In this document: positions 1 through 64,000 of the stretch, piece after piece
Layout of the letters: each line of letters begins with the position of its first letter
Numbering within the stretch: position 1 is the stretch's first letter
IMG/VR virus record: IMGVR_UViG_3300047552_001097
Location: 107,918-171,917 of that record
DNA length: 64,000 bases
DNA from: a virus
Reading direction: 5' to 3' (one strand)
Notes under the pieces: generated by a model
Seen by the model: only the letters and a program-made list of their open reading frames with translations
Told to the model about the DNA's origin: nothing
Databases searched by the model: none
Program-made: the position numbers and the translations under genes

Positions 1-29
1 GTGTTCTATACATATACTTCTCCTATTAA

Positions 30-68
30 ATAAAAGAGCTATAAGTCTTATTTATATAGCTCTTTTAT
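30..68 (-). terminator. Terminator hairpin after the dUTPase operon
   Basis: A perfect 14-base inverted repeat (30-43 pairing with 55-68) with an 11-base loop lies just beyond the dut stop codon. It reads as an intrinsic terminator for the minus-strand unit ending at 81. The A/T-rich flanks on both sides would also let it stop plus-strand transcription. Confidence 0.7.
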
Positions 69-80
69 ATCATTTATTAC

Positions 81-632
81 TTAATTAGTAGAACCAAATC
101 CACCTCTATTCTCTTTAATATCCCAATCTTCAACTACTTGAACTAAGGGGTTATGTAAAGAATGAATGATTAATTGAGCTACTCTTTCTCCTTTAAGAAT
201 AAATATAGGGGAGTCATAAAGGGATATTAGAGGTAATAGAATCTCATCATTAGGTCCACAATAAGAGTAATCTATAACCCCTACATTATTAATAAGTGAC
301 ACTCCTAGCTTACTAGAGGTACTACTACGAGGATAGATTCCATACCAACAGGGCTCCTCATTCTTAATAATAATCCCAGTTTTTACTAGATTTAACTTAT
401 ATTTCTTCCTTTTGATATAGTCTTTACCTACTAATCCTAGAGATTCTAACTGTGGAAGTAACTCTTTATTCTCTAAACTAATAATCTTTATATATTCATA
501 TTCAAACTTCACATCCTTAAAACTAGGGATAATACAATCTTCTGCTACACAAATATCATATCCACAATCTGTAGGAGAGGATTTAGATAATTGATTAGAG
601 GGACAATGAGGTAGTTTAAATACTTTAAGCAT
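81..632 (-). CDS. dut: dUTPase (trimeric Dut family) with an internal insertion
   Basis: This enzyme hydrolyses dUTP to dUMP and pyrophosphate, keeping uracil out of DNA and supplying dUMP for thymidylate synthesis. The five family motifs are readable: DCGYDI near residues 22-27, PRSSTSSK with the following GVSLINNVGVIDYSY near 101-123, GERVAQLI near 149-156, and the C-terminal glycine-rich RGGFGSTN that closes over the nucleotide. At 183 residues it is longer than the usual 140-150. The extra length is a charged insertion between the first and second motifs (about residues 43-80). It is the last gene of a minus-strand run and overlaps its upstream neighbour by 8 bases. It belongs with the RNR, ThyX-like and deaminase genes elsewhere in the window. 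Confidence 0.93.
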   Translation of the reverse strand: MLKVFKLPHCPSNQLSKSSPTDCGYDICVAEDCIIPSFKDVKFEYEYIKIISLENKELLPQLESLGLVGKDYIKRKKYKLNLVKTGIIIKNEEPCWYGIYPRSSTSSKLGVSLINNVGVIDYSYCGPNDEILLPLISLYDSPIFILKGERVAQLIIHSLHNPLVQVVEDWDIKENRGGFGSTN

Positions 633-951
633 CTATATTACTAGGTAAAGAACACATTATAATGGGAATTTGATTTAGATAACAATAACTATAAGGAATT
701 ATATAATCATAGTTCAGGGGTTTATTTTTTCCTATCCTTAAAATAATAACTAAATCTTTATCTATAAAACTATAATTAAGTTTTATAGATTTATTTATTA
801 TTTTATCTATATCTATAGGATATGAGTTGAATAAACTAGAGCTTATGGTTATATCCTTTTCATTTATCTTAGGATAAGTTCCTTTTATGATTTCTATAAC
901 ATCTTTATATTTAACTTTAAGGTGGGAAGGGTAGAATAGACCTACATTCAT
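625..951 (-). CDS. Hypothetical protein, 108 aa
   Basis: I do not recognise this protein. It is lysine- and isoleucine-rich and looks alpha/beta, with alternating hydrophobic strands and no membrane segment. Its ATG overlaps the stop of the sliding clamp gene (ATGA), and its end overlaps dut by 8 bases, so it is translated within the clamp-dut operon. Position suggests a replication or nucleotide-metabolism accessory role, but nothing in the sequence proves it. Confidence 0.6.
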   Translation of the reverse strand: MNVGLFYPSHLKVKYKDVIEIIKGTYPKINEKDITISSSLFNSYPIDIDKIINKSIKLNYSFIDKDLVIILRIGKNKPLNYDYIIPYSYCYLNQIPIIMCSLPSNIDA

Positions 952-2105
952 ACTAGATAAAAAGAGGGACTAATTAAACCAGTTGGGTGTCCGTTGAAAT
1001 TAATAGAAGGATTAATAACTAACCATATAGATTCTAGAGTATTAATATCTACTTCTGTATTTTCTTCATGGGATACAAGTTTAAGAGATAAATTATGGTT
1101 ATTAAGTTTAAGTGTGGATAGAAGTTTAATTAGAAAAGAACTATTTATATCTATATTCTTCCATTGTCCTGTTAGAGATAGAAGTTGTATAGCTGCTGGT
1201 TCAGTGGAATATTTCCCTTTAATATTTAATTCTCCATTAGATAAAGATAGAGATAGAACATCAATAGGAGATAACCCAGTAGATTGCCAATCGCATGCAG
1301 CTAGTAATTGTTGATATGATATCTGTATCTCTCCTAGTGGTTGTAGGTCCATTAAGTAATTATTAATTTTATATTCACTACTTAGACTAGGAACAGACCT
1401 GAATATAAAGTTAATTCTCTCTGTTACTATTTGAAATATATCAGGATACTGAGATTTATATAAAGAAAAGTGTTCACTATTCTTTATAAAATCAGCTATA
1501 TACCTCTTGATAATAACCTCTGTAGAGTTAGAAGGATTGTCATCTAAGTTCTGTGTATATCTAATCATAGAGTTTCCTAATGGGTCTCTACACATAAATC
1601 TAATAGTAGAAGACTCTATATTTATATTAATAAGAGCCTCTTTATTAGAGAAAGAGACAATGTTATTAAATAGAAAGGGGGTCTCTACATTATCTATAAT
1701 AATAGGTTCCCAATCTATCTCCTTAGATAAAGGGCTATCTTCAAAGGGAACTCTCTCTTTAGAATATTGATAAGTAGGCTTTTGGATAGTACCTAATGAC
1801 AATAAATCAAAGGTAATAGTATCCTTATTCCCAATAATATATAGCTCTACATCATTAGGTAATCTCTTTACTAGTTCGGATATATAGTTAGATTGAACTA
1901 ATATATGCCCCTCTTCTATACAGCTTCCAGTTAGTTTAAGGATTACATTATGACTATTAGAGTTAACTACTTGTGCAAATATCCCATCCTTTGTACTCTT
2001 AATAGCTATACACAACTCTTCAATACAACTATTCATATCATTAACTAAAGGTAATAGCTTAGCTAAATAGTTCTTTAGTTGAGTAGATGTTGTTTGAATC
2101 TTCAT
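948..2105 (-). CDS. dnaN: DnaN-like DNA polymerase sliding clamp (beta clamp)
   Basis: A probable ring-shaped processivity clamp that tethers the phage polymerase to DNA. At 385 residues it matches bacterial DnaN (about 365-375 aa, three similar domains). The N-terminus (KIQTTSTQLKNYLAKLLPLV) resembles DnaN strand and helix 1. Residues about 75-125 (start of domain 1's second half) show the 'L-P-x-x-V-E-L ... T-I ... F-D-L-L-S-L' pattern followed by the usual proline/aromatic linker. The C-terminus ends in a hydrophobic strand (ISPSFYLV), where DnaN has its conserved M-P-M-R-L tail, although that exact motif is not kept. It lies in an operon with the split family A polymerase, which supports the call. 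T4-type phages use a PCNA-like gp45 instead, so this is a bacterial-type solution. Identification is by fold-level resemblance and context. Confidence 0.72.
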   Translation of the reverse strand: MKIQTTSTQLKNYLAKLLPLVNDMNSCIEELCIAIKSTKDGIFAQVVNSNSHNVILKLTGSCIEEGHILVQSNYISELVKRLPNDVELYIIGNKDTITFDLLSLGTIQKPTYQYSKERVPFEDSPLSKEIDWEPIIIDNVETPFLFNNIVSFSNKEALININIESSTIRFMCRDPLGNSMIRYTQNLDDNPSNSTEVIIKRYIADFIKNSEHFSLYKSQYPDIFQIVTERINFIFRSVPSLSSEYKINNYLMDLQPLGEIQISYQQLLAACDWQSTGLSPIDVLSLSLSNGELNIKGKYSTEPAAIQLLSLTGQWKNIDINSSFLIKLLSTLKLNNHNLSLKLVSHEENTEVDINTLESIWLVINPSINFNGHPTGLISPSFYLV

Positions 2106-2115
2106 ACTTTACCTC

Positions 2116-2571
2116 TTATAAATACTCTTTTAACTCTTCACTTAATACCGATTCATCTTGCTGAGATTGCTCATATTTAATTAAAGAGAAGTTCTGTATT
2201 ATAGATGAACAGTCTAGAATAATAGATAAATGTTTATTAAACTCTTCTATTACTTGTTTACATTTCTTATTTATTTTTTCTATATCTATATAATTAAAAT
2301 GGGAAATAGCTACTATCTTTATTCTTTCATCTTCTAAATTGAGAGATAGAGTAGCATTACTAGGTCTTAATGTTAATAAAGATATAAGTAATGGGGTGGG
2401 AATATTATACTTAAGGTCTATTAATGGTAGTTCAAAGTATGAGTTTTCTTCATTTATATGTATAGATATTACATATTGGTTATCTAATAACTTAATAACT
2501 TGTTGGTTATTAGAGGATTCTATAGAGAATTTATAGTTATTAAGAGAGGAAATAATAGATTGTAAATCCAT
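2116..2571 (-). CDS. Hypothetical protein between clamp and polymerase, 151 aa
   Basis: Not recognised with certainty. The pattern is alpha-beta-beta-alpha: an N-terminal helix, paired strands around residues 20-60, a 'PTPLLISLLTLRPSNATLSL' segment, then a long helix from about residue 100 and an acidic tail (EELKEYL). The arrangement is reminiscent of small YbjN or secretion-chaperone-like folds, which is only a guess. It sits 10 bases from dnaN and 8 bases from the polymerase C-terminal gene in one operon. The start codon has an A/T-rich leader and no Shine-Dalgarno sequence. Confidence 0.55.
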   Translation of the reverse strand: MDLQSIISSLNNYKFSIESSNNQQVIKLLDNQYVISIHINEENSYFELPLIDLKYNIPTPLLISLLTLRPSNATLSLNLEDERIKIVAISHFNYIDIEKINKKCKQVIEEFNKHLSIILDCSSIIQNFSLIKYEQSQQDESVLSEELKEYL

Positions 2572-2579
2572 ATTTATAT

Positions 2580-3506
2580 TTAGTGAATCCAGGATAAACC
2601 TATATTAACAGAGGCTTTAGAAGGGAAATCCTCATTAATTAAAGGAGAAAGTAGATAGGATTGAGCTTCCTCCATTAAGGATTTAATAAGATTAGCTTTA
2701 TTCTTTACTTCCTCTGGTATAACAATCTTTAATGTATCTTCTTTTTCCCCTTCTATAACATTCATATTAGGTGGGGGTCCTGGAACTAATAGATTAATCT
2801 CATCATGTACACATATAGAAGCTGGAAAGATAATATCTTGTAATCTAGGGTCTTCTTCTATATATTTAAGTCCTAACTTAATCATAATATTGCCAGTACC
2901 CTGGATAATAGCATTAGGGCCCTTTCTACCTATAGCATTAGCATTAGAAGCTCCCTTAGCATTATCCTCTCCTACAAATATTAATCTATTACCTACAGTT
3001 CTTATCCTATTAGTAATCTTAGAGGACTCTGAATGATAGTCTAACCACTTCTTTAATCCAGGGAACTTCTTAAAGTAATTATTAAGAACGACCTCCGCCT
3101 CTTCTATAGACATTCCAAAGTCTGATGCAAATCCCTCTGCTCCTTTTCCATATATAGTAGAGAAGTTAATTATCTTACCTAACTGTCTATAGTTAATACC
3201 ATCTAAACCTCCCTTAGCCATCTTAGCTACATTCCAGGGTTCTATACTCTCTAAAGCCTTATTTAATCCAATGGCAGCAACTAAATGTAAATCAGTATAA
3301 GGATTCTCATAACTCATACCAGTATCATCTATTAAATAAGGTCTCTCCCTTTCTTCTTTAAATACATCTAGGAGAGCTGAGCATTTATACTCATTAAATA
3401 CAATAGCTGATACAATCCTTAACTCTTGACCAGAGAAGTCAGCAGATACCCAATAGTAACCCTCTGGAGCTATAAAAGCGTTTCTTAGATTAACTTTATA
3501 TTTCAT
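2580..3506 (-). CDS. polA: Family A DNA polymerase, C-terminal polymerase part (split gene)
   Basis: This gene encodes the palm/fingers portion of a Pol I-type DNA polymerase. Motif A is FIAPEGYYWVSADFSGQELR (about residues 11-30, catalytic Asp in ADFS). Motif B is the fingers helix RQLGKIINFSTIYG near residue 107, and motif C is VHDEINL near residue 230. All catalytic elements of the nucleotidyl transfer site are present. The region just upstream of motif A, including the T-G-R segment and the 3'-5' exonuclease domain, is encoded by the separate gene at 3682-5094. The product must therefore assemble with it, since the fragment alone lacks the thumb. The break falls between the 'NIP' and 'NAFIAPE' elements, which are normally about 10 residues apart. 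A 55-codon ORF lies in the gap. Confidence 0.9.
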   Translation of the reverse strand: MKYKVNLRNAFIAPEGYYWVSADFSGQELRIVSAIVFNEYKCSALLDVFKEERERPYLIDDTGMSYENPYTDLHLVAAIGLNKALESIEPWNVAKMAKGGLDGINYRQLGKIINFSTIYGKGAEGFASDFGMSIEEAEVVLNNYFKKFPGLKKWLDYHSESSKITNRIRTVGNRLIFVGEDNAKGASNANAIGRKGPNAIIQGTGNIMIKLGLKYIEEDPRLQDIIFPASICVHDEINLLVPGPPPNMNVIEGEKEDTLKIVIPEEVKNKANLIKSLMEEAQSYLLSPLINEDFPSKASVNIGLSWIH

Positions 3507-3679
3507 ATCTTTAAATAAAGGGGTTATCTGATAAATAAGGTAAATCAGCTACATTATCTACTATAGAGCTTATTACCATATTTGTAATCTTAGATTTTAA
3601 TATATATAACCCCCTTTTATTTGGCATTAAAAATAACTCTACCTTACAATTTTTATCCTCATGTATCTTATATTTCATA
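3496..3679. repeat. 12-bp direct repeat flanking the ORF that splits the polymerase
   Basis: The sequence ttatatttcata occurs at 3496-3507 and again at 3668-3679, 172 bases apart. On the minus strand each copy contains a start codon and reads T-ATG-AAA-TAT-AA, so the inserted small ORF and the polymerase C-terminal gene both begin M-K-Y-K. This could be a target-site-like duplication, a recombination scar or a copied translation start. The spacing is not a multiple of three. Confidence 0.75.
3511..3678 (-). CDS. Small ORF (55 aa) interrupting the DNA polymerase genes
   Basis: A short uninterrupted frame from ATG 3678 to a TAA at 3511. It sits between the stop of the exonuclease half and the start of the polymerase half. 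The peptide begins MKYKIHEDKNCK and ends LPYLSDNPFI. I recognise no domain, and it is too short for a homing endonuclease or a self-splicing intron with its own ORF. Its start region copies that of the downstream polymerase gene, so it may be a decayed insertion remnant or a functional linker peptide that helps the two halves assemble. Confidence 0.5.
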   Translation of the reverse strand: MKYKIHEDKNCKVELFLMPNKRGLYILKSKITNMVISSIVDNVADLPYLSDNPFI

Positions 3680-3681
3680 AT

Positions 3682-5094
3682 CTATCTAGTTTTATTTATA
3701 AGTTCTAATGGGATATTAACAATAACAGATTGTCTACCTGATACGGCTAATAGATTAGTTTTATCTTGATTAGATGCTTCATCTTGAGAGGATGTCATTC
3801 TACCGGTACTAGCACCTACTGAGTTAATAGGATAGTGTACAGCCTCTGTATTATCATCTATAGCTGATAGATATTTAGAAGCTTCTCTTCTTAGAACCTC
3901 TTTATTCTTATAGTTAATATATTCTTTAACTAGAAATATAAGTTTGTTTAGTTCTTCCTTACTTTCTAATTCTTTATATCTATTAGAGTTATCTAGATCT
4001 ATATCTATTTCACTAGGTTCTTCCTCTGTATCTATAGATTTCTCTATTTGTTCTAAGTCCTTAAGTAGAGTTTCAATAGAGTTCTTCTGAGCATTGGTTA
4101 GTTTTAAACCTGTTTGCTTTAATTGAATATTAAATAAATCTACTAGTTTCTTACTATTATTAAGAACTGTAGATATCTCATTAGGTATAACTATTTGTCT
4201 TACTAACTTATCTTCTATAAGATTAAGGGAGTATTGAATAGGTAATTTAAGAATCTTACATAGACTAAGAATAGACTTATTAATAGAACTTTCACATTCT
4301 TTAACAATCCCTTTAAGAATATGAGTGTTCATATAACACCCATTATATTCAGATAGAGATAAGATAGGAACCATCTTTTGGTCTAATAAGAACACTTCAT
4401 GCTGATTAAGTTCTATAGATAAATCCTCAAATAGTCTATACCCTTCTATAACAATAGAGTAAAGGGGTTTATTCTTATAAGGGTTCCAACTACCTTTAGG
4501 GGCTCCTACATCTATAGCTGAGTATATAAGCTGTTCTTTAGTTAGATTAGTCTCTTCCCAATTACTAGTTTGCAGAGATTTATCTAGGACTAGACCATAT
4601 CCTCTAGAGTTATTAAAATAGTCCTTAGCTAGAGTATATAGACTAAATCCCTTAGCTCTAGCTGCTTTCCACCCGGTAGATACAGCATGAGAACACATAG
4701 CTGTTTTAGAGTCCTTTATATTTCTAAATTTAATATTGAAATTAGATAGTAACATCTTATATTCAAAGGAAGCACTATGAGCTATTAGAGTTATATCCTG
4801 TAGATGTTTATTATAAAGAGTCTCAATAAAGAATAGGCTATTAGATAGACCTATAGATTTAATATCAATAACCCAGGGTATAGCATTCTCCTCTATGTTT
4901 ATTTGTAATAGGGCTATAAGAGAGTTATGAGGATTTAGTCCTTTATTCTTCCCTGGTTTATTAGGATTACCATAAGTTTCTGTGTCTATACAGGCATATC
5001 CTTTGTAGGAATTAATAAATGAATCTAGTTCTTTTAATTCATCTATATCCTTAATCAAATAGAAATCTATAATATCCGACTCAATTAACTTCAT
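3682..5094 (-). CDS. polA: Family A DNA polymerase, N-terminal 3'-5' exonuclease/thumb part (split gene)
   Basis: Proofreading half of the split polymerase. Exo I is ACIDTETYG (Asp37, Glu39), Exo II is LIAHSASFEYKML near residue 105, and Exo III is YSAIDVGAP near residue 191 (Tyr and Asp retained). A charged helical stretch from about residue 250 to 420 fits the thumb. The last 50 residues hold the start of the polymerase domain (VGASTGRMTSSQ, the T-G-R motif, then SGRQ...VNIP) and then stop. Joined to the next gene the order would be normal: NIP, a short linker, then motif A. There is no 5' nuclease domain; a separate 5'-3' exonuclease is encoded at 49938-50672. It is first in its operon, 38 bases from a divergent plus-strand gene. 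Confidence 0.9.
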   Translation of the reverse strand: MKLIESDIIDFYLIKDIDELKELDSFINSYKGYACIDTETYGNPNKPGKNKGLNPHNSLIALLQINIEENAIPWVIDIKSIGLSNSLFFIETLYNKHLQDITLIAHSASFEYKMLLSNFNIKFRNIKDSKTAMCSHAVSTGWKAARAKGFSLYTLAKDYFNNSRGYGLVLDKSLQTSNWEETNLTKEQLIYSAIDVGAPKGSWNPYKNKPLYSIVIEGYRLFEDLSIELNQHEVFLLDQKMVPILSLSEYNGCYMNTHILKGIVKECESSINKSILSLCKILKLPIQYSLNLIEDKLVRQIVIPNEISTVLNNSKKLVDLFNIQLKQTGLKLTNAQKNSIETLLKDLEQIEKSIDTEEEPSEIDIDLDNSNRYKELESKEELNKLIFLVKEYINYKNKEVLRREASKYLSAIDDNTEAVHYPINSVGASTGRMTSSQDEASNQDKTNLLAVSGRQSVIVNIPLELINKTR

Positions 5095-5132
5095 ATTTAT
5101 TAATAATACTAAAGGTAGTAGTAATAAAACTT

Positions 5133-5600
5133 ATGGAAAATGAAATAAGAGGTATAGGATTAAACTCTGCTGGGTTTATGGAATTATTATGTGGAGCCTG
5201 TGATATTAGATTAATCATAGATATGAAGTGCTGTGAGATTAGATTAATAGTTGGGACTATATGTAGAACAGTTATTGTTTGGTCTGGAGAGGAGGCTGTT
5301 AGAGATATAAATAAACTAACAGTAATATTAAAACAAGCCTTTGCTTTAGGGTGTGTTACTTTAAGTATTATACCTTGTAGTTCTAGTGTTTGTAGAAATG
5401 CTTCTATGGTTCAAGGGGCTGTATCAACTATTGACCCTTTACTTCAAAGTATTAAGACTCAGATATATACTTCTCTTCTTACTCAACTTAATTCTTTATC
5501 TAATTGTTCTTCTGATGACCCTATACCTCCCCCAATCGATCCATCTAACCCTGTTACCATTAATCCTAATATAGGTTCATACAGGTCTTCCTGTTGTTAA
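5133..5600 (+). CDS. Cysteine-rich hypothetical protein, 155 aa
   Basis: Unrecognised. It is rich in cysteine (C-G-A-C, C-C-E-I, C-x-S-S-x-C, and a final S-C-C). It has a helical central part and a proline-rich tail (PIPPPIDPSNPVTINPN). No signal peptide is obvious. It is a single-gene plus-strand unit divergent from the polymerase operon, closed by the strong hairpin immediately after its stop. Cysteine- and proline-rich tails also appear in the plus-strand fibre genes, so a virion or decoration role is possible but unproven. Confidence 0.55.
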   Translation: MENEIRGIGLNSAGFMELLCGACDIRLIIDMKCCEIRLIVGTICRTVIVWSGEEAVRDINKLTVILKQAFALGCVTLSIIPCSSSVCRNASMVQGAVSTIDPLLQSIKTQIYTSLLTQLNSLSNCSSDDPIPPPIDPSNPVTINPNIGSYRSSCC

Positions 5601-5645
5601 TAAATAAAAAAGAGATAGACTAGTAACCTATCTCTTTTTTATTTA
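5601..5645. terminator. Bidirectional terminator, perfect 18-bp stem
   Basis: Bases 5601-5618 are the exact reverse complement of 5628-5645, with a 9-base loop. Each arm carries an A/T run, giving a U-tract in either direction. It fills the whole gap between the convergent genes ending at 5600 and 5646. Confidence 0.88.
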
Positions 5646-5957
5646 TTATACTGTTTTTACTACTTCTTTATCCTCTACAACGAATAGCTGTTCTTTAATA
5701 AATTTAATAGCTTCTTTAACTTGCTCCCTTTCTTGTTCTGTTAGTCTAATAGTGGGAATATACCTTTCATTAATAATATCTAATTTGGTAGATAATGATT
5801 CTTTATCCTCTTTAATCTCTAAAGGACTAAAGTATTCATATAAACTATTTAAGAAAGTAACAACACCCTCATGTGTTGGTCTATTAGCCATAAGTTCTTT
5901 AAGAACTGTATTTACAAATTCAATATTGGTCTTAATAGTCTCTAATGGTAAACTCAT
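5646..5957 (-). CDS. Hypothetical helical protein, 103 aa
   Basis: Unrecognised. Almost entirely helical and charged: heptad-like stretches run from residue 10 to 50, and a second helix (QEREQVKEAIKFIKEQLF) runs from about residue 76. Possibly a small coiled-coil DNA- or protein-binding factor. It forms a single-gene unit between the bidirectional terminator and a divergent promoter region with a TATAAATA box 44 bases upstream. Confidence 0.6.
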   Translation of the reverse strand: MSLPLETIKTNIEFVNTVLKELMANRPTHEGVVTFLNSLYEYFSPLEIKEDKESLSTKLDIINERYIPTIRLTEQEREQVKEAIKFIKEQLFVVEDKEVVKTV

Positions 5958-6000
5958 ATATTTATATTTCTTATTAACTATTGTTTTATTATAATATATT

Positions 6001-6008
6001 TATTTATA
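6001..6008 (-). promoter_or_regulatory. TATAAATA late-type promoter candidate (minus)
   Basis: On the minus strand the octamer TATAAATA lies about 44 bases upstream of the ATG at 5957. The element matches the T4 late promoter -10 consensus, which T4-related cyanophages also use. It is paired with a plus-strand copy at 6034-6041. The region is very A/T-rich, so chance matches are possible. Confidence 0.4.
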
Positions 6009-6031
6009 TTAATAGATATAAATTACCTATT

Positions 6032-6045
6032 GATATAAATAAGAA
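6032..6045 (+). promoter_or_regulatory. Late-type promoter candidate, 14-base motif copy 1
   Basis: The 14-mer gatataaataagaa here (TATAAATA at 6034-6041) is repeated exactly at 9743-9756. Both copies lie 30-60 bases upstream of a plus-strand gene that starts an operon, here the recA-containing unit at 6077. A TTGATA sequence overlaps it, so a host sigma-70-type reading (TTGATA, about 16 bases, then TTATAA) is also possible. Confidence 0.5.
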
Positions 6046-6076
6046 ATTATATTATAAATAGTAATAAGAAAAACTA

Positions 6077-6313
6077 ATGAGACCAGACTTAGAGATAGAT
6101 GTAGAGATTATAGCTAATAATCCTTATAAAGAACCTTTATTAGTTAGTAATGAACATGGATTAAGAGTTTTATTACAACCTGGAGATTCTATAAGATTCC
6201 CTTTTAGATTTAATCCTAAAGAGTATCAAATAACCTCTGTTCTTTGTAAAACAAAGGCAGGTGGAGTATTTATTAAGTGTAAGAAATTTTATCTAGTATC
6301 TATTGATTTTTAA
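6077..6313 (+). CDS. Hypothetical protein, 78 aa
   Basis: Unrecognised small all-beta protein. Alternating strands with the segment LLQPGDSIRFPF suggest a beta-sandwich or barrel. The ending is basic and hydrophobic (FIKCKKFYLVSIDF). First gene of a five-gene plus-strand operon that includes a nuclease and RecA. Confidence 0.55.
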   Translation: MRPDLEIDVEIIANNPYKEPLLVSNEHGLRVLLQPGDSIRFPFRFNPKEYQITSVLCKTKAGGVFIKCKKFYLVSIDF

Positions 6314-6314
6314 T

Positions 6315-6863
6315 ATGTATAGTTCTTTACCTGTTATTAATATTAATGAATCTAATACAACAGAGTCTAATAGTATTAACTTTAATATTACTAGTCCTAC
6401 ATCCACTCCAGATGAATGTAATTTATTAACTATAGAGTATGGCAATTATATAAATATAGAGGAAAATAATATATGTGGTAATCCCCATTCTTCTTTAAAC
6501 AGGTCAGTAGTACCCCCTTCTAGAGTTTCTATATCTAATGGTAAGAGTTCTAGAAATACTTATGATATACCTCCTTGCAAGGTTAAGGAAATAGACATTT
6601 CTTGTTTAGGTATAGAGGAATTACTTATGTTGCAAATAAAAGCTCTATGTGGCTCCTTATCCATTAGTTTTGATTGTAGTACATGGATTTCTGGTAAAAC
6701 ATTTTTTATGGATTTAATACCTCCTTTAATTATTAATGGTTGTGAAGGAGACACAAGTAGTCAAGTAGAAAGTAGACCTAAAAAAGTTTATATGAGAAAT
6801 AACTCTGTTGATTGTATTAAGGGTAAACCTGTTAAAGTAGAGTTTATAGCTGTAGGTCAATAG
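6315..6863 (+). CDS. Hypothetical protein, 182 aa
   Basis: Unrecognised. The N-terminal 90 residues are low-complexity, rich in Ser/Thr/Asn/Ile. A more ordered part follows from about residue 95, with cysteines, a beta-rich segment (SLSISFDCSTWISG) and a basic end. An in-frame TTG at 6303 would add four residues, but the ATG at 6315, two bases past the previous stop, is the better start. The one-base gap to the nuclease gene implies coupled translation. Confidence 0.55.
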   Translation: MYSSLPVININESNTTESNSINFNITSPTSTPDECNLLTIEYGNYINIEENNICGNPHSSLNRSVVPPSRVSISNGKSSRNTYDIPPCKVKEIDISCLGIEELLMLQIKALCGSLSISFDCSTWISGKTFFMDLIPPLIINGCEGDTSSQVESRPKKVYMRNNSVDCIKGKPVKVEFIAVGQ

Positions 6864-6864
6864 T

Positions 6865-7335
6865 ATGGATAATTGCCCCTTTGAATATAAATTAAATTGT
6901 AGAAATAAAGATATTAAATGTAATAAATGTATAGCTAAGGACTCCTCTAATAAAGACCTTTATTATCTACCTATAGGCTCTCACTTAAAGGAACATATTC
7001 TTAGTGAACAAATAAAGGAAAAAAAGAAAAAAGATAAAGCTATAGGTAGAAACTATTATAGAAAGGGTAGAAGTAATGAGATTAAGATTGCTAAAGAAAT
7101 GGGTGAGTTTAATCCAACATCTAAGAGTAATGATGGTTATATAGATAGTAAGAAAGGGAAGCTGTATTTAGAGATAAAGACTAGGCTAAATAGTAAAAGA
7201 GTCTGGCCTAGTAAAGAGGAGTGGGATAAGTTTAAGACTAAGGGACTAGATATCTTTGTAGTAGATACAGGAAAGGATATTAGAGTTATACTTAGTAAAG
7301 AACTGTTCTTATCTTTATTGGATTTAGATGTATGA
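6865..7335 (+). CDS. PD-(D/E)XK nuclease, possibly a Holliday-junction or branch-specific endonuclease
   Basis: The C-terminal half reads like a small PD-(D/E)XK nuclease: a helix with KGRSNEIKIAKEM near residues 68-80 (putative first-helix Glu), then SNDGYID near 92 and LYLEIKTRL near 104, giving the D...ExK catalytic core. A tryptophan-containing helix follows. The N-terminus has a possible zinc-binding cysteine cluster (C-P-F..., C-N-x-K-D-I-K-C-x-x-C) and a lysine-rich linker. It overlaps recA by 4 bases, and phage recombination operons often pair RecA with a resolvase, hence the suggested role. A general VRR-Nuc-type nuclease is the alternative. Confidence 0.62.
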   Translation: MDNCPFEYKLNCRNKDIKCNKCIAKDSSNKDLYYLPIGSHLKEHILSEQIKEKKKKDKAIGRNYYRKGRSNEIKIAKEMGEFNPTSKSNDGYIDSKKGKLYLEIKTRLNSKRVWPSKEEWDKFKTKGLDIFVVDTGKDIRVILSKELFLSLLDLDV

Positions 7336-8342
7336 CTATTGAAATAGAAAAGTTAGAGCAACTAGATAATCTCTTAAGTAAAAGTTGTAAAGGCTTATAT
7401 AAAGGATTTACAAAGTCTAAAGAGGATATTGACTTAACTGTAGTTAAGACAGGTATATTCAGTATTGATTTAAATATAGGAGGATGGCCATTAGGTAGGA
7501 TAGTAGAGATTAGAGGGGCTACTTCTAGTGGTAAGACTAGTTTATCTCTATCTCTTATAGCTAAGTTACAACAGAGGCACTATAACTCTTTATGGATTGA
7601 TGCTGAATCTGTATATACAGATAAGTATGCTAGAGCTTGTGGTGTAGATACTGAGAGATTAGGAGTTTTAAAACCTAATAATATGGAAGAGTGTCTAGAG
7701 GCTCTTAGGATTGTTACTAAGAGTGGGGCTGTTCATTTTATATGGGTAGATTCTCTAGCTGCTTTAATTCCATCAGAGCAGGAGGATAAAGATATAACTG
7801 GGGGGCAACTAGGTAGAAGAGCCGCATTAATGAGTAAGATTCTTCCAGAGTTATCTAGGAACTGTGGGGCTAGTGAATGCTCTATTATTTGGTTAAACCA
7901 GGAAAGGGTCGGTAATCTTAGTACATATGGTAATCCTAATGTTGGTACAGGAGGAAAGGCTCTTCCTTATTACTCTAGTCTTATAATAGAGACTAGAAAG
8001 GGAGCTTATACTGAGGATAAATCTATCAAACTAGGTCATCAATGTCATATTAAGATTACAAAAAGTAAACTTTTATCATGTTTACCATTTACAGAGTTTG
8101 ATTTACCTCTTAAATACTTTGATTCTAATACAGAAGAAGCAGGTATTGATTTTATAGAGGATTTATTTAAGGTAGCAATTCAATTAGGAGCTATAAGTAA
8201 AGCAGGTTCTTACTTTTCCTTTAAAGATAAGAAAGCTCAGGGGACCTCCTCCTTTATTGAATTAATTAAAAGTGATAATCAACTATTTGAATCTATATTT
8301 AATACAACTTTAGAATTATATGCCAAGAAAGAAAGAGATTAA
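7332..8342 (+). CDS. recA: RecA recombinase
   Basis: ATP-dependent strand-exchange protein for homologous recombination and replication restart. Walker A is GATSSGKT near residues 61-68. IWVDSLAALIP near residue 138 is the Walker B region. The conserved LNQ segment (IIWLNQERVGN) precedes the L2 DNA-binding loop, here YGNPNVGTGGKALPYYSS. The core is bacterial RecA-like rather than T4 UvsX-like. At 336 residues it is near full length (about 350), with a short divergent C-terminus. It overlaps the upstream nuclease by 4 bases and the downstream small gene by 23 bases. Confidence 0.93.
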   Translation: MTIEIEKLEQLDNLLSKSCKGLYKGFTKSKEDIDLTVVKTGIFSIDLNIGGWPLGRIVEIRGATSSGKTSLSLSLIAKLQQRHYNSLWIDAESVYTDKYARACGVDTERLGVLKPNNMEECLEALRIVTKSGAVHFIWVDSLAALIPSEQEDKDITGGQLGRRAALMSKILPELSRNCGASECSIIWLNQERVGNLSTYGNPNVGTGGKALPYYSSLIIETRKGAYTEDKSIKLGHQCHIKITKSKLLSCLPFTEFDLPLKYFDSNTEEAGIDFIEDLFKVAIQLGAISKAGSYFSFKDKKAQGTSSFIELIKSDNQLFESIFNTTLELYAKKERD

Positions 8343-8628
8343 AAATCTATCAGTACAAGAACTTATAGAAGAGAAACAAAAAGCTATAGCTGTTTTATCC
8401 GAACTAAAACAATGGGCTATATCTACTATTAAAGATATAGAATCTATATCTTACCAACTGGGCTTAAGACCAATGGATAGTAACCCTGTTGTTAATAGTT
8501 CTTTATCTATCACTAACCCTTCTTTGGCTCCTTTACCTAATAACTCAGACCTACATGATTACTCTCCTATAAATATAACCACTGAATCTGTACAAATAAA
8601 ACAAATATCTATAGAAGATTCTTTATAA
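8320..8628 (+). CDS. Hypothetical protein after RecA, 102 aa
   Basis: Unrecognised. The N-terminal 45 residues are basic and predicted helical or coiled-coil (QELIEEKQKAIAVLSELKQW). The rest is a disordered Ser/Pro/Asn tail ending in SIEDSL. It starts inside the last codons of recA, so it is translationally coupled, and its end overlaps the convergent intein-like gene by 6 bases. Confidence 0.6.
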   Translation: MPRKKEIKNLSVQELIEEKQKAIAVLSELKQWAISTIKDIESISYQLGLRPMDSNPVVNSSLSITNPSLAPLPNNSDLHDYSPINITTESVQIKQISIEDSL

Positions 8629-9738
8629 TGATTTTATATAACTAAGATTAAAATCTAGACCTATATAACTTTGGCTAATATAACCTATATCAGATATTCC
8701 ACTAACTATAGGAGCTCTACAATCATCTTCACTGTAGATTTCTATAGTTTTTATTAATTTAGGGGGAATAGGTATTGTACTAGGAGGTCTGTAATTAATA
8801 GAAAATTTAGATAAACTAAAGGGATTGTCTCTTAGAAAAATATCTAGTTTATAAGAGTTACCTATAGTCTCTATAAAAGCATAACCTCCTAGACTTCTAA
8901 CTAAGAAATATATGTCTTTCATTAACTTTTCACTCTTTACTTTTATACTTATACCACCCCCATTATGAACATTTATATATCCTCCACTATCTATAATTCC
9001 TCTTAATATTTCTAATCTATTATTAAAAGAAGTAAATAAGTAACTTTTATGGATATATCTATAACAAGGATTAGAATATAGTAAACCTAAATTCTCTAAA
9101 TCAATGCTTAATTGACTTCTTTTATTTATATTAAATAGACTTCTAAAAGAGTATATTTCTTCCTCTAAAGAACTTGGTTTATCAATTATAAAATGTTGTC
9201 TTTCTCCTACACATCTATTATTCATAGAATTCTTTAGTTCTTCTGTTAGTTTAATTAAAGGTTCCTTCTGTTCTAAGATTCCTTTAATAGTTATTACTCC
9301 TATCCAGTATGGGGGTAAAGAACAAAGATTATTACTTTGTAGTTCAAATGGAAAATCTACAGCTCTTACTTCTAAAGCTCCATTAAAAGAAGTTGTATTA
9401 ATAGAACAAGAGTTATAACAACATACATAATTTAAATCTCTTACATAATAGTCAGACCTTTGTACTACACTTCTTAAGTATTCAATAGATTTAAGTTCAT
9501 AATTATTATTAGAGTTATAGATTCTAGTAGGTAATAGATGAGAGTCTGATACTATAAGCTGAGTCCCATCAGAGAATGTTACTTTATATAAAGGATTAAT
9601 AGAATTAGAAAACTTAGTTATGCTATATGTGGAAGTTCTATTGTTCTGATATATAAGAACTTTATTACTAATAGCCAAATCACTCACTTTATATAAAGAG
9701 GAAGGAGTTAATAAAATAGTATCTTTATAAAAACACAT
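8623..9738 (-). CDS. Free-standing intein-like (Hint) LAGLIDADG protein
   Basis: The 371-residue protein looks like a whole intein without exteins. The Met start is followed directly by Cys at position 2 (CFYKDTILLTPSS), matching intein block A. TFSDGTQLIVSDSHLLPT near residues 54-71 matches block B, with the conserved His. LEILRGIIDSGGYINV near residue 245 is a LAGLIDADG endonuclease helix. The DDCRAPIV...YISQSYIGLDFN stretch near the end resembles blocks F and G (D-x-C-x, terminal Asn), but the penultimate His and a nucleophile after Asn are missing. So N-terminal autoprocessing residues survive, but normal splicing is unlikely. It may act as a homing endonuclease or be a remnant. It stands alone on the minus strand between the recA and fibre operons. 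Confidence 0.68.
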   Translation of the reverse strand: MCFYKDTILLTPSSLYKVSDLAISNKVLIYQNNRTSTYSITKFSNSINPLYKVTFSDGTQLIVSDSHLLPTRIYNSNNNYELKSIEYLRSVVQRSDYYVRDLNYVCCYNSCSINTTSFNGALEVRAVDFPFELQSNNLCSLPPYWIGVITIKGILEQKEPLIKLTEELKNSMNNRCVGERQHFIIDKPSSLEEEIYSFRSLFNINKRSQLSIDLENLGLLYSNPCYRYIHKSYLFTSFNNRLEILRGIIDSGGYINVHNGGGISIKVKSEKLMKDIYFLVRSLGGYAFIETIGNSYKLDIFLRDNPFSLSKFSINYRPPSTIPIPPKLIKTIEIYSEDDCRAPIVSGISDIGYISQSYIGLDFNLSYIKSL

Positions 9739-9742
9739 AATA

Positions 9743-9756
9743 GATATAAATAAGAA
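9743..9756 (+). promoter_or_regulatory. Late-type promoter candidate, 14-base motif copy 2
   Basis: Identical 14-mer to 6032-6045, containing TATAAATA at 9745-9752, about 48 bases upstream of the first tail-fibre gene. This position suits transcription starting roughly 40 bases before the ATG. A late-class promoter fits the structural genes that follow. Confidence 0.5.
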
Positions 9757-9799
9757 TTATATCTAGTATAAGTAAATTAAATTATAAGAAAGTAAACAT

Positions 9800-10516
9800 A
9801 TGCCTAGACCTTTAAAGGTATCAGAAAAAGGGGCGCCCTTAACCTGTGCTGAGCATGATGAAAACATAAATAGGTTATTAGATAGAAGTAACCATACTGG
9901 CACTCAATCAGCTAGCACTATACATGATTTAGCTGTATATCTAGCTAACTCCAGTTCCTTATCTGGATTAACCACTCAATTAACTAATCTACAAAGTTTA
10001 GTCTCTTCTTTACAGGATGATGTACTAGCTCCTGGGGGTCATGTAAATTCTTTAATATCTCAATTACAATCAGCTTACACCTCGGCTGATAATCTTATTA
10101 ATAATAGACTTAATAGTTATGAAGCTAGAATCACAGGTCTAGAGACAGGTCATAGTAATCAACAAGGATTAATAGATAATCTTAATCAAAGAGTTAATAC
10201 TCTAACTACTGACACAGCCACTAATACTCAGGCTATTGATGCTTTGGATACTCAAGTATCTACTCTATCTTCCTTATTGGGAGGTAATGATGTCTCTGGA
10301 ATGATAGGGGATATTTCAGCTATTATGGATATACTTCAACCTGTTATAGATGGAGACTCATTTATAGTTCCATCCCCTCCTAATAATAATGATGGTCTTA
10401 TATTTGGATGGGACTCTACCTCCTCTACTCCTATATGGAGATTCCCTGATAATATTAATGGAGGAGATTTAGTAGACCCAACAGGTACTGTTAGATTAAA
10501 CCTAAGTTCTAATTAA
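9800..10516 (+). CDS. Tail-fibre protein with coiled-coil shaft, 238 aa
   Basis: The N-terminus carries the common phage fibre signature 'H-x-x-x-I-N-R-L-L-D-R-S-N-H-T-G-T-Q' (about residues 18-36). A long heptad-rich stretch (about residues 55-160) is typical of a trimeric coiled-coil shaft. A proline-rich segment follows, then a small terminal domain containing the W-R-F-P motif. It is the first of five consecutive plus-strand fibre-related genes. A role in receptor recognition or as a fibre-attachment segment is inferred from context. Confidence 0.72.
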   Translation: MPRPLKVSEKGAPLTCAEHDENINRLLDRSNHTGTQSASTIHDLAVYLANSSSLSGLTTQLTNLQSLVSSLQDDVLAPGGHVNSLISQLQSAYTSADNLINNRLNSYEARITGLETGHSNQQGLIDNLNQRVNTLTTDTATNTQAIDALDTQVSTLSSLLGGNDVSGMIGDISAIMDILQPVIDGDSFIVPSPPNNNDGLIFGWDSTSSTPIWRFPDNINGGDLVDPTGTVRLNLSSN

Positions 10517-10537
10517 CACTCTTTTATATAAATATAT

Positions 10538-13036
10538 ATGCCAGTTTATTCTTATCAAATGAGACATGGACTACAGGGTGATATCCCTGGAATTCCAGCT
10601 CTAGACGCTTATGAACCTCTATTCACTACTGATAGTAAACAGCTATGGATTGGTCTACCAGGCGGTAATACGCCTCCTTACACAGGAGCTATAGTTCCTA
10701 GATTCTATGATGCAGACCTTAATACTTCTAGTGGTACAACTGCAGGACCTACTGACCATCTAGGTAGACCAGCTACTACTAAATGGGTACAAGACCTTCT
10801 ATCAGCTACCTCTACTACACCCCCAGCAGGTATAGCCTGGAGGACTCAACCTAACACCTTTAGTGATGATAATACATTCCAGAAGTGGCCTACTATAACA
10901 GATACTCTATTACCTGTTACTGACTCATCTACTAAGGTTCCTACTACTCAATGGGTTAAGAATGCTATTACAAGTGCTATAGGTACTGTTGGTAATGTAG
11001 CTTATAGAGACCAGAATAATACCTTCTCTTTAATTAATACCTTTAACTCCACAGCTCTATTTAATGGAGCTTCTACTTTTAATGGTCCTTTAGTCTCTAC
11101 TTCTACTGTTGACCTAACTAATGCTATATGGACTAAGGTTAAGACTATACCCACTAGCACTATCCCAGCAGAGGATGCAGCTTCTACTTTATATGTATGG
11201 AACTCCCATACTGATGATTCTAAACTTAAGAAGGCGACTACTCCACCAGCTAGTAGTAATGATACTCATATAGCTACTACTGAATGGGTAAGGGCTAATG
11301 TATCAGGTTCTAACCTATTAACCTCTAATAACACTTGGACAGGTACTAATACTTATGACAATCTAGTAACCTTTAACCAAGTTCCTTTATCAGTAGAACC
11401 TCCTTTATCAGATAATTCTAATAAAGTACCTACTACCTCCTGGGTAAGAAATACTATTAACTCTTTAGCTACTGGAGGGGCCCCTGTTCTAACTAAGAGT
11501 TTGATTAGTAATGAATATAACACCCTTCTATGGAGTTCTGGAACTGTATCTATAGGTGGAGTTAATTATCCAGTAACTGCTGGTAGTTATGCCTTTACAG
11601 CAGCTTCTACAGCTACTACTACTGGTACTACTTATTATGTAAAAGCTAGTCTATCCGGGGGTACAGTCTCAGTACCAGCTCCTACTACCTCTCCTACAAT
11701 ATCAGCTACAGAGGTGTTACTAGGCTCTTTAACCTTAGTAGATGTAACAGCTTCTCCCCCAGTAGCAGGTGGTCCAGTAAGGGAGATTAATGGAGTTATT
11801 AATAGTCCCCCTAACTATGCTAGAAGAGATTTAGATAATGTATTTACAGCAGGTAATACATTTAATGGTACTAATGTACTAGCAGGACCTACTACAGCTT
11901 CTTATTCTATCCCTTCAACTAGTAATGATACAACTGTTCCTACTACAGCCTGGGTTAAATCAGCTCTAAGTAATGTAGGTAACTCCTTCTTCCAATTAGA
12001 TGGTAGTAGTAATTTAGTTCCTATCCCTGGTTCATTCACTGGTTGTGTTGATTTAAGTAGTGTATGTGTGAAAGCTAGGACCCCTATTGACCCCTCATCT
12101 AGTGATGATTCAGTAGCTACTACAGCCTGGGTACAAGCTGTATTATCTAATCAACCAGTTAATCCAGTAGTATCTCTAGTAGGAACTCCCTCTAGTACCA
12201 GCTTCCAAGTTACATGGACTTCTGGTTCTGTTGCTCTACCTTCTGGACTTAATTGTGCTGGAGCTAATTGTGATGCTGGAGCTGGTCCCGGAGGTACAGA
12301 TTTATGTAATGTTAGTCCCCCTACTTCACCGGTTACAGTAGCTATGCCTGCTCCTGGTACATCCATTAGAAGGTATTTCTATGTAGCTTATGGAGATTGT
12401 CAGGTTCTTAATGATACAGTGGCACCAGACCCAGATACAGTAGGTAAGGTTATAGCTATAGCTGATGTTAATAATACTAGTCCCTCTTCTGTAGTAATCA
12501 CTCCTATACAATCAGGTGGATGGGCTCCTATAGATAGTCCTTTCTTTACTGGCAATCCCCAGGCTCCTACTCCAGCTACAGGAGATTGTGATAACTCTAT
12601 AGCTACCACTGAGTTTGTATGTGAGATGGTTAATAATCTATTAACAGCTCCTTGCTCTGGAACTATAACATATCCTGATATTATTCAAGTAGGTAATCCC
12701 TCTTTACTTATCAATGTAACTAGTGGACAGGTTCCTAAACCCGGAACTAGTGCGGGTAACTGTGTTGTAGTACCATTATCAGCTCCAGTAGCTGTAGTAG
12801 CCAACTCCACTGAGTATTGTTGGATAAGATTCTCTGATTGTAAATTAGTAGCCTCTACTCAACCTCCAGCTTCTAATATTGGTTTCCTATTAGCAACTGT
12901 AGTTACTAATGCTACTAATATTGTTTCTATAACTAAAGCAGCTAATACAGTAGTGGAAACTAAAATATCTACTTGTTATAAGGTAGGATTTGGTGGGAGA
13001 CTTATATATGTTCCAGGTCCTAATTGTTGTGTTTAA
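10538..13036 (+). CDS. Large tail-fibre protein with repeated 'ATTxWV' modules, 832 aa
   Basis: The N-terminus (QMRHGLQGDIPGIPALDAYE...DSKQLWIGLPGG) matches the short collar-like domain found at the start of many phage fibres and tropism determinants. The body is an array of units centred on S-x-(K/D)-V-P-T-T-x-W-V-(K/R)-x-x-(I/L), visible near residues 80, 135, 240, 300, 475, 530 and 700, separated by Ser/Thr/Gly-rich beta segments. Cysteine-containing variants (GDCDNSIATTEFVCEM) occur only toward the C-terminus. Such units typically build a long trimeric shaft. The last module is nearly duplicated in the next gene at DNA level. Base composition is less A/T-rich than in the neighbouring minus-strand genes, as is usual for repetitive fibre genes. 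Confidence 0.82.
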   Translation: MPVYSYQMRHGLQGDIPGIPALDAYEPLFTTDSKQLWIGLPGGNTPPYTGAIVPRFYDADLNTSSGTTAGPTDHLGRPATTKWVQDLLSATSTTPPAGIAWRTQPNTFSDDNTFQKWPTITDTLLPVTDSSTKVPTTQWVKNAITSAIGTVGNVAYRDQNNTFSLINTFNSTALFNGASTFNGPLVSTSTVDLTNAIWTKVKTIPTSTIPAEDAASTLYVWNSHTDDSKLKKATTPPASSNDTHIATTEWVRANVSGSNLLTSNNTWTGTNTYDNLVTFNQVPLSVEPPLSDNSNKVPTTSWVRNTINSLATGGAPVLTKSLISNEYNTLLWSSGTVSIGGVNYPVTAGSYAFTAASTATTTGTTYYVKASLSGGTVSVPAPTTSPTISATEVLLGSLTLVDVTASPPVAGGPVREINGVINSPPNYARRDLDNVFTAGNTFNGTNVLAGPTTASYSIPSTSNDTTVPTTAWVKSALSNVGNSFFQLDGSSNLVPIPGSFTGCVDLSSVCVKARTPIDPSSSDDSVATTAWVQAVLSNQPVNPVVSLVGTPSSTSFQVTWTSGSVALPSGLNCAGANCDAGAGPGGTDLCNVSPPTSPVTVAMPAPGTSIRRYFYVAYGDCQVLNDTVAPDPDTVGKVIAIADVNNTSPSSVVITPIQSGGWAPIDSPFFTGNPQAPTPATGDCDNSIATTEFVCEMVNNLLTAPCSGTITYPDIIQVGNPSLLINVTSGQVPKPGTSAGNCVVVPLSAPVAVVANSTEYCWIRFSDCKLVASTQPPASNIGFLLATVVTNATNIVSITKAANTVVETKISTCYKVGFGGRLIYVPGPNCCV

Positions 13037-13752
13037 TGGTAATAGATATAGTTCTTTTTTTTATTGTAATTTAATATGAGTAATTTCCCCTCTCAGGCTC
13101 CCCCTAATCAATATAATGCTATAACTGGTGAAACTTATAAGTTTCAATCAGCTACTTTAGAAGCAGACCACCCACCTATTAATGATAGTAGTAATAAAGT
13201 AGCTACTACTGGATGGATACAGAGCTTAATATCTGGAATTCCAATGTGGCCTACTACTTCAGATGCTACAGGAGGTACTGGTCTCCTTATTACTGTTAGT
13301 GATGGTGTAGTTAATAACTTATCAGGGGGCGCTTGTAATATTTCAGCTTCTGTAGCTCCTATAGCTGTTAATGCTAACTCTCAGGAGTATGTCTATGTTA
13401 GATTTAGTGATTGTCAAATTGTTGTATCCACAACACTTCCAAATCCTTCTATAGGTTATGTTATTTCATTGGTTACTACTAATGCTAATAAAATAATAAG
13501 TATAATTAATTATTCTTCTATTAATTCATTTGCATCTACTATAAGCCCTATATTTACTGGTAATCCACAGGCTCCTACCCCTCCTCTCGGAGACTGTGAT
13601 AACTCTATAGCTACTACAGAGTTTGTATGTCAGGCTATACAAGAATTCACTTCTAGTAGTCCTACTTTTACTGGAGACCCTAAAGCTCCTACAGCTCCCC
13701 CAGGTGATTGTGATAACTCTATAGCTACTACAGAATTTGTATGTCAAGCTAT
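12541..13752 (+). repeat. Three near-identical ~88-bp repeats shared between two fibre genes
   Basis: Copies lie at about 12541-12628 (end of the 832-aa fibre), 13551-13638 and 13665-13752 (in the 343-aa fibre). All share the exact core tgataactctatagctac and encode 'F-T-G-x-P-x-A-P-T ... G-D-C-D-N-S-I-A-T-T-E-F-V-C'. They are long enough to support homologous recombination between the fibre genes. Confidence 0.8.
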
Positions 13753-14107
13753 ATCAAACCTCACCAATCAAATCTCTTATCCTCAGATAATAGATAAAGG
13801 GGGATTAAATATAAATGTGACTGCTGGGGAGGTTCCTAAACCAGGGGGTTCTATGTGTAATATTACACCTCTACCCTCGGATTTAGGTATTAACCCTTCA
13901 ACTATTGAATACATTTATGTTAGATATAGTGATTGTAGAGTGGTAGCTAGTACATCTCAACCCCTTAATACAGTAGGTTTTATTCTAGGGACTATAGCAA
14001 CAAATGCTACTTCTATTACTCAAATAAGTCAACATGCACCCACTCTCCAATCCTCTTTACTCTCTAAGTTTAAAGTAGGTTTTGGAGGTAATCTAATAAT
14101 GATTTAA
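13076..14107 (+). CDS. Tail-fibre protein, 343 aa
   Basis: Shares its modules with the preceding gene: one 'VATTGWIQ' unit near residue 42, then two consecutive 'CDNSIATTEFVCQAI' units near residues 178 and 215. It has two copies of a domain with the pattern 'Y-(V/I)-Y-V-R-(F/Y)-S-D-C' followed by V-(V/A)-S-T, which also occurs near the end of the 832-aa fibre. It looks like a duplicated and trimmed copy of that gene's C-terminal half. It ends with 'KVGFGGNLIMI', echoing the upstream 'KVGFGGRLIYV'. Confidence 0.78.
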   Translation: MSNFPSQAPPNQYNAITGETYKFQSATLEADHPPINDSSNKVATTGWIQSLISGIPMWPTTSDATGGTGLLITVSDGVVNNLSGGACNISASVAPIAVNANSQEYVYVRFSDCQIVVSTTLPNPSIGYVISLVTTNANKIISIINYSSINSFASTISPIFTGNPQAPTPPLGDCDNSIATTEFVCQAIQEFTSSSPTFTGDPKAPTAPPGDCDNSIATTEFVCQAISNLTNQISYPQIIDKGGLNINVTAGEVPKPGGSMCNITPLPSDLGINPSTIEYIYVRYSDCRVVASTSQPLNTVGFILGTIATNATSITQISQHAPTLQSSLLSKFKVGFGGNLIMI

Positions 14108-14114
14108 TTACTAT

Positions 14115-15242
14115 ATGAGTAAAGAAATATGGCCTATAGTTGTTCAATCTGGGGATTTAGGCGTTGTATCTACAGAAGGTAGATTAAATCCTACTATAGA
14201 AGTTCCTTCTAATATCTATCCTCTAGCTCTAAAGGAAGGGACCTCCTCCTCTAATAATATTGAATATTTATATATAAGATTCTCTGATGGTAAACTTGTA
14301 GCTTCTTCCTATGAACCTGATACTAATGCTGGTAAGGTTGTAGCTATAGCTGAGACTGATACTGATTCTATTGTTAGGATTACTAGTACAGAACCCTCTT
14401 TTGAATTAGAACCAGAAGTAAAGGTCCTGGCCTTATGTGATACTGTATACAATAGACAAGTAGCTACTCAAGGGTGGGTTAGAAATGAGATAGGCAAGTA
14501 TATAGATAAGAACACACTATTCCCTCAATTACTAAGTTATGATGGATTATATGATAACCAATTAGCTACTACTGAATGGGTTAGAAGTGAGATTATTAAG
14601 TTCCTGGGTTATACCTTTACTGTAATAATTGATACCCCATCTTCCTTATTTTGGAATGAAGGGGAGGTTATTATTAACAATCAACCTTATATAGTACCTC
14701 AAGGAACCCACTCCTTTGATTTATCCTATAATGGAACCTACTATATTTATGTAACTCTAGACTCTAATACTGTGTCAGTAGAGATAACTTCAGACCCAGA
14801 ACCATCATTTGTTGGTACTAGAATAGGGACTTTAGTTATTAATTTAGGGGTAATTCATTCCTACCAAACTCATCCTAAAGAGGTGCAATCCCCCCCAGTT
14901 ATACCTTTAGGGGACTGTAGTTCTACTAATATGACTACTGAATGGATGATTAATACTTGGTTTAGAATGGCATTTGGTATAGAATCTCCTTTAATATCAG
15001 TCTCAGATTATAAGACTATTCTTCATTGGAATAATGGTAGAGTTAGATATCAGGCTTATAGTCAACTAATTAATAGTGGTAGTGCTAATGTAGTTACCTT
15101 AGCTGATGGAGTTTATAAACTAGTAAGTAGATTAAATGAAACAAACCTATTCTTAGTATCTAATAAACAATATAATGAAATAGAACTAGCTTCTATCATT
15201 ATAGAAAATCAACAATTGAAATCAATTTATCCAATAATATAA
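14115..15242 (+). CDS. Tail-fibre protein, 375 aa
   Basis: A third member of the same fibre family. It has the 'Y-I-R-F-S-D-G-K-L-V-A-S-S' domain near residue 55, then units 'RQVATQGWVRNEI' (near 113), 'NQLATTEWVRSEI' (near 147) and a degenerate 'NMTTEWMINTW' (near 275). The rest is beta-rich. Eight bases separate it from the previous gene. Confidence 0.75.
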   Translation: MSKEIWPIVVQSGDLGVVSTEGRLNPTIEVPSNIYPLALKEGTSSSNNIEYLYIRFSDGKLVASSYEPDTNAGKVVAIAETDTDSIVRITSTEPSFELEPEVKVLALCDTVYNRQVATQGWVRNEIGKYIDKNTLFPQLLSYDGLYDNQLATTEWVRSEIIKFLGYTFTVIIDTPSSLFWNEGEVIINNQPYIVPQGTHSFDLSYNGTYYIYVTLDSNTVSVEITSDPEPSFVGTRIGTLVINLGVIHSYQTHPKEVQSPPVIPLGDCSSTNMTTEWMINTWFRMAFGIESPLISVSDYKTILHWNNGRVRYQAYSQLINSGSANVVTLADGVYKLVSRLNETNLFLVSNKQYNEIELASIIIENQQLKSIYPII

Positions 15243-15251
15243 TAAATATTT

Positions 15252-17564
15252 ATGCCTTTTCCTATTCCTAATACTGATGAACTTGATTGGTCTATTCCTT
15301 TAAAGAATCATTTAGGACAACTAAATGACCCTGATACTGGGGGTTTTAATGTATGGACTATTACTACTAGACCAACTAATTTAAGCTCTGATAATGTAAA
15401 TTACACAGGGTTTAATTCTCAAACTGGTAAATTTGAGAGATGGGATGGAAGTAAATGGGAAGAGTTTTCTACTCTTTCTTCCTATCCAGATAATTTATTT
15501 AGAACTGGTACAGGTACTGTTACAGTTAATGATTATATAGTTACAGGTACTGGCACTCTCTTTACTACTGAACTAAAACCTGGGTGTTCTATTGTTATAA
15601 ATACTCATAAAAGAATAGTAGCTAAAATAAACTCTAATACTGAATTAGAAATAAACCAACCTATTCTTTTTAATACTATAACTGCTACTTCTACTATTAC
15701 TACAGATGGAGTAAAAATAACTTCTTCAGCTTTACCTTCTATAACTGTTGGTTCCTTTTTAATTATTAGAAATCAATATGTTCAACTAATTAGTAAAAAT
15801 GGAACTACAGGGATTATAAGTCAACCTTTAGTACAGGCTGGGGCTGTTGGAGTAAATCCAATATTAAATGTAGTAAATGAGTCTTTCTCTTATATTTCTG
15901 TTTCTACTAACACCCCCCAAACCTTTAAATATGATTTACCTATTCTTTCTTTAAAAGGAAGTAATACTAGCGTTACTAGTTCAGATAGAGGTAACTTATC
16001 AATTGGTACTCCTTTATCCTCTAATTTATTAGAGATAAACCAACCTATATTTGTAGCAGGAACTGGTACAATAACTTCCCAGCATTGTTTATTAAGCGGA
16101 GTTGGTACTCAATTTCTTACTCAATTAAATGTAGGAGATACTATCTATACAACTATAAATACTGATGTTCAACCTCTTTATTCTTCAACTCTTAAATACA
16201 CTAATAGAGGGGTTGTAACAGCTTCTTCTATAGTAGTTTCTGTTATTAATAATACTTCTTGTATTATATCTAGACCTTTTAATGCTCATGTACCCTTAGC
16301 CACTTCTAGTTTCTTTATAAAAAAAAGAAATGCTAGTTTTACTATTTGGGACTCTGAAATTGGTTTAAACTCTTCTACAGAGGAACTTTTACCTATAGGA
16401 GAAGACGCCTCTATAGAGGATTTTACTTCTTCTATAAGGGGTAGAACGGCTCTAGTAGAATTAAATAATACTACATACACTCCCGCTAGAACTTTTTTTA
16501 TTACAGACTCTAGTAAGGATTTAGGTGAACAAATAAGAGCATATCTATTACTATATCCCTCAGTAAATATTATCCTTCTTAAGGATACTACTTATACTTG
16601 GAATACCCAAGTAACTGTAAGTCAAAGCCAAAGTTTAGTTATTAGAACCCAAGATTATTCTAATGGATGGACTCCTACTAATGCAGCTACTATTAATATG
16701 AATAGAAATAGCACTATGGAGTATGTTCTTGGGGGTTCATATCCAGGAACAAGAAAAGTAGTAAGGAAATTAAATTTAGAAGGACCCTGTTATCTACTAG
16801 GAGTAAAAATAAATGAGTCCTCTAATGATAGTATGGCTGTGGGATTCTATACTGGAGACAATGCCATTATTAGTATTGGTAATGGTGGTAGTTTATTTAT
16901 TAATGGTTTATCTATTTCCAGTACACAAACTATTATTAATTTCTACTCTAGAAATGAACCAGGGAGTGTTTATATTCTCTGGTCTACTATTGATAAATCC
17001 TTACTAGCTTCTTCTGATATATATGCTGTTGATAGCTATACTGGGTGGAGCGGCTTTAACCTAGGAGGTTCTTATACAGAAGGTACTTCTTTAAGAATTG
17101 GTACAGGATTAGCTGGAGGTACTACTGGAGGTGTCCTATTTAGAGATGCTTCTAATATTATTTATAATAATGTTAGACCTCTTATTACTAAAACAGGTTC
17201 ATTTGGTATAGGAATAACTCCTACACAAAGATTACATGTTAATGGTAATGCTCTTATTAGTGGTACTGTTACTTCTGGTTCTGATATTAGATGGAAAGAA
17301 AATATTAAGGAGATAAACAGTGCTATAGAAGAAATTAATAAAATTAAGACTTATACTTTTAATTGGAAAGATAAAGAGAATAAAGGGAAGGAACTACAAG
17401 CTGGAGTGATAGCTCAAGAGCTAGAGAATACAGCTTTATCCCATCTAGTTTTAGAAGATAACGAAGGATATAAAAGTGTGTCTTATACTGGTATAATTGC
17501 TTATTTAGTTCAAGCTATTAAGGAACTAAATGAAAAACTAACAAACCTAGAGAATAATAAATAA
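15252..17564 (+). CDS. Tail fibre with C-terminal peptidase S74 intramolecular chaperone, 770 aa
   Basis: The N-terminus contains a fibre head domain (GFNVWTITTRPTNLSSDNVNYTGFN...FERWDGSKW). A long beta-rich shaft follows, with repeated T-G-T-G-T and S-x-(T/N)-x-(L/C)-x-I-(N/S)-(R/Q)-P motifs. A beta-helix-like stretch covers about residues 400-610. The C-terminal 110 residues form a peptidase S74 domain: SGSDIRWKENIKEI near residue 676 (self-cleavage at the conserved Ser-Asp, Lys nearby), LQAGVIAQELE, and a terminal coiled coil (IKELNEKLTNLENN). S74 domains trimerise and fold the fibre, then cut themselves off. The stop overlaps the start of a second S74-like gene. Confidence 0.85.
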   Translation: MPFPIPNTDELDWSIPLKNHLGQLNDPDTGGFNVWTITTRPTNLSSDNVNYTGFNSQTGKFERWDGSKWEEFSTLSSYPDNLFRTGTGTVTVNDYIVTGTGTLFTTELKPGCSIVINTHKRIVAKINSNTELEINQPILFNTITATSTITTDGVKITSSALPSITVGSFLIIRNQYVQLISKNGTTGIISQPLVQAGAVGVNPILNVVNESFSYISVSTNTPQTFKYDLPILSLKGSNTSVTSSDRGNLSIGTPLSSNLLEINQPIFVAGTGTITSQHCLLSGVGTQFLTQLNVGDTIYTTINTDVQPLYSSTLKYTNRGVVTASSIVVSVINNTSCIISRPFNAHVPLATSSFFIKKRNASFTIWDSEIGLNSSTEELLPIGEDASIEDFTSSIRGRTALVELNNTTYTPARTFFITDSSKDLGEQIRAYLLLYPSVNIILLKDTTYTWNTQVTVSQSQSLVIRTQDYSNGWTPTNAATINMNRNSTMEYVLGGSYPGTRKVVRKLNLEGPCYLLGVKINESSNDSMAVGFYTGDNAIISIGNGGSLFINGLSISSTQTIINFYSRNEPGSVYILWSTIDKSLLASSDIYAVDSYTGWSGFNLGGSYTEGTSLRIGTGLAGGTTGGVLFRDASNIIYNNVRPLITKTGSFGIGITPTQRLHVNGNALISGTVTSGSDIRWKENIKEINSAIEEINKIKTYTFNWKDKENKGKELQAGVIAQELENTALSHLVLEDNEGYKSVSYTGIIAYLVQAIKELNEKLTNLENNK

Positions 17565-17908
17565 TGAAGAAAAATATTAAAGATATATCTGAATTTGGTA
17601 ATATCCTAGAATTTCTTAATTCCTTACAAGTAGAAAGTTTCTTTTATGAAAAGGAAGAAGTAAAGGGTTATACTCCTACTCATATGACTAAGGAACTACA
17701 AAATTTAGAAGATAAAAGTTCTAAGTATGTGGAAACTCCTAAAGGAATACAATTACAGATTTCTCCCTCTGAAACTTTGTATCCAGAACTTATGACTACA
17801 GACTTTAATGAGGAACCAACTGTTAGATTAGATTTGATGATACCTCTTCTTCTTCAGGGTATAAAAGAGTTAAATACTAAATTATCTACCTTAAATAAAA
17901 ATGAGTAA
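17564..17908 (+). CDS. Free-standing S74-like fibre chaperone fragment, 114 aa
   Basis: Overlaps the upstream fibre stop by one base (TAATG). Its layout parallels the S74 domain just before it: KKNIKDI at the start, a V-x-S-F-x-Y-E-K segment, P-T-H-M-T-K-E-L-Q where the other copy has I-A-Q-E-L-E, a Y-P-E-L motif, and a final helix LLQGIKELNTKLSTLNK matching the upstream copy's coiled coil. The catalytic S-D-x-R before K-x-N-I is absent, because the gene starts at that point. It could be a separately expressed, non-cleaving chaperone or assembly subunit. Confidence 0.62.
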   Translation: MKKNIKDISEFGNILEFLNSLQVESFFYEKEEVKGYTPTHMTKELQNLEDKSSKYVETPKGIQLQISPSETLYPELMTTDFNEEPTVRLDLMIPLLLQGIKELNTKLSTLNKNE

Positions 17909-18134
17909 ACAAAAATCATCTATAAATGAAATCCTTGAGTTAAACTCTGGTCTATTTTTAAACCCCAATACTTTTCAAATGATAGAGAGTGTAAAAGATA
18001 GAGACTTGGAAAGTATATTCTCTATAATTGAGAAACCTTCAAACTGGAAGGAGTTATCGTCTAGAGAAAAGGTTATTTATATTTCAAGAGGAAACAATGG
18101 ATCTTATCTAAGAGAAAGATTATTAAATGAATAA
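17901..18134 (+). CDS. Hypothetical protein, 77 aa
   Basis: Unrecognised. Helical and charged, with 'LNSGLFLNPNTFQMIESV' and a basic, arginine-containing C-terminus. It overlaps the S74-like gene by 8 bases and is last in the fibre operon, so it is co-expressed late. It may be an assembly factor. Confidence 0.55.
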   Translation: MSKQKSSINEILELNSGLFLNPNTFQMIESVKDRDLESIFSIIEKPSNWKELSSREKVIYISRGNNGSYLRERLLNE

Positions 18135-18159
18135 TAATTCTACTTAATATCTTTTTATT

Positions 18160-18220
18160 AGATAAAAAGAAATACTCTAGAAGGAAACATGATAAAACCT
18201 TCTAGAGTATTCTTTTATCT
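18160..18220. terminator. Bidirectional terminator between convergent operons
   Basis: A 14-bp perfect core (18171-18184 with 18198-18211) extends on both sides through agataaaag/cttttatct with one bulged base. A/T runs flank both arms. It separates the fibre operon from the minus-strand unit ending at 18228. Confidence 0.82.
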
Positions 18221-18227
18221 ATTCTAT

Positions 18228-18554
18228 TTATTCTTCTACATTAGAATCACCACCTTCATTTCCTAATAATATTTCAATAGCCCTCTGAGTAATAAGGATA
18301 AAAGTATTATCATTAAGAGCTAGGTACTTAGCCTTAGTCTCACTTAGAACTAAGTGTCTATTAGTCTTATACCCTACTACCTTAACCATACATTTGGTCT
18401 TACCAATAAAAGTAACAAATCCTACCTCTACAGCCTTGTTATTACGACTCTCTAAAATAATTAGAGAACCCTTTAGTTTATTAAGAGCGGGGGTTAATTC
18501 CTCTCCAATAGAATTAGATAAAGCTAGTTTATTAAGAATTTCATTAAATATCAT
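18228..18554 (-). CDS. Hypothetical protein, 108 aa
   Basis: Unrecognised. An N-terminal helix is followed by a small beta-barrel-like region (GSLIILESRNNKAVEVGFVT... CMVKVVGYKTNRHLVLS), then a helix and an acidic tail. The strand pattern resembles an OB or SH3-like fold, which could bind nucleic acid, but this is a guess. It overlaps the upstream gene by 11 bases. Confidence 0.6.
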   Translation of the reverse strand: MIFNEILNKLALSNSIGEELTPALNKLKGSLIILESRNNKAVEVGFVTFIGKTKCMVKVVGYKTNRHLVLSETKAKYLALNDNTFILITQRAIEILLGNEGGDSNVEE

Positions 18555-18732
18555 ATATTAAACACTCCTGCATACTTGGATTCATTGTACATAAATATTC
18601 TAACCTATTTTGTTTGGGTAGTTTAGAGAGATATGCAGCATACTCCTCTACAATATCCCAGTCACATGCTAGATTAGATGCTCTAGCCTTCTCTAATAAC
18701 ATAGCCATCTTTGTATTCTTCATCTTCATCAT
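18544..18732 (-). CDS. Small hypothetical protein, 62 aa
   Basis: Unrecognised helical protein with 'LACDWDIVEEYAAYLSKLPKQNRLEYL'. A good Shine-Dalgarno sequence (AAGGAG) precedes the first of two adjacent in-frame ATG codons, which supports it as a real gene. Confidence 0.6.
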   Translation of the reverse strand: MMKMKNTKMAMLLEKARASNLACDWDIVEEYAAYLSKLPKQNRLEYLCTMNPSMQECLIYDI

Positions 18733-18762
18733 ATTTCTCCTTATTTGATTGAGTATAGCTTT

Positions 18763-19089
18763 TTACTTAAGTAAGAACTTAAGTATTCCTATAATAAGTT
18801 CTTTTTGAGTATTGAACTCTCCTTTTTCTATTAGTTTAGAGAGGGTAGGGTTATTAATAGAATAACTCTTTCTATCTCTATTAGGTATTATGGTGATAGA
18901 AAGAGTTAGATTCTTATTAGGGTTATGCCATTGGTATATAACTCTACTTGTATTAGAGTCTGTAAAACTAGTATCTGGTAATAAATATTCAGATAGAAGT
19001 TTAATGAACTCTTGACAATCAATCATACTATCCGTCATATCAAGAGTTTCATTCTCTAATTCAGATAGTCTAGGAGATAAGTTATACAT
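18763..19089 (-). CDS. Hypothetical protein, 108 aa
   Basis: Unrecognised. Acidic N-terminal half with helices, then beta strands (RVIYQWHNPNKNLTLSITIIP), a basic turn (NRDRKSYS) and C-terminal helices. It sits 4 bases after the next gene upstream in a six-gene minus-strand unit that includes the MoxR/VWA pair. Confidence 0.55.
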   Translation of the reverse strand: MYNLSPRLSELENETLDMTDSMIDCQEFIKLLSEYLLPDTSFTDSNTSRVIYQWHNPNKNLTLSITIIPNRDRKSYSINNPTLSKLIEKGEFNTQKELIIGILKFLLK

Positions 19090-19093
19090 TAGA

Positions 19094-19777
19094 TTAATAC
19101 TTTAAAGTTAGGTCTATAACTTTATTATATGGTTCTGAACTAGCTTGTTGAGAGATATTAAAAGAGAAACTACCCACTAATTCATACTTCTTTATTAGAT
19201 TTATTAAGGACTCAGGAGTGGGAACTGGTTCATTATCTACTAGAATATCCACTTTATCTCCTCCGAATAGACTTCTAACTATAATGCTAGAACCTTTATA
19301 TTCATCACACAGTAATCCTCCTAATATAAAATCTAGAGGGCTAGAGTATATAGAACAGATAGAACTCTCTAGAATTAATGGGTATAAGTTACTAGTATTA
19401 GATATTTGATAGAAGGGTAGAAGCCATTTAGGTGGTTCAAAGAAGACATCTTCTGCTATGAATATCTTATATTCAGGGTATTCAACATTTAAAATAGACA
19501 TAGCTGAATCAATATCTACAGGTTCATCATAGAGATTTTCAATAGGAATTTTATTAGATAAAAGGTGTCCGAACGCTGGTAACTCATTGAATATAGATTT
19601 AGTTCCCTCTTTAATTAACCTATATTGAGCTACTAATTGAGAGTTGTAGTAGCTCAATAAATACGTTTCATAGGTAATGTGATTGTTCCTAGGTACTAGT
19701 TTTATATAGTATCTCCAAGTAGTTAAAGAGCTAAACAGAAGACTGGTTACTTGAACTATCTCTTTAGGTATATTCAT
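19094..19777 (-). CDS. Hypothetical protein in MoxR-VWA operon, 227 aa
   Basis: Unrecognised mixed alpha/beta protein with no membrane segment. Notable stretches are YKIFIAEDVFFEPPKWLLPFY in the middle and an 'SIIVRSLFGGDKVDILVDNE' strand-turn-strand near the C-terminus. It ends 2 bases before the VWA gene on the same strand, so the product may be a partner or substrate of the MoxR/VWA machine. Confidence 0.55.
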   Translation of the reverse strand: MNIPKEIVQVTSLLFSSLTTWRYYIKLVPRNNHITYETYLLSYYNSQLVAQYRLIKEGTKSIFNELPAFGHLLSNKIPIENLYDEPVDIDSAMSILNVEYPEYKIFIAEDVFFEPPKWLLPFYQISNTSNLYPLILESSICSIYSSPLDFILGGLLCDEYKGSSIIVRSLFGGDKVDILVDNEPVPTPESLINLIKKYELVGSFSFNISQQASSEPYNKVIDLTLKY

Positions 19778-19779
19778 TT

Positions 19780-21027
19780 CTACATATCCAATAAGTTCAT
19801 ATTAATAGAATGACAGTAGGAGGGTAGATTCTCCTGTGTATGGTCCTTTGTAAATACTATTAGAAGGGGAGGTCCATTAAGTTTATAGTATTCAGAAGGA
19901 GATAAGAAGGGACCATAACCATCTGTGAATAAAACAATAACATTAGCTTTTAGTTCCATACAAGCTACTACTTGAGCAGGTATAAAGGAAGTTCCCCCTC
20001 TACCATTAATAGCTAACTTACCAGAGGATAGAAAATTATCAATAGAATCCTCTGCTTTGATAGGATATACCCCTTGAACAACACAGTCACATACTACTAT
20101 ATGCAGAGAGCATTTGCAATCTAGTTGAATCTTTTTAATATGTCCTAGAGCTTCTCTAATAGAGATATCAGACATAGACCCACTAGAATCTATTATTACT
20201 ACTAGATTCTTAATAGAGGGGGATGGTTGTTTACCTGGTAGAACAAAGTTATAACTAGAGTTCCTTCTATTAGGTTTATTCCAAGTAGTAATTTTATCAT
20301 CTCCCAACTTAGGAACTACAAAGTTGATTAGATGTTTATACCAAGGTTCCTTGGGTGTAGGGATGTTATTGGATAGAATACAATGTAGACTACCAGGAGT
20401 TTTACCAGCCACCCTATTCTTAAGAGAGTTGGTTATAAATGCTAGGTTTATAGAATCTATAGCCTCTTCATCTTCTATAAACTCTAAGTCATTAGGTAAA
20501 AAGTAATCAACATCCCCCATAGAATTTAATAGCTCTATTATGGGTTTACTAAGATTACTTTTAATAAGATGAAATAACCTCTCAAAGTTAAATTGAGAAG
20601 CTAGCTCCTCTCTATTTAGTAGGTTTAGAATATCTTTAATAGTAGGAGTTTTCTTATCATTTGGTAATTGAAAGAATTCCTGTCTATATATAAAGCCAGA
20701 AGTAGAGAACTCTAGTACACAAGAGTTAGATATTGCATGAGAAGCTAATAGAGCTATTTCTTTATCTATAGGTTCATTGATTAATTTAAACCCTCTAGAA
20801 CTATGGTTAAATAAAATCTGGAAGAGCTCTCTTAAAATAACGGAGCCAATATCCTTAATATTATTAGTTATAAGCGTTTCTCTTTGGATATAGAGATTCT
20901 TACCTATTACCTTAGTAGGTCCCTCTTGAATCTCTATATTAATAAAAGCTATGAGTTCTACTAATTCTTCTACGTTTGATAGTTCTAGTAGAACTCTACT
21001 TAAATTAATCTCCTCTATATTCTTCAT
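19780..21027 (-). CDS. VWA-domain protein with degenerate metallopeptidase-like N-terminus (DUF2201 type)
   Basis: The C-terminal half is a von Willebrand A domain. The MIDAS loop LVVIIDSSGSMSD starts near residue 275 (D-x-S-x-S), GGTSFIP near 346 supplies the conserved Thr, and VIVLFTDGYG near 372 is the third MIDAS element, so metal binding should be intact. The N-terminal half resembles the putative metallopeptidase domain usually fused to this VWA family. The expected H-E-x-x-H is replaced by ILRELFQILFNH, so peptidase activity is doubtful. The gene sits next to a MoxR-type AAA+ ATPase, the classic MoxR-VWA chaperone pair. It probably acts as the substrate adaptor. Confidence 0.82.
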   Translation of the reverse strand: MKNIEEINLSRVLLELSNVEELVELIAFINIEIQEGPTKVIGKNLYIQRETLITNNIKDIGSVILRELFQILFNHSSRGFKLINEPIDKEIALLASHAISNSCVLEFSTSGFIYRQEFFQLPNDKKTPTIKDILNLLNREELASQFNFERLFHLIKSNLSKPIIELLNSMGDVDYFLPNDLEFIEDEEAIDSINLAFITNSLKNRVAGKTPGSLHCILSNNIPTPKEPWYKHLINFVVPKLGDDKITTWNKPNRRNSSYNFVLPGKQPSPSIKNLVVIIDSSGSMSDISIREALGHIKKIQLDCKCSLHIVVCDCVVQGVYPIKAEDSIDNFLSSGKLAINGRGGTSFIPAQVVACMELKANVIVLFTDGYGPFLSPSEYYKLNGPPLLIVFTKDHTQENLPSYCHSINMNLLDM

Positions 21028-21056
21028 ATTTATAATCCTTTTGTAAGATAATGAAG

Positions 21057-21074
21057 CCCCCTTATATAAGGGGG
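21057..21074. terminator. G/C-rich palindrome between MoxR and VWA genes
   Basis: The 18-base palindrome cccccttatataaggggg lies in the 55-base gap between the MoxR gene (ends 21083) and the VWA gene (starts 21027). It stands out in this A/T-rich genome. It could be a partial terminator or mRNA-processing hairpin that sets the MoxR:VWA ratio. The U-tract is weak. Confidence 0.55.
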
Positions 21075-21082
21075 ATTAGACT

Positions 21083-22486
21083 TTATTGATTTAGGTTTAA
21101 TAAGGAACCTTTGTTATTAACTACATCCTTAGCCCTTTTTCCAATAGGACTATTATAGAATTCTAATAGTTTCTTATTAACCTCTTTAGAAGTAGGGTCT
21201 ACTAGATTAAATTTAGTAGCAACTAGTCTAATATAAAGAACTGTATACTTAGACCCTACTTCAATAGCTCTAGGATGTAAATCTTTATTACCTTCTAGAC
21301 CCTGTTCAAAACAAATGATTGGTACAAGTAGAGCCTTAGTAAGAATCTCCTGAGTATCAATTATAGCTTGAATTCTATAAAAGAGACTGTAAAGAGTTCC
21401 TAAATCTTTAATATTACTTAATAGTTTAAGAACCTTCTTCTCATCTCCACATAAGAACTCTTCTAATGGAGGGAGTTTACAAATCTTAGTTATATGAGAA
21501 CTAAACATTTGAGTAGTAAAAGTACCTAATCTACCTTCTACACTCTTAAAACACTTCTCAATATCTCCATTACAGTGAGTGATTAACTGACTAACCTTCT
21601 CCCAGCTTCTAGGGGTTGGGAAACAATTAGATTCACGAGTATCAAAGGGATAACCCTCTTCTTTACCATGAATATGATTAGGGTTAGCCATTAAGAAACT
21701 AATAACTGTATCATGCCAATTATGCTCTGTAGCATAATCAATGACACTAGAGGTTCTACATTCTAGACTAAAATGAGTGACCCTATCTTTAATAGCAGCA
21801 CTATTCTGATGAGTATTAGGGACATCATGCTCTACTAAGTTAGCTGCTGCCCACACTACCCATCCTGGTTTAAGCTCATATTCACCAATTCTACGTTCTT
21901 GTAATAACTGTTGAATAGCTGCTTGAGTATCATAAGTAGCATTAAACAACTCATCAAAGAATAGAATACCCTCCTCTTTATCTAGGTTTAGTAGGTTTCT
22001 AATAGATTTATTAGTGTTTAATTCTAACCAAACACCTAAATCTAATTCCTTAATATTAGTAAGAAGTGTGTTAATAACTGTAGAAGAGCCTTCTTTTAAT
22101 ACTTGTAAAGGTTCAATCTGTTCAATTGATTGAAGTAAAAGTTCCTTTATTGGAGTGTTAGTAACCTTATTAGCTAACTCAATAATGAACTTTTTACAGT
22201 TGGATAAAGCTAGAGATTTGTTCTCTTGAAGGGGTAGGGAGTTAGGAGGACACCATTCTACAGCTCCATCTTTAATAGTAGGAATGCCTCTAAGGTCTAG
22301 AGCATCTACCTGAGAGAGAATGAATACTTGTAAAGATATGCCCTTAGATAATGCAAAATCACTAATAATAGTAGTTTTACCAATACCAACTGGACCAGTA
22401 ATTAAGATAGTTTCCTTTAATTGCCATAACAATTCTAGTTGTTTCTTTAGCTCTTCAACACTGATTTTAGTGATATTGTTATCCAT
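21083..22486 (-). CDS. MoxR-family AAA+ ATPase
   Basis: Hexameric AAA+ chaperone-type ATPase. Walker A is ILITGPVGIGKTT near residues 31-43. LDLRGIPTIKDGAVEWCPP near residue 62 is the MoxR-type pore/insert strand. Walker B is EGILFFDELFNA near residue 172, followed by IQQLLQERRIGEY near 190 and the sensor 1 region (WVVWAAANLVEHD). CFPTPRSWEKVSQL near 287 is the sensor 2/lid side. Its partner VWA gene follows on the same strand, so the two probably remodel a common target such as a host or virion protein. The first codons have a usable Shine-Dalgarno sequence (GAAGG). Confidence 0.85.
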   Translation of the reverse strand: MDNNITKISVEELKKQLELLWQLKETILITGPVGIGKTTIISDFALSKGISLQVFILSQVDALDLRGIPTIKDGAVEWCPPNSLPLQENKSLALSNCKKFIIELANKVTNTPIKELLLQSIEQIEPLQVLKEGSSTVINTLLTNIKELDLGVWLELNTNKSIRNLLNLDKEEGILFFDELFNATYDTQAAIQQLLQERRIGEYELKPGWVVWAAANLVEHDVPNTHQNSAAIKDRVTHFSLECRTSSVIDYATEHNWHDTVISFLMANPNHIHGKEEGYPFDTRESNCFPTPRSWEKVSQLITHCNGDIEKCFKSVEGRLGTFTTQMFSSHITKICKLPPLEEFLCGDEKKVLKLLSNIKDLGTLYSLFYRIQAIIDTQEILTKALLVPIICFEQGLEGNKDLHPRAIEVGSKYTVLYIRLVATKFNLVDPTSKEVNKKLLEFYNSPIGKRAKDVVNNKGSLLNLNQ

Positions 22487-22540
22487 TTTTAACCTTCTTT
22501 ATTACAACTTGTTTGCCTTTAACCCTAGCCAAACCCCCGT

Positions 22541-22580
22541 TAAAGCTCTAGGTATGTAAGAATATATACCTAGAGCTTTA
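22541..22580 (-). terminator. Terminator hairpin after the ribonucleotide reductase gene
   Basis: A perfect 15-bp stem (22541-22555 with 22566-22580) and 10-base loop sit directly beyond the RNR stop at 22586. The U-tract on the minus strand is poor, so it may instead protect the 3' end. Confidence 0.68.
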
Positions 22581-22585
22581 GTTAT

Positions 22586-24913
22586 TTAACGAATGGGGCA
22601 ACCTGATTTACAAGTATCATCAACTACATCATCATTAGATACTCCATTAAGGATAAGTTCATGTTTATTAAGAATATCATAATCTACTAGAAATAGTATA
22701 GACTCTGATTCATTAGAACCCTTAACCTCTTTACAATAAGAGGGGATTTTACTAAGTAAAGATTCATAATCTTCTTTAGAACACTCTTCAAAAGGTAGAG
22801 TAGGGGTACTTACATAATAGGATAGGAAAGAAGCATTAGTAAATCCATTAGACCAATTAGACTCTAACCAATTAAGAACTCTTAACCACTCAGTATCATC
22901 CTTTACAGTAATAGTACAACTAGGTAAATGCTCAACATACTCCTTAGTAAAAGCTAATAGATTATCTAATTGTTTAATAGCAGATACATCAAAACTACTT
23001 ATATTAGTAGGAGCTTTAATAGGAAATGTAAATAACCAACTATCAACTTTACTTAATATTTCATCCTTTAAACCTTTATCTAATTGGTTATAACTATCTA
23101 GTATCTCTTTAATATCGTTAGTTTCTTTATCTAGATATTCATTTATAAGTTTACATGTATGGGAGTAAGGATAAGGTACTACTGGATATCCCATATCCTT
23201 TAAAGTAAGGGATAATGCGTTCTTAGCTCCCATCTGTACTCTTCTATAGTAATAGGGAGACCAGGACCAATGTAACCCAGCGGATGAACCAAATATAAGA
23301 GAAGTAGTACCTTCTGGTTTAATACAAGTAGTGGCTATAGGTCTATCAATCTTTAATATATCTGCATAAATATTAGCCTCCTCTCTTACCCATTCATATA
23401 TCTTTTTCCTAATATCTTTTGCTTCCTCTGATAATGTATCTATATCTAATAAATACATAGCATCTTGCCAACCTGTTAGAGATACCCCTAATAATCTTTC
23501 ATCTTGTTGAATAGAGTCCCAGTCTTCCCAAGGTATAGATACTAGAGTTTGTCTTACACTAGCTCTAGTAATAATTCTGGTAGATTGTTCTAGTTCTCTT
23601 AGATTAAGGGTTCCATTATAGATATGATTAGGAATATTAATAGAAGATAGATTACATAGACCTCCTCCTTTAGAAGGAGTTAGGATACCTTTAGTAGTAT
23701 TAATAATATCTTCATTACTCTTATGTCCTATAGATAGAATAATCTCATGGCAAGGATTGGTTCCACAATCTAAATATTTAAGACAATCTTTAGCTGGTCT
23801 AACCTTTCTAGCTGACTCATATCTCTTCCAACACATTAATAGATAATTATTAAACCCCGGTTCTCCAGCTTTCTTTAACGTATCTAATCTCTTTTCTAGT
23901 TCTGAATAAGAGGGTTTATACTTATCAATTAAGGGTTTAACCTCTAAATAAGTAGCATTTGGCTTGTTATATAGATACAGAACTAGTTCATTCCAACCCT
24001 TAGAACCTATACATTCTGTATTATTACTTTGAAACCTATAGCTTTTATTGGTAATAAAAGAGCCAATATCCTCTTTAGCTTTAGCACAAAGAATGTCTCC
24101 TTCTTCAAATAAACATATTAAAGCAGCTCTTCTAGTCCCACCTACAGCTATCTGAACTGCTATACAACAGCTAATATCCATACAATCAATGGACCTTAGT
24201 TGTTTATTTGGACACTCTTTAATAATTAAATCTATATCTTTAATAGTTTTGATAAGAGCTTCAGGGCCAGATGCAGTACCCCCAAATGTCTTTAAGGGTT
24301 CTCCCCAAGGTCTAACATTATCTATATTAATACTAATAGACTTTCTTATACCACTATGAAGCTCTTCTAGAACATATAGAGTACAAGTAGTCCAACCTTC
24401 TTTAGAGTCCCCTACTACTAGTTCATCTCCATCCCAGTATGTATGTTCTTTCCTATTAACTTTAGATATAGGCTGATATTCTTTAAAGGAGATAGATAAA
24501 TCTTTATTTTTAATAAAAGGTAATTGAGATATATCTCTATCAAAGACTCTAAACCCTACACCAGCACCTAGCATAAGGTTAAACATAAGGTTAGAGAATT
24601 TATCTAGAGAATCTATAGCTAAACATGAACAGTTATAAGCACATATAGGATTATAATCAATTGTTTTACTACCAGCAGCCCATCTAGCTCTATTACTAGT
24701 AGATACCTGTAGATTAGATAGTTTATCTAGAAGAAGGTTATACTCCCTATCTAAATGCTCCTTATTAATATAATCCTTGGCTAAATCAATATTATATCTA
24801 GTAACCCTCTCTAAGGATTCATAACCAGTCTCTCTAGTTCCATCAGACTTTAACCTTCTATAAGTTCTACAATCAATAACTTCACCTAGTCTTGTATAAT
24901 TAACTTCTTTCAT
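22586..24913 (-). CDS. nrdJ: Adenosylcobalamin-dependent (class II, monomeric) ribonucleotide reductase
   Basis: Reduces ribonucleotides to deoxyribonucleotides with a cobalamin-generated thiyl radical. At 775 residues it is close in length to the monomeric Lactobacillus leichmannii-type enzyme (about 740). Visible elements are an N-terminal cysteine region (CAYNCSCLAID), the glycine-rich FNLMLGAGVGFRVFD, NPCHEIIL (radical cysteine in N-P-C), GGGLCNLSSINI (reducing cysteine partner), a TTCIKPEGTTSLIFGSSAGLHW loop and the C-terminal redox tail CKSGCPIR. No separate small subunit is needed. Class II enzymes are standard in cyanobacteria and several of their phages, and depend on host B12-type cofactor. 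A TATAAATA-like box lies 12-19 bases upstream of the ATG. Confidence 0.93.
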   Translation of the reverse strand: MKEVNYTRLGEVIDCRTYRRLKSDGTRETGYESLERVTRYNIDLAKDYINKEHLDREYNLLLDKLSNLQVSTSNRARWAAGSKTIDYNPICAYNCSCLAIDSLDKFSNLMFNLMLGAGVGFRVFDRDISQLPFIKNKDLSISFKEYQPISKVNRKEHTYWDGDELVVGDSKEGWTTCTLYVLEELHSGIRKSISINIDNVRPWGEPLKTFGGTASGPEALIKTIKDIDLIIKECPNKQLRSIDCMDISCCIAVQIAVGGTRRAALICLFEEGDILCAKAKEDIGSFITNKSYRFQSNNTECIGSKGWNELVLYLYNKPNATYLEVKPLIDKYKPSYSELEKRLDTLKKAGEPGFNNYLLMCWKRYESARKVRPAKDCLKYLDCGTNPCHEIILSIGHKSNEDIINTTKGILTPSKGGGLCNLSSINIPNHIYNGTLNLRELEQSTRIITRASVRQTLVSIPWEDWDSIQQDERLLGVSLTGWQDAMYLLDIDTLSEEAKDIRKKIYEWVREEANIYADILKIDRPIATTCIKPEGTTSLIFGSSAGLHWSWSPYYYRRVQMGAKNALSLTLKDMGYPVVPYPYSHTCKLINEYLDKETNDIKEILDSYNQLDKGLKDEILSKVDSWLFTFPIKAPTNISSFDVSAIKQLDNLLAFTKEYVEHLPSCTITVKDDTEWLRVLNWLESNWSNGFTNASFLSYYVSTPTLPFEECSKEDYESLLSKIPSYCKEVKGSNESESILFLVDYDILNKHELILNGVSNDDVVDDTCKSGCPIR

Positions 24914-24932
24914 ATTTATCTATTTATTTATA

Positions 24933-25259
24933 TCAACATTGACAATCTACTGGAGGGTAATAACTAAAATCACATATTCTAGTTACCTTATTACTACACT
25001 CAATTATACTGTTTACTTTATCTTCTATACCCGTCTTTATATCATTTATTATTGAGTTAATAAGAATTAACTTCTCTCCACTAGTTAATTCACTGGGAAA
25101 GGGTATACATATCTCTTTCTCTATAGATAAATAAACTTTTATAACCTCATATGATGGATAATCATCTAACTTATGTCGGCACTTAAGTTCTTTATATATA
25201 GCAGATTCAAGAGTTATACCCTCTGGTTTGGTGATAGAACAAGGATTATTACAAGACAT
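24933..25259 (-). CDS. Cysteine-rich hypothetical protein, 108 aa
   Basis: Unrecognised. Cysteines bracket the protein (MSCNNPC at the start, PPVDCQC at the end), with two central helices between. It could be a metal-binding or thiol-redox protein. It lies 20 bases upstream of the RNR gene on the same strand, where a reductase-regenerating thiol protein would make sense, but no thioredoxin C-x-x-C fold is visible. Confidence 0.55.
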   Translation of the reverse strand: MSCNNPCSITKPEGITLESAIYKELKCRHKLDDYPSYEVIKVYLSIEKEICIPFPSELTSGEKLILINSIINDIKTGIEDKVNSIIECSNKVTRICDFSYYPPVDCQC

Positions 25260-25270
25260 AATTAATATAA

Positions 25271-25315
25271 ATAATAGATATATCTAATAGATAGACTAAA
25301 AGATATATCTATTAT
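25271..25315 (-). terminator. Terminator hairpin
   Basis: A 15-bp perfect stem (25271-25285 with 25301-25315) lies in the gap between the gene ending at 25325 and the start of the next minus-strand gene at 25259. It separates the two transcription units. Confidence 0.7.
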
Positions 25316-25324
25316 TTATATTAA

Positions 25325-25798
25325 TTAACGGAGGAAAGTAGTTAATGGAGTAATAACATCCATATCTGAAAGGTAAGTATTACTATTCAAATAAGTAATA
25401 TTACTATCTTGTTTCTTTATGAGGAAAAGGTTAAACTCATTAATTAAAGGAAGAAGATGTTTATTCCAAGAATTAAGAGCTAACATAATAACTCCTTTAG
25501 AATCTAAAGTAAGAATAGCTCTAGAAGATTTGTCTGTTTTAATACTATAGGCTCTACCTTCAAAGTCATATCTTTTTGTAGTTATAATCATTGTTCTAAC
25601 TGCATATTTATGATTAAATCTAAAGAAATCTGTCAAATCCCTTGTTGAATATAAACGTTCAGGGACTGGACTATCGTTATTTCTACTAGATGGAGAGATA
25701 AAAGGTAGTTTAGGAAAAGCCTTTTTAATTAATTCATGGGCTTCTTCATTACTAATATCATTGATTAGATTCTGACGCAGTGTATACTTTAATTCCAT
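25325..25798 (-). CDS. Hypothetical protein, 157 aa
   Basis: Unrecognised. The middle is basic (RLYSTRDLTDFFRFNHKYAVRTMIITTKRYDFEGRAYSI) with predicted strands and could contact DNA. The end is hydrophobic. It is a single-gene unit bounded by hairpins on both sides. A Shine-Dalgarno-like AGAGGTT precedes the ATG. Confidence 0.58.
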   Translation of the reverse strand: MELKYTLRQNLINDISNEEAHELIKKAFPKLPFISPSSRNNDSPVPERLYSTRDLTDFFRFNHKYAVRTMIITTKRYDFEGRAYSIKTDKSSRAILTLDSKGVIMLALNSWNKHLLPLINEFNLFLIKKQDSNITYLNSNTYLSDMDVITPLTTFLR

Positions 25799-25826
25799 GA
25801 TTAACCTCTTTGATTAGAAAAAACAA

Positions 25827-25852
25827 AGCTCTTAGATTTATATCTAAGAGCT
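25827..25852 (-). terminator. Intrinsic terminator overlapping a stop codon
   Basis: A 10-bp stem (25827-25836 with 25843-25852) is followed on the minus strand by a T-rich run. Its right arm includes the stop codon of the gene ending at 25851. It is a typical compact terminator. Confidence 0.78.
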
Positions 25853-26345
25853 ATAACTGTAAGTTAAGACTATTTGGATGAATAGTTATAAAAGGAGAGA
25901 ACTCTTCATATATCTTTTTACTCCTCCATTTTGCCTCCTTTGGTAATTGATTAACATACTCTAAATAAAGATTGTTAAATATAGATTCTATATCTAAGTA
26001 GTTAACATTAGGTATTAGTTTAATAAGATTATTGGCTTTAGGGCTTATTCCTTTATCTTTAGGGGATGTAAATATAAAATAGATTTCTTTATTAAAGAAC
26101 TTTTTGGCTAATTCAATATAATTTTTATCTCCTAAAGTAATAGATACTGTTTCTAAATCAATAGTATTCTTCTTTATTTCTATTACTAATACATAATTAT
26201 TAAATATTTGAATAACATCAAATCTTCTAGATTTATTAACCTCTTCTATATTGGGTACAGAGAATTCTTGTATTAGTTTTATCCCTTTTATATGTGAACT
26301 TAGAAGAATGAGTTTGTTCTGTATCTGCTTTTCATTGAATTCCAT
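25851..26345 (-). CDS. Putative PD-(D/E)XK-fold protein, 164 aa
   Basis: The central segment SRRFDVIQIFNNYVLVIEIKKN (read in two parts around residues 39-60) shows the nuclease-fold signature: Asp at the end of one strand and E-I-K on the next, preceded by an N-terminal helix with Glu. The following IFTSPKDKGI...KLIPNVNYLDIESIF alternates strands and helices as in restriction-endonuclease-like folds. No specific family is recognised. It could be a nuclease acting on host DNA or a DNA-repair accessory. It overlaps the upstream gene by 14 bases. Confidence 0.5.
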   Translation of the reverse strand: MEFNEKQIQNKLILLSSHIKGIKLIQEFSVPNIEEVNKSRRFDVIQIFNNYVLVIEIKKNTIDLETVSITLGDKNYIELAKKFFNKEIYFIFTSPKDKGISPKANNLIKLIPNVNYLDIESIFNNLYLEYVNQLPKEAKWRSKKIYEEFSPFITIHPNSLNLQL

Positions 26346-26883
26346 AAGAGTAGATAAATTCTCTTACTAGGTTTTTGATATTATGCTTCTCTTCTTCTAA
26401 TAGAATCTCGGGCTTATTTATAAGAGAATAACTTAGGTTACAGTTATCTACCTCTCTTTTATATAAACAATTATTTATATCTACATAACTTAATTCACTA
26501 TTAAAATTGTCATAAAAACAATTGAACTCCTTATTTTCTCTAAATAAACTAAGGAGATAATTTAACATTTCTTTATATAAAGACTGATCTATTATCCATC
26601 TAGAAGGAAACCTATCATAAGTAAAGTATAAATGAATAAGTAAAAACATCACAGCTTGGTCATTATATTCTACTAGATATAAAACTGGAGTATAACAATA
26701 GCTATATAACGTATGAATTACTACCTTATTTTGTTGGTTATAAGCATTAATAGACTCTTTATTAAGAGGGAATATAGAGATTTCTGGAAGATAGACTTCT
26801 CTATCCTTTCTTAGAATAGAGAAGTCTAAGGTGGAACTCTCTACATTTAATTCAATTAAATTAAGGAGTTCTGATACTAGCAT
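26332..26883 (-). CDS. Hypothetical protein, 183 aa
   Basis: Unrecognised. Rich in Tyr, Asn and Leu. Residues about 60-85 are hydrophobic (LYLVEYNDQAVMFLLIHLYFT) but not clearly transmembrane. The remainder is helical. It overlaps both neighbours (14 and 7 bases) in a four-gene minus-strand run. Confidence 0.55.
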   Translation of the reverse strand: MLVSELLNLIELNVESSTLDFSILRKDREVYLPEISIFPLNKESINAYNQQNKVVIHTLYSYCYTPVLYLVEYNDQAVMFLLIHLYFTYDRFPSRWIIDQSLYKEMLNYLLSLFRENKEFNCFYDNFNSELSYVDINNCLYKREVDNCNLSYSLINKPEILLEEEKHNIKNLVREFIYSYGIQ

Positions 26884-27200
26884 TTATTATTTATGGTTGT
26901 TTTTGTTATATAACCAAGGGCTTCTATCTCTAAACATATTTCCTTGTACCCTAAAAGCGCTATGGGTTTATCTAATAATGCTATATCCCCTGAGACTAAG
27001 GGTTTTATTCTAATAGCATTACTACCTTCTAATCTTATACTTTCTTTAATTTCTCCTTCTATATCTAAATAATAAAGGGTAGGTCCCCCACATAAGTATA
27101 TATGGCTTATATCATTTATGTGGGCACATATATTATATAGTTGTGTACTTTCATTAGCACTATACTTAAGTAAATATTTGTATTCCTCTGGTAATGGCAT
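26877..27200 (-). CDS. Hypothetical protein, 107 aa
   Basis: Unrecognised small beta-rich protein. Segments such as HIYLCGGPTLYYLDIEGEI and GDIALLDKPIALLGYKEICL suggest a beta-sandwich. This fold type is common among minor virion proteins, but the role is unknown. Confidence 0.52.
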   Translation of the reverse strand: MPLPEEYKYLLKYSANESTQLYNICAHINDISHIYLCGGPTLYYLDIEGEIKESIRLEGSNAIRIKPLVSGDIALLDKPIALLGYKEICLEIEALGYITKTTINNKC

Positions 27201-27206
27201 ATAAAT

Positions 27207-27638
27207 CTAAAGAGGTAATTTAATAATGTAGTTAGTTATGCTAAGAGGAGTCTCTTTCTTTACAATAATAGAGCTCATCTCAATATCTACTGTTAATTTA
27301 CCTACTTTTGTTCCTTTAGTACCAGGACCCCCAACAGCTCCATAAAATACTGGTTGTTGATTCTTATTTAAAATGGCATACTCTTTAACAGTTCCATTAT
27401 TTATAGCTATAGTAGATAAAGATTGATTAGAAGGTATAAGTAAATAAGTCTCTAGTTTTTCATTAGGTCTAGCGAAGGCTGGTGTTGGCAATTTAAAAGA
27501 AGCTATTATGGTTCCTCCATCTATACCTCCCACTGAATATAAATTAAGGGTAGGGTAATTAATTAAAGAACCTTCCTCTACTTTCCTTGTTAAATAAATT
27601 AAATAGTCTGTAAGTATATTTACTGGTATAGAACTCAT
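27207..27638 (-). CDS. Hypothetical beta-rich protein, 143 aa
   Basis: Unrecognised. Gly/Pro-rich beta strands (SVGGIDGGTIIASFKLPTPAFARPNE; GAVGGPGTKGTKVGKLTVDIEM) without signal peptide or membrane segment. It looks like a structural or head-tail adaptor type fold, but there is no decisive motif. Confidence 0.55.
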   Translation of the reverse strand: MSSIPVNILTDYLIYLTRKVEEGSLINYPTLNLYSVGGIDGGTIIASFKLPTPAFARPNEKLETYLLIPSNQSLSTIAINNGTVKEYAILNKNQQPVFYGAVGGPGTKGTKVGKLTVDIEMSSIIVKKETPLSITNYIIKLPL

Positions 27639-27668
27639 TATAATGTTATAAGTATTTATAACATTATA
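27639..27668 (-). terminator. Hairpin between minus-strand genes
   Basis: A 12-bp perfect stem (27639-27650 with 27657-27668) and 6-base loop directly follow the gene ending at 27670 and touch the start codon of the next gene. It is all A/T except one G-C pair, so it is a weak terminator or a translation-controlling hairpin. Confidence 0.5.
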
Positions 27669-27669
27669 T

Positions 27670-28296
27670 TTAGAATTTAAGGAGAGTAGTGTAACCTTTC
27701 CAATGAATTTCCTTCTTAGTATTCTCCTTTCTTAATAACCAAAAGAATAAGGTAGATATTCTATTTATTAGACTCTTTAAGGTTTTATCTTCTATGCTTT
27801 CTATAGATAAACACTCATTAAGATATAACTCCACAGTTCTAAGACTTATCCTTACTCGGTCTAATCTAGATAACCTCTCACTATTAAACATAAGGAAGTC
27901 CTGGCAATCCCCTATTTCTGACTTAAGTTTATATAATAAGGTCTCTACATTCCTTAGACTTTCTTCCTGTAATCTATGTCTATCACTATTACCTTTACAT
28001 AAGATAAATGCAGATATATTAAAGGAGTTCTCTCTTAACCAAAATAGAGATTTATATACTTCCTCACTATAGATATAAATACCTATCTTCTCTATTAGAT
28101 CTTTATACCGATATAAGGATTTATACTTATAATCCTTTAGACATAGACTAATATCATTTCTTAAATACTCAAGAGATTGGTCTAATAAAGTCTTAGAATT
28201 AATGTTCTTAGTACAGGAGTTATCTCCTTTACCTTCTTTGTAAGAAGTTACTATTCGAGCTGTAGAAGGTTTAGACATAATATTTAAATCCAACAT
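27670..28296 (-). CDS. Hypothetical helical protein, 208 aa
   Basis: Unrecognised. Mostly amphipathic helices with many Lys, Arg and Glu residues and several cysteines. A second in-frame Met (MSKPSTARIV, residue 6) could be the true start. The helical repeats may form a bundle. Confidence 0.55.
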   Translation of the reverse strand: MLDLNIMSKPSTARIVTSYKEGKGDNSCTKNINSKTLLDQSLEYLRNDISLCLKDYKYKSLYRYKDLIEKIGIYIYSEEVYKSLFWLRENSFNISAFILCKGNSDRHRLQEESLRNVETLLYKLKSEIGDCQDFLMFNSERLSRLDRVRISLRTVELYLNECLSIESIEDKTLKSLINRISTLFFWLLRKENTKKEIHWKGYTTLLKF

Positions 28297-28341
28297 TCTA
28301 AATATAAATATAAGGGACTTTTATTAGTTTAACCATTATTT

Positions 28342-28923
28342 CTAAGGTTTATTACTTAATAATAAACTAATCCTGTCCAACTCTCTATACACTCTATTCA
28401 TCTTTAATGACTTAAAAACCTCCTCTAACCTATCTATAAACAAGTACATCTTTAAATCATCCTTCCTTATTGATATATCCTCTTTACTAGATAATGTATA
28501 AAAGTTTTTTATAGTTCTAAATCTAACTGGTAGAAATAGACCTAGTTCTATATAAGAAGAGATTATAGATTTACTAATATTATTCTCACTAAGAAATAGT
28601 TCTATAGTTATAGTATCTATAGAATTTCTAGGACTTAGATTGGTAGTAGGTAACTCCTTTATAAGTCTAATAGTAGCAACCACCTCTTTAGGGTTAAGTA
28701 AAAAAGATAAATATACAACTACTAATTCCTCTATAGCTGTACAACTATATTTATTAAGGTTAAGATAAAGTTCCCAAGGATATAAAGAAGGAGGTAAATA
28801 AGACTTCTCATATTTTAAATTTATATTTTCATATAGACTCCTTCTATTTATATCTTGACTACTTATATATAAATAGGTGCTATTAATATAATAATTAAAG
28901 TAATTAATAATAAAAAATAACAT
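28342..28923 (-). CDS. Hypothetical protein, 193 aa
   Basis: Unrecognised, helix-rich, with a Tyr/Asn-rich N-terminus (MLFFIINYFNYYINSTYLYI) that could be a weak membrane anchor. The start codon is odd: it shares the palindrome CATG at 28921-28924 with the head-to-head plus-strand gene, leaving no room for promoters. A strong AAGGAG lies about 90 bases inside the frame, but the ATG after it is out of frame, so the true start may be an alternative codon further in. Confidence 0.5.
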   Translation of the reverse strand: MLFFIINYFNYYINSTYLYISSQDINRRSLYENINLKYEKSYLPPSLYPWELYLNLNKYSCTAIEELVVVYLSFLLNPKEVVATIRLIKELPTTNLSPRNSIDTITIELFLSENNISKSIISSYIELGLFLPVRFRTIKNFYTLSSKEDISIRKDDLKMYLFIDRLEEVFKSLKMNRVYRELDRISLLLSNKP

Positions 28924-29170
28924 GAGCTGCTGTGGTAAAAGTAAAGTAACTAGAGTCTATAACCCTAGTAGAAATAATCAATATACTCTAGATTTATCTT
29001 CTTATAGAACTTATAGTAGTCAAATGAGTAGTCCTTTATGTACTAGATGTCAATCTCCTACTATTCATCAAGGTCCTATAATGTATTCCCCTAATGGTGC
29101 TCCTAGAGTTAATATTCAGTGTACTAATCCTCAATGTGGGGCTATAAGAACTATATATGTAACTACTTAG
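28922..29170 (+). CDS. Small zinc-ribbon-like protein, 82 aa
   Basis: The C-terminal half has two C-x-x-C-type knuckles, LCTRCQSP near residue 40 and QCTNPQCGAIRTIYV near 69, separated by a short beta hairpin. This is the layout of a zinc ribbon. The N-terminus MSCCGKSK may add ligands. Small zinc ribbons of this type often bind nucleic acid or the transcription machinery; which one is not known here. It is an isolated plus-strand gene among minus-strand neighbours, sharing its CATG start with the divergent gene. Confidence 0.65.
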   Translation: MSCCGKSKVTRVYNPSRNNQYTLDLSSYRTYSSQMSSPLCTRCQSPTIHQGPIMYSPNGAPRVNIQCTNPQCGAIRTIYVTT

Positions 29171-29636
29171 GAAAATCTATATAATCAAAAGATAAACTCC
29201 TTCTATAACATTCAACCACTATATTAGTAATATTAATAAGTAATATATAATAGAAACTTTTATAGAAACTTTTATAGAAGGATAACTTTTTTATTCTTAA
29301 TAGTTTTTCACTATTTTTATTACTAATTAAATCTTTGTATGTAAGACCTAAAGTCTTTTTTATTACATATTCATTTAGAACTGGCGAATTAATTACTTTC
29401 TTTATAGTTAATTGCCACTTAGTTGTATTCATATCAGTGGCAAAGACTTTAATTAACTGTAATAGACTATTGTTTATATGCGTTCTATTTATTTGAAAAG
29501 AGGAATTATAATATTTAACTAAGTCTTTTTTCTTATGAAGATTTTGAATCCATCTAAAGAACATATCCTTTAGTTCAGGTAGTATTCTTAGTTCTATTAA
29601 TATATCTCTTTTTGGTTTAACAATAATAAGATTCAT
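29163..29636 (-). CDS. Hypothetical basic protein, 157 aa
   Basis: Unrecognised. Strongly basic with Lys-rich helices and a small internal duplication (KSFYKSFYY, from the tandem DNA repeat gaaacttttata near 29250-29280). It could bind nucleic acid. It overlaps the next upstream gene by 4 bases (ATGA). Confidence 0.55.
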   Translation of the reverse strand: MNLIIVKPKRDILIELRILPELKDMFFRWIQNLHKKKDLVKYYNSSFQINRTHINNSLLQLIKVFATDMNTTKWQLTIKKVINSPVLNEYVIKKTLGLTYKDLISNKNSEKLLRIKKLSFYKSFYKSFYYILLINITNIVVECYRRSLSFDYIDFPK

Positions 29637-30001
29637 TTTAATTGATTAAATAGATTATGCTTATATTTATCTTTTATAAAAATTTGATATTGGTTTAACC
29701 ACTTATCAGGTTCAATAAGAACATCTTTAGAATCTACTCTAGTATTATGAATAAGGGTAGGCGCTCCATGATTATAAACTAGAATATCTAAGTATGAGAT
29801 AGATAAAGATTCCAGATGAGTAATTGGTAACATAGCTTTTAAGGATTCTTCTATATCCTTTTGTCTTATAAAGCCAGTAATCCACCAAGTTTTATCTTTG
29901 TATTCTAATTGTTCTCCTATAGATTTACTATAGTTAAGAAGAAGAAATGATAAAGAATCTTTCTTTATTAAATTAAAAACCATAGAGCATTTAGATTCCA
30001 T
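29633..30001 (-). CDS. Hypothetical protein, 122 aa
   Basis: Unrecognised alpha/beta protein, starting MESKCSMVFNLIKKD and containing a WWITGFIRQKDIEESLKAM strand-helix pair. Translationally coupled to both neighbours by overlaps (4 and 11 bases). Confidence 0.55.
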   Translation of the reverse strand: MESKCSMVFNLIKKDSLSFLLLNYSKSIGEQLEYKDKTWWITGFIRQKDIEESLKAMLPITHLESLSISYLDILVYNHGAPTLIHNTRVDSKDVLIEPDKWLNQYQIFIKDKYKHNLFNQLK

Positions 30002-30209
30002 ATCTTTTTTTTAGATTATTAATTTCTATATCTTCTGTTGGGTTATTAATAAGAGATTGGAATGCGGGTATAGGAATATTTCCCTTTTCGTAGTATTGAC
30101 ATATACTAAGAGCGTTTACTTTACTATTAGTAGAAGTAATCTCATCTCCCCTTATAATATAGAAGATTCCACTGTTATATAATATCTCCGTTCCATATGT
30201 TAATCTCAT
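29991..30209 (-). CDS. Small hypothetical protein, 72 aa
   Basis: Unrecognised. Begins with a beta hairpin (LTYGTEILYNSGIFYIIRGDEI) and ends in a basic helix. Its start overlaps head-to-head by 13 bases with the plus-strand membrane gene at 30197. Confidence 0.5.
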   Translation of the reverse strand: MRLTYGTEILYNSGIFYIIRGDEITSTNSKVNALSICQYYEKGNIPIPAFQSLINNPTEDIEINNLKKRYGI

Positions 30210-30544
30210 TATTTTCTTTTTTTATTAGAGTTCTAATTGTAGAAGCTATAGCTAATCTTACTACTAATACATATATATTTGAACCATATAGACAATGGAT
30301 TGAAAGACTAGAGAGCTATATAAGTAAGTACACCGGTGATAAATTAACTTACTCTGTAAATTGTCACCTGTGTACTAGCACTCAGATTAGTTTAATAATT
30401 AATCTTACTTATTTATTAGATACTAATCTTTATATATATATAGGTCTATCTATCCTTATGGGTAGAATCTCTTATGTAATTCATAATCTATATGAAGTTT
30501 TACCTAAGTTAAATACTTTTTTATTAATAAAAATGAATAAGTAA
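30197..30544 (+). CDS. Membrane protein with C-x-x-C motif (DUF1360-like), 115 aa
   Basis: An N-terminal hydrophobic segment (residues 1-22), then FEPYRQWIERL and a KLTYSVNCHLCTSTQIS motif, followed by a second and probably a third membrane segment (about residues 64-88). The order of helix, F-x-P-x-R, C-x-x-C before a membrane span and helix resembles the DUF1360 family found in phages and bacteria, whose function is unknown. It overlaps the divergent gene's start, so a downstream start remains possible. Confidence 0.5.
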   Translation: MLISLFSFFIRVLIVEAIANLTTNTYIFEPYRQWIERLESYISKYTGDKLTYSVNCHLCTSTQISLIINLTYLLDTNLYIYIGLSILMGRISYVIHNLYEVLPKLNTFLLIKMNK

Positions 30545-30545
30545 A

Positions 30546-31121
30546 CTAGTATAGAATCTGTTGCTGAATGTTCAAGAATTTAAGGTTTTTGCCATTACCT
30601 ATAGCCAAAACATAATCCTCCGGTTTATATTTCTCTATAAAAGATTCACTATTAGGATTATCATATTCGTCCTTTATCCTAGTTAAAGCAGCTTCAAAAC
30701 TAGTTTCTGTTCCTAGAAATTTCATCTTAGGACCATAGAATATAGCAACTGGAGCCTCTTTTGTATTTTTATAATTTAATTTCCATTGATGTTTAGCTGG
30801 ACTAATACACCAATTATCCTCATCTGGGTCTATAGGTTGAATATACAGAGTATTATTTTTAAACCAGAAACTTTTTAATCTAATAGCAAAAGTATTAGTT
30901 TCTATACACAGTAACTCTTCTAATATTCTCTTCTGAGCTTTATTTAGACTTAAGAAACATCTAGTACCCTCCCATTGTTTACCTTTACCTTCAATATTTA
31001 TAGCTCTTAATGTATTTTCTTGACTGGATATATAACATAACTTACTCTCAATAAACTCATCTTCAGCTTTGTAATATTCAAAAAAGAGTCTAACTAATAC
31101 AATAGAATAAAAGGATTTCAT
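30546..31121 (-). CDS. Hypothetical protein, 191 aa
   Basis: Unrecognised alpha/beta protein. It has distinct strands (FWFKNNTLYIQPIDPDEDNWC, VAIFYGPKMKFLG) and an acidic middle followed by basic ends. No membrane segment. Possibly a single-gene unit, lying close to the convergent membrane protein gene (one base apart). Confidence 0.55.
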   Translation of the reverse strand: MKSFYSIVLVRLFFEYYKAEDEFIESKLCYISSQENTLRAINIEGKGKQWEGTRCFLSLNKAQKRILEELLCIETNTFAIRLKSFWFKNNTLYIQPIDPDEDNWCISPAKHQWKLNYKNTKEAPVAIFYGPKMKFLGTETSFEAALTRIKDEYDNPNSESFIEKYKPEDYVLAIGNGKNLKFLNIQQQILY

Positions 31122-31153
31122 GTTTCTTATCTCTTATAGTTTTTACTAATTTA

Positions 31154-31201
31154 ATAGATTTATTCTTTTCTTAATAAAAATATAGTAAAGAATAAATCTA
31201 T
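31154..31201 (-). terminator. Terminator hairpin
   Basis: A 15-bp perfect stem (31154-31168 with 31187-31201) immediately beyond the stop at 31207. The T-run on the minus-strand arm (ttcttttc region) supports termination of the two-gene unit upstream. Confidence 0.72.
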
Positions 31202-31206
31202 AATTT

Positions 31207-31446
31207 TTAATTACAACAAACAGAAAGAATATTAAACACTTGAGTTAATTCAATACTTTTAGTAGACAAAAGGTCTAGATTAATTCTGATAGCACTATCT
31301 TTTTTTAAAGATAAGTTCCCATATTGAGCTAATAACTCTACAAATTTATCCTCTTTAAAGTTATAAGGAGGATTGAACTCTACTTTTAAACTATTGATAT
31401 CTCTATTAACAGCATCTGGATAATTAATTGATATATTAATATTCAT
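31207..31446 (-). CDS. Small hypothetical protein, 79 aa
   Basis: Unrecognised. Starts with a beta strand (MNINISINYPDAV), has a central helix and ends with two cysteines (VCCN). One base separates it from the upstream 165-aa gene, so they form a pair. Confidence 0.52.
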   Translation of the reverse strand: MNINISINYPDAVNRDINSLKVEFNPPYNFKEDKFVELLAQYGNLSLKKDSAIRINLDLLSTKSIELTQVFNILSVCCN

Positions 31447-31447
31447 A

Positions 31448-31945
31448 TTATTTACTTAGATTTAACTCTTCTAATTTAACATTAAATTCTTTATTATAAT
31501 CACTTAGGTCTTTACCAGTTTTATATAAAAGGGTAATTCCAATAGCTTTTATAATTTCATTTATTACCTCTTTTGTTATAAAACCTAACTCTTTTTCTAT
31601 GTCCTCCTTATATTCTCTATATAAATTTTCTATCTCTTTTTTTAAATCTTCTATTTTCTCAATAGCTTTAACCCTTTTTCTATTCTTTAATAAAGGTACA
31701 AGGATATCATTACATAAAGAATAACAAATGATTACATACTCCTCTTTCTCTAATTCCTCTCTTTTATATATCCTCTTTCCTATATCTTTTAATAGTTCTT
31801 TATTCTTTACTAATGGAAACTTAAAGTTTAATTCCTTTTCTATATACTTATAAGTCTCAATAATTTGTAATGTTAAATATACATCATCCTTTATTGAACC
31901 TTTATAATCTATATCTATCTTGTCATATATAAAACTACTTAACAT
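31448..31945 (-). CDS. Hypothetical charged helical protein, 165 aa
   Basis: Unrecognised. Very Lys/Glu-rich; coiled-coil-like from about residue 85 to 120 (KAIEKIEDLKKEIENLYREY). A Gly-containing hydrophobic stretch (EVINEIIKAIGITLLYKTGK) could be a short membrane-associated helix. It sits upstream of the 79-aa gene and is separated from the M23 cassette by a terminator. Confidence 0.55.
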   Translation of the reverse strand: MLSSFIYDKIDIDYKGSIKDDVYLTLQIIETYKYIEKELNFKFPLVKNKELLKDIGKRIYKREELEKEEYVIICYSLCNDILVPLLKNRKRVKAIEKIEDLKKEIENLYREYKEDIEKELGFITKEVINEIIKAIGITLLYKTGKDLSDYNKEFNVKLEELNLSK

Positions 31946-31953
31946 AATGTCCG

Positions 31954-31996
31954 TAGGATAGATTCTTATTTATTCTATCATTCAGAATCTATCCTA
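31954..31996 (-). terminator. Terminator hairpin after M23 peptidase gene
   Basis: A 13-bp perfect stem (31954-31966 with 31984-31996) and 17-base loop lie directly past the stop at 32004, ending the 34.2-32.0 kb cassette. Confidence 0.7.
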
Positions 31997-32003
31997 GACA
32001 CTA

Positions 32004-32660
32004 TCATCTTAAAAGTCTCTCTAATAACTCTTTACTAGGAGGTACAAAGATTCTATTGTTGCTTCCTCTTTTTATAGTTATAGAAATATGAGCATGAGGA
32101 CCTGTAGTAGCTGTACCTGTATTGCCAGATAAACCTATTAATTCCCCTTTATTGAAACATTTAGAAGCATGGGTTACTCCTATAGTAATAACAGCATCCT
32201 CTACTTTTGTAGATATCCTACAAGTTAAACCCCCTAGTACAGAATTAGAAAAAGAAAAAGACCATTTTACATTAGGAGTTTTAGGTACATAAATAGGGGT
32301 TCCTATTGGAGTATTTATATCTACCCCTAAATGATTACTAGAAGCTCCAGTAATAGGGCTAACTCTTCTACCAAAAGGGGAAGTTATTATATAACTATTA
32401 ATCCTTACCCCTTTTCTAGGACCAACTTTATCTGTGAATAAATCTATAACGCCTTTACTACTAAGAGTTATATCTTTTGAATTAACGCTTTTTTCTTCTT
32501 TAATAACCTCTTTGCTAGAAGAGAATAATAAAGGTCTAAGACTATATTCTATTTGTTTATTTACACTGTCAAATAACAGATTACTTATAAGTAAAGTAAA
32601 TAGTAGATAGAATATTAAATCAGAGGGAGATATTTTTAATAGATTCCATTTCTTTTCCAT
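32004..32660 (-). CDS. Membrane-anchored M23-family (LytM/peptidase) endopeptidase
   Basis: Zinc metallopeptidase that cuts peptide cross-links in peptidoglycan. An N-terminal membrane helix (LIFYLLFTLLISNLLF, about residues 15-30) anchors it. The catalytic domain shows TSPFGRRVSPITG, then NHLGVDIN near residue 107 (H-x-x-x-D zinc motif), a GNTGTATTGPHAHISI motif near 188 (H-x-H) and the loop between them. All zinc ligands are present. It is the last gene of a run of small membrane proteins and overlaps its upstream neighbour by 41 bases. It is the best endolysin or wall-remodelling candidate in the window. Confidence 0.85.
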   Translation of the reverse strand: MEKKWNLLKISPSDLIFYLLFTLLISNLLFDSVNKQIEYSLRPLLFSSSKEVIKEEKSVNSKDITLSSKGVIDLFTDKVGPRKGVRINSYIITSPFGRRVSPITGASSNHLGVDINTPIGTPIYVPKTPNVKWSFSFSNSVLGGLTCRISTKVEDAVITIGVTHASKCFNKGELIGLSGNTGTATTGPHAHISITIKRGSNNRIFVPPSKELLERLLR

Positions 32661-32979
32661 TAGGTTTAGTTACCCCTTCAATAATACCTTTATAAGTCTC
32701 CCAGATATAAGTATTTCCTTTTATAGAGCAGGGGGACCCTAGAATGGATTCTAATTCTTTAACTTCAATAGATTTCTTATGTCTAATAAAAGAGAACAGA
32801 TGGTTAACCTGTTCTAGAGATAAGGTAAGACAAGATGAGGAATCACCTCCCTTATAAAAATAGCTAATAGATTGATTATAGAAAGAGGTAAGAAATCTAT
32901 AAGATAACTTACCCCTACCAGGAACTTGACTATCAGCTATTAATATAAGAATAATAAGAATATAGCTTATAACTCTCAT
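32620..32979 (-). CDS. Exported small protein in lysis cassette, 119 aa
   Basis: An N-terminal signal-type hydrophobic segment (VISYILIILILIADSQV, residues 3-19) without a lipobox suggests an exported or inner-membrane-anchored product. The mature part has a cysteine pair (SSSCLTL..., GSPCSIKGNTYIWE). The segment 'KELESILGSPCSIKGNTYIWE' has the flavour of BamE/SmpA-type small envelope domains, which is only a resemblance. Embedded between the M23 gene and other membrane proteins, it may help permeabilise the envelope. Confidence 0.55.
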   Translation of the reverse strand: MRVISYILIILILIADSQVPGRGKLSYRFLTSFYNQSISYFYKGGDSSSCLTLSLEQVNHLFSFIRHKKSIEVKELESILGSPCSIKGNTYIWETYKGIIEGVTKPNGKEMESIKNISL

Positions 32980-32980
32980 A

Positions 32981-33367
32981 TTATCTTTTTTTGTTTACTA
33001 CTTCTATAAATCTTTGTTTTATTATTTCTTGTTCCCTTTTATCTTTACCTACTCCAGACACTTGTCTCATGCCTATTTCTTTAATACCTTCTCTTAATAG
33101 TTCTCCACTATTAGAAGCAGTAGAGAGAGTAGGGGAAGAACTCTCTGGAACAAATCCACCAAATAGAAGGCTTAATCCAAATACTATAGTCATGGGTATA
33201 ACCCATACGTATATAACTATAATTGCACATATATCTTTCCAATTCCTTTTAGGGTTCTTTAAAGTATAAAGAATAAGAAGAATGGATAAATCAAAGGTTA
33301 AAGGCTCTGAAGATTCTTTAACTATCTTTCTAATTTGTTCAATACTGGTATTATTGGAATTACTCAT
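32981..33367 (-). CDS. Membrane protein, holin candidate, 128 aa
   Basis: The frame can start at 33451 (156 aa), but the ATG at 33367 has a clear AGGAG four bases upstream and avoids a long overlap, so I prefer it. One strong hydrophobic segment (ICAIIVIYVWVIPMTIVFGLSLLFGG) is preceded by another weaker one (LSILLILYTL). The C-terminus is charged and polar (VGKDKREQEIIKQRFIEVV). The small size, membrane spans, charged tail and position beside the M23 peptidase make it a holin candidate; direct evidence is lacking. Confidence 0.55.
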   Translation of the reverse strand: MSNSNNTSIEQIRKIVKESSEPLTFDLSILLILYTLKNPKRNWKDICAIIVIYVWVIPMTIVFGLSLLFGGFVPESSSPTLSTASNSGELLREGIKEIGMRQVSGVGKDKREQEIIKQRFIEVVNKKR

Positions 33368-33407
33368 ATTACTCCTGTTCTTTTCTTTATTATTATCCTT
33401 ATTTGAG

Positions 33408-33677
33408 CTATTCTCCAATGTCTGTATAGGTGTTATCGTTGGGTTTCCCATTAGTCTTTAATATAAGAAATAAAGTATAACTAAAGGATAAGAGAATAAG
33501 TCCAGGAGATAATATTCTACTATATGAAGGTGGACCTATTTTTACACTATTAATCTTAAGATTAGATGATACATCTTCTACTATAGGTAAAGGTTTATTA
33601 ACTGTATGTACAACTATAAGAACTAAAATAGCTAATAGAAAATTAAATAAACTACTAATCACTGCTCCACTCTTCAT
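33408..33677 (-). CDS. Small membrane protein, 89 aa
   Basis: Two membrane segments: residues about 5-24 (AVISSLFNFLLAILVLIVVH) and 58-74 (GLILLSFSYTLFLILK), with a short polar loop between and a polar C-terminus. Size and topology match class II holins. It overlaps the adjacent genes, so the cassette is translationally linked. Function is inferred from topology and neighbours. Confidence 0.55.
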   Translation of the reverse strand: MKSGAVISSLFNFLLAILVLIVVHTVNKPLPIVEDVSSNLKINSVKIGPPSYSRILSPGLILLSFSYTLFLILKTNGKPNDNTYTDIGE

Positions 33678-34224
33678 CGTTTTTTAACTCTGTTAATTTA
33701 CCTTCTAAATCTAATCTGTTTAATTCTACATTTAGTTTCTTTGTAGCCTCCAAATGTAATCTAATCTGCTCATTATTTAAATCTAAGCCAGAAGTGGAAT
33801 TACTTCCCTTTACTAAAGCTCTAGACTTAAATAATATATTAAATAGACTCTCCTCTTCTTCTGTTTCTTTAGCCTCTTTTATAAGCCCTTCTAAAAATAT
33901 TGAATGACATTGATTAATAGAAAGTTTATAACAAGGACTCTTAGGATTTTTAGAGTTGTTTACAGCTATACTTATCGTACTTTGATATTTCTTAGCTTCT
34001 CTAGCTTTATTAAAATATTCATTCCAAAGATTAAACTGAGTTATAGCTTCTTTTATATTCTTCTTGGAATAGTTTGGATCTATTAACCAATTAGGGTCAA
34101 GTATCTTTGTTTCTTCTGGATAGTAATAAGTTACTTTGTTGAAGGCTCTTATAAAAAGAACAGCACTAATACTATTTATCAATAAAGAAATTACAATGGA
34201 AAATATGAATAAATTTCTTTTCAT
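33655..34224 (-). CDS. Single-span membrane protein with long soluble helical domain, 189 aa
   Basis: One N-terminal anchor (LFIFSIVISLLINSISAVLFI, residues 5-25), then a roughly 160-residue soluble part of charged helices that includes two cysteines (SPCYKLSINQC). The topology (anchor plus periplasmic coiled coil) is that expected of inner-membrane spanin-like or envelope-bridging proteins. No recognised domain. First gene of the lysis/envelope cassette, 21 bases downstream of the sigma factor stop. Confidence 0.55.
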   Translation of the reverse strand: MKRNLFIFSIVISLLINSISAVLFIRAFNKVTYYYPEETKILDPNWLIDPNYSKKNIKEAITQFNLWNEYFNKAREAKKYQSTISIAVNNSKNPKSPCYKLSINQCHSIFLEGLIKEAKETEEEESLFNILFKSRALVKGSNSTSGLDLNNEQIRLHLEATKKLNVELNRLDLEGKLTELKNDEEWSSD

Positions 34225-34245
34225 TTATTTCACTTTATATGAAAC

Positions 34246-35235
34246 TTAAACAAAGTCAATAACACTAATATAAAGACTAGTTTTTAGAATAACTATAGCT
34301 CTGTTATAAAGTCTCCTTACCTCTTCTATTCCTATATTAAGAGTTTTTGATATAACTCTATAGGATTTATTCTTATTAGTCTCATCTAACCCATAGAATA
34401 ATTTAATAACTTGTTTCATGTTCTCCTCTGGAAGTTTATCTATTAGTTTATCTATACACTCTCTTTTATTTACTTTTTCCATATAATTCTCTGGATTATA
34501 TAAATCATCTTCTGGATGTGGCACTTTAATAATATCTAATAAGAATATATTTTCATGTTCTGTATTATTTCTAGGAGTATTTAATGAGATTATATTTTCA
34601 TCTCTTGGTAAACTTTGAATTTCATATAACTTATCTCTAGATAAAATAATGCCTCTTTTTTTACCCTCTTTTATTATCTCCTGTAATAAGGGTTCTCTGT
34701 TTAATTCTTTTCTTAAATGTATTAATATAGCGTTTATTTGACTATTTAACTTCTTTATATGAACAGGTATTTTTATATTCTTATGTTTATCTATACTATA
34801 TCTAATACTCTGTTTAATCCAAGGAGTAGCATAAGTAGATAGTCTAGTCCCTTTATTAATATCAAACTTTTTTATAGCTTGTATTAACCCTATTACACCT
34901 TCTTGAATTAAATCCTCTATCCCTAATTCACTCTTAAATAAATATCTCTTGGCTATTGATGCTATAAGTCTCTTATTTTTTTCTATTAATTCAACTTTAT
35001 ACTTCTCCTTCTTCCTTATCTCTAATATACCCATCCTTAAGATTTCTTTATATAAACTAACTTGTTTTATAAGTATATCTAATCTATTATAAATTAGAAT
35101 AGATTGATTTATTTCTTTTATAGATAGATAGAATATATTAGTTTTAATAGAAAGGTAGTTATCTATAAGTATTAAACTCTTTATTTCTTTTATATGGTTT
35201 AACTCCTCTTCAGCCGTTAGTAAAAATCTATTCAT
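34246..35235 (-). CDS. RNA polymerase sigma-70-family factor
   Basis: Directs RNA polymerase to a phage promoter class. Region 2 is clear: NKRLIASIAKRYLFKSELGIEDLIQEG (read in two parts near residue 82) followed by AIKKFDINKGTRLSTYATPWIKQSIR near 117-142, the core-binding and -10 recognition helices. A region 3-like helical part follows, then region 4 (LPEENMKQVIKLFYGLDET... SYRVISKTLNIGIEEVRRLYNRA) with the -35-reading helix-turn-helix. At 329 residues it is a group 2/3-like size. The N-terminal 80 residues are extra. It is the natural candidate to recognise the TATAAATA-type elements seen in the window. Confidence 0.9.
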   Translation of the reverse strand: MNRFLLTAEEELNHIKEIKSLILIDNYLSIKTNIFYLSIKEINQSILIYNRLDILIKQVSLYKEILRMGILEIRKKEKYKVELIEKNKRLIASIAKRYLFKSELGIEDLIQEGVIGLIQAIKKFDINKGTRLSTYATPWIKQSIRYSIDKHKNIKIPVHIKKLNSQINAILIHLRKELNREPLLQEIIKEGKKRGIILSRDKLYEIQSLPRDENIISLNTPRNNTEHENIFLLDIIKVPHPEDDLYNPENYMEKVNKRECIDKLIDKLPEENMKQVIKLFYGLDETNKNKSYRVISKTLNIGIEEVRRLYNRAIVILKTSLYISVIDFV

Positions 35236-35285
35236 TTATTCATTTATATAGTTTATATTAGTTTTATATCATATGCTTAATTTAT

Positions 35286-35699
35286 ATGCTAAATAAAAAA
35301 GTGGTTACTCTTATTTGTTTTGATAAAGAAGGACAGGTTCTAGATGGTGAGCCTATTAATATAGAGGTCCAATCCTTTAATAAAAAGGAGATAGTAGATA
35401 AATCTAAGGATACTCTAGGAGATATGGGCCTACCTATAGAAAATGTTTATAGTCCATCTTTAACATATTACCAATATGAAACAAAAGAAAAAGCTATGTT
35501 AGAAAGAACAATTATGCCTATTGTTACTAAAGGCCAACCTCTTAAAGAAGGGTATAAATGGACTTTTATTAAAGATATGAGCACTGGTGATAAAGAAACT
35601 CTTATTAGAGCCTTTGAAGAAGTTTATAAAGCTGGAGGTTTTCCTAATATGCTTAATCCGACTTTATATACAGATAAACTAATGCGTTCTAACTCTTAA
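35286..35699 (+). CDS. Hypothetical protein upstream of GroES, 137 aa
   Basis: Unrecognised. Acidic N-terminal strands (KVVTLICFDKEGQVLDGEPINIEVQ), basic middle, helical end. It is a divergent partner of the sigma factor gene and starts the plus-strand run leading to the chaperonin genes, 37 bases upstream of groES. Confidence 0.55.
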   Translation: MLNKKVVTLICFDKEGQVLDGEPINIEVQSFNKKEIVDKSKDTLGDMGLPIENVYSPSLTYYQYETKEKAMLERTIMPIVTKGQPLKEGYKWTFIKDMSTGDKETLIRAFEEVYKAGGFPNMLNPTLYTDKLMRSNS

Positions 35700-35736
35700 T
35701 TTGTTATAATTTATTACAATTAATATAGAGAATATT

Positions 35737-36060
35737 ATGCTAATAAAAACAAAAGAAGAGTTAGAATCAATGTCCTTAGTAGGAGAGTATATCCTTGTTA
35801 AGTTAAATAAAAAAGAAGGTAAGAGCCAGGGGGGTATATTTCTTCCTGATTCAGTAGTAGATAGAATTCCAATGGAGGAAGGTTTAGTAATCTCTATTGG
35901 TCCTGGATGGTTTAATGCTCAATCTAGTGCTTATGTACCAGTAGTATGTAATCCAGGGGATAATATAATCTTTAGCCCTTATGGTGAATTAAACTTTAAA
36001 ACTCCAGAAGAAGAATTATATAAGATTATCCCAGATAAATGTGTAAGAGCTATCCTTTAA
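35737..36060 (+). CDS. groES: GroES-like co-chaperonin
   Basis: Ten-kDa lid protein of the chaperonin. ILVKLNKKEGKSQGGIFLPDS (in two parts, residues 18-38) is the GroES core strand with the mobile loop that contacts GroEL. EGLVISIGPGW near 48 and VCNPGDNIIFSPYG near 70 match the 'G-x-V-x-A-V-G-x-G' and 'V-x-x-G-D-x-V-x-F-x-x-Y' motifs. The length, 107 residues, fits the family (95-110). It is followed four bases later by a GroEL-like gene, so the phage encodes both partners. Confidence 0.9.
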   Translation: MLIKTKEELESMSLVGEYILVKLNKKEGKSQGGIFLPDSVVDRIPMEEGLVISIGPGWFNAQSSAYVPVVCNPGDNIIFSPYGELNFKTPEEELYKIIPDKCVRAIL

Positions 36061-36064
36061 TATT

Positions 36065-37273
36065 ATGATTTATAAGTTAGAGAAGTATAAAGTTATTAAA
36101 GTTTTAGAATCTATATTGGAAATTGTTAGTTTAAACACTAAAGGCTGGAGTATTAGTACAACTCTTAAACCTTTAACTCAAACTTCAACTCTATTAAATT
36201 CTATGGAGGATACCTTTATATCTAAAGATTCAATATATTATTTTATTATTCCTTTACTTTTGGATAATATAAGTAATCTTTATGATAAGTCTAAACTTTA
36301 TATTTCTCTACTTATATATCTATATAAGTATAAGGATAGTATTACTAATTGGGAGTTTAATGTAGAGACTTCTAGTAGTTTAAGAAGGTTAAATGGGGGT
36401 GATTTATATAACTTTATTAATGAAAGTAATGATAAGGATATATATAATCAATACCTTAAGGATATTCCAAGAGATAGTTTTATTCAATTTATAGAGGATA
36501 AAGAGCTTAAAGTTAAGATAATAAAGGGTTCTTATATAAGTGGAGAAACTGGTAATACCAATTTAATGGGAGTCTATGTACTAGTTTCTTATAGTGAACT
36601 AAAGGACTATAAAGGTCTATACCCTCTATGTGAGTATATAAAGAGTGTTAATAAATGCTTATTAATCATTAGTCCTGGTATTAGTAATGAAGTAAAAGAC
36701 CTATTTGATAAGAACTTAAAGGGGGTTTGGACTTATATAAAGAACCAGGAAAACTATGATTTATATAAGGATTATGCTGCTATATGTGGCTCAGTTCTTA
36801 TAGATTTACATAATGAGGTTAGTATTAAACCCTATCATTTAGGTTATATAGAGGAGTTGAGTTGTAAGAGTTCATACTCTATAATTAAACCTTCTAGTAA
36901 TGGTAATATAACTACAATTAATAGATTAAATGATTTAGATAACTCTAATGAGAGTTTAAAAAGGAGAGCTAATATACTAGGACAGCTAGTATTCCTTTAT
37001 GGAAACTCTTCTATTATGGAATATAGAATAGTGAATGACCTTATTTGTCTATTAAATAAGAGTAAATCTAACCTTTATATATTAGATAACGAGGTAGTTA
37101 TTAAGGATAAAGATATAGATTGGTGTATTCAAAAAGCCATTAAGTTTTTATCAATAACCAATAAAGAGGCATATAATCTTATAGTTGATAGAGATGAAAT
37201 GGATATTATAGTTAAGAAAGCTATTAGTTTAACTAATATGTTAGATTCTATAGAGTTTGTTATAAAGAAGTAA
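36065..37273 (+). CDS. Highly divergent GroEL-like chaperonin subunit, 402 aa
   Basis: It lies four bases after groES, as GroEL genes do. The middle resembles the GroEL apical domain: IIKGSYISGETGN corresponds to the 'G-Y-I/L-S-P-Y-F' strand. VYVLVSYSELKDYKGLYPL then KCLLIISPGISNEVKDLF match 'I-L-x-x-x-K-I-S-x-x-x-x-L-L-P-x-L ... P-L-L-I-I-A-E-x-V'. SLKRRANILGQLVFLYGNSS near residue 300 corresponds to the 'K-L-Q-E-R-L-A-K-L-A-G-G-V-A-V-I' helix. At 402 residues it is about 140 shorter than GroEL. The equatorial ATP-binding motif G-D-G-T-T-T is not found, so it may be catalytically dead or use a changed ring. The assignment rests on patterns and synteny. Confidence 0.58.
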   Translation: MIYKLEKYKVIKVLESILEIVSLNTKGWSISTTLKPLTQTSTLLNSMEDTFISKDSIYYFIIPLLLDNISNLYDKSKLYISLLIYLYKYKDSITNWEFNVETSSSLRRLNGGDLYNFINESNDKDIYNQYLKDIPRDSFIQFIEDKELKVKIIKGSYISGETGNTNLMGVYVLVSYSELKDYKGLYPLCEYIKSVNKCLLIISPGISNEVKDLFDKNLKGVWTYIKNQENYDLYKDYAAICGSVLIDLHNEVSIKPYHLGYIEELSCKSSYSIIKPSSNGNITTINRLNDLDNSNESLKRRANILGQLVFLYGNSSIMEYRIVNDLICLLNKSKSNLYILDNEVVIKDKDIDWCIQKAIKFLSITNKEAYNLIVDRDEMDIIVKKAISLTNMLDSIEFVIKK

Positions 37274-37682
37274 ATGTATTATTCTTATAATCTGATACGA
37301 AATAAATACTTGTTATTGGTATATCCAATAAAGAAACGTTACTAGTATTTCCACATTTAGTAACATTTTCTTTTATAGATAGGAATAAAGACTGTTCTCT
37401 AATATATAGATTATCTATAACAAACTCTTGAATAGAGAAAGGAAAGTAACCTATTTTAATATTAAAAGGAGGTGGTAAATAGAATATAGAATATAAAAAC
37501 TCTTGTATTGATATATATGAACCTAAATAAGACCCATATATTGTATTTATATAATCACCAATAATTATAGAATTAGGGTCATTCTGTCCTGTAATAAATA
37601 ATAAAGAGGGTAATGACATAGCCTCTGAAATAAGAGGTTGACTATTAGATAATCCTAGTTTAATAGAAGAAATTACTGTCAT
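37260..37682 (-). CDS. Hypothetical protein, 140 aa
   Basis: Unrecognised beta-rich protein with Pro/Gly-containing loops (FITGQNDPNSIIIGDYINTIYG). It ends in an overlap of 14 bases with the convergent chaperonin-like gene. It may be structural, on composition only. Confidence 0.52.
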   Translation of the reverse strand: MTVISSIKLGLSNSQPLISEAMSLPSLLFITGQNDPNSIIIGDYINTIYGSYLGSYISIQEFLYSIFYLPPPFNIKIGYFPFSIQEFVIDNLYIREQSLFLSIKENVTKCGNTSNVSLLDIPITSIYFVSDYKNNTFTSL

Positions 37683-37683
37683 A

Positions 37684-38193
37684 TTAAATTAAAGTAGATA
37701 GCCTAGATAACGATTTAAACCCTATAACCTTTAGTTCATTCCGATAAGTAAGACCAATAAAGCAAACTATTGGGTAATCTGGAGCCCAGAACATATCTAA
37801 AGAGTTACAGAAACTTATTAGTTTAGGGTTATTAGTGCATCTATATACTTTTATTTCATTAAGAGAGTTGTAAGTATTTTTATATATTTTAGTAAGTTTA
37901 CCTTCTATAAATGTAGCTAAGTATAGTTTATTCCATTTATAAGGTGGAGCTATAGAGAAAACTTTTTCATCTGGATATTTATTAATGAAATCTAATATCC
38001 CAGTAGTATGGATAATCTCTCCAATATTTATATCTTTAGAGGTTCTAATAAATATATAGTCTCTTATAGAAATGCTATTAACCTTAGATATAAATTTACT
38101 AGAAGATACGTCTTGAGAATCAAAGTTCCATATTACTGGGTGTAACTTGTCCTTTATGTAATAGTAATAATCAAATATAGATAAAGATTGCAT
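37684..38193 (-). CDS. Hypothetical protein, 169 aa
   Basis: Unrecognised. Aromatic-rich N-terminus (SLSIFDYYYYIKDKLHPVIW), a 'IGEIIHTTGILDFINKYPDEKV' helix and a beta-rich C-terminus. One base from the next gene on the same strand, hence coexpressed. Confidence 0.55.
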   Translation of the reverse strand: MQSLSIFDYYYYIKDKLHPVIWNFDSQDVSSSKFISKVNSISIRDYIFIRTSKDINIGEIIHTTGILDFINKYPDEKVFSIAPPYKWNKLYLATFIEGKLTKIYKNTYNSLNEIKVYRCTNNPKLISFCNSLDMFWAPDYPIVCFIGLTYRNELKVIGFKSLSRLSTLI

Positions 38194-38203
38194 ATATATA
38201 ATA

Positions 38204-38240
38204 AATAAACCTTTTTATATTATAAATAAAAAGGTTTATT
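38204..38240 (-). terminator. Terminator hairpin
   Basis: A 14-bp perfect stem (38204-38217 with 38227-38240) with T/A-run arms lies between the gene ending at 38257 and the next minus-strand start at 38193. Confidence 0.75.
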
Positions 38241-38256
38241 AGAAGAGATTAAATAT

Positions 38257-38625
38257 TTATACTCTACCTATATATACTAATTTAGGGTTATTAAAAGTAG
38301 TAACTGGTAAGAATGAACTATAGGATTCCTTTCTTTTAAATAGTCTGGATACTACTAAATCTTCACCTAGTACAGCTTTAGCACTAAGTATTAAGGCTTC
38401 AATAAGAAATTCTATATCATTGATATGGTTAAAAGAGGTAGTTATAGCATACTCTTTTTTATTATTAAGGAATGGAAATTCTTCAATAGACTCTATATTA
38501 ACTTTAAAGTATTCAGATAGATAATTAGCTATTTCCTTATCTTCAAATAGAGAGTTTAACGAAGGTTCAATCCAGGATAGCAATAGAATATTTGATTCAA
38601 CGATAGTTTTAACAAAGAGTTTCAT
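38257..38625 (-). CDS. Hypothetical protein, 122 aa
   Basis: Unrecognised alpha/beta protein. Strand 'KEYAITTSFNHINDIEF', helix 'LIEALILSAKAVLGEDLVVSRLF', ending in a strand (KLVYIGRV). No membrane segment. Last of a unit that runs from the photolyase-like gene. Confidence 0.55.
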   Translation of the reverse strand: MKLFVKTIVESNILLLSWIEPSLNSLFEDKEIANYLSEYFKVNIESIEEFPFLNNKKEYAITTSFNHINDIEFLIEALILSAKAVLGEDLVVSRLFKRKESYSSFLPVTTFNNPKLVYIGRV

Positions 38626-38646
38626 ATACTTATATTTGATTAAAGG

Positions 38647-39213
38647 TTAAAATGATTTCCATTGAATAGACAACTCCCCTACAGAATTATCTAAGGATAA
38701 GAAGTTACATAGCTTAATATCTAGAGTTTTCTTATAGCTAAAGGGCATTTTCCTATATGTAGGAAGACCTAATAACTCTAGAAGTCTACATTTATCATAT
38801 TCTATTAGGGAAGTCACTAAGACTTTGTTTACATGTATCTCAATAGGTATAGTTTTATCTTCTCCAATAACATCTCCTTTTTTATTAATAAAGTAACACC
38901 AATCTATTTCATGGTCATCTAAAAAAGATACTTCAATAGTTGATTTATGTCTAGTAATAGCTTTACTACTAGAAGTATTTCTAATATGTCTCCCTTTAGG
39001 ATAGGGGGATTCTATATTTATATGGTCCTCTAGTTTATAATAACACCACTCATCTATAGAATTACTATTAGAGATAAATCTAGTAGTTTTACTATCATCT
39101 GACCATTTCCATATATCTAAAATATTATGAATAGTCTGTGAAGAGTTAGCCTTCACATAATGAGTTAGGACATCACCTCCAAGTAAGTTATAAGTTATTG
39201 ATACAAATTTCAT
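38647..39213 (-). CDS. Hypothetical protein, 188 aa
   Basis: Unrecognised. Contains several Trp and Cys residues (W-K-W-S-D-D-S-K, D-E-W-C-Y-Y-K, D-W-C-Y-F-I-N-K-K-G-D). The internal echo of W-C-Y-(Y/F) near residues 56 and 105 could mark a duplicated small domain. It overlaps the photolyase-like gene by 4 bases (ATGA), so the two are coupled. Confidence 0.55.
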   Translation of the reverse strand: MKFVSITYNLLGGDVLTHYVKANSSQTIHNILDIWKWSDDSKTTRFISNSNSIDEWCYYKLEDHINIESPYPKGRHIRNTSSSKAITRHKSTIEVSFLDDHEIDWCYFINKKGDVIGEDKTIPIEIHVNKVLVTSLIEYDKCRLLELLGLPTYRKMPFSYKKTLDIKLCNFLSLDNSVGELSIQWKSF

Positions 39214-40256
39214 AAGTTTAGATATATAGAATAATCAGTAATAAAAGGATTATAGTCTAATAAATACACTTCAAATAAGATTTTAAGTAAGATTAAAGGT
39301 ATTTCTTCTTGCTTAAAGAACTTAACTAGCTCTATTCTATCATCGTTAGATAAGAAATTGGTTGTTATAAGTTCCTCTAAAAGATAGTTGATAGAACTAT
39401 ATTGAGAGGTTAAGGAAATAATCTCTTTGATTTTAGATTCATAAGAAGGGGTATAACTCTCCTTTATGAACATACTCTTATTCTTAAGGATATGGATAGA
39501 GGATAAATCTCTCCTTAGAATATTATAAATAGAAGAGATTATCTCTTCATTTATTGACTTAGATAGAAGGATTAGTAACACTTCTCTAGGACTTATAACT
39601 CCAGTAGAAAGGTATTTACCTATATTTAAAGAGCAGTCTCCTCTATATAAAGATAGTTGTTTAAAGATTGTATCTCTAATATCCTCTACTAAAGGAACCT
39701 CTTCTTGAGGTAGTTCGATAAAGGAAAAGGATTTATATAGAGGTTTCTTAAAGATAATAGTAGAGGCTAAGATATCAGATAAAGAGTTATAAGGTATCTC
39801 TTTAGGTTTACTAGCCCCTATAGTATCTAATAACTTTACTAAATCTATAGAGTTCCAGGCCCCTGAGACCTCTATGTAATTAGACTTAAATATAGATTTA
39901 TAGACCTGTTCCCCTCTATTAGGTAAATGAATATTACTTTTAGTAATATATACATCTGGTTTATATTTCTCTACAAGGGAAGTAGATTCCTTATAGTTAT
40001 TAAATATAAAAAGATTAGTTCCATATAATTTAAGAGTTTGTTTAAGGGATAAAGAGCAATCTTTTATAAAAGATTGTTTAGCCTTAGATAAACTTTTAAA
40101 ACAAGGAACTTCCCAGTTGGTTACACAATAAGGTAATATCCTATATTGATTAGGATAACTATTATTGATAATATTAAACTCTCCTAGAGCTCTTTCTATT
40201 AGAGGATTATCAATTAATCTAAGGACTCCTGTAAAGTTTACTAAGGCTAGTTTCAT
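39210..40256 (-). CDS. Divergent DNA photolyase/cryptochrome-like protein, 348 aa
   Basis: The N-terminus reads like the photolyase alpha/beta domain. TGVLRLIDNPLIERAL (residues 9-24) matches the hallmark 'D-L-R-L-x-D-N-P-x-L-x-x-A'. It is followed by a segment like 'F-x-x-x-S-L-x-x-L-x-x-x-L-x-x-x-G' (SFIKDCSLSLKQTLKLYGTNL) and a 'V-E-K-Y-K-P-D-V-Y' helix-strand. Residues about 212-226 (GKYLSTGVISPREV) match the FAD-domain start 'S-x-Y-L-x-x-G-x-I-S-P-R-E-V'. ILRRDLSSIHI near 246 matches 'L-x-W-R-D-F-x-x-x-L'. The usual W-x-x-G-x-T-G-x-P-x-x-D-A block is not visible and the protein is about 100 residues short. Light-driven repair is therefore uncertain; FAD sensing or a structural use is possible. 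Confidence 0.62.
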   Translation of the reverse strand: MKLALVNFTGVLRLIDNPLIERALGEFNIINNSYPNQYRILPYCVTNWEVPCFKSLSKAKQSFIKDCSLSLKQTLKLYGTNLFIFNNYKESTSLVEKYKPDVYITKSNIHLPNRGEQVYKSIFKSNYIEVSGAWNSIDLVKLLDTIGASKPKEIPYNSLSDILASTIIFKKPLYKSFSFIELPQEEVPLVEDIRDTIFKQLSLYRGDCSLNIGKYLSTGVISPREVLLILLSKSINEEIISSIYNILRRDLSSIHILKNKSMFIKESYTPSYESKIKEIISLTSQYSSINYLLEELITTNFLSNDDRIELVKFFKQEEIPLILLKILFEVYLLDYNPFITDYSIYLNL

Positions 40257-40268
40257 CTTTTATCCTTT

Positions 40269-40517
40269 TTAATAACTAGGCATCTCTATATCTAAGGAGT
40301 TATCCTCCATTAGTTTCTGTTGTAATATAGCTCTTTTCCTCTCTATACTCTTAGCTTTAGTTAAAGTTCTTAGTTTCCTTTTTCTTTTATCTCTTTTATT
40401 CTCAAAGTAATCCTTTAGTTTACTAGTTTCTAATAATCTTTCATTATAAACCTTTTTGTTAAATCTATATAATAAAGAATCAATGGTTTCATCAGGATTC
40501 TTTCTTACTTGACACAT
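40269..40517 (-). CDS. Small basic helical protein, 82 aa
   Basis: Unrecognised. About half the residues from 28 to 70 are Lys or Arg, in a continuous helix (YFENKRDKRKRKLRTLTKAK), likely nucleic-acid binding. A good AAGG Shine-Dalgarno sequence lies upstream. First gene of the photolyase-like unit. Confidence 0.58.
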   Translation of the reverse strand: MCQVRKNPDETIDSLLYRFNKKVYNERLLETSKLKDYFENKRDKRKRKLRTLTKAKSIERKRAILQQKLMEDNSLDIEMPSY

Positions 40518-40526
40518 ATAATTAAC

Positions 40527-40561
40527 CTTTGATATATATTACTAATAATTATATATCAAAG
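40527..40561 (-). terminator. Terminator hairpin overlapping a stop codon
   Basis: A 12-bp perfect stem (40527-40538 with 40550-40561). The right arm contains the TGA of the gene ending at 40556. Confidence 0.7.
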
Positions 40562-40819
40562 TTTAAAGTCTTGTAGTAAACAATCTTCTAAATCTAGTAT
40601 TCGTATAGATAAAGGGTTTAATTTGTTATCTATAAGAACTTTATTTCTTTCATACGCTATATAAGTGGATACGTAATTGGGTCTTAATTCCTCTAATAAT
40701 TCTTCTAAAAAACAATATTCTACAAACTTTATAGGATTAGAACCTGTAATAACAAGAGACCCATTGGAGAATTTAATTATCCAATGGGCTGTTTCTTCTA
40801 ACCAATTAGCTTTAGACAT
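40556..40819 (-). CDS. Small hypothetical protein, 87 aa
   Basis: Unrecognised. Begins with a beta hairpin (AHWIIKFSNGSLVITGSNPIKF), then an acidic helix (CFLEELLEEL) and a short C-terminal strand-helix. A single-gene unit bounded by hairpins downstream of the Clp ATPase. Confidence 0.55.
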   Translation of the reverse strand: MSKANWLEETAHWIIKFSNGSLVITGSNPIKFVEYCFLEELLEELRPNYVSTYIAYERNKVLIDNKLNPLSIRILDLEDCLLQDFKL

Positions 40820-40840
40820 ATAGATATCCTATATAAAGTA

Positions 40841-40877
40841 AGAGTTATATTAGGCTTTATATACCTATTATAACTCT
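40841..40877 (-). terminator. Imperfect hairpin after the Clp ATPase gene
   Basis: agagttatattagg (40841-40854) pairs with cctattataactct (40864-40877) with two mismatched central positions. It lies 20 bases beyond the Clp ATPase stop and is a plausible weak terminator. Confidence 0.45.
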
Positions 40878-40896
40878 ATATATGAACTATTCGTCC

Positions 40897-43155
40897 CTAA
40901 TTGGATGAATGATATATATGTATTTCTTTATCTTTTATGGTTATATATAAGGTAGATATATCTAAATGAGTAAGAATATAATCTACAAGTAGGTCTTTAA
41001 TAGAATTAACTATCCTTCCAATTTCTCTTGCTCCATAATTAAGGTTAATTTTACATGTTATTAAATGGGTGATAACCGAGGGTTCTATCTCTAATTTATA
41101 CTTAATAGCCTCCTTTAACTCTTCTAATCTAAGAGCCATAATAGAAGATAAGGATATTAGATTTAATGGATTAGCCGGTAGAATCTCATCTATTCTATTA
41201 AGGAACTCTGGTGTAAAGTATTCTTTAAGAACACTTAACTTATTAGAACTAATATTGGAAGTAGATAGTTCAAACCCCAAAGATGCCGAGTTAGAATAAG
41301 AACTCCCTATATTAGTAGTTAAAAAGATGTATGAATTGTTAAAGTATATCTTTCTACCTACAGAATCTGTAACAAACCCCTCATCTAGTATTTGTAATAG
41401 AACATTATAAATAGAGGGATGGGCCTTTTCTATCTCATCAAATAGGATGATACAGAAGGGGTAGTTCTTTACATTAGAGAAGATAAAAGATTGGTTTTCA
41501 TAACCAATATACCCAGGAGGAGAGCCTATAAGTTTAGATATAGAGTGAGATTCCTGAAACTCTGACATATCTATTTGGATAAACTGAGCAGGGTTAGATA
41601 GTAATAACTTAGATAATTCTTTAACTATATAAGTTTTACCTACCCCTGTATTACCACATAGTAGGAATGAGCCTCTAGGCTTAAGTTTGGAATAAAGGAA
41701 ACTTCTTTTAATACAAGAGGAGATTTTATTAATAATATCCTCTTGACCTACTACTCTTTTCCTTAGATTAGACTCTATATCCTTAAACTTATTGTAGGTA
41801 TCTAAAGGGTTTTTATTAATAGGAACTTGAGTTATAGATTCTATAGTTTCATAAACTAAGGACTCATCTAACTCTGGAAGATTAACTATAAACTTCTGTA
41901 CCTCTTCATACTTATCTTCTTCAATAAGAGAATAATACTCCTTTAAATGTTTATTAGGGGTTTTATTCTTTATCTTTAACTTACTACCAGCCTCATCTAG
42001 TACATCTATAGCTTTATCTGGATAGTTCCTATTTGTTATATATTGACTGCTATTAACTATTACCTTAAGGATAGAGTCAGGTACTATCATTCCATGATAT
42101 CTCTCGTACTTAGTTCTATTTCCTCTAAGAATCTCTAGAGTCTCTTCCTTACTACATTCTTCTAGAGGGATAATATTAAACCTTCTAGTAAAGGCTTTAT
42201 CCTTTTCTATATTTAATTTAAACTCCCTATAGGTAGTAGCACCTATACATTTTAATTCACCTCTACTAAGGGCAGGCTTAAGTAGATTAGATAAATCTAA
42301 GGAACCCTCATAGTTACCTAGACCTACAATATTATGAATCTCATCTATAAAGAGAATAACGCTAGGATTAGACTTACAGTATTTAATAAGTAGAGCTACT
42401 CTCTCTTCTAACTCCCCTCTAAACTTAGTACCAGATATTAAAGCTCCAGTATCTAAAGATACAATTCTAGTATTGTCTAAAGGAGGGTATATTCCAGATA
42501 CTACTAATTGAGCTAATCCCTCTACTAACTGAGTCTTACCAAAGCCAGCTTCCCCTAGTATAAGAATATTACTCTTAGTCTTTCTTAATAAAGATTTAAC
42601 TATAGAGTCTAGTTCTTTAGTTCTACCTATTAGGGGATCTAGTTCATTCTTCTCAGCTTTTAGAGTTAAATCAATACAGAAGTCTTCAATAGATGTAGGA
42701 ATAGAGCTAGATACAGTAGTAACTAATAAGCCTTCTTGTAGAAGAGTAACAATCTGTTCTTCTATAGCCTTAATATCTACATTAGAGGTAAAGGCTTTTT
42801 CAAAGAAGGATAGATTATTATTACTTTTAAGTACATGAACAAGGGCTAAGAATATAGACTCAGGTTCTATATGCTCTAGATTAAATCTGTTACTTATTTC
42901 CTCTGCTTGTTTTAGACATATATGTATATACTTAGAATATTGATTAGGGAAAGGATTAAAATTTATTCCTGGAATATTAATTAAATAATTAGTATCTAAG
43001 TTATTCTTCTTTAAAATGCTAGATATTTTAGAAGACCCTTCTTGTAATAATCCTATAAGTAAATGGTTAAAGCTAACAGAGGTGTTTTGACTATTAGCAA
43101 TACTCTTAGCTATACTAAGAACCTTATCAGAACCTTGAGATAGATTTAGAGACAT
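40897..43155 (-). CDS. ClpA/ClpC-type double AAA+ unfoldase with ClpP-loop-like motif
   Basis: ATP-driven protein unfoldase. The N-terminal Clp_N repeat domain covers about residues 1-140. D1 has Walker A GEAGFGKT and Walker B LFIDEIHNI. D2 has Walker A GNTGVGKT, QESHSISKLIGSPPGYIGYE (pore loop) and Walker B IILFDEIEKAHP. No long coiled-coil M-domain (ClpB type) separates D1 and D2, so it is ClpA/C-like. In D2, after TTNIGSS, the loop ASLGFEL sits where ClpA and ClpX carry the I-G-L/F ClpP-docking tripeptide. No ClpP is encoded here, so it may dock on host ClpP. I start at the inner Met (MSLNLSQGS, 43155) because it begins the Clp_N helix; 43185 is also possible. It overlaps the helicase gene by 10 bases. 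Confidence 0.85.
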   Translation of the reverse strand: MSLNLSQGSDKVLSIAKSIANSQNTSVSFNHLLIGLLQEGSSKISSILKKNNLDTNYLINIPGINFNPFPNQYSKYIHICLKQAEEISNRFNLEHIEPESIFLALVHVLKSNNNLSFFEKAFTSNVDIKAIEEQIVTLLQEGLLVTTVSSSIPTSIEDFCIDLTLKAEKNELDPLIGRTKELDSIVKSLLRKTKSNILILGEAGFGKTQLVEGLAQLVVSGIYPPLDNTRIVSLDTGALISGTKFRGELEERVALLIKYCKSNPSVILFIDEIHNIVGLGNYEGSLDLSNLLKPALSRGELKCIGATTYREFKLNIEKDKAFTRRFNIIPLEECSKEETLEILRGNRTKYERYHGMIVPDSILKVIVNSSQYITNRNYPDKAIDVLDEAGSKLKIKNKTPNKHLKEYYSLIEEDKYEEVQKFIVNLPELDESLVYETIESITQVPINKNPLDTYNKFKDIESNLRKRVVGQEDIINKISSCIKRSFLYSKLKPRGSFLLCGNTGVGKTYIVKELSKLLLSNPAQFIQIDMSEFQESHSISKLIGSPPGYIGYENQSFIFSNVKNYPFCIILFDEIEKAHPSIYNVLLQILDEGFVTDSVGRKIYFNNSYIFLTTNIGSSYSNSASLGFELSTSNISSNKLSVLKEYFTPEFLNRIDEILPANPLNLISLSSIMALRLEELKEAIKYKLEIEPSVITHLITCKINLNYGAREIGRIVNSIKDLLVDYILTHLDISTLYITIKDKEIHIYHSSN

Positions 43156-45203
43156 AGGGATAATAAATCTTCTGGATAGAAACAACTAGATAAACTTAGA
43201 TTAACCCCATATAGTTCATCACATAAAGGGATTAGTAATATAGAACCTGGCTTATGAATAGTATTAGTTATTTCATTTATTACTATTTTAATATTAAAAC
43301 TATTAAGCACCCTTATGATTTCTGGATTGTTTATTTCTAATATGCAATATAAGAGTTGAGACATTACAGCTATCTCTATTATGAAATTTCTATTATTAGC
43401 CTCATGGTTAGAAGTAATTATCTTAATGAAATCCACTTTAGATATATTTATAGAATTATTTATATTAGTAAAATCTTCTATATCTATATCTTGGTTATTT
43501 ATAAACTCATCTATATGCTCATATATAGATATAAGGGATAAAAGCCCTTCACAGATAGACTCTAACTCTTTGTATGAGTCTATATAGAGATTCTGTGTAG
43601 CTCTAGTTAAAGCTACATATATTAGATTTAGCTCCTGAATATGGTCATTATATTTATTAGTTGGTCTAAATAGAATATCTGCTGAAGGAACTATATACCA
43701 GACATTCTTTGCTTCTGCTCCTTTAGCTCTATGGATAGAACTAAGAATAATAGCATTCTTACTTGGTTTACATAATTCCTCTACATATTTCTCTATATAG
43801 GAGACATCTATGTTCTCTTTTATGTATAAATATATATACTCTATTAAACTATTACAACAATTAAAGTAGTCTATTAAAGTATCTAAACTAATAGTAAATA
43901 GTTCTTTAGAACTTGTATTATTCTGTTTTATACAATCGTGATTATACTTATAGAAACCACTTAATAAGTTCTTATACTCATTTAAAGAGTACGTTTTATA
44001 GTCTTGTAACTTGTTATACTCTAAAGCTAGTCTAAAGAATCTACTAATAGAGATACTTAAATCTGTACATCTTATATATATCTTCTTACCTTTTGATAAT
44101 AGTTCTAAGCCATATTCTACTAATGGATAGTTATATCTACTAACAATAAGGTCTTTACTCTTTACTTTATTAACTATAAATTCTTTATTAAAGCCTTTTA
44201 CTACACTCCCTTGTTTAGGGTTAGCGGGTAGCATTTCTATCTTAACTAGTTCTTTAACTAGTTCTATATGACTATCTGGACATCTATAACAATATGAAAG
44301 GGGGAGTTGAATAGTATTAAAGCTCTCTTTCATAATCTTCCAAATAGAAGGTTCAGCTCCTGCAAATGCAAATATAGACTGGTTATAGTCTCCTAATAAT
44401 ATGATTTGACTACCATTATTAGTAAATTTCTTATATATCTCTAACATTAATAGAGAGGAATCCTGAGCTTCATCTACTATTAGATAGTCTGTGTGAGTTG
44501 GTTCTAGGTTTAAATCAATAGAAAGTTCTAGTAATTGAGTGAAGTCTAGGATTTTATTATTAGCTTGAGTCCTTCTTAATTGACTAATATATCTAATACA
44601 TTTACATATAAATTTAATATAAGGATTTATATATTCTAACTTTAAGCCATATTTATATATAACAAAGTAGATGTTTTCATAGGTTATAGTTAATCTATTT
44701 ATTCTTAGATAGTTATCTATTTGTTTAGTTGCTTGTTTAAATATATTAATATGAACATTAATATCCTTTCTTTCTTGTTTAGTTATATTAGAAGAAGGGT
44801 CTATTCTTTCCTTTGTATATATATAACTATAAAGTTCTTGATTTAAAGATTCATCTTTAAGGAAGGAATTAACGAACTCTGAAGTCCTATCTTGAATATC
44901 TATATCACCTAATACCCTTTTTAATAACCCATAACATAGACTATGGATAGTATTTATCCTTACATTATTTAATCCTTTAATCCTTGTATCCTCTTTTAAC
45001 TGTTCAGCTATATGTTTATTAAAAGCTAGAATCTGTATCTTTTTACCGCCTAAAGCTCCACATAGACCTATGATTTGAGTAGTTTTACCTACTCCTGCAT
45101 TAGCATTGACTTGAATATTATTGGTTAAAGCCTCTTGAAATATAGTTAATTGATGACTATTCCAATTAATAGCAGTTAGATAATTAGAAGTCCAATTATT
45201 CAT
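43146..45203 (-). CDS. UvrD/PcrA-like SF1A DNA helicase
   Basis: 3'-5' DNA unwinding enzyme for replication or recombination. Motif I is NANAGVGKTTQI near residue 37. Motif II is DYLIVDEAQDSS near 222, motif III LLGDYNQSIFAFAGAEP near 253, motif IV-like LSYCYRCPDSH near 285, motif V SSIHRAKGAEAKN near 485, and motif VI LIYVALTRATQNLY near 525. The order and spacing are those of UvrD-like helicases. The C-terminal roughly 140 residues are extra and unrecognised. Divergent from a small basic gene 11 bases away. Confidence 0.9.
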   Translation of the reverse strand: MNNWTSNYLTAINWNSHQLTIFQEALTNNIQVNANAGVGKTTQIIGLCGALGGKKIQILAFNKHIAEQLKEDTRIKGLNNVRINTIHSLCYGLLKRVLGDIDIQDRTSEFVNSFLKDESLNQELYSYIYTKERIDPSSNITKQERKDINVHINIFKQATKQIDNYLRINRLTITYENIYFVIYKYGLKLEYINPYIKFICKCIRYISQLRRTQANNKILDFTQLLELSIDLNLEPTHTDYLIVDEAQDSSLLMLEIYKKFTNNGSQIILLGDYNQSIFAFAGAEPSIWKIMKESFNTIQLPLSYCYRCPDSHIELVKELVKIEMLPANPKQGSVVKGFNKEFIVNKVKSKDLIVSRYNYPLVEYGLELLSKGKKIYIRCTDLSISISRFFRLALEYNKLQDYKTYSLNEYKNLLSGFYKYNHDCIKQNNTSSKELFTISLDTLIDYFNCCNSLIEYIYLYIKENIDVSYIEKYVEELCKPSKNAIILSSIHRAKGAEAKNVWYIVPSADILFRPTNKYNDHIQELNLIYVALTRATQNLYIDSYKELESICEGLLSLISIYEHIDEFINNQDIDIEDFTNINNSINISKVDFIKIITSNHEANNRNFIIEIAVMSQLLYCILEINNPEIIRVLNSFNIKIVINEITNTIHKPGSILLIPLCDELYGVNLSLSSCFYPEDLLSLCL

Positions 45204-45214
45204 ATTAATTAATT

Positions 45215-45451
45215 ATGTATAGAACTAAGAAAGGTAATGTAACTTCTAAGACCAGAAAGCAATATGGCATAAAAGGTAAATATCCTATATTTGATATTAA
45301 ATCTGCTATATCTGCTATTAAACTTAGACATCATAGTAAAGATATAAGTCCTAAAACTATTCTTAATAAAGTGGCAAGTAGTAAGTTCAGTTCTAGTAAA
45401 GAAGTAAAACGATTATTAGAACAAGCTAGATTAAAAGATAGGAGTAAATAA
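45215..45451 (+). CDS. Small basic protein, 78 aa
   Basis: Unrecognised. Strongly basic (about one third Lys/Arg/His) with an extended N-terminus (RTKKGNVTSKTRKQYGIKGKY) and two helices. It may bind DNA or be a virion-internal protein. Its last codons form the left arm of a terminator. Confidence 0.58.
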   Translation: MYRTKKGNVTSKTRKQYGIKGKYPIFDIKSAISAIKLRHHSKDISPKTILNKVASSKFSSSKEVKRLLEQARLKDRSK

Positions 45452-45470
45452 TCTTTTAATCTAGCTTGTT
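45420..45470. terminator. Bidirectional terminator, perfect 19-bp stem within a coding end
   Basis: 45420-45438 is exactly complementary to 45452-45470, with a 13-base loop. The left arm is coding sequence of the basic protein, and the right arm abuts the convergent gene's stop at 45471. A compact double-use element. Confidence 0.85.
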
Positions 45471-45869
45471 TTAAATTAGGACTTCAATAATCTTAGTAGC
45501 TAATTTAACAGCATCGTAATTCCCTGTTTCAATCAAACAATTAATATTAGAAGGGTATACTTCTAAAGTTTTACATTGAAGAATGTAAACACTCTCTGAT
45601 AAAAACGTCTCTAAAGAATTTTTAAGCTCTTTTAAACATCTATTACAAAGTTCTTGTTTATCTAATTCAGAGTGCTCCTTTTTTAATATATGGTAATAAA
45701 GATTATCTGTTTCTAATATATAATCTTTAAGATTATTCTGTGTATATAATATAGTTTTAGCATATGATTCTAAAGATTCTATATCTTTTACATCCCATAT
45801 TCTAAATAAAAGAGTGCATATATAAAAGTAATGGGCATCTCTATATTCTCCAATACTAAGAATCCACAT
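45471..45869 (-). CDS. Hypothetical protein, 132 aa
   Basis: Unrecognised helical protein with several cysteines, including LCNRCLKELKNSLE, and alternating aromatic-rich and acidic helices. Six bases downstream of the ThyX-like gene, it may be a small partner of the nucleotide enzymes. Confidence 0.55.
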   Translation of the reverse strand: MWILSIGEYRDAHYFYICTLLFRIWDVKDIESLESYAKTILYTQNNLKDYILETDNLYYHILKKEHSELDKQELCNRCLKELKNSLETFLSESVYILQCKTLEVYPSNINCLIETGNYDAVKLATKIIEVLI

Positions 45870-45875
45870 AACTAT

Positions 45876-47252
45876 TTAACTCCTATCTAAGAATTCCTCT
45901 CTAGAATCTATGTTTATCTCTTTATTCTCTATAAGGTTACTAAGACTATTAGCCCATTGTCTATAGGCTATATGCCCTCCAGGTCTACTTCTTAATCTAC
46001 TAATATATATAAGTTCCTTTAATCCTATATCAAATACGTAATAAGTTAAATGACCATTAGGTAATATAAACTTAGATTTATCTGTTATATTATCTTTAAT
46101 AAAATCATATTGAGAGTTAAATATCTCTGTATATAATTCCTTAACCTCTGGGATTAAATCTAAGTATGGACATAAAGAATACAGTTCATAGTTAGAACGA
46201 TTTAGTTCATTATATATATTAAAGGTTTTATGTAATAAAGGTATAAACTTACCTATTGACCTATGTCTATTTATATCAATTAAGGACCCAATATCTAAAT
46301 AACCAGTATATAGATCCTTACCAATTGTTAGTTCATTAGAACCCTCTTCATATTGATTATATAGATTTATATAAGATATACTCCTTTTAACCACCTCATT
46401 CTCATTGTTTATACTTACTCTCTCTCCTATAGGGCTAATTAATTTAGCTATGTTATCTAATAAACCAATATTCTTTACTCTTATATTTCTATATACTGGC
46501 TTATTCACTATAACTAAATCTTTGTATATATCTTTTATTAGATTATTTAAATAATCTATATTAGAGTAACCAGTTGTATATTTGATACAAGTCTTAGCTT
46601 CTGGAGTATAAGAAGGAGAAGTAAGGATGGATTCTAGAGTATCTCCCCAAAGAGAAGTTCTATTATCAACCCTTAAGTATTTAATATATTTACTCCATTC
46701 TCTAGAAGATTGGATAGCTCCTATAGAAGTTTTAATAGATAAAGGTAATAGGTATCTAGTACAATCCAAAGTTCTAGCTCTAAGGGCAGAAACTTCCTTA
46801 GAGTTATTTAAATCTATATTAAAGTATTTAGATAATCCCTCAAAGGTAGGCTGATATAGACGGGTATAGGCTTCTAACCATTTATCAATAATAAAGTTGT
46901 ATTCAGGTATAGATATAGAGGTGAATATAGATTGATATCTAGTAGATCTTTCTTGTCCATCTTGTAGAGGATGATTATAAAAGAACTCAGCAGCATCTAA
47001 TCTAGTTAACCCCTCTAGGAATATATATTGATGAGCTAACCCTCTTACAGAGGAATGACCATACTCATTAACTATCCTTTTTATAACCTCTATACTCTTC
47101 TCCTTACTCCTTTCTTCTATAAGGTCTAATATACTCTTACTACTTCTAGAATAAGAGGCTATAAGAGAGGCATACTCCTCCCCCAACCCCTCTTCATTCT
47201 GTAATAAAGTACCTATGATTACTTCATTACAAATATTATATTTAAACTTCAT
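45876..47252 (-). CDS. thyX: Tandem ThyX-like (flavin-dependent thymidylate synthase) protein, 458 aa
   Basis: Two ThyX-like halves lie in one chain; single ThyX is about 210-250 residues. Half 1: EYGHSSVRGLAHQYIFLEGL near residue 64 matches 'G-H-x-S-x-x-E-H-x-x-F-x-F', QDGQERSTRYQ near 97-107 matches the substrate 'S-x-R-Y' end of the ThyX motif, and RYLLPLSIKTSIG with SSREWSKYIKYL matches 'R-x-x-L-P ... N-x-R-E-L'. Half 2: DINRHRSIGKF near residue 326 keeps the R-H-R beginning of the motif, and KFILPNGHLTYYVF with LKELIYISRLRS matches the end of the fold. Half 1 lacks R-H-R and half 2 lacks the S-x-R part. The two may share composite sites at the domain interface. It should use FAD and methylene-THF to make dTMP, if active. 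Confidence 0.75.
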   Translation of the reverse strand: MKFKYNICNEVIIGTLLQNEEGLGEEYASLIASYSRSSKSILDLIEERSKEKSIEVIKRIVNEYGHSSVRGLAHQYIFLEGLTRLDAAEFFYNHPLQDGQERSTRYQSIFTSISIPEYNFIIDKWLEAYTRLYQPTFEGLSKYFNIDLNNSKEVSALRARTLDCTRYLLPLSIKTSIGAIQSSREWSKYIKYLRVDNRTSLWGDTLESILTSPSYTPEAKTCIKYTTGYSNIDYLNNLIKDIYKDLVIVNKPVYRNIRVKNIGLLDNIAKLISPIGERVSINNENEVVKRSISYINLYNQYEEGSNELTIGKDLYTGYLDIGSLIDINRHRSIGKFIPLLHKTFNIYNELNRSNYELYSLCPYLDLIPEVKELYTEIFNSQYDFIKDNITDKSKFILPNGHLTYYVFDIGLKELIYISRLRSRPGGHIAYRQWANSLSNLIENKEINIDSREEFLDRS

Positions 47253-47656
47253 ATAATCAACTCCTTAATAGATAACTCATTAGAGGTTCTAGTTATATAA
47301 ACCACTCTCTTAATATTACTCTTATTAATCCAATTCATACAATGAGAACATGGCTGCGAACTAATAATTATATTTCCATTAATAGTAGCACCGGCTACAT
47401 ATAAAGTACATCCTTTTATAGACTTTTTTAATAGATAATTTTTTATAGTTCTTATTTCTGAGTGATATCCTATAGAACTATTCTCAATAATTACATTACC
47501 CCTAAAGGACTTTCTATAATTATTTATTCTAGGTGGGGTTATTATCCTATTTCCCTTAGTGATAAAGGAACATATCTTAACCCTACCTTGAGAATCTTTC
47601 TTCTTTGCTATCTCTATTGCTTTATAAATAAAATAGATGTCTCTTTTAGTTATCAC
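47249..47656 (-). CDS. Cytidine/deoxycytidylate deaminase family protein
   Basis: Zinc-dependent deaminase. The catalytic motif is YHSEIR near residue 73 (H-x-E) with PCSHCMNWI near residue 101 (P-C-x-x-C), so the zinc ligands and proton-shuttle Glu are all present. Length (135 aa) fits small deaminases. Next to the ThyX-like gene and overlapping it by 4 bases, it most likely makes dUMP from dCMP (or deaminates deoxycytidine) for thymidylate synthesis. The substrate cannot be told from sequence. Confidence 0.85.
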   Translation of the reverse strand: MITKRDIYFIYKAIEIAKKKDSQGRVKICSFITKGNRIITPPRINNYRKSFRGNVIIENSSIGYHSEIRTIKNYLLKKSIKGCTLYVAGATINGNIIISSQPCSHCMNWINKSNIKRVVYITRTSNELSIKELII

Positions 47657-48012
47657 TTAGGTTTCATTATATATTTCTCTATAAAAGATTCTTCTACTTT
47701 TAATAAAAATAAATTACCTAGTTGCTTAAACTCTATATCTGCAATAGATTCTTTATCTGTTACCTCTAATATAAAAGCATTTAGATAAAGGTCTTTTACA
47801 CCAGGATGTAAATAAGCTGGTATATAAACAGGCATAGGATTAAGTTCCTTTAATACACCCCCTGTTTTAATAACAGCTTGGGATAATCCTTCAAAGGAGG
47901 ACCATACCATTAGAGATGGAGTGTTATTAGAACCATTACATAGAAGGTATTCCTCTGAGTCTACTGATAGTAAAAGTAGATATATATAATCAGGAGTTTC
48001 TATATTAGTCAT
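47653..48012 (-). CDS. Hypothetical protein, 119 aa
   Basis: Unrecognised. Alpha/beta with a Pro-rich segment (KELNPMPVYIPAYLHPGVKDL) and a beta-helix C-terminal part. First gene of the deaminase-ThyX-like operon and coupled to it by a 4-base overlap. Confidence 0.58.
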   Translation of the reverse strand: MTNIETPDYIYLLLLSVDSEEYLLCNGSNNTPSLMVWSSFEGLSQAVIKTGGVLKELNPMPVYIPAYLHPGVKDLYLNAFILEVTDKESIADIEFKQLGNLFLLKVEESFIEKYIMKPK

Positions 48013-48065
48013 AATGTTTGGATGGGAAGAAATTACTAATTCTATTGTATAGTAGACCGAACCAC

Positions 48066-48094
48066 TTGTATATAGAGATTCCTTATACTATAAG
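48066..48094 (+). promoter_or_regulatory. Candidate sigma-70 promoter of hsp20
   Basis: TTGTAT (48066-48071) and TATAAG (48089-48094) are separated by 17 bases, 21 bases upstream of the hsp20 ATG. This is a good match in spacing and position for the host housekeeping polymerase. Confidence 0.5.
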
Positions 48095-48115
48095 TAGTCT
48101 AAATAAATAAAGCCT

Positions 48116-48439
48116 ATGTACTATGAATTTATATACTCTGGGGTTAGAAGTTTTGGATTACCTATTAAATATGTGGAGAGTGAAGATAAATATGTAATAA
48201 ATATAGATTTAATGGGAATAGACCCAAAGGACTGTGAAGTAGTAGTAGAGGAAAAGAGACTTAGTATAGGAATATCTCCTAATAAATATAAGATTTATGG
48301 AGATTTAAAGAAAGAGTTCCAATTTATAGAGTTTATAGATATAGATAAAAGTAAGGTAGAGATTAATGATGATAAATTAAAGATAATAGTCTATAAAAAT
48401 AAATCTACATCTAAAAGGAAAGTATTACATCCTACATAA
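48116..48439 (+). CDS. hsp20: Small heat-shock protein Hsp20
   Basis: ATP-independent holdase. The alpha-crystallin domain spans about residues 22-96: YVINIDLMGIDPKDCEVVV (beta strands with the 'D-L-P-G-x-x-x-x-D-x-x-V' pattern), RLSIGI, FIDIDKSKVEINDDKLKIIV ('L-P-x-x-V-x-x-x-x-I-x-A-x-x-x-x-G-V-L' region). A terminal basic tail follows. At 107 residues it is short for Hsp20, but the fold is complete. Hsp20 genes are common in cyanophages. A single-gene plus-strand unit with its own promoter and terminator. Confidence 0.87.
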   Translation: MYYEFIYSGVRSFGLPIKYVESEDKYVINIDLMGIDPKDCEVVVEEKRLSIGISPNKYKIYGDLKKEFQFIEFIDIDKSKVEINDDKLKIIVYKNKSTSKRKVLHPT

Positions 48440-48446
48440 AGTATTT

Positions 48447-48476
48447 ATACCCTTTAGTAAAACTACTAAAGGGTAT
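48447..48476. terminator. Terminator hairpin between hsp20 and the convergent gene
   Basis: A 13-bp perfect stem (48447-48459 with 48464-48476) and 4-base loop, followed by a T-rich run on the plus strand. A strong intrinsic terminator. Confidence 0.87.
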
Positions 48477-48504
48477 TTTATTAGTTTATCTATTAGATAT
48501 AACT

Positions 48505-48897
48505 CTAGTTATTCTCTATTACCATAGTCTCTTGCATGAATGGTAGAAACACTGGTAGGATAGATAACTTAGGCCCTTCATATAGGGAATTAACAGTAAT
48601 CTTCCAATAGGTATTGTCTTTATATATAACTCTAGATAAGTTTCCTATAATTCTGTCTGGGACAATTTCTATATTAATAGGTACAAACACAGAGTATCTT
48701 AGATTATATTGTTCAGAAGAATATACTCCATCTAGTTCAAATGATACATAAGAGGCTTTATCAAAGGGATAGATAGTAGATAAATCCTTTACTAAATTCT
48801 TTAAATATCTTTCTAAAAGGTCATTCCCCCTCTCGTAAACCTTGGAATACAACTCCTCAAACTCATTGATTTCTTGCTGTAAATTAAAATCATCCAT
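48505..48897 (-). CDS. Hypothetical protein, 130 aa
   Basis: Unrecognised. N-terminal acidic helix pair (about residues 1-48), then alternating beta strands (SYVSFELDGVYSSEQYNLRYSVFVPINIEIVP). Apparently a small soluble alpha+beta protein. Confidence 0.55.
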   Translation of the reverse strand: MDDFNLQQEINEFEELYSKVYERGNDLLERYLKNLVKDLSTIYPFDKASYVSFELDGVYSSEQYNLRYSVFVPINIEIVPDRIIGNLSRVIYKDNTYWKITVNSLYEGPKLSILPVFLPFMQETMVIENN

Positions 48898-48955
48898 ATA
48901 ATTAGATATATACTTTCTTTAATATTGTTACTAAAATAGCACTTAAACTCTTATT

Positions 48956-49255
48956 TCACTTATCATAGATTGATACAACAAAGGTTAAACATTTAGTTAA
49001 GAGCTTAAGAATCTCTGTAGAATCCTTTTCATTTGATACTAAACCTTCAATAATCTTATCTAATTCACTGTTAATATAAGCCCAGTCTTGATGAAATATA
49101 CGTTGTTCTAGAACTTTAACTTTAAGAAGAGCTAATAAATATTTACCAATTAGACCCTTGGAATAGATATTAGAACCATTTTCTATCTCTACAAGTATAG
49201 ATTTAATCTGTTCATTAATAGAAATAGTTAAATCATTATCATTATTAATTGACAT
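48956..49255 (-). CDS. Hypothetical helical protein, 99 aa
   Basis: Unrecognised all-helical acidic protein with Leu heptads. GAGGA precedes the ATG. Likely a helical-bundle dimer or adaptor. It lies between the 130-aa gene and the dNMP kinase gene. Confidence 0.55.
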   Translation of the reverse strand: MSINNDNDLTISINEQIKSILVEIENGSNIYSKGLIGKYLLALLKVKVLEQRIFHQDWAYINSELDKIIEGLVSNEKDSTEILKLLTKCLTFVVSIYDK

Positions 49256-49294
49256 ATTGTTATTCCTCTTTATTTTCTTTTTATTAGTTTATCA

Positions 49295-49885
49295 CTATTT
49301 ATATCTAAGGATAATGGGTTCTAATTGGTTATAGCAATCAGATAACCAATTATCTAGATTAGTATTAGTAGGTAGATTAATAGTGGGGTAGTTATATATA
49401 TAGTTCCTACTATCACTATTAAAGTTATAAGGTTCATTAGTATTGGTATTAATCCTTTTCCATTGGCATATAAATAAATCTATATTAGGAAGATTAAGTA
49501 TAGGTTGTATCTCCTCTGTAAATCCTCCATCTGTAACAATGTATATACCTCTTTCTTTTACTTCATTAGATAGAACTCTACCAAAGTAGTCTAACCCAAA
49601 TGTAGGTTTAATCCACTCTTCACTTATTCTCATAAGTAGTTGTCTAGGAGATAAACCATTAAGTCTAGACCAAGGAGTATCTTTATTAGATTGATAATAC
49701 TCATCCCATGTAGGTTTATCAATAGAAGAACAAGTAAGAGCTATATCTATTAATTTAGATTTAAACTCTCTATGGTTAATAGTTATTCCATGTTTAGTAT
49801 AGAACTCTTCATATAGATATTTAAATAATGTATCTTTACCACTACTAGGAGGGCAATTAAATATAAGAACAATAGACTTTTCCAT
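49295..49885 (-). CDS. P-loop deoxynucleoside monophosphate kinase-like protein
   Basis: P-loop kinase that probably phosphorylates dNMPs to dNDPs. Walker A is NCPPSSGKDTLFKYL near residues 10-24. NGLSPRQLLMRISEEWIKP near 75-95 resembles the lid/substrate 'S-P-R-x-L-L-Q-x-x-G-T-E' segment of T4 gp1-type dNMP kinases. GIYIVTDGGF near 112 is the second nucleotide strand. At 196 residues it is shorter than T4 gp1 (241). It is divergent from the 5'-3' exonuclease gene. Confidence 0.72.
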   Translation of the reverse strand: MEKSIVLIFNCPPSSGKDTLFKYLYEEFYTKHGITINHREFKSKLIDIALTCSSIDKPTWDEYYQSNKDTPWSRLNGLSPRQLLMRISEEWIKPTFGLDYFGRVLSNEVKERGIYIVTDGGFTEEIQPILNLPNIDLFICQWKRINTNTNEPYNFNSDSRNYIYNYPTINLPTNTNLDNWLSDCYNQLEPIILRYK

Positions 49886-49913
49886 TTTATTACTTTCTTA
49901 AGAGTAGTATAAT
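49885..49913 (+). promoter_or_regulatory. Candidate sigma-70 promoter of the exonuclease operon
   Basis: TTTTAT at 49885-49890 and a perfect TATAAT at 49908-49913 with 17-base spacing, 24 bases upstream of the ATG at 49938. The -10 match is exact. Confidence 0.5.
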
Positions 49914-49937
49914 AGACATAGTTTAAGTAACATAACT

Positions 49938-50672
49938 ATGTTTAAAGAACTTTTAATTGATGGGGACCAGATAGCACATATAATGGCATATAGGGCTCCT
50001 ATTGATATAGGAAGAGATATTCATTACTATATAAAGAACTTAAAAGAAGAGACTAACTGTAATAAGTCTAAACTCTTTATTCAAGGTCCTGGTAACTATA
50101 GACATGAACTAGCTACATTAATGCCATATAAAGGTAATAGAAAAAGAGATAATAAAGAGCTAGTAGATGAAATAAGAACCTTAATGGTAAGTGAGTTTAA
50201 TGCCATTAGTGTTAAAGGAGTAGAAACAGATGATGCTCTAGGTCTTAATCAAAGAGATGACACTATTATATGCTCTAGTGATAAAGACCTTAATATGATA
50301 CCTGGATGGCACTTTAATATAAGCAAAGGTAATATCTATAAAGTTAATAAAGAAGAGGGTATAAAGAACTTCTATCTTCAATTATTAACAGGAGATAAAG
50401 TAGATAACATCCCTGGATTATCAGAGAAGGCTCCTTTAAGAGGTATAGGGCCTAAGACAGCTCAGAAGATATTAAATGGTAAAGATAACGAAAAAGATAT
50501 GTTTAATACCATTAAGGAGTTATATAAGAATAAATATGGAGAGGTTTACTCTTATGAACACTGGAAATCTAAAGAAAGGATTGAGTGTAATTATTTAACA
50601 GTATTAAATGAAAACGCTCAATTATTATGGATTCAACAACGTTATAAAGAAAAATGGCATACACCTCTTTAA
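49938..50672 (+). CDS. 5'-3' exonuclease/flap nuclease (PIN plus H3TH)
   Basis: Removes RNA primers or trims 5' ends; it supplies the activity missing from the split polymerase. The N-terminus has LLIDGDQIAHIMAYRA (first metal Asp), then LATLMPYKGNRKRDN (the 'Y-K-x-x-R' phosphate-binding arch), VETDDALG near residue 96, ICSSDKDLNMIPGW near 112, and LLTGDKVDNIPG near 149. RGIGPKTAQKIL near 170 is the helix-hairpin-helix (H3TH). At 244 residues it resembles stand-alone phage 5'-3' exonucleases (T5/T7 type). Plus-strand with its own promoter. Confidence 0.9.
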   Translation: MFKELLIDGDQIAHIMAYRAPIDIGRDIHYYIKNLKEETNCNKSKLFIQGPGNYRHELATLMPYKGNRKRDNKELVDEIRTLMVSEFNAISVKGVETDDALGLNQRDDTIICSSDKDLNMIPGWHFNISKGNIYKVNKEEGIKNFYLQLLTGDKVDNIPGLSEKAPLRGIGPKTAQKILNGKDNEKDMFNTIKELYKNKYGEVYSYEHWKSKERIECNYLTVLNENAQLLWIQQRYKEKWHTPL

Positions 50673-50851
50673 TTAAGAATATGACCAAGATTTTAACATC
50701 TATAAAGACTACTAATATCCTGTTGATTATTATCTTATTTCAACTTATATTAGAGAATGTAAGAAATTATGATCTAACTCCTACTACTAATTGTATGGCA
50801 GTAGATTCTAAGGGTAATTGTTTACCACCAGACCAAGTGCATTCTCCTTAA
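50654..50851 (+). CDS. Small membrane protein, 65 aa
   Basis: Overlaps the exonuclease end by 19 bases. One hydrophobic helix (TTNILLIIILFQLILENV) is followed by a short tail with two cysteines (NCMAVDSKGNCLPP). Met10 (MTKILTSIK) is an alternative start. Function unknown; size and topology allow an envelope or anti-superinfection role. Confidence 0.55.
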   Translation: MAYTSLIKNMTKILTSIKTTNILLIIILFQLILENVRNYDLTPTTNCMAVDSKGNCLPPDQVHSP

Positions 50852-50859
50852 TAATCTAT

Positions 50860-50888
50860 ATAATGAAACTATAATCTAGTTTCATTAT
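50860..50888 (+). terminator. Terminator hairpin upstream of the PrsW-like gene
   Basis: An 11-bp perfect stem (50860-50870 with 50878-50888) followed by T residues on the plus strand. It nearly touches the ATG at 50892, so it may both end the previous transcript and influence translation of the next gene. Confidence 0.7.
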
Positions 50889-50891
50889 TTT

Positions 50892-51620
50892 ATGATTTAT
50901 ATAATTCCTATAGTCTTCTTTCTTATATATGTATGTACTTTTTATTTATTAGATAAAAGGGATAAGGAGCCAATATCTCTTGTGTTATCTATTTGTATAT
51001 ATGGAGCTTTTTCTGCTTTATTTGTATGTAGATATATACTTCCAGGAGCTAATTTATTTAATATCTCTTTTGTAGAAGAGACTATAAAGTTTATTATTGT
51101 TATAATTCTATTTCACTCTCTGTCTAAATATGTAAATAACTCTTTTGATTTAATTGTTTATTCATGTTATTCCGCTTTAGGTTTTTCTATAGCGGAATCT
51201 CTTTATTATTTATATCTAAACCCTAGTCTCTCATTGGCTTTATCTAGGTCTATATTTAGCGTTCTTCATTGTATATGGACAACTATATGTGCTTATGGTT
51301 TCTCTATATCTGTATCTTTATCTAATCCTATATTCTCTATAGTAGGCATTACTCTTGCTATATTCCTTCATACTCTACATAACTACTTAGCCCTCTTTTC
51401 CTTTAATTATATATATATCTTTTTCTTTATACTTCAAGTATTTGCTTTATTTATTATATTTAATAATCTAATAAGTAGAGAGATTAAAATTATATCTCTT
51501 TATAAATCTAAGGACTTATCTAACTCACATATATTAGAAATATATGAGTTAGAACAAAAGAATAAATATATAACTTCTAGATTGAAATATCTATATGCCC
51601 TTACCAAATCCCTCCACTGA
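50892..51620 (+). CDS. PrsW-like intramembrane metalloprotease family protein
   Basis: Integral membrane protein of about seven hydrophobic segments. SFVEETIKFIIV near residue 57 is the PrsW/CPBP-type E-E-x-x-K motif. SALGFSIAESLYY near 96 supplies the second Glu. A membrane segment with VLHCIWTTICAYGF near 127 gives a His, and LAIFLHTLHNYLALF near 156 the H-x-x-x-N-type motif. These are the expected zinc and catalytic positions of PrsW-type proteases, which cleave anti-sigma or other membrane proteins. It overlaps the fibre gene by 26 bases, hinting at coexpression with late genes. Substrate unknown. Confidence 0.72.
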   Translation: MIYIIPIVFFLIYVCTFYLLDKRDKEPISLVLSICIYGAFSALFVCRYILPGANLFNISFVEETIKFIIVIILFHSLSKYVNNSFDLIVYSCYSALGFSIAESLYYLYLNPSLSLALSRSIFSVLHCIWTTICAYGFSISVSLSNPIFSIVGITLAIFLHTLHNYLALFSFNYIYIFFFILQVFALFIIFNNLISREIKIISLYKSKDLSNSHILEIYELEQKNKYITSRLKYLYALTKSLH

Positions 51621-53607
51621 TAACTTTTATTTATTAGGTAATGAACAGGATGGTGCTGCCCTGGATATTATTAATAATAAACTTTATATTAGGTCTCATA
51701 ATTTAAACCAAGCAGTACCTCTTATATATAATCTACCTACCAATTCCATTCCCTTTGGAGTAGATAATATCTCAGAGTATAGAATCCTTACATCTCCTAA
51801 TAACTCTATTGATATAGATATAACCCCTACTGAAATACAGTTAAGGAGCTCTTATAGTGCTCCAGCTCTATCTAACGATAAGATATGGGTAGGTAAAGAT
51901 AACTTACCTACTGAAGTATCTCTTATTAGTTCGGATAATAGTGTAGTTATTACACATGGTCTTAATAGTATAGACCTACGTTCTGTTAGTAGTAGTGTTC
52001 CTATTCCTGCTCTTAGTTCTAATAAAGTATGGTTAGGGGTTCTAAATAACCCTACAGAAGTGGCATTTACTAGTGGGGATAACTCTATTTCAATAGGTCT
52101 ATCCTCTACTTTTATAGATATACGAGCTGGTTCTTCTCTATCTCAACTTACTAGTCTAACTACTAATTCCCTATGGATGGGTAATAATAGTAATCAACCT
52201 ATAGAGAAATCTATTACTAGTTCTGATAGTTCTATAGTATTTAACCATCTATCTAACTCTTTAGATGTAAGGGTTAGTACCTCTTTATCTCAACTTACTA
52301 ATCTAACTAGTAATAAGATATGGGTTGGTTCTACTAATCTACCTACTGAAATGTCTATAGTTAGTTCAGATTCTAGTATAGATATTAATATTGGAACTAA
52401 TGAAATAGACTTAATAGCTAATGTAAGTTCTGGATTACCTGCTTTAGAGAGTAATAAAGTATGGCTAGGCATTACTGATATTGCTACTCCAGTAACTCTT
52501 AATAGTTCAGATGGGACAGTAGATATAGCTCTAAGTCCTACTTCTATTGACTTTAAAGTAGATAATTCAATAGCTAAACTAGCAGGTCTCACTACTAATA
52601 AGGTATGGATTGGAGCTTCTAATTTACCAGAAGAAAGGGCATTAAGTAGTTCAGATAGCTCTATTAGTATTACTGTAGGACCTACTTCTATTGACTTTAC
52701 ATCTAATGTAAGTTCTGGATTACCCTCTTTAGATACTAATAAGATATGGCTAGGTGTTACTAATGAGGCTACTCCAGTATTTCTAACTAGCTCAGATGGA
52801 ACTATAGATATTACTTTAAGTCCTACTTCTATAGACTTTAAAGTAGATCCATCTATAATTGAATTAACTAGTTTAACTAATAATAAGTTATGGTTAGGGG
52901 TTACTAATCTACCTACAGAGGTAGGGTTAACTAGTTCAGATAACTCTATTATTATTACTATGGGAGCTACTGAAATAGATTTAGTAGCTAATATAACTCC
53001 TGAACTACCTACTTTAGATACTGGAAAAGTATGGATTGGTGATATTAATGTACCAACTAGTAAGACTTTAACCAGCTCTGATGGGAGTCTAGATATAACT
53101 AATGGAGTTGATTTAGATATTAAAGTTAGTGATTCAATAGTTAGACTAGGTAGCTTAACTACTAATAAAATATGGGTTGGGGTCTCAGATTTACCAGAAG
53201 AAAGGTCCTTAATTAGTTCAGACAGTAGTGTTGATATAAGTATTGGGGCTAGTTCTATAGATATTAAGAGTAGAGATAAGGGTTTGTTATATAGAACTGT
53301 GATATTTAGTGATACAGGTTCTATTAATCTAGGTACTTTACCCCCTAAATCTTCTATTAGTCATATAAGTATTCAGGTAACAGAGGCGTTTGATGGTACT
53401 ACTAACTTTGTATTAGGAGATACTATTAATAATAACTTATATCTAACAACTGATGACTTTGTTCTTAATACTATAGGAGTTCTATATCTATTTCCTAATA
53501 GTATTATCCCTACTATAGTTAATACTGATTTAATACTTACTTACTCTAATACTGGTACTACTGAGGGCTCCTTTGTTATCTGTGTTTACTATAATACTAG
53601 TCTATAA
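51595..53607 (+). CDS. Repetitive tail-fibre/shaft protein, 670 aa
   Basis: The N-terminal 90 residues include a fibre-attachment-like start (PNPSTDNFYLLGNEQDGAAL). Then come ten 47-residue repeats (about residues 94-560) with consensus N-K-(V/I)-W-(V/L)-G-x-x-N-L-P-(T/E)-E, x-L-x-S-S-D-x-S-I-x-I, and S-I-D-(F/L). The C-terminal 110 residues form a small beta domain (VIFSDTGSINLGTLPP...), probably the tip or the chaperone-contacting end. Such repeats form a rigid trimeric shaft. The length differs by unit number, so expansion or contraction by recombination is likely. The start overlaps the PrsW-like gene by 26 bases. Confidence 0.8.
   Translation: MPLPNPSTDNFYLLGNEQDGAALDIINNKLYIRSHNLNQAVPLIYNLPTNSIPFGVDNISEYRILTSPNNSIDIDITPTEIQLRSSYSAPALSNDKIWVGKDNLPTEVSLISSDNSVVITHGLNSIDLRSVSSSVPIPALSSNKVWLGVLNNPTEVAFTSGDNSISIGLSSTFIDIRAGSSLSQLTSLTTNSLWMGNNSNQPIEKSITSSDSSIVFNHLSNSLDVRVSTSLSQLTNLTSNKIWVGSTNLPTEMSIVSSDSSIDINIGTNEIDLIANVSSGLPALESNKVWLGITDIATPVTLNSSDGTVDIALSPTSIDFKVDNSIAKLAGLTTNKVWIGASNLPEERALSSSDSSISITVGPTSIDFTSNVSSGLPSLDTNKIWLGVTNEATPVFLTSSDGTIDITLSPTSIDFKVDPSIIELTSLTNNKLWLGVTNLPTEVGLTSSDNSIIITMGATEIDLVANITPELPTLDTGKVWIGDINVPTSKTLTSSDGSLDITNGVDLDIKVSDSIVRLGSLTTNKIWVGVSDLPEERSLISSDSSVDISIGASSIDIKSRDKGLLYRTVIFSDTGSINLGTLPPKSSISHISIQVTEAFDGTTNFVLGDTINNNLYLTTDDFVLNTIGVLYLFPNSIIPTIVNTDLILTYSNTGTTEGSFVICVYYNTSL
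51874..53270 (+). repeat. Ten tandem 141-bp coding repeats
   Basis: Units start at about 51874 and recur every 141 bases or so, with small length changes (141-147). Units 5 and 7 (near 52451 and 52733) are the most alike, with 'ATPV' in place of 'LPTEV', suggesting a higher-order duplication of two-unit blocks. The repeats lie entirely inside the 670-aa gene. Confidence 0.8.
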
Positions 53608-53609
53608 AT

Positions 53610-56600
53610 ATGACAACTTATTATATCTCTCCCACTGGCTCTTCTAATGGTTTATCTATTAATAATCCCTCCTCATACTCGACTATCTATCCCTCTCTAA
53701 TAGAAGGGGATGAACTTATATTTCTACCAGGTAAGTATAGATTAAATCTACTTATAGATAAACAAATAACTAGCAATAATACTTATATAACTTATAGTTC
53801 TCTAAGGAATCAGGCTAATACTCAGTTCCTAGAGACCTATACAGATATATCTCAGAAGGGTGTTATTGTATCTAAACCCTCTACTATCTATGAAGAGGCT
53901 ATTATTACTGGATGTGAAATTCTTAACCAAGTCTGGACTAATGTATCTGGATTCATATGGAAGACTAATATAACTCTTCCATATGCTAAGGGGTCTAATC
54001 AAATATTCTATAAGGATGTTCCTCTAGTAGAAGCTAGATATCCCTCTATCTCTAATCTAGAAGAGGAAATATATCATACATCCTATCTAATATCTATAGC
54101 AGGCTCTATTAATGAATCAGATGTTAATGCTGATGGATATCTATGTACCTACTCTAATACCTCTCTATCTTCATTCCCTGATAACTTCTGGAATGGTCAT
54201 AGTATAACCCTTCTCCCTGGAAAGGAGTGGAGGGGTTATATCGGTAAGGTAATAAGTAATATAGGTAGTACCCTAACTTTTAGATTTCAATGGCCCTCTA
54301 CCTCCCATTCAGCTCAAGCTGCTAAACCAGAGGCTGATGATTTATTCTATCTATGGGGCTCTTTAGATACATCTCTACTTACTCCTAATAGTTATATATA
54401 TGACTCTAATACCCAAGAGTTATATATCTATCTCCCTGATAATAAAGATCCTAATACCTGTGCTATTGGGGAAATAGAGTATAAAGCTAGATTATATGGA
54501 TTAGAGTATTCAGGGGTTGTTACAGGTACTAACTCTGCTATTAGATTGGAAGGGCTAAAGTTCTTTAGTTGTGCTCTTCGTACTACTAATGATAGTAGTG
54601 GTCTTAATACTAAATACTGTGACTTTAATTATCTGACTCTAGGTTATGAAGGTACTATAGCTGGATTTGTATTAAGAGGTTCCTCTGGACTTATAGAGAG
54701 TTGTAACTGGTATGTAGCTGGTAGTAATGGATTAGAATTAAGGGGTAATGGGCATAAGGTTATTAATAATACATTCAATAAGATATCTATTAGACCTACC
54801 TCTACGCATAGTATTATTTGTTATCCAGATGTATTAGATGACCAGGGTTATAGTCTATTTGCTAACTCTGTATGGGACTTTAGTGCGTGGGGTATTGAAT
54901 GTAAATATAAGCGTTCGGTCATTAATTATAACAACTCTAATCAAGGAGGGGTTTCCTTTAATAGAGTATGGAATGGAAGTAATTGTCTATCAGATACTTC
55001 CTTTATAGGGTCCTGGGATGCAGGAGACCATAATGGTCTAGTTATCTCCTTTAATATATGCCATGACTCTAAGGATAGAAGGAATATTACTAGTCTATTT
55101 AGATTGGATTCAGGAGGGGGTAAAGGATGTTGGAATGCTGTATTCCACTCTAATATTGCCTATAACTGTAGGAACTTTAATAGTTCTATGTCTATATGGG
55201 GCCTTCTACCCTCTCAATATAATGGAGATTTAAATATAGATGTATATAACAATACAATCTGGGGTGGATTAACTATAGAAAAAGGTTCTGATACTACTAG
55301 ACAATTCACTGGTATAGATATACAAAGGAATATACTTGTAGACTTTGTACCTTTAGTTTCAACTACTCACACTCTTTTAGATAATGATATTCTTAAGGCT
55401 TCTTATCTTAATAATGTACAAGTAGACCCAGATATAGGTCTTACCTATTGTGACTTTAGACCCTCATATACTAGCTCTATCACTAACACTAGTGCTATAG
55501 CTGGTAACTTTAGTACCTCATATAAGGGAGCTGTTGTTCCTACTATTGTATCTAGTAATTTAGAAAGTCTATACCAGGCTTACCCATTTATCAATGTACC
55601 CTTTGTATCAACAGGTGCTTATTGTGTAGAAGCTATTCACTGGAATGATATAGAAGTAGAACAACTAACTCAATATCCTAATGTAGTTAAAATAACAGGA
55701 TTACCTAAAGGTAGGACCCTTCCTCCTCTATGTAACTTATATCTAGGTAGTTCTATATATCTAACTAGATATGAAACAGTAGATGATGATGGTTATTTCA
55801 CTATATGGTACGTTCTACCATTCTCTAGTACCTCCCAACCTTTATATCTATCTATAGGAGGTTTCTATGAGGGATGGAAGGATACTAAAGGGGCTTTAAT
55901 AAACCTTAATCTATCTATAATCACTCAACCATCTATAACCTTTACTTCATATCTAGAGGGCACTCTAACTCTTAATACTAAGTCCCTATCTCTAGGGAAT
56001 AAAACAATTATTCCTTTAGCTGTATCAGCCCTCCAATGGGTAAATATAAACTCTAACCCTGTATATATACAAGTCCCTAAAAGCTCTATAGTAGGTTCTC
56101 TACATAACTATTTAGTTAAGGACTATCAAGATAGAACTCTTAACTCCTGGATAGATAGAGAAACCTCTACTGATTATTACCTATGGATATCTCTAGTAGA
56201 CACCTCTATAAGAAGAAATAATTCTCTTATAGACTATTCTCTATATCTAGAACTTTCTAATACTTATGTACCTCATAATAATGTAAATGAGATATTCCCC
56301 TCCTTTGGTCTATCTAGCTTTAAGATATGGCTATCCCCTGATTCTATAAATAGAACAGGTAACTCTATTACCTCTTGGACTAATAAAGGACTCGCTGGTG
56401 GTACTTTTAACCTATCCACTCCATCTACTCTTGATTATGTCTCTACTGGATTAAACTCTATACCAGGAGCCTCCTTCTCTGGAGATGATAGATTACTCCC
56501 ATCTAATATGGGACCTATAGATACAGATTTATATGTAGGTATAGTTGTATATAGAAACCCAGACCCAGGGGCTATTAGAAACCAAAGGATACTTTCTAGT

Positions 56601-58568
56601 GCTCTTACTGGTAATGACTACTCTAGTGGTATATATGTCATACCAGATAACACCTCTGGAGATGTAATAGCCTATCCCTCTGGTAAGTCTAAATTAGTTA
56701 CATCTTCCTATGTGGCTAACCCCACTAATCTAACTCTAGGGGGTAACTATAGTAATACTAATGCTAACTATAAAGGAGAGTTATATGAGTTAATAATCTG
56801 GGATAAACCTATAACTCCCTCTCAAAGAAACCCTATCTTAGATAACTACATTCAACCTAAATACTTTAATAACAACATAACTCTAGACCCTGAACCTAAT
56901 CCCTCATTGGGCTCCTTTAACTTCCCTGTATATATAGATGGAGTTCTATATCCAGGGATTCATATAGTTCAGTCACCTATAACCAACTCTCAATCTACAT
57001 TTACTCTTACTAACCTACCTCCTCTATCAGAGGGGAATCACTCAGTATCTATTAAAGCCCCTTCTGGCTTTATTAATAACTTCTCATCCTCCTACTCCTC
57101 CTATGACTTCTCCTTTAACTACTCCTATCAAATATTTATTATGACTCGTATAACTAACCTTATAGGTACTATTACTGATAGATGGTCTATTAAATCTAAG
57201 GTTATTAAAGATAATTCTACTAACCTCTCCTTTACTGACCTCTCTAACCAACCTACCCCTATTAACTCTAAGGTTACTAATAACCGTATAGTTATTGGTA
57301 ATAGCAATAATGAAATGGTGGAGGTAGACCCTAGTACATTATTTATTACACCTAGTTCTACAGTAGATGGAGATATAGAGGGTACTTTATCTACACTTAG
57401 TATTAAGACTAATAGTGTTACAGATAATAAGCTGGGTAATAGAACATTAGACCAGAATATAGGGACTACAGCTTCTAATACTGGAACCCTTACTTCTTTA
57501 TTATCCTGGTTAGTAAAGCATGTTAAGTCCATATTAGGGACTACTAACTGGTATGATGCTCCTCCTACTAATCTAACAACTGTATCCTCTCATTTATCTA
57601 ATACTAGTAACCCACATGGAGTTACTGGGGCTCAATTAGGATTAGGTTCTATTAGTGTACAAAATAGTGATGCTGTAACTATTACAGGAGGTTCTATTAC
57701 TGGAGTAACTTCATTCTTATCATCTTCTAATCCATTAGTATCTGGTACTGCTAGTGCAGGTACATCCAGTCTAGCTAGTAGAGAGGACCATGTTCACCCT
57801 GTACCCTCTGCTAGTTCTATTAATACTTATCTAGGACAGATAGCCGGGTTATCTCCATCTAGTAATAGTATTATCTACTTTAATGGTTCTTCCTGGGTTG
57901 TAGATAGTATATTAAGTCATATGAATAGGGTTACAGCTACTAATATTATCTTTATAGATGACCATTTCATATGTGGGAGTGTTGCTAGTAATAATGGTTG
58001 GACTACTACTAGTAGCGCTGGGAGTTCTAGTTTAATTAATAGTGAAGCTGGTCGACCAGGGTTAATACAAATATTTAATAATAGTGGGGGTACAGGTAGT
58101 GCTTGTTTAGGTACTAACTTCACGAATGGTACAGCTAGTGTATTCCTTAATACCACTTCTACTACTCTATCTATCACTAGTAGGATTCAGACCCTATCTG
58201 CTACAGGAGAAGAGTTTGAAGTTAGACTAGGGTTCTTTGATTCTGGTATAGGTTCTATTAATAATGGTGCTTACTTTATAGCTGACCCTACTAGTAACTT
58301 CTGGAGATGTATATATGCTATTGGTGGCTCTTCTACTACTTATACTACTACTGTAGCTCTAGGTACTATATGGAATAAGTTTACTATTAATATAACTAAT
58401 GGGGGATTAAACACTGATTGGTTAATTAATGATGTAGTAGTAGCTTCTCATACGGTAGGTAGTGGTCTATCTACTGGAGTAGGATTTGGTACTTGTATTA
58501 GAAAGACTGTTGGTACTGCTCAAAGATATGTATATATTGATAGATATACTCTATATCAACTACCTTAA
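53610..58568 (+). CDS. Giant tailspike/fibre with beta-helix and lectin-like domains, 1652 aa
   Basis: N-terminus: TYYISPTGSSNGLSINNPSS then a 'D-E-L-I-F-L-P-G-K-Y-R' stretch, the standard opening of right-handed beta-helix pectate-lyase-type tailspikes. Repeating G/N/D turns continue to about residue 620 (e.g. 'GSNGLELRGNGHKVINNTFN'). About residues 905-1095 form a concanavalin/LamG-like jelly roll (KIWLSPDSINRTGNSITSWT ... YKGELYELIIWDKPITPSQR). From about 1180 on it is fibre-like ('SNPHGVTGAQLGLGS', 'REDHVHPVPS'). A C-terminal jelly roll covers about residues 1460-1652. It probably binds and depolymerises a surface polysaccharide, although no catalytic residues can be named. Two bases after the shaft gene. 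Confidence 0.82.
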   Translation: MTTYYISPTGSSNGLSINNPSSYSTIYPSLIEGDELIFLPGKYRLNLLIDKQITSNNTYITYSSLRNQANTQFLETYTDISQKGVIVSKPSTIYEEAIITGCEILNQVWTNVSGFIWKTNITLPYAKGSNQIFYKDVPLVEARYPSISNLEEEIYHTSYLISIAGSINESDVNADGYLCTYSNTSLSSFPDNFWNGHSITLLPGKEWRGYIGKVISNIGSTLTFRFQWPSTSHSAQAAKPEADDLFYLWGSLDTSLLTPNSYIYDSNTQELYIYLPDNKDPNTCAIGEIEYKARLYGLEYSGVVTGTNSAIRLEGLKFFSCALRTTNDSSGLNTKYCDFNYLTLGYEGTIAGFVLRGSSGLIESCNWYVAGSNGLELRGNGHKVINNTFNKISIRPTSTHSIICYPDVLDDQGYSLFANSVWDFSAWGIECKYKRSVINYNNSNQGGVSFNRVWNGSNCLSDTSFIGSWDAGDHNGLVISFNICHDSKDRRNITSLFRLDSGGGKGCWNAVFHSNIAYNCRNFNSSMSIWGLLPSQYNGDLNIDVYNNTIWGGLTIEKGSDTTRQFTGIDIQRNILVDFVPLVSTTHTLLDNDILKASYLNNVQVDPDIGLTYCDFRPSYTSSITNTSAIAGNFSTSYKGAVVPTIVSSNLESLYQAYPFINVPFVSTGAYCVEAIHWNDIEVEQLTQYPNVVKITGLPKGRTLPPLCNLYLGSSIYLTRYETVDDDGYFTIWYVLPFSSTSQPLYLSIGGFYEGWKDTKGALINLNLSIITQPSITFTSYLEGTLTLNTKSLSLGNKTIIPLAVSALQWVNINSNPVYIQVPKSSIVGSLHNYLVKDYQDRTLNSWIDRETSTDYYLWISLVDTSIRRNNSLIDYSLYLELSNTYVPHNNVNEIFPSFGLSSFKIWLSPDSINRTGNSITSWTNKGLAGGTFNLSTPSTLDYVSTGLNSIPGASFSGDDRLLPSNMGPIDTDLYVGIVVYRNPDPGAIRNQRILSSALTGNDYSSGIYVIPDNTSGDVIAYPSGKSKLVTSSYVANPTNLTLGGNYSNTNANYKGELYELIIWDKPITPSQRNPILDNYIQPKYFNNNITLDPEPNPSLGSFNFPVYIDGVLYPGIHIVQSPITNSQSTFTLTNLPPLSEGNHSVSIKAPSGFINNFSSSYSSYDFSFNYSYQIFIMTRITNLIGTITDRWSIKSKVIKDNSTNLSFTDLSNQPTPINSKVTNNRIVIGNSNNEMVEVDPSTLFITPSSTVDGDIEGTLSTLSIKTNSVTDNKLGNRTLDQNIGTTASNTGTLTSLLSWLVKHVKSILGTTNWYDAPPTNLTTVSSHLSNTSNPHGVTGAQLGLGSISVQNSDAVTITGGSITGVTSFLSSSNPLVSGTASAGTSSLASREDHVHPVPSASSINTYLGQIAGLSPSSNSIIYFNGSSWVVDSILSHMNRVTATNIIFIDDHFICGSVASNNGWTTTSSAGSSSLINSEAGRPGLIQIFNNSGGTGSACLGTNFTNGTASVFLNTTSTTLSITSRIQTLSATGEEFEVRLGFFDSGIGSINNGAYFIADPTSNFWRCIYAIGGSSTTYTTTVALGTIWNKFTINITNGGLNTDWLINDVVVASHTVGSGLSTGVGFGTCIRKTVGTAQRYVYIDRYTLYQLP

Positions 58569-58616
58569 TATAAAGAAACCCTTCTATTATTTAATCTAGA
58601 AGGGTTTCTTTATATT
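58567..58616. terminator. Bidirectional terminator, perfect 20-bp stem
   Basis: 58567-58586 is exactly complementary to 58597-58616, with a 10-base loop and A/T-run outer arms. It ends the tailspike operon and the convergent ubiquitin-like cassette. Confidence 0.9.
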
Positions 58617-58618
58617 AA

Positions 58619-59047
58619 TTACATAGGGGGGAAGTATTCTTTATCTGCTTTAAATGCTACTTGTTTATTATCTAATGAGCAAAATTCATCATTACAACCT
58701 TCATTTTCATTTACCCAATTAGATATAAAAGTTACTTCTTCTGGAGAATTAATGTTAATTTCTTTACCTAAATACCACCACTTTCCCTCCACCTTAATAA
58801 TAGTAATGGTCTTTTTATCTAAGGATTCTTCATTAAATTCATAGCTATTTACTAGTTTAGAGTTCTTTAATATACTATCTAACCTATCTTTATATTTAGG
58901 TTCTAGAGAAAGTATTACTTCTTTACTTGTATGAAAAAGTTCATCTTTATTAATAAACTGTAAATTCTCTAATAGAATTATTAAAGAATATAAAGAGGAA
59001 ATACCTCTTCTAGTCTTAATCTTTACTTGCATATGTCTATTCCTCAA
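58619..59047 (-). CDS. Hypothetical protein at the end of the ubiquitin-like cassette, 142 aa
   Basis: Unrecognised. An internal Met (MQVKIKTRRG, residue 6) may be the true start. Basic first strand, helical middle, then a 'KTITIIKVEGKWWYLGKEI' beta hairpin and a cysteine pair (GCNDEFC) near the C-terminus. It overlaps the 101-aa gene by 11 bases. It may be a cassette-specific partner or substrate, but no known PRTRC protein is matched. Confidence 0.55.
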   Translation of the reverse strand: MRNRHMQVKIKTRRGISSLYSLIILLENLQFINKDELFHTSKEVILSLEPKYKDRLDSILKNSKLVNSYEFNEESLDKKTITIIKVEGKWWYLGKEININSPEEVTFISNWVNENEGCNDEFCSLDNKQVAFKADKEYFPPM

Positions 59048-59342
59048 TAGGGTTTACTTCAGATAAAGGAGTGGTTAACTCTTTATATACTTTATCAACT
59101 TTAGGGTTCTTATTATATTTAAAACCTTTAAGAGCTTTAGTTAAATTAATTATTTCCTCTTCTTGAAAACTCTTAATATTAACTGTCTTACCTCCAAATG
59201 TATATTTACCTAACTTCCTATCCCAAGCATCCTCTAGAGCTTTATCTACTTTAGAGGATTCATTATTTAATTCCTTAACAGAGAACCTTTGTAAAGCCTT
59301 ATTTTCTGCACTATTACTCTTAGATTTATTAGTCTTAGACAT
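59037..59342 (-). CDS. Hypothetical protein in ubiquitin-like cassette, 101 aa
   Basis: Unrecognised charged helical protein, Lys/Asn/Ser-rich at the N-terminus (SKTNKSKSNSAENKALQRF), with a small strand pair (KYTFGGKTVNIKSF). AAGGAG precedes the ATG. 11 bases downstream of the E1-like gene, it could be a dedicated modification target or adaptor. Confidence 0.55.
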   Translation of the reverse strand: MSKTNKSKSNSAENKALQRFSVKELNNESSKVDKALEDAWDRKLGKYTFGGKTVNIKSFQEEEIINLTKALKGFKYNKNPKVDKVYKELTTPLSEVNPIEE

Positions 59343-59353
59343 CTATTTCTCCT

Positions 59354-60049
59354 TTATTTAATATCTAAATGAACTTTATCTAAACTATTAACTACTCCTT
59401 TATTAATATCAAAAGACATTAGTTCATAGAAGTAACCATTAATAATATTATACAGAGTATTAAGCGTGAGGGAAGCTGCCATTAAATTAGCACAGATAAT
59501 CTGAGTATTAGTCTCCTTTTGTAATGAACATCCCCTATCTCCAGGAATCCTATCTGTAGGTTTATTAAGACTAGGATATAACTCTAGGGGATTGGTTCCT
59601 ATGGATTTACCATTTATATAAGCCCAGGTTATTACTTGTCCATAATCTAACTCATTACCAGGAGTAATGAATATAACATCTCTATTAGACTCAGATATAG
59701 CTTCTATAACAGCTTTTCTACTAGCCTGATTATCTACACAAGCTATACAAAGGGTTAAAACACCAGAGTCTCTATTACTTAGAATATTAGAGTATACCTT
59801 TTTATTAACATAAGTTATATGTGAATAACAAGATATATCTAAATCTAATATCTCTTTTTGTAATGGATTAACTTTATTAAATGAAATGCTAGAAGGAAAG
59901 AAACCCTGTCTTTCTATATTATTCTCCTCTACTTTATCTGCATCATATAAATGAACTTCTATATAGTTCATGTACTTTTTTAATAGTTTAGCCATTGGTA
60001 TAGCTAAATAAGAGCCGGTTCCACCACATCCAATAAGGTCTACAAACAT
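59354..60049 (-). CDS. E1-like ThiF/MoeB-family activating enzyme (PRTRC ThiF type)
   Basis: Adenylates the C-terminus of a ubiquitin-like protein. GCGGTGS (residues 8-14) is the nucleotide-binding loop. VHLYDADKVEENNIERQGFF near 32-51 gives D36 and the N-x-x-R-Q motif. SFNKVNPLQ near 56 holds the conserved Lys, and LCIACVDNQASR near 100 the catalytic Asp. The block DRGCSLQKETNTQIICANLM near 171-190 corresponds to the PRTRC ThiF 'C-S-L-x-x-x-x-x-x-Q-x-x-x-x-N' motif, with candidate active Cys at 174 or 186. At 231 residues it matches the short single-domain members. Only a hairpin and about 70 bases separate it from the ubiquitin-like gene. Confidence 0.86.
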   Translation of the reverse strand: MFVDLIGCGGTGSYLAIPMAKLLKKYMNYIEVHLYDADKVEENNIERQGFFPSSISFNKVNPLQKEILDLDISCYSHITYVNKKVYSNILSNRDSGVLTLCIACVDNQASRKAVIEAISESNRDVIFITPGNELDYGQVITWAYINGKSIGTNPLELYPSLNKPTDRIPGDRGCSLQKETNTQIICANLMAASLTLNTLYNIINGYFYELMSFDINKGVVNSLDKVHLDIK

Positions 60050-60076
60050 GTTTACTCTCTTAATATGAAAGGAAGA

Positions 60077-60114
60077 TAGAGTTTAGTATCTATAAAGGTA
60101 AATACTAAACTCTA
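60077..60114 (-). terminator. Hairpin between ubiquitin-like and E1-like genes
   Basis: A 13-bp perfect stem (60077-60089 with 60102-60114) just past the ubiquitin-like stop. It would partly terminate E2-JAB-Ubl transcripts before the E1 gene, or protect the 3' end, so the ubiquitin-like protein can be made in excess of its activating enzyme. Confidence 0.65.
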
Positions 60115-60120
60115 GGTTCA

Positions 60121-60528
60121 TTAGGCTTTAACAGCTACTTTTGTATATAAAGTATAGGTAGCTCCCACTTTAACGGGTTGAGACTTGTCCTTTACAATGA
60201 CTCCATCCTCCTTTATATTGACAATATTATCCTCAAAGTAAAGAGATTCTGATGCTTTCTCAATTAAATCCTCAATGGTAAGACCCTCTACTTCTTCTAT
60301 ATCATATTGGATTTGTTCTCCTAATGAAAAGGTGACAGTAGTTACAGTAGTCTTAGAGGTAGATTCTTCCATTCTAGAGGAAGAAATATTATCAACCATT
60401 ACCTCCATTTCTTCATTAGAAATAGGTTTATCTAATGAGATAACTTCTGGATTAGTGTCTTTTAAAGAAGAATCTAGTTTATTTAGTAGAGAAACGGTCT
60501 TTTGAATAATAGTTTTAACGATGCTCAT
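60121..60528 (-). CDS. Beta-grasp ubiquitin-like protein (PRTRC C/Prok-Ub-like)
   Basis: A roughly 60-residue acidic flexible N-terminal part precedes a roughly 75-residue C-terminal domain with beta-grasp order: TTVTTVTFSLGEQIQYDIEE (two strands), helix TIEDLIEKASESLYF, then IVNIKEDGVIVKD and VGATYTLYTKVAVKA. This is the ubiquitin pattern of hairpin, helix, strands. It ends in -VAVKA rather than Gly-Gly. PRTRC C-type proteins likewise often lack an obvious Gly-Gly and may need trimming. I choose the ATG at 60528 (MSIVKTI, GGAG upstream) instead of 60543. It starts two bases after the JAB stop, i.e. coupled. Confidence 0.66.
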   Translation of the reverse strand: MSIVKTIIQKTVSLLNKLDSSLKDTNPEVISLDKPISNEEMEVMVDNISSSRMEESTSKTTVTTVTFSLGEQIQYDIEEVEGLTIEDLIEKASESLYFEDNIVNIKEDGVIVKDKSQPVKVGATYTLYTKVAVKA

Positions 60529-60529
60529 A

Positions 60530-61360
60530 TCAATACTCCACAAATTTATACTGGTTATCTAACAACAAATCTTCTATGTCAAATAAGGCTATACTTCCAT
60601 ATTTATTCTCCATTAACTTAAGAAAAGTGTCTAAATCCTTCTTTAACTCTGGATTAATAGTCCTAGATTGAGTCTTAAAGATGAAGGTATTAATAGGTTT
60701 ACTAGGCTTATTTCCTTTAATAAAAGTAGTTGTTAAAGGATTAACTAGCTGTTTATATAGAGGAGAAATGCTTATATTAGGAATATAAGTCTCTTCTATT
60801 GGTAATAAAAGTAATGGATTAGATACAATAAACCTTCTATTGAACTTAGTAATAGAAGGTAGAACTGAATAATTATTGTCCTTTATAGAGTGGATAAGTA
60901 TATGAAACCCGGGGGATTTAAGCTCTGAATCATCATCTATAGAAGAAAAATCTCCTTTAATACCAGTAGGATGTAGATGACTATCTCCTACCATTATATA
61001 ATTATCACTGGTGTAATCCTCTAATAAAGCCTCGGATTCTATATCAAATGCTTTAAAACTTAGTCTAGTAGTAGAAGAAAGAGTGACTTGCTGCTCTGGA
61101 ATTACAATTCTCCACTTATCTAACTCTTGATTATATAGAATAACTGAGCTTATTTCTAGACTTAAGGAGTTATATTCCTTAAAAATAGATACCATTCTAT
61201 GCCATAAATCTAGAGGAATCTTATTAATAGGAGGTACTAATGTAAAGAGTTCTACTACTTGGTCATCTAAACCATCAGGGTCTTCTATCTTTCTATAACA
61301 AGTTCCCCAATATGAACTATCTAATTTATAACTACCTAGAGTCTTAGTCTTTATATACAT
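60530..61360 (-). CDS. JAB/JAMM (MPN+) isopeptidase-like protein
   Basis: Metal-dependent peptidase expected to trim or remove ubiquitin-like modifiers. The JAMM motif is GDSHLHPTGIKGDFSSIDD (residues 125-143): H128-x-H130-P, S139 and D142, with E89 a candidate upstream glutamate. The following GFHILIHSI strand completes the MPN core. The N-terminal 85 residues and the C-terminal 100 (PSKPINTFIFKTQS...) are extra and unrecognised. It starts directly after the E2-like stop (TAG then ATG) with GAGGAA upstream, so it belongs to one operon. In PRTRC cassettes a JAB-like protein A is a standard member. Confidence 0.8.
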   Translation of the reverse strand: MYIKTKTLGSYKLDSSYWGTCYRKIEDPDGLDDQVVELFTLVPPINKIPLDLWHRMVSIFKEYNSLSLEISSVILYNQELDKWRIVIPEQQVTLSSTTRLSFKAFDIESEALLEDYTSDNYIMVGDSHLHPTGIKGDFSSIDDDSELKSPGFHILIHSIKDNNYSVLPSITKFNRRFIVSNPLLLLPIEETYIPNISISPLYKQLVNPLTTTFIKGNKPSKPINTFIFKTQSRTINPELKKDLDTFLKLMENKYGSIALFDIEDLLLDNQYKFVEY

Positions 61361-62125
61361 CTATTCCTCTTCATCTTTATACTCATCTTCTGAATCATAG
61401 TCATCCTCTTCAGTATTTGTATAATCCTCTAACTTCTCCCATTCTATTGTTAAGGATTCATCAGACTTATATGCTTCATATTTAGTAAATATTTTCTCTA
61501 GAATAGCTTCTAAAGAGTCAATATCATTAAAGCCATCTAAATTAAATAGACTATCCCAGTAGATATCGTATAACTCTTTATGAGTGTATTCATCTATATC
61601 TATATTATCACCAAAGCATATCTGATTATCTGCCATTCTATTGGGTAATGGAAGAAAGTAATATTCGCCTCTTATACAAGTAGTTATATAGAACTTACTT
61701 TCTCCAGATTCTTTATCATCTAAATACCAGAACTCATGTATAGGTAATCTAAATTCTATAGTTGTAATAATATCTTCTGGTTCTAGTTTTCTACATTTAC
61801 CCTCTAATACAAATGAAATATCTCTCTCATAGGATTCCTCTAGAGAACATATATAACTCTCTTTTTTTAATAGAGAGAACCTTGTATTTAAATCCTTTAT
61901 ATAGGGTTCTAATTTATTGATTAAAATCTCATCAATCTCATTAATTCTACAATAATTTCTAATTATCTTTAAATTTAAATCATTTATACTCTCTTTAAAG
62001 TTAAACCAATTATTGAACTTACAGTATTTACATTCTTTGTTTTTAATATCTCCAGTATCTCTATTAATTATTTTAATAGTTTTTACTTGCTCTCTATAAA
62101 TTTCTATTAACTCAGGATTTGACAT
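61361..62125 (-). CDS. E2-like/PRTRC protein B-like protein, 254 aa
   Basis: The middle-to-end segment YYFLPLPNRMADNQICFGD (residues 156-173), followed by THKELYDIYWDSLFNLDG, matches the PRTRC protein B/E2-like pattern 'P-L-x-N-x-x-x-D-G-x-I/V-C-W-G ... W-x-x-x-F-x-x-S-x-F'. C170 is the natural catalytic candidate. N-terminal C-x-x-C (CKYC, 32-35) may bind zinc. The tail is an acidic Asp/Glu run. The longest frame begins at 62191, but that start would put a terminator hairpin inside the coding region; ATG 62125 (MSNPELIEIY) is preferred. It is first of the cassette and expected to receive the modifier from the E1-like protein. Confidence 0.68.
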   Translation of the reverse strand: MSNPELIEIYREQVKTIKIINRDTGDIKNKECKYCKFNNWFNFKESINDLNLKIIRNYCRINEIDEILINKLEPYIKDLNTRFSLLKKESYICSLEESYERDISFVLEGKCRKLEPEDIITTIEFRLPIHEFWYLDDKESGESKFYITTCIRGEYYFLPLPNRMADNQICFGDNIDIDEYTHKELYDIYWDSLFNLDGFNDIDSLEAILEKIFTKYEAYKSDESLTIEWEKLEDYTNTEEDDYDSEDEYKDEEE

Positions 62126-62143
62126 CTTTATACCCCTTAAAAC

Positions 62144-62171
62144 AGTAGGAGTTAGGGGTCTAACTCCTACT
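62144..62171 (-). terminator. Terminator hairpin after hli
   Basis: A 12-bp perfect stem (62144-62155 with 62160-62171) and 4-base loop, followed on the minus strand by a short T run. It lies just past the hli stop at 62181 and before the E2-like start. It decides the E2-like start in favour of 62125. Confidence 0.8.
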
Positions 62172-62180
62172 TTATACAAT

Positions 62181-62333
62181 TTAATGAACAATTATTAGCT
62201 TAATAAGATTACCAAATGGACCAGATAGAGTTACTAATTCTAAGAATAGTAGACTAATAAACCCTATCATTGCTAATCTTCCATTCACTAATTCAGCAGT
62301 ATTATCAAATATAAATCTAGGTTTAATCTTCAT
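62181..62333 (-). CDS. hli: High-light-inducible (Hli) chlorophyll-binding-like protein, 50 aa
   Basis: A one-helix relative of plant LHC proteins that in cyanobacteria binds chlorophyll near photosystem II and protects during stress. Residues 13-32 read AELVNGRLAMIGFISLLFLE, giving the signature E14-x-x-N17-G18-R19-x-A21-M22-x-G24-F25 within a membrane helix. The LELVTLSG stretch near 31-38 mirrors the 'E-x-x-T-G' second half. Length (50 aa) is right for phage Hli. Short and easily missed, it is a single-gene unit with its own terminator. It tells us the host is an oxygenic phototroph, since phages with hli infect cyanobacteria. Confidence 0.88.
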   Translation of the reverse strand: MKIKPRFIFDNTAELVNGRLAMIGFISLLFLELVTLSGPFGNLIKLIIVH

Positions 62334-62468
62334 AATAAGCGTATAAATTTAATGCAATTGGATTTAAATATAGAGAGTTATTCATATAAACAGTATAAAT
62401 CCTTTAGTTTATATAATACTTTGGAGGATTGAATTGTATTTTTACACCTTAAGTATATATTCATAGGT

Positions 62469-62897
62469 CTAAACTCCTAGTTTACAGATAATAGAGGAAG
62501 GAATCTGGTAATTAATAAGAGTCTTTACAGTATTCCAATTACCCCCTCCTAGACCACAACCTATTTTATAAGGGATATAAACTTTAAGATTTAACTCTTG
62601 GGCTATTTCATTAACTAACCCTAATCCTTTAGATAGAGCTTTATAGTCTGTATGTATCCCTGTATTACCATAGGTATTTTGCCCAATTAGAGATACTATT
62701 ACTAGGCTCTCTATTCTAGTAGTAATAATATCTCCCATTTCTAGATTACCTACTTGTGATTTATAATCTATTTCTACTTGAGGATATTTAGTTTTAATGG
62801 ATAAAGCTAGACCTTTACCCATTACTCCTTGTTTATTAACCTGATGGACGATGATTCCTTCTTTAATGTCTAAGATATTCTTCTCTATGATTTCCAT
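62469..62897 (-). CDS. Macro domain (ADP-ribose-binding/processing) protein
   Basis: Compact macro domain, 142 residues, without extra modules. GIIVHQVNKQGVMGKGLALSI (in two parts, residues 14-34) is the ADP-ribose-binding strand-loop with 'N-x-x-G-x-M-G-x-G'. SLIGQNTYGNTGIHTDY near 74 and YIPYKIGCGLGGGNWNTV near 107 are the second and third binding loops ('G-x-G-L-G-G'). It resembles ADP-ribose-1''-phosphate phosphatases or ADP-ribosyl hydrolases. It may remove ADP-ribose marks used in host defence, or process tRNA-splicing type products; the substrate is not determined. One base overlap with the upstream gene (TAATG). Confidence 0.85.
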   Translation of the reverse strand: MEIIEKNILDIKEGIIVHQVNKQGVMGKGLALSIKTKYPQVEIDYKSQVGNLEMGDIITTRIESLVIVSLIGQNTYGNTGIHTDYKALSKGLGLVNEIAQELNLKVYIPYKIGCGLGGGNWNTVKTLINYQIPSSIICKLGV

Positions 62898-63229
62898 TAA
62901 AGACCTTTTATTAATTGGATATAACCTTTATTTAATTGAATATAGTTGTTTAGAATTGTATTTAGTAACTCTATAAGTTGCTCTTTAGAGGCTCTATCTA
63001 TACAACTTTCAAAGGTTTCTTTTATATCTTTATCTTCAGTATTCTCATAGAATTTACCTATACTCTTAACAAAGTATATTATCTTTAGCTTCCTATTCTC
63101 TCTATAATAGTTCTCTAAAGTCTCAATTACTAATTGTTTTAAATCCTCTCTATTAAGATTTCTGGCCTTTAAATTATATGAAGCAATCTTAAACTGCTCT
63201 TCTAAAGTGAGATTTAAGGTAGATTCCAT
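62897..63229 (-). CDS. Hypothetical helical protein, 110 aa
   Basis: Unrecognised all-helical protein with charged amphipathic segments (LNREDLKQLVIETLENYYRENRKLK). The C-terminus has a short duplication (NYIQLNKGYIQLIKGL). It overlaps the macro gene by one base. Possibly a small adaptor or regulator. Confidence 0.55.
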   Translation of the reverse strand: MESTLNLTLEEQFKIASYNLKARNLNREDLKQLVIETLENYYRENRKLKIIYFVKSIGKFYENTEDKDIKETFESCIDRASKEQLIELLNTILNNYIQLNKGYIQLIKGL

Positions 63230-63237
63230 AATATTAA

Positions 63238-63735
63238 TTAAATATAACTAAGGATGTTCTGAACTTTAACAAGAGTTTTATAACTAATCTCTTCATTTAT
63301 TAACTCATTAGACTTATCTATAAATATAAATGTGTGTAAAAAGTTGAATAAATACAGATTATAATCCTCTGTTAAAGTACCTAAACTGTTATAAATTAAT
63401 GTAACTAAGTCATCAAACTCCTCTTGTTCTGTCACCTTCTGCTCAATATATCTACTAGAAAAGAAGTTATTAAGCTCCTTTTTTTCTATATCATTTCCCT
63501 TTTCTATGTCTTCTATAGCCTTTTCTATTAGACTAGTAAGAGTGTCTTTTTCGTTTAGATACTTAAGAGTAGATAACCTAGACTTCTCCTCTTTTAGAAT
63601 ACTAATAACTATACTAATCCTTTCTTTTATATTAATACTCTTAATAAGAAAGTCAATAAATGTATCTAGTTTATTTATATCGTTCTGAATCTGGTTTCTC
63701 TTTTGTTGAAGACTAATGTACTTTTTATAGTCCAT
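63238..63735 (-). CDS. Hypothetical coiled-coil protein, 165 aa
   Basis: Unrecognised. Helical with coiled-coil-like N-terminus (ISLQQKRNQIQNDINKLDTFI) and a long acidic stretch (KAIEDIEKGNDIEKKELNNFF). No domain assigned. Part of a minus-strand operon of small genes ahead of the macro domain. Confidence 0.55.
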   Translation of the reverse strand: MDYKKYISLQQKRNQIQNDINKLDTFIDFLIKSINIKERISIVISILKEEKSRLSTLKYLNEKDTLTSLIEKAIEDIEKGNDIEKKELNNFFSSRYIEQKVTEQEEFDDLVTLIYNSLGTLTEDYNLYLFNFLHTFIFIDKSNELINEEISYKTLVKVQNILSYI

Positions 63736-63840
63736 TTACTTAGATTCCTTATTCTTAATATCTTTAATCTCAACCATCTCAGAGGAGTTTCTAGATTTAT
63801 AGTTTCTAGATTTATCTTTATTAGACTGTTCTTCTTTCAT
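63736..63840 (-). CDS. Very small hypothetical protein, 34 aa
   Basis: ATG at 63840, TAA at 63736, directly adjoining the next gene's start. Almost wholly charged (Lys/Glu/Ser/Asn; MKEEQSNKDKSRNYKSRNSS), so it is disordered. Real coding is likely because its start overlaps the upstream stop (ATGA) and its stop abuts the next ATG. Confidence 0.5.
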   Translation of the reverse strand: MKEEQSNKDKSRNYKSRNSSEMVEIKDIKNKESK

Positions 63841-63980
63841 TTTAGTAGATTAGATAATAGGTAATTAATATTGATTATATATTGGTCTATCTCTGGAGTA
63901 GTACCTACTGGAAGAATATACTCTTTACCATTAAGGGTCCAGCTACATGTATCTTTAGGTAAGTCTTTGTATTCTGCCAT
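63837..63980 (-). CDS. Small hypothetical protein, 47 aa
   Basis: ATG at 63980 with AAGGAG about 11 bases upstream, running to a TGA at 63837 that overlaps the next ATG (ATGA). Sequence MAEYKDLPKDTCSWTLNGKEY suggests a beta hairpin, then a terminal helix. Unknown function. It heads a tightly packed operon of small genes; earlier genes lie outside the window. Confidence 0.55.
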   Translation of the reverse strand: MAEYKDLPKDTCSWTLNGKEYILPVGTTPEIDQYIININYLLSNLLK

Positions 63981-64000
63981 AAGAGGGTCTAACTCCTTAA

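What the first reader, a model, noticed from the sequence alone, without database searches (positions are those of the whole stretch)
58619..62125. Phage-borne ubiquitin-like conjugation cassette (PRTRC-like): E2-like, JAB, Ubl, E1
Six consecutive minus-strand genes include the full enzymatic set of a ubiquitin-like pathway: an E2/PRTRC-B-like protein (C170 in ADNQICFGD), a JAMM peptidase (H128-x-H130, S139, D142), a beta-grasp protein and a ThiF/E1 (GCGGTGS, D36, N-x-x-R-Q, D106). Two unknown genes follow. PRTRC (ParB-Related, ThiF-Related Cassette) systems are known mainly from plasmids and chromosomes; in a cyanophage it could tag virion or host proteins, or counter host Ubl defences. No ParB is seen here. 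The E2-like and Ubl parts are divergent, so the cassette may be a new subtype.
Basis: partly seen in the sequence, partly recalled or inferred. Interest (0 to 1): 0.95.

Follow-up and report, generated by a model that had tools for sequence, protein, structure and literature searches.

The report
Cyanophage ubiquitin-like protein-tagging cassette
A large virus of cyanobacteria carries its own four-part kit that looks able to attach a small ubiquitin-like tag to other proteins and remove it again, and related cyanobacterial viruses carry the same kit, which suggests that phages use ubiquitin-style tagging themselves and are not only targets of it.

Summary
A bona fide 172-kb cyanophage record carries, in one minus-strand block, an E2-like protein, a JAMM peptidase, a beta-grasp ubiquitin-like protein (Ubl) and a ThiF/E1, followed by two orphan genes and a strong terminator. 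E1, JAMM and E2 homology was confirmed with profiles trained without the window or its nearest clade (E = 5e-44, 7e-9, 3e-6), and the catalytic residues are intact. The Ubl has no sequence match above noise, but AlphaFold gives a beta-grasp whose best PDB matches are MoaD, TGS, SUMO and ubiquitin. The E2 fold prediction was inconclusive; E2 rests on sequence. It is PRTRC-like but not PRTRC: ParB, PRTRC-E and PRTRC-F are absent, no curated model reaches its cut-off, and gene order differs. Its nearest relatives form a supported clade of large phages, two of which carry psbA/psbD-type genes. The kit is not unique: 173 IMG/VR contigs encode a related E1, and several phage isolates carry thinly annotated versions. 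Odd features: the Ubl ends in Lys-Ala where most relatives have Lys-Gly, and a strong hairpin separates Ubl from E1. Most likely a working conjugation/deconjugation cascade with unknown targets. New variant of a known kind.

The parts
61361..62125 (-). E2-like (Prok-E2 family D / PRTRC_B-like) protein, 254 aa, PN(162)...C170-x-G172; Cys-rich N-terminal part, acidic tail
   Evidence: hold-out HMM E=3e-6; HHalign rank 1 of 168 ORFs, prob. 91%; N162 and C170 invariant, G172 in 90% or more of 26 sequences; 13 of 26 family members hit PF14460 and TIGR03737; AF2 fold inconclusive
60530..61360 (-). JAMM/JAB metallopeptidase, 276 aa (PRTRC_A-like), E69, H128-x-H130, S139, D142
   Evidence: invariant columns in A8; hold-out HMM 7e-9; phmmer 1e-24 to phage relatives
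60121..60528 (-). ubiquitin-like beta-grasp protein, 135 aa: ~58-residue N-terminal extension of low predicted confidence, beta-grasp at about 60-130, C-terminus ...KVAVKA
   Evidence: AF2 pLDDT block means 72-92 over residues 61-130; Foldseek MoaD/TGS/SUMO/Ub/NEDD8/SAMP1, prob. 0.98-1.00; no significant sequence match
59354..60049 (-). ThiF/E1-like adenylating enzyme, 231 aa; GCGGTGS, D36, NxxRQ, K59, D106, C174
   Evidence: Pfam ThiF 1.1e-8; NCBIfam TIGR03736 PRTRC_ThiF 7e-19, below its curated cut-off; hold-out HMM 5e-44
59037..59342 (-). 101-aa protein of unknown function, no relatives found
58619..59032 (-). 137-aa protein of unknown function, no relatives found
   Evidence: as 142-aa ORF from TTG; from ATG
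58565..58618 (.). perfect 22-bp inverted repeat, likely bidirectional terminator between the cassette and the convergent 1652-aa gene at 53610-58568
   Evidence: I2, 100% complementary; RNA fold -28.6 kcal/mol, z -7.7
60077..60114 (-). 16-bp hairpin between Ubl and E1 genes; possible attenuator or processing site that would keep Ubl above E1
   Evidence: -19.5 kcal/mol, z -6.4; function inferred
62144..62171 (-). 12-bp hairpin followed by TGTTTT, between the small chlorophyll-binding-like gene and the E2 gene; likely upstream boundary of the cassette
   Evidence: -18.5 kcal/mol, z -2.7; sequence

Best explanation
A phage-encoded ubiquitin-like conjugation and deconjugation cascade. Proposed order of events: the E1 (59354-60049) adenylates the C-terminus of the Ubl (60121-60528) and takes it as a thioester, probably on C174; the Ubl passes to C170 of the E2-like protein (61361-62125); the E2 attaches it to amino groups of target proteins; the JAMM peptidase (60530-61360) removes it. 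Shown here: presence, homology and intact active sites of E1, JAMM and E2, predicted beta-grasp of the Ubl, and repeated linkage of the set in other phages. Inferred: catalysis, order of transfer, that Ala135 can be activated, and everything about targets. My best guess for targets is proteins of phage or host DNA replication, because the plasmid relatives sit next to the sliding-clamp gene dnaN or parB; that part is weak.
For: All four parts lie together on one strand. Catalytic residues of E1, E2 and JAMM are conserved columns across phage and plasmid relatives. Hold-out profiles and a rank test support E1, JAMM and E2. The Ubl is predicted beta-grasp. The set stays linked: 52 of 80 related viral loci have E1+E2+JAMM, and 48 have all four. 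In most relatives the Ubl ends in, or contains, a (G/A)(T/S)KG motif, several with extra residues after it, as expected of a substrate matured by the JAMM. Some relatives encode tandem Ubls. In one relative (L106) a group I intron sits inside the JAMM H-x-H motif, a kind of site such elements favour in conserved, functional genes (own knowledge). An Ala C-terminus has precedent: CBASS cGAS paired with Cap2 ends in Gly or Ala, and Gly-to-Ala only reduces conjugation (PMC10097602).
Against: No biochemistry. The E2 fold was not confirmed (AF2 mean pLDDT 52; no UBC match, the best E2 being Atg3 at prob. 0.28). The Ubl is not detectably related by sequence to the Ubls of its relatives, its fold model used those relatives in the alignment, and it lacks the conserved terminal Gly. 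No E3 or target is identified. The dnaN/parB link is seen in other lineages, not in this phage or its clade.
Confidence: 0.7

Rival explanations
1. Counter-defence: the phage set competes with or undoes host Ubl-type immunity (CBASS Cap2/Cap3, Bil/Bub); the JAMM strips host tags, or the phage Ubl/E1/E2 poison the host cascade.
For: The cassette sits beside a macrodomain gene whose best PADLOC match is DarG (2e-16) and close to NblA-like and chlorophyll-binding-like genes, which looks like a host-takeover region. Ubl-type conjugation in anti-phage defence is established (PMC10097602).
Against: A complete cascade with its own Ubl and intact E1 and E2 is more than stripping needs. The E1 resembles PRTRC E1s much more than the Cap2-type E1-E2 proteins (PADLOC E1-E2 best 7e-7, against TIGR03736 7e-19). 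PADLOC gives no hit for the JAMM, E2 or Ubl.
Confidence: 0.15
2. Inter-phage or plasmid defence: the phage carries the cascade to block competitors (superinfection exclusion), as Ubl systems do for bacteria.
For: Ubl cascades are carried by many mobile elements; one cyanobacterial plasmid relative lies next to CBASS genes.
Against: No toxin or effector is linked; the two small downstream genes have no known relatives.
Confidence: 0.1
3. Sulfur-carrier pathway (ThiS/MoaD-like): E1 and Ubl pass sulfur for cofactor or tRNA chemistry.
For: The top fold match of the Ubl is MoaD, and E1 belongs to the ThiF superfamily.
Against: An E2-like protein with a conserved Cys and a JAMM are co-encoded, here and in the relatives; the Ubl lacks a terminal Gly-Gly; no rhodanese or cofactor gene is seen in the block.
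Confidence: 0.04
4. Decaying remnant: the cassette no longer conjugates (Ala tail, unusually divergent E2 and Ubl, extra genes).
For: Long branch of the window E1 (1.57), loss of the Lys-Gly terminus, no clear E2 fold.
Against: Every catalytic residue that can be checked is intact in three separate genes, reading frames are open, and boundaries and ribosome sites are neat.
Confidence: 0.1

Closest known systems
PRTRC (ParB-Related, ThiF-Related Cassette) systems, NCBIfam TIGR03735-03738; apparently operon type 6d of Iyer et al. 2006 (PMC1779556)
   Same: Four homologous or analogous parts: JAMM (A), E2 family D (B), small beta-grasp Ubl (C), stand-alone ThiF/E1
   Different: No ParB, PRTRC-E or PRTRC-F; Ubl lies between JAMM and E1; Ubl ends Lys-Ala and is not recognisable by sequence; E1 at 68 bits against a cut-off of 145; lies in a cyanophage
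Unnamed large-phage relatives found here (IMG/VR loci L012-L018, L092-L107)
   Same: Sister group in the E1 tree (100/93); same JAMM subfamily (1e-24); the long contigs have terminase, contractile sheath and, in two phages, photosystem II reaction-centre genes
   Different: Order Ubl-JAMM-E2-E1-coiled-coil; Ubl ends SESKG; E2 about 65-130 residues longer with a C-terminal extension
Cassettes of isolated phages: Salmonella phage Arash, Vibrio phages D69/D148/D181, Burkholderia phage BgVeeders33
   Same: Ubl, E2, JAMM and E1 together in a phage genome
   Different: Ubl ends in or contains TGTKG/VGTKG, with tandem Ubls in D69; order Ubl first; E1 only about 28-31% identical over 60% of its length; annotated as hypothetical or structural proteins
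Bacterial anti-phage Ubl systems: CBASS Cap2/Cap3 (PMC10097602), Bil/Bub
   Same: E1, E2 and JAMM chemistry; C-terminal Gly or Ala accepted in CBASS
   Different: There E1 and E2 are fused in Cap2 and the substrate is a cGAS enzyme; here separate proteins with a beta-grasp Ubl; PADLOC matches are weak and limited to the E1 nucleotide fold

Membership tests
PRTRC system | PRTRC ThiF protein (TIGR03736) at or above curated cut-off | tested here: not met
   best NCBIfam match, E=7e-19, but 68 bits against 144.75
PRTRC system | PRTRC protein A (JAMM, TIGR03735) | tested here: not met
   E=0.076, 12.6 bits against 101.8; homologous by hold-out HMM with identical catalytic residues
PRTRC system | PRTRC protein B (E2 family D, TIGR03737 / PF14460) | tested here: not met
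   window protein: PF14460 only E=0.11, no NCBIfam hit; 13 of 26 family members aligned with it hit both models
PRTRC system | PRTRC protein C (Ubl, TIGR03738) | tested here: not met
   no match in the record (the control genomes also gave none) or in the protein scan; a PRTRC_C-like profile does not pick it
PRTRC system | ParB-related protein and PRTRC proteins E and F in the cassette | tested here: not met
   iterated profiles and PF02195 find none in this record
Prokaryotic E1-E2-JAMM-Ubl conjugation cassettes in the broad sense | E1 with ATP-binding motif and acidic residues | tested here: met
Prokaryotic E1-E2-JAMM-Ubl conjugation cassettes in the broad sense | E2-like protein with conserved Cys in a UBC-type motif | tested here: met
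   sequence only:
Prokaryotic E1-E2-JAMM-Ubl conjugation cassettes in the broad sense | UBC fold of the E2-like protein | tested here: inconclusive
   AF2 mean pLDDT 52, no confident PDB match
Prokaryotic E1-E2-JAMM-Ubl conjugation cassettes in the broad sense | JAMM peptidase with E, HxH, S, D | tested here: met
Prokaryotic E1-E2-JAMM-Ubl conjugation cassettes in the broad sense | beta-grasp Ubl | tested here: met
   predicted structure only:
Prokaryotic E1-E2-JAMM-Ubl conjugation cassettes in the broad sense | Ubl with C-terminal Gly | tested here: not met
   ends KVAVKA; Gly in the relatives. Ala has precedent in CBASS
Prokaryotic E1-E2-JAMM-Ubl conjugation cassettes in the broad sense | covalent conjugation of Ubl to targets | not testable with these tools
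   needs biochemistry or mass spectrometry

The most novel reading that the evidence does not exclude
A lineage of large cyanophages runs its own ubiquitin-like modification of phage or host proteins during infection, and this phage uses an alanine-terminated Ubl whose conjugates resist the JAMM-type isopeptidases of the family, giving near-permanent tagging. No such phage pathway was found in the literature I could search.
Probability: 0.2. Interest if true: 0.9.

Novelty: new variant of a known kind. Interest (0 to 1): 0.72.

Why it matters
Ubiquitin-like conjugation in bacteria is currently known as an anti-phage weapon or as plasmid-borne PRTRC cassettes without a known role. A complete, residue-intact cascade in cyanophages, with relatives in cultured Salmonella, Vibrio and Burkholderia phages, means the chemistry is also in the hands of viruses and can be tested in laboratory systems. 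It offers a route to the open question of what PRTRC-type cassettes do, and whether phages tag host proteins, their own proteins or defence factors.

Tried and rejected
Single-protein search of IMG/VR with the window E1 found nothing; only the family alignment did. Search with the Ubl alignment found nothing, and tblastn of the Ubl against phages gave no match. The clade Ubl HMM and HHalign do not recognise the window Ubl, so sequence homology of the Ubl is not claimed. AF2 of the E2 was too uncertain to use. Tag-directed degradation through the phage ClpA/C-like ATPase (40897-43185) was considered: of 23 other cassette-bearing records only one has a strong match (G022, 1e-239; the rest 2e-8 or weaker), many records are fragments, and the phage record has no ClpP, so it is not favoured. 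Recent gain from cyanobacterial plasmids was considered: holding the window E1 with the cyanobacterial-plasmid group lowers the log-likelihood by 45 (p-AU 0.012; the group was chosen after seeing the tree, and it includes a Chloroflexota plasmid and two viral contigs). Promoter scan was no better than shuffles. No Rfam RNA in the window. No paper found that describes Ubl conjugation cassettes encoded by phages (the library lacks most subscription journals and preprints).
Full report
What was checked. The window is the last 64 kb of a 171,917-base virus record. All six reported minus-strand genes are present and closely packed: E2-like 61361-62125, JAMM 60530-61360, Ubl 60121-60528, E1 59354-60049, and two unknown genes 59037-59342 and 58619-59032. 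The record is a real phage: terminase-like genes (in the window and at 79.5 kb of the record), tail-fibre proteins, separate DNA polymerase and 3'-5' exonuclease genes, UvsX, ribonucleotide reductase and sigma factor. An NblA-like protein and a small chlorophyll-binding-like protein next to the cassette point to a cyanobacterial host.

E1. The 231-aa ThiF-like protein hits Pfam ThiF (1e-8); its best NCBIfam match is the PRTRC ThiF protein (7e-19, below the curated cut-off). A profile trained without the window and its nearest clade still finds it at 5e-44. The ATP-binding and adenylation residues and a conserved Cys (C174) are conserved columns across phage and plasmid relatives.

JAMM. Curated models barely see it, but it matches phage relatives at 1e-24 and a hold-out profile at 7e-9. 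In 19 sequences from plasmids and phages the invariant columns are exactly the five JAMM residues E69, H128, H130, S139 and D142.

E2. Pfam Prok-E2_D gives only E=0.11. The hold-out profile gives 3e-6 against 0.22 for the best unrelated ORF, and HHalign ranks it first of 168 genome ORFs with 91% probability, next 7%. N162 and C170 are invariant and G172 nearly so in 26 sequences; many relatives read PNVYxxGxICxG, the layout of the classical E2 HPN...C motif (own knowledge). Thirteen of the 26 hit Prok-E2_D and PRTRC_B models. The fold itself was not confirmed: AF2 mean pLDDT was 52 and no UBC structure was matched with confidence.

Ubl. No family or profile recognises it by sequence. AF2 gives a beta-beta-alpha-beta-beta unit at residues 64-129 (block means mostly 86-92, one at 72 and one at 75). 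PDB matches are MoaD, TGS domains, SUMO, ubiquitin, NEDD8 and SAMP1 with probability 0.98-1.00, E from 3e-3 upward, and TM-scores normalised to the single-domain targets mostly 0.55-0.68; giant-virus ubiquitins are among the leading viral matches, together with pestivirus polyproteins, some of which are known to carry inserted ubiquitin (last point own knowledge). The alignment contained relatives' Ubls, so the model is not fully independent of them. The protein ends ...KVAVKA. In the aligned relatives the last two positions are Lys-Gly, and 57 of 63 Ubls of the wider family carry a (G/A/S)(T/S/V)(K/R)G motif. An Ala C-terminus is compatible with conjugation in CBASS (PMC10097602).

Anatomy. 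A perfect 22-bp inverted repeat closes the block against the convergent 1652-aa gene at 53610-58568 (58565-58618). A 16-bp hairpin lies between the Ubl and E1 genes (60077-60114; z -6.4), which could lower E1 relative to Ubl; this is inference. A 12-bp hairpin followed by TGTTTT precedes the E2 gene.

Relatives. An E1 alignment finds 173 viral contigs; 80 were kept, and 79 of these have the E2, 54 the JAMM, 62 a recognised Ubl and 48 all four. Some of these contigs may be plasmids or prophages, which I did not check one by one. The nearest group (L012-L018, L092-L107) has the order Ubl-JAMM-E2-E1-coiled-coil. It is sister to the window E1 with support 100/93. Where the contigs are long these are phages with terminase and contractile sheath, and two distinct ones carry photosystem II reaction-centre genes (G004/G005, probably one phage, and G010), so at least part of the group are cyanophages. 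Holding the window with the cyanobacterial-plasmid group is disfavoured (p-AU 0.012, with the caveat that the group was picked after the tree).

Membership. ParB, PRTRC-E and PRTRC-F are missing from the record, no PRTRC model reaches its cut-off, and the order differs from the canonical E-C-F-B-A-ThiF seen in plasmids. It works like a PRTRC-type cassette but I do not file it as PRTRC.

How it probably works. E1 activates the Ubl, passes it to the E2, the E2 conjugates it, and the JAMM reverses this. Active-site integrity is shown; activity is not. Target hints are indirect: in plasmid, chromosomal and some viral relatives dnaN lies at the cassette in 12 loci and a parB-like gene near it in 21, suggesting a link with DNA replication or partition, but neither occurs beside this cassette. 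Counter-defence remains open, helped by the neighbouring DarG-like macrodomain gene.

Verdict. A real and well-preserved phage version of a known kind of cassette, with distinctive features, part of a wider set of phage-borne relatives that are thinly annotated. Novelty statements are limited to the open-access library searched.

Noticed in passing
L106:8399-8639 (IMG/VR relative): A group I intron (Rfam RF00028, E=2.4e-15) interrupts the JAMM gene right at its catalytic H-x-H motif; the frame resumes with NTMQAFFSGTDD after it.
   Followed up: partly
L003:2379-3170 (Vibrio phage D69); L056:3393-3815: Polyubiquitin-like genes: three and two tandem Ubl units, each with TGTKG at its end.
   Followed up: partly
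L005, L010, L108, L109, L115, L125, L131, L132 and viral contigs L063, L080, L082, L090: dnaN (sliding clamp) lies at or just upstream of PRTRC-type cassettes in Proteobacteria, Bacilli and Bacteroidota; a possible clue to PRTRC targets.
   Followed up: partly
L002:1519-2274 and 3499-4539 (Salmonella phage Arash gp248c, gp246c): The E2-like and E1-like proteins of phage Arash are annotated as structural proteins in GenBank, like many virion genes of that record; no paper found to say whether this rests on mass spectrometry.
   Followed up: partly
window 62469-62897: Macrodomain protein, PADLOC DarG 2e-16, common in large phages; possible antidote to DarT-type ADP-ribosylation.
   Followed up: partly
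window 62897-63229 and 62181-62333: NblA-like protein (110 aa, longer than the 50-position Pfam model) and a 50-aa chlorophyll-binding/HLIP-like protein.
   Followed up: partly
window 40897-43185: ClpA/C-like AAA+ ATPase (phrog_4871, 6e-178) in a phage record without ClpP.
   Followed up: partly
record G000:6355-19887 and 82793-95965 (L118, L122): Two giant open reading frames of 4,510 and 4,390 codons outside the window.
   Followed up: no
L007:5865-9062 (Oscillatoria plasmid pOSC7112.01): A cyanobacterial PRTRC-like cassette lies directly next to CBASS-type genes (DncV-like and SAVED).
   Followed up: no
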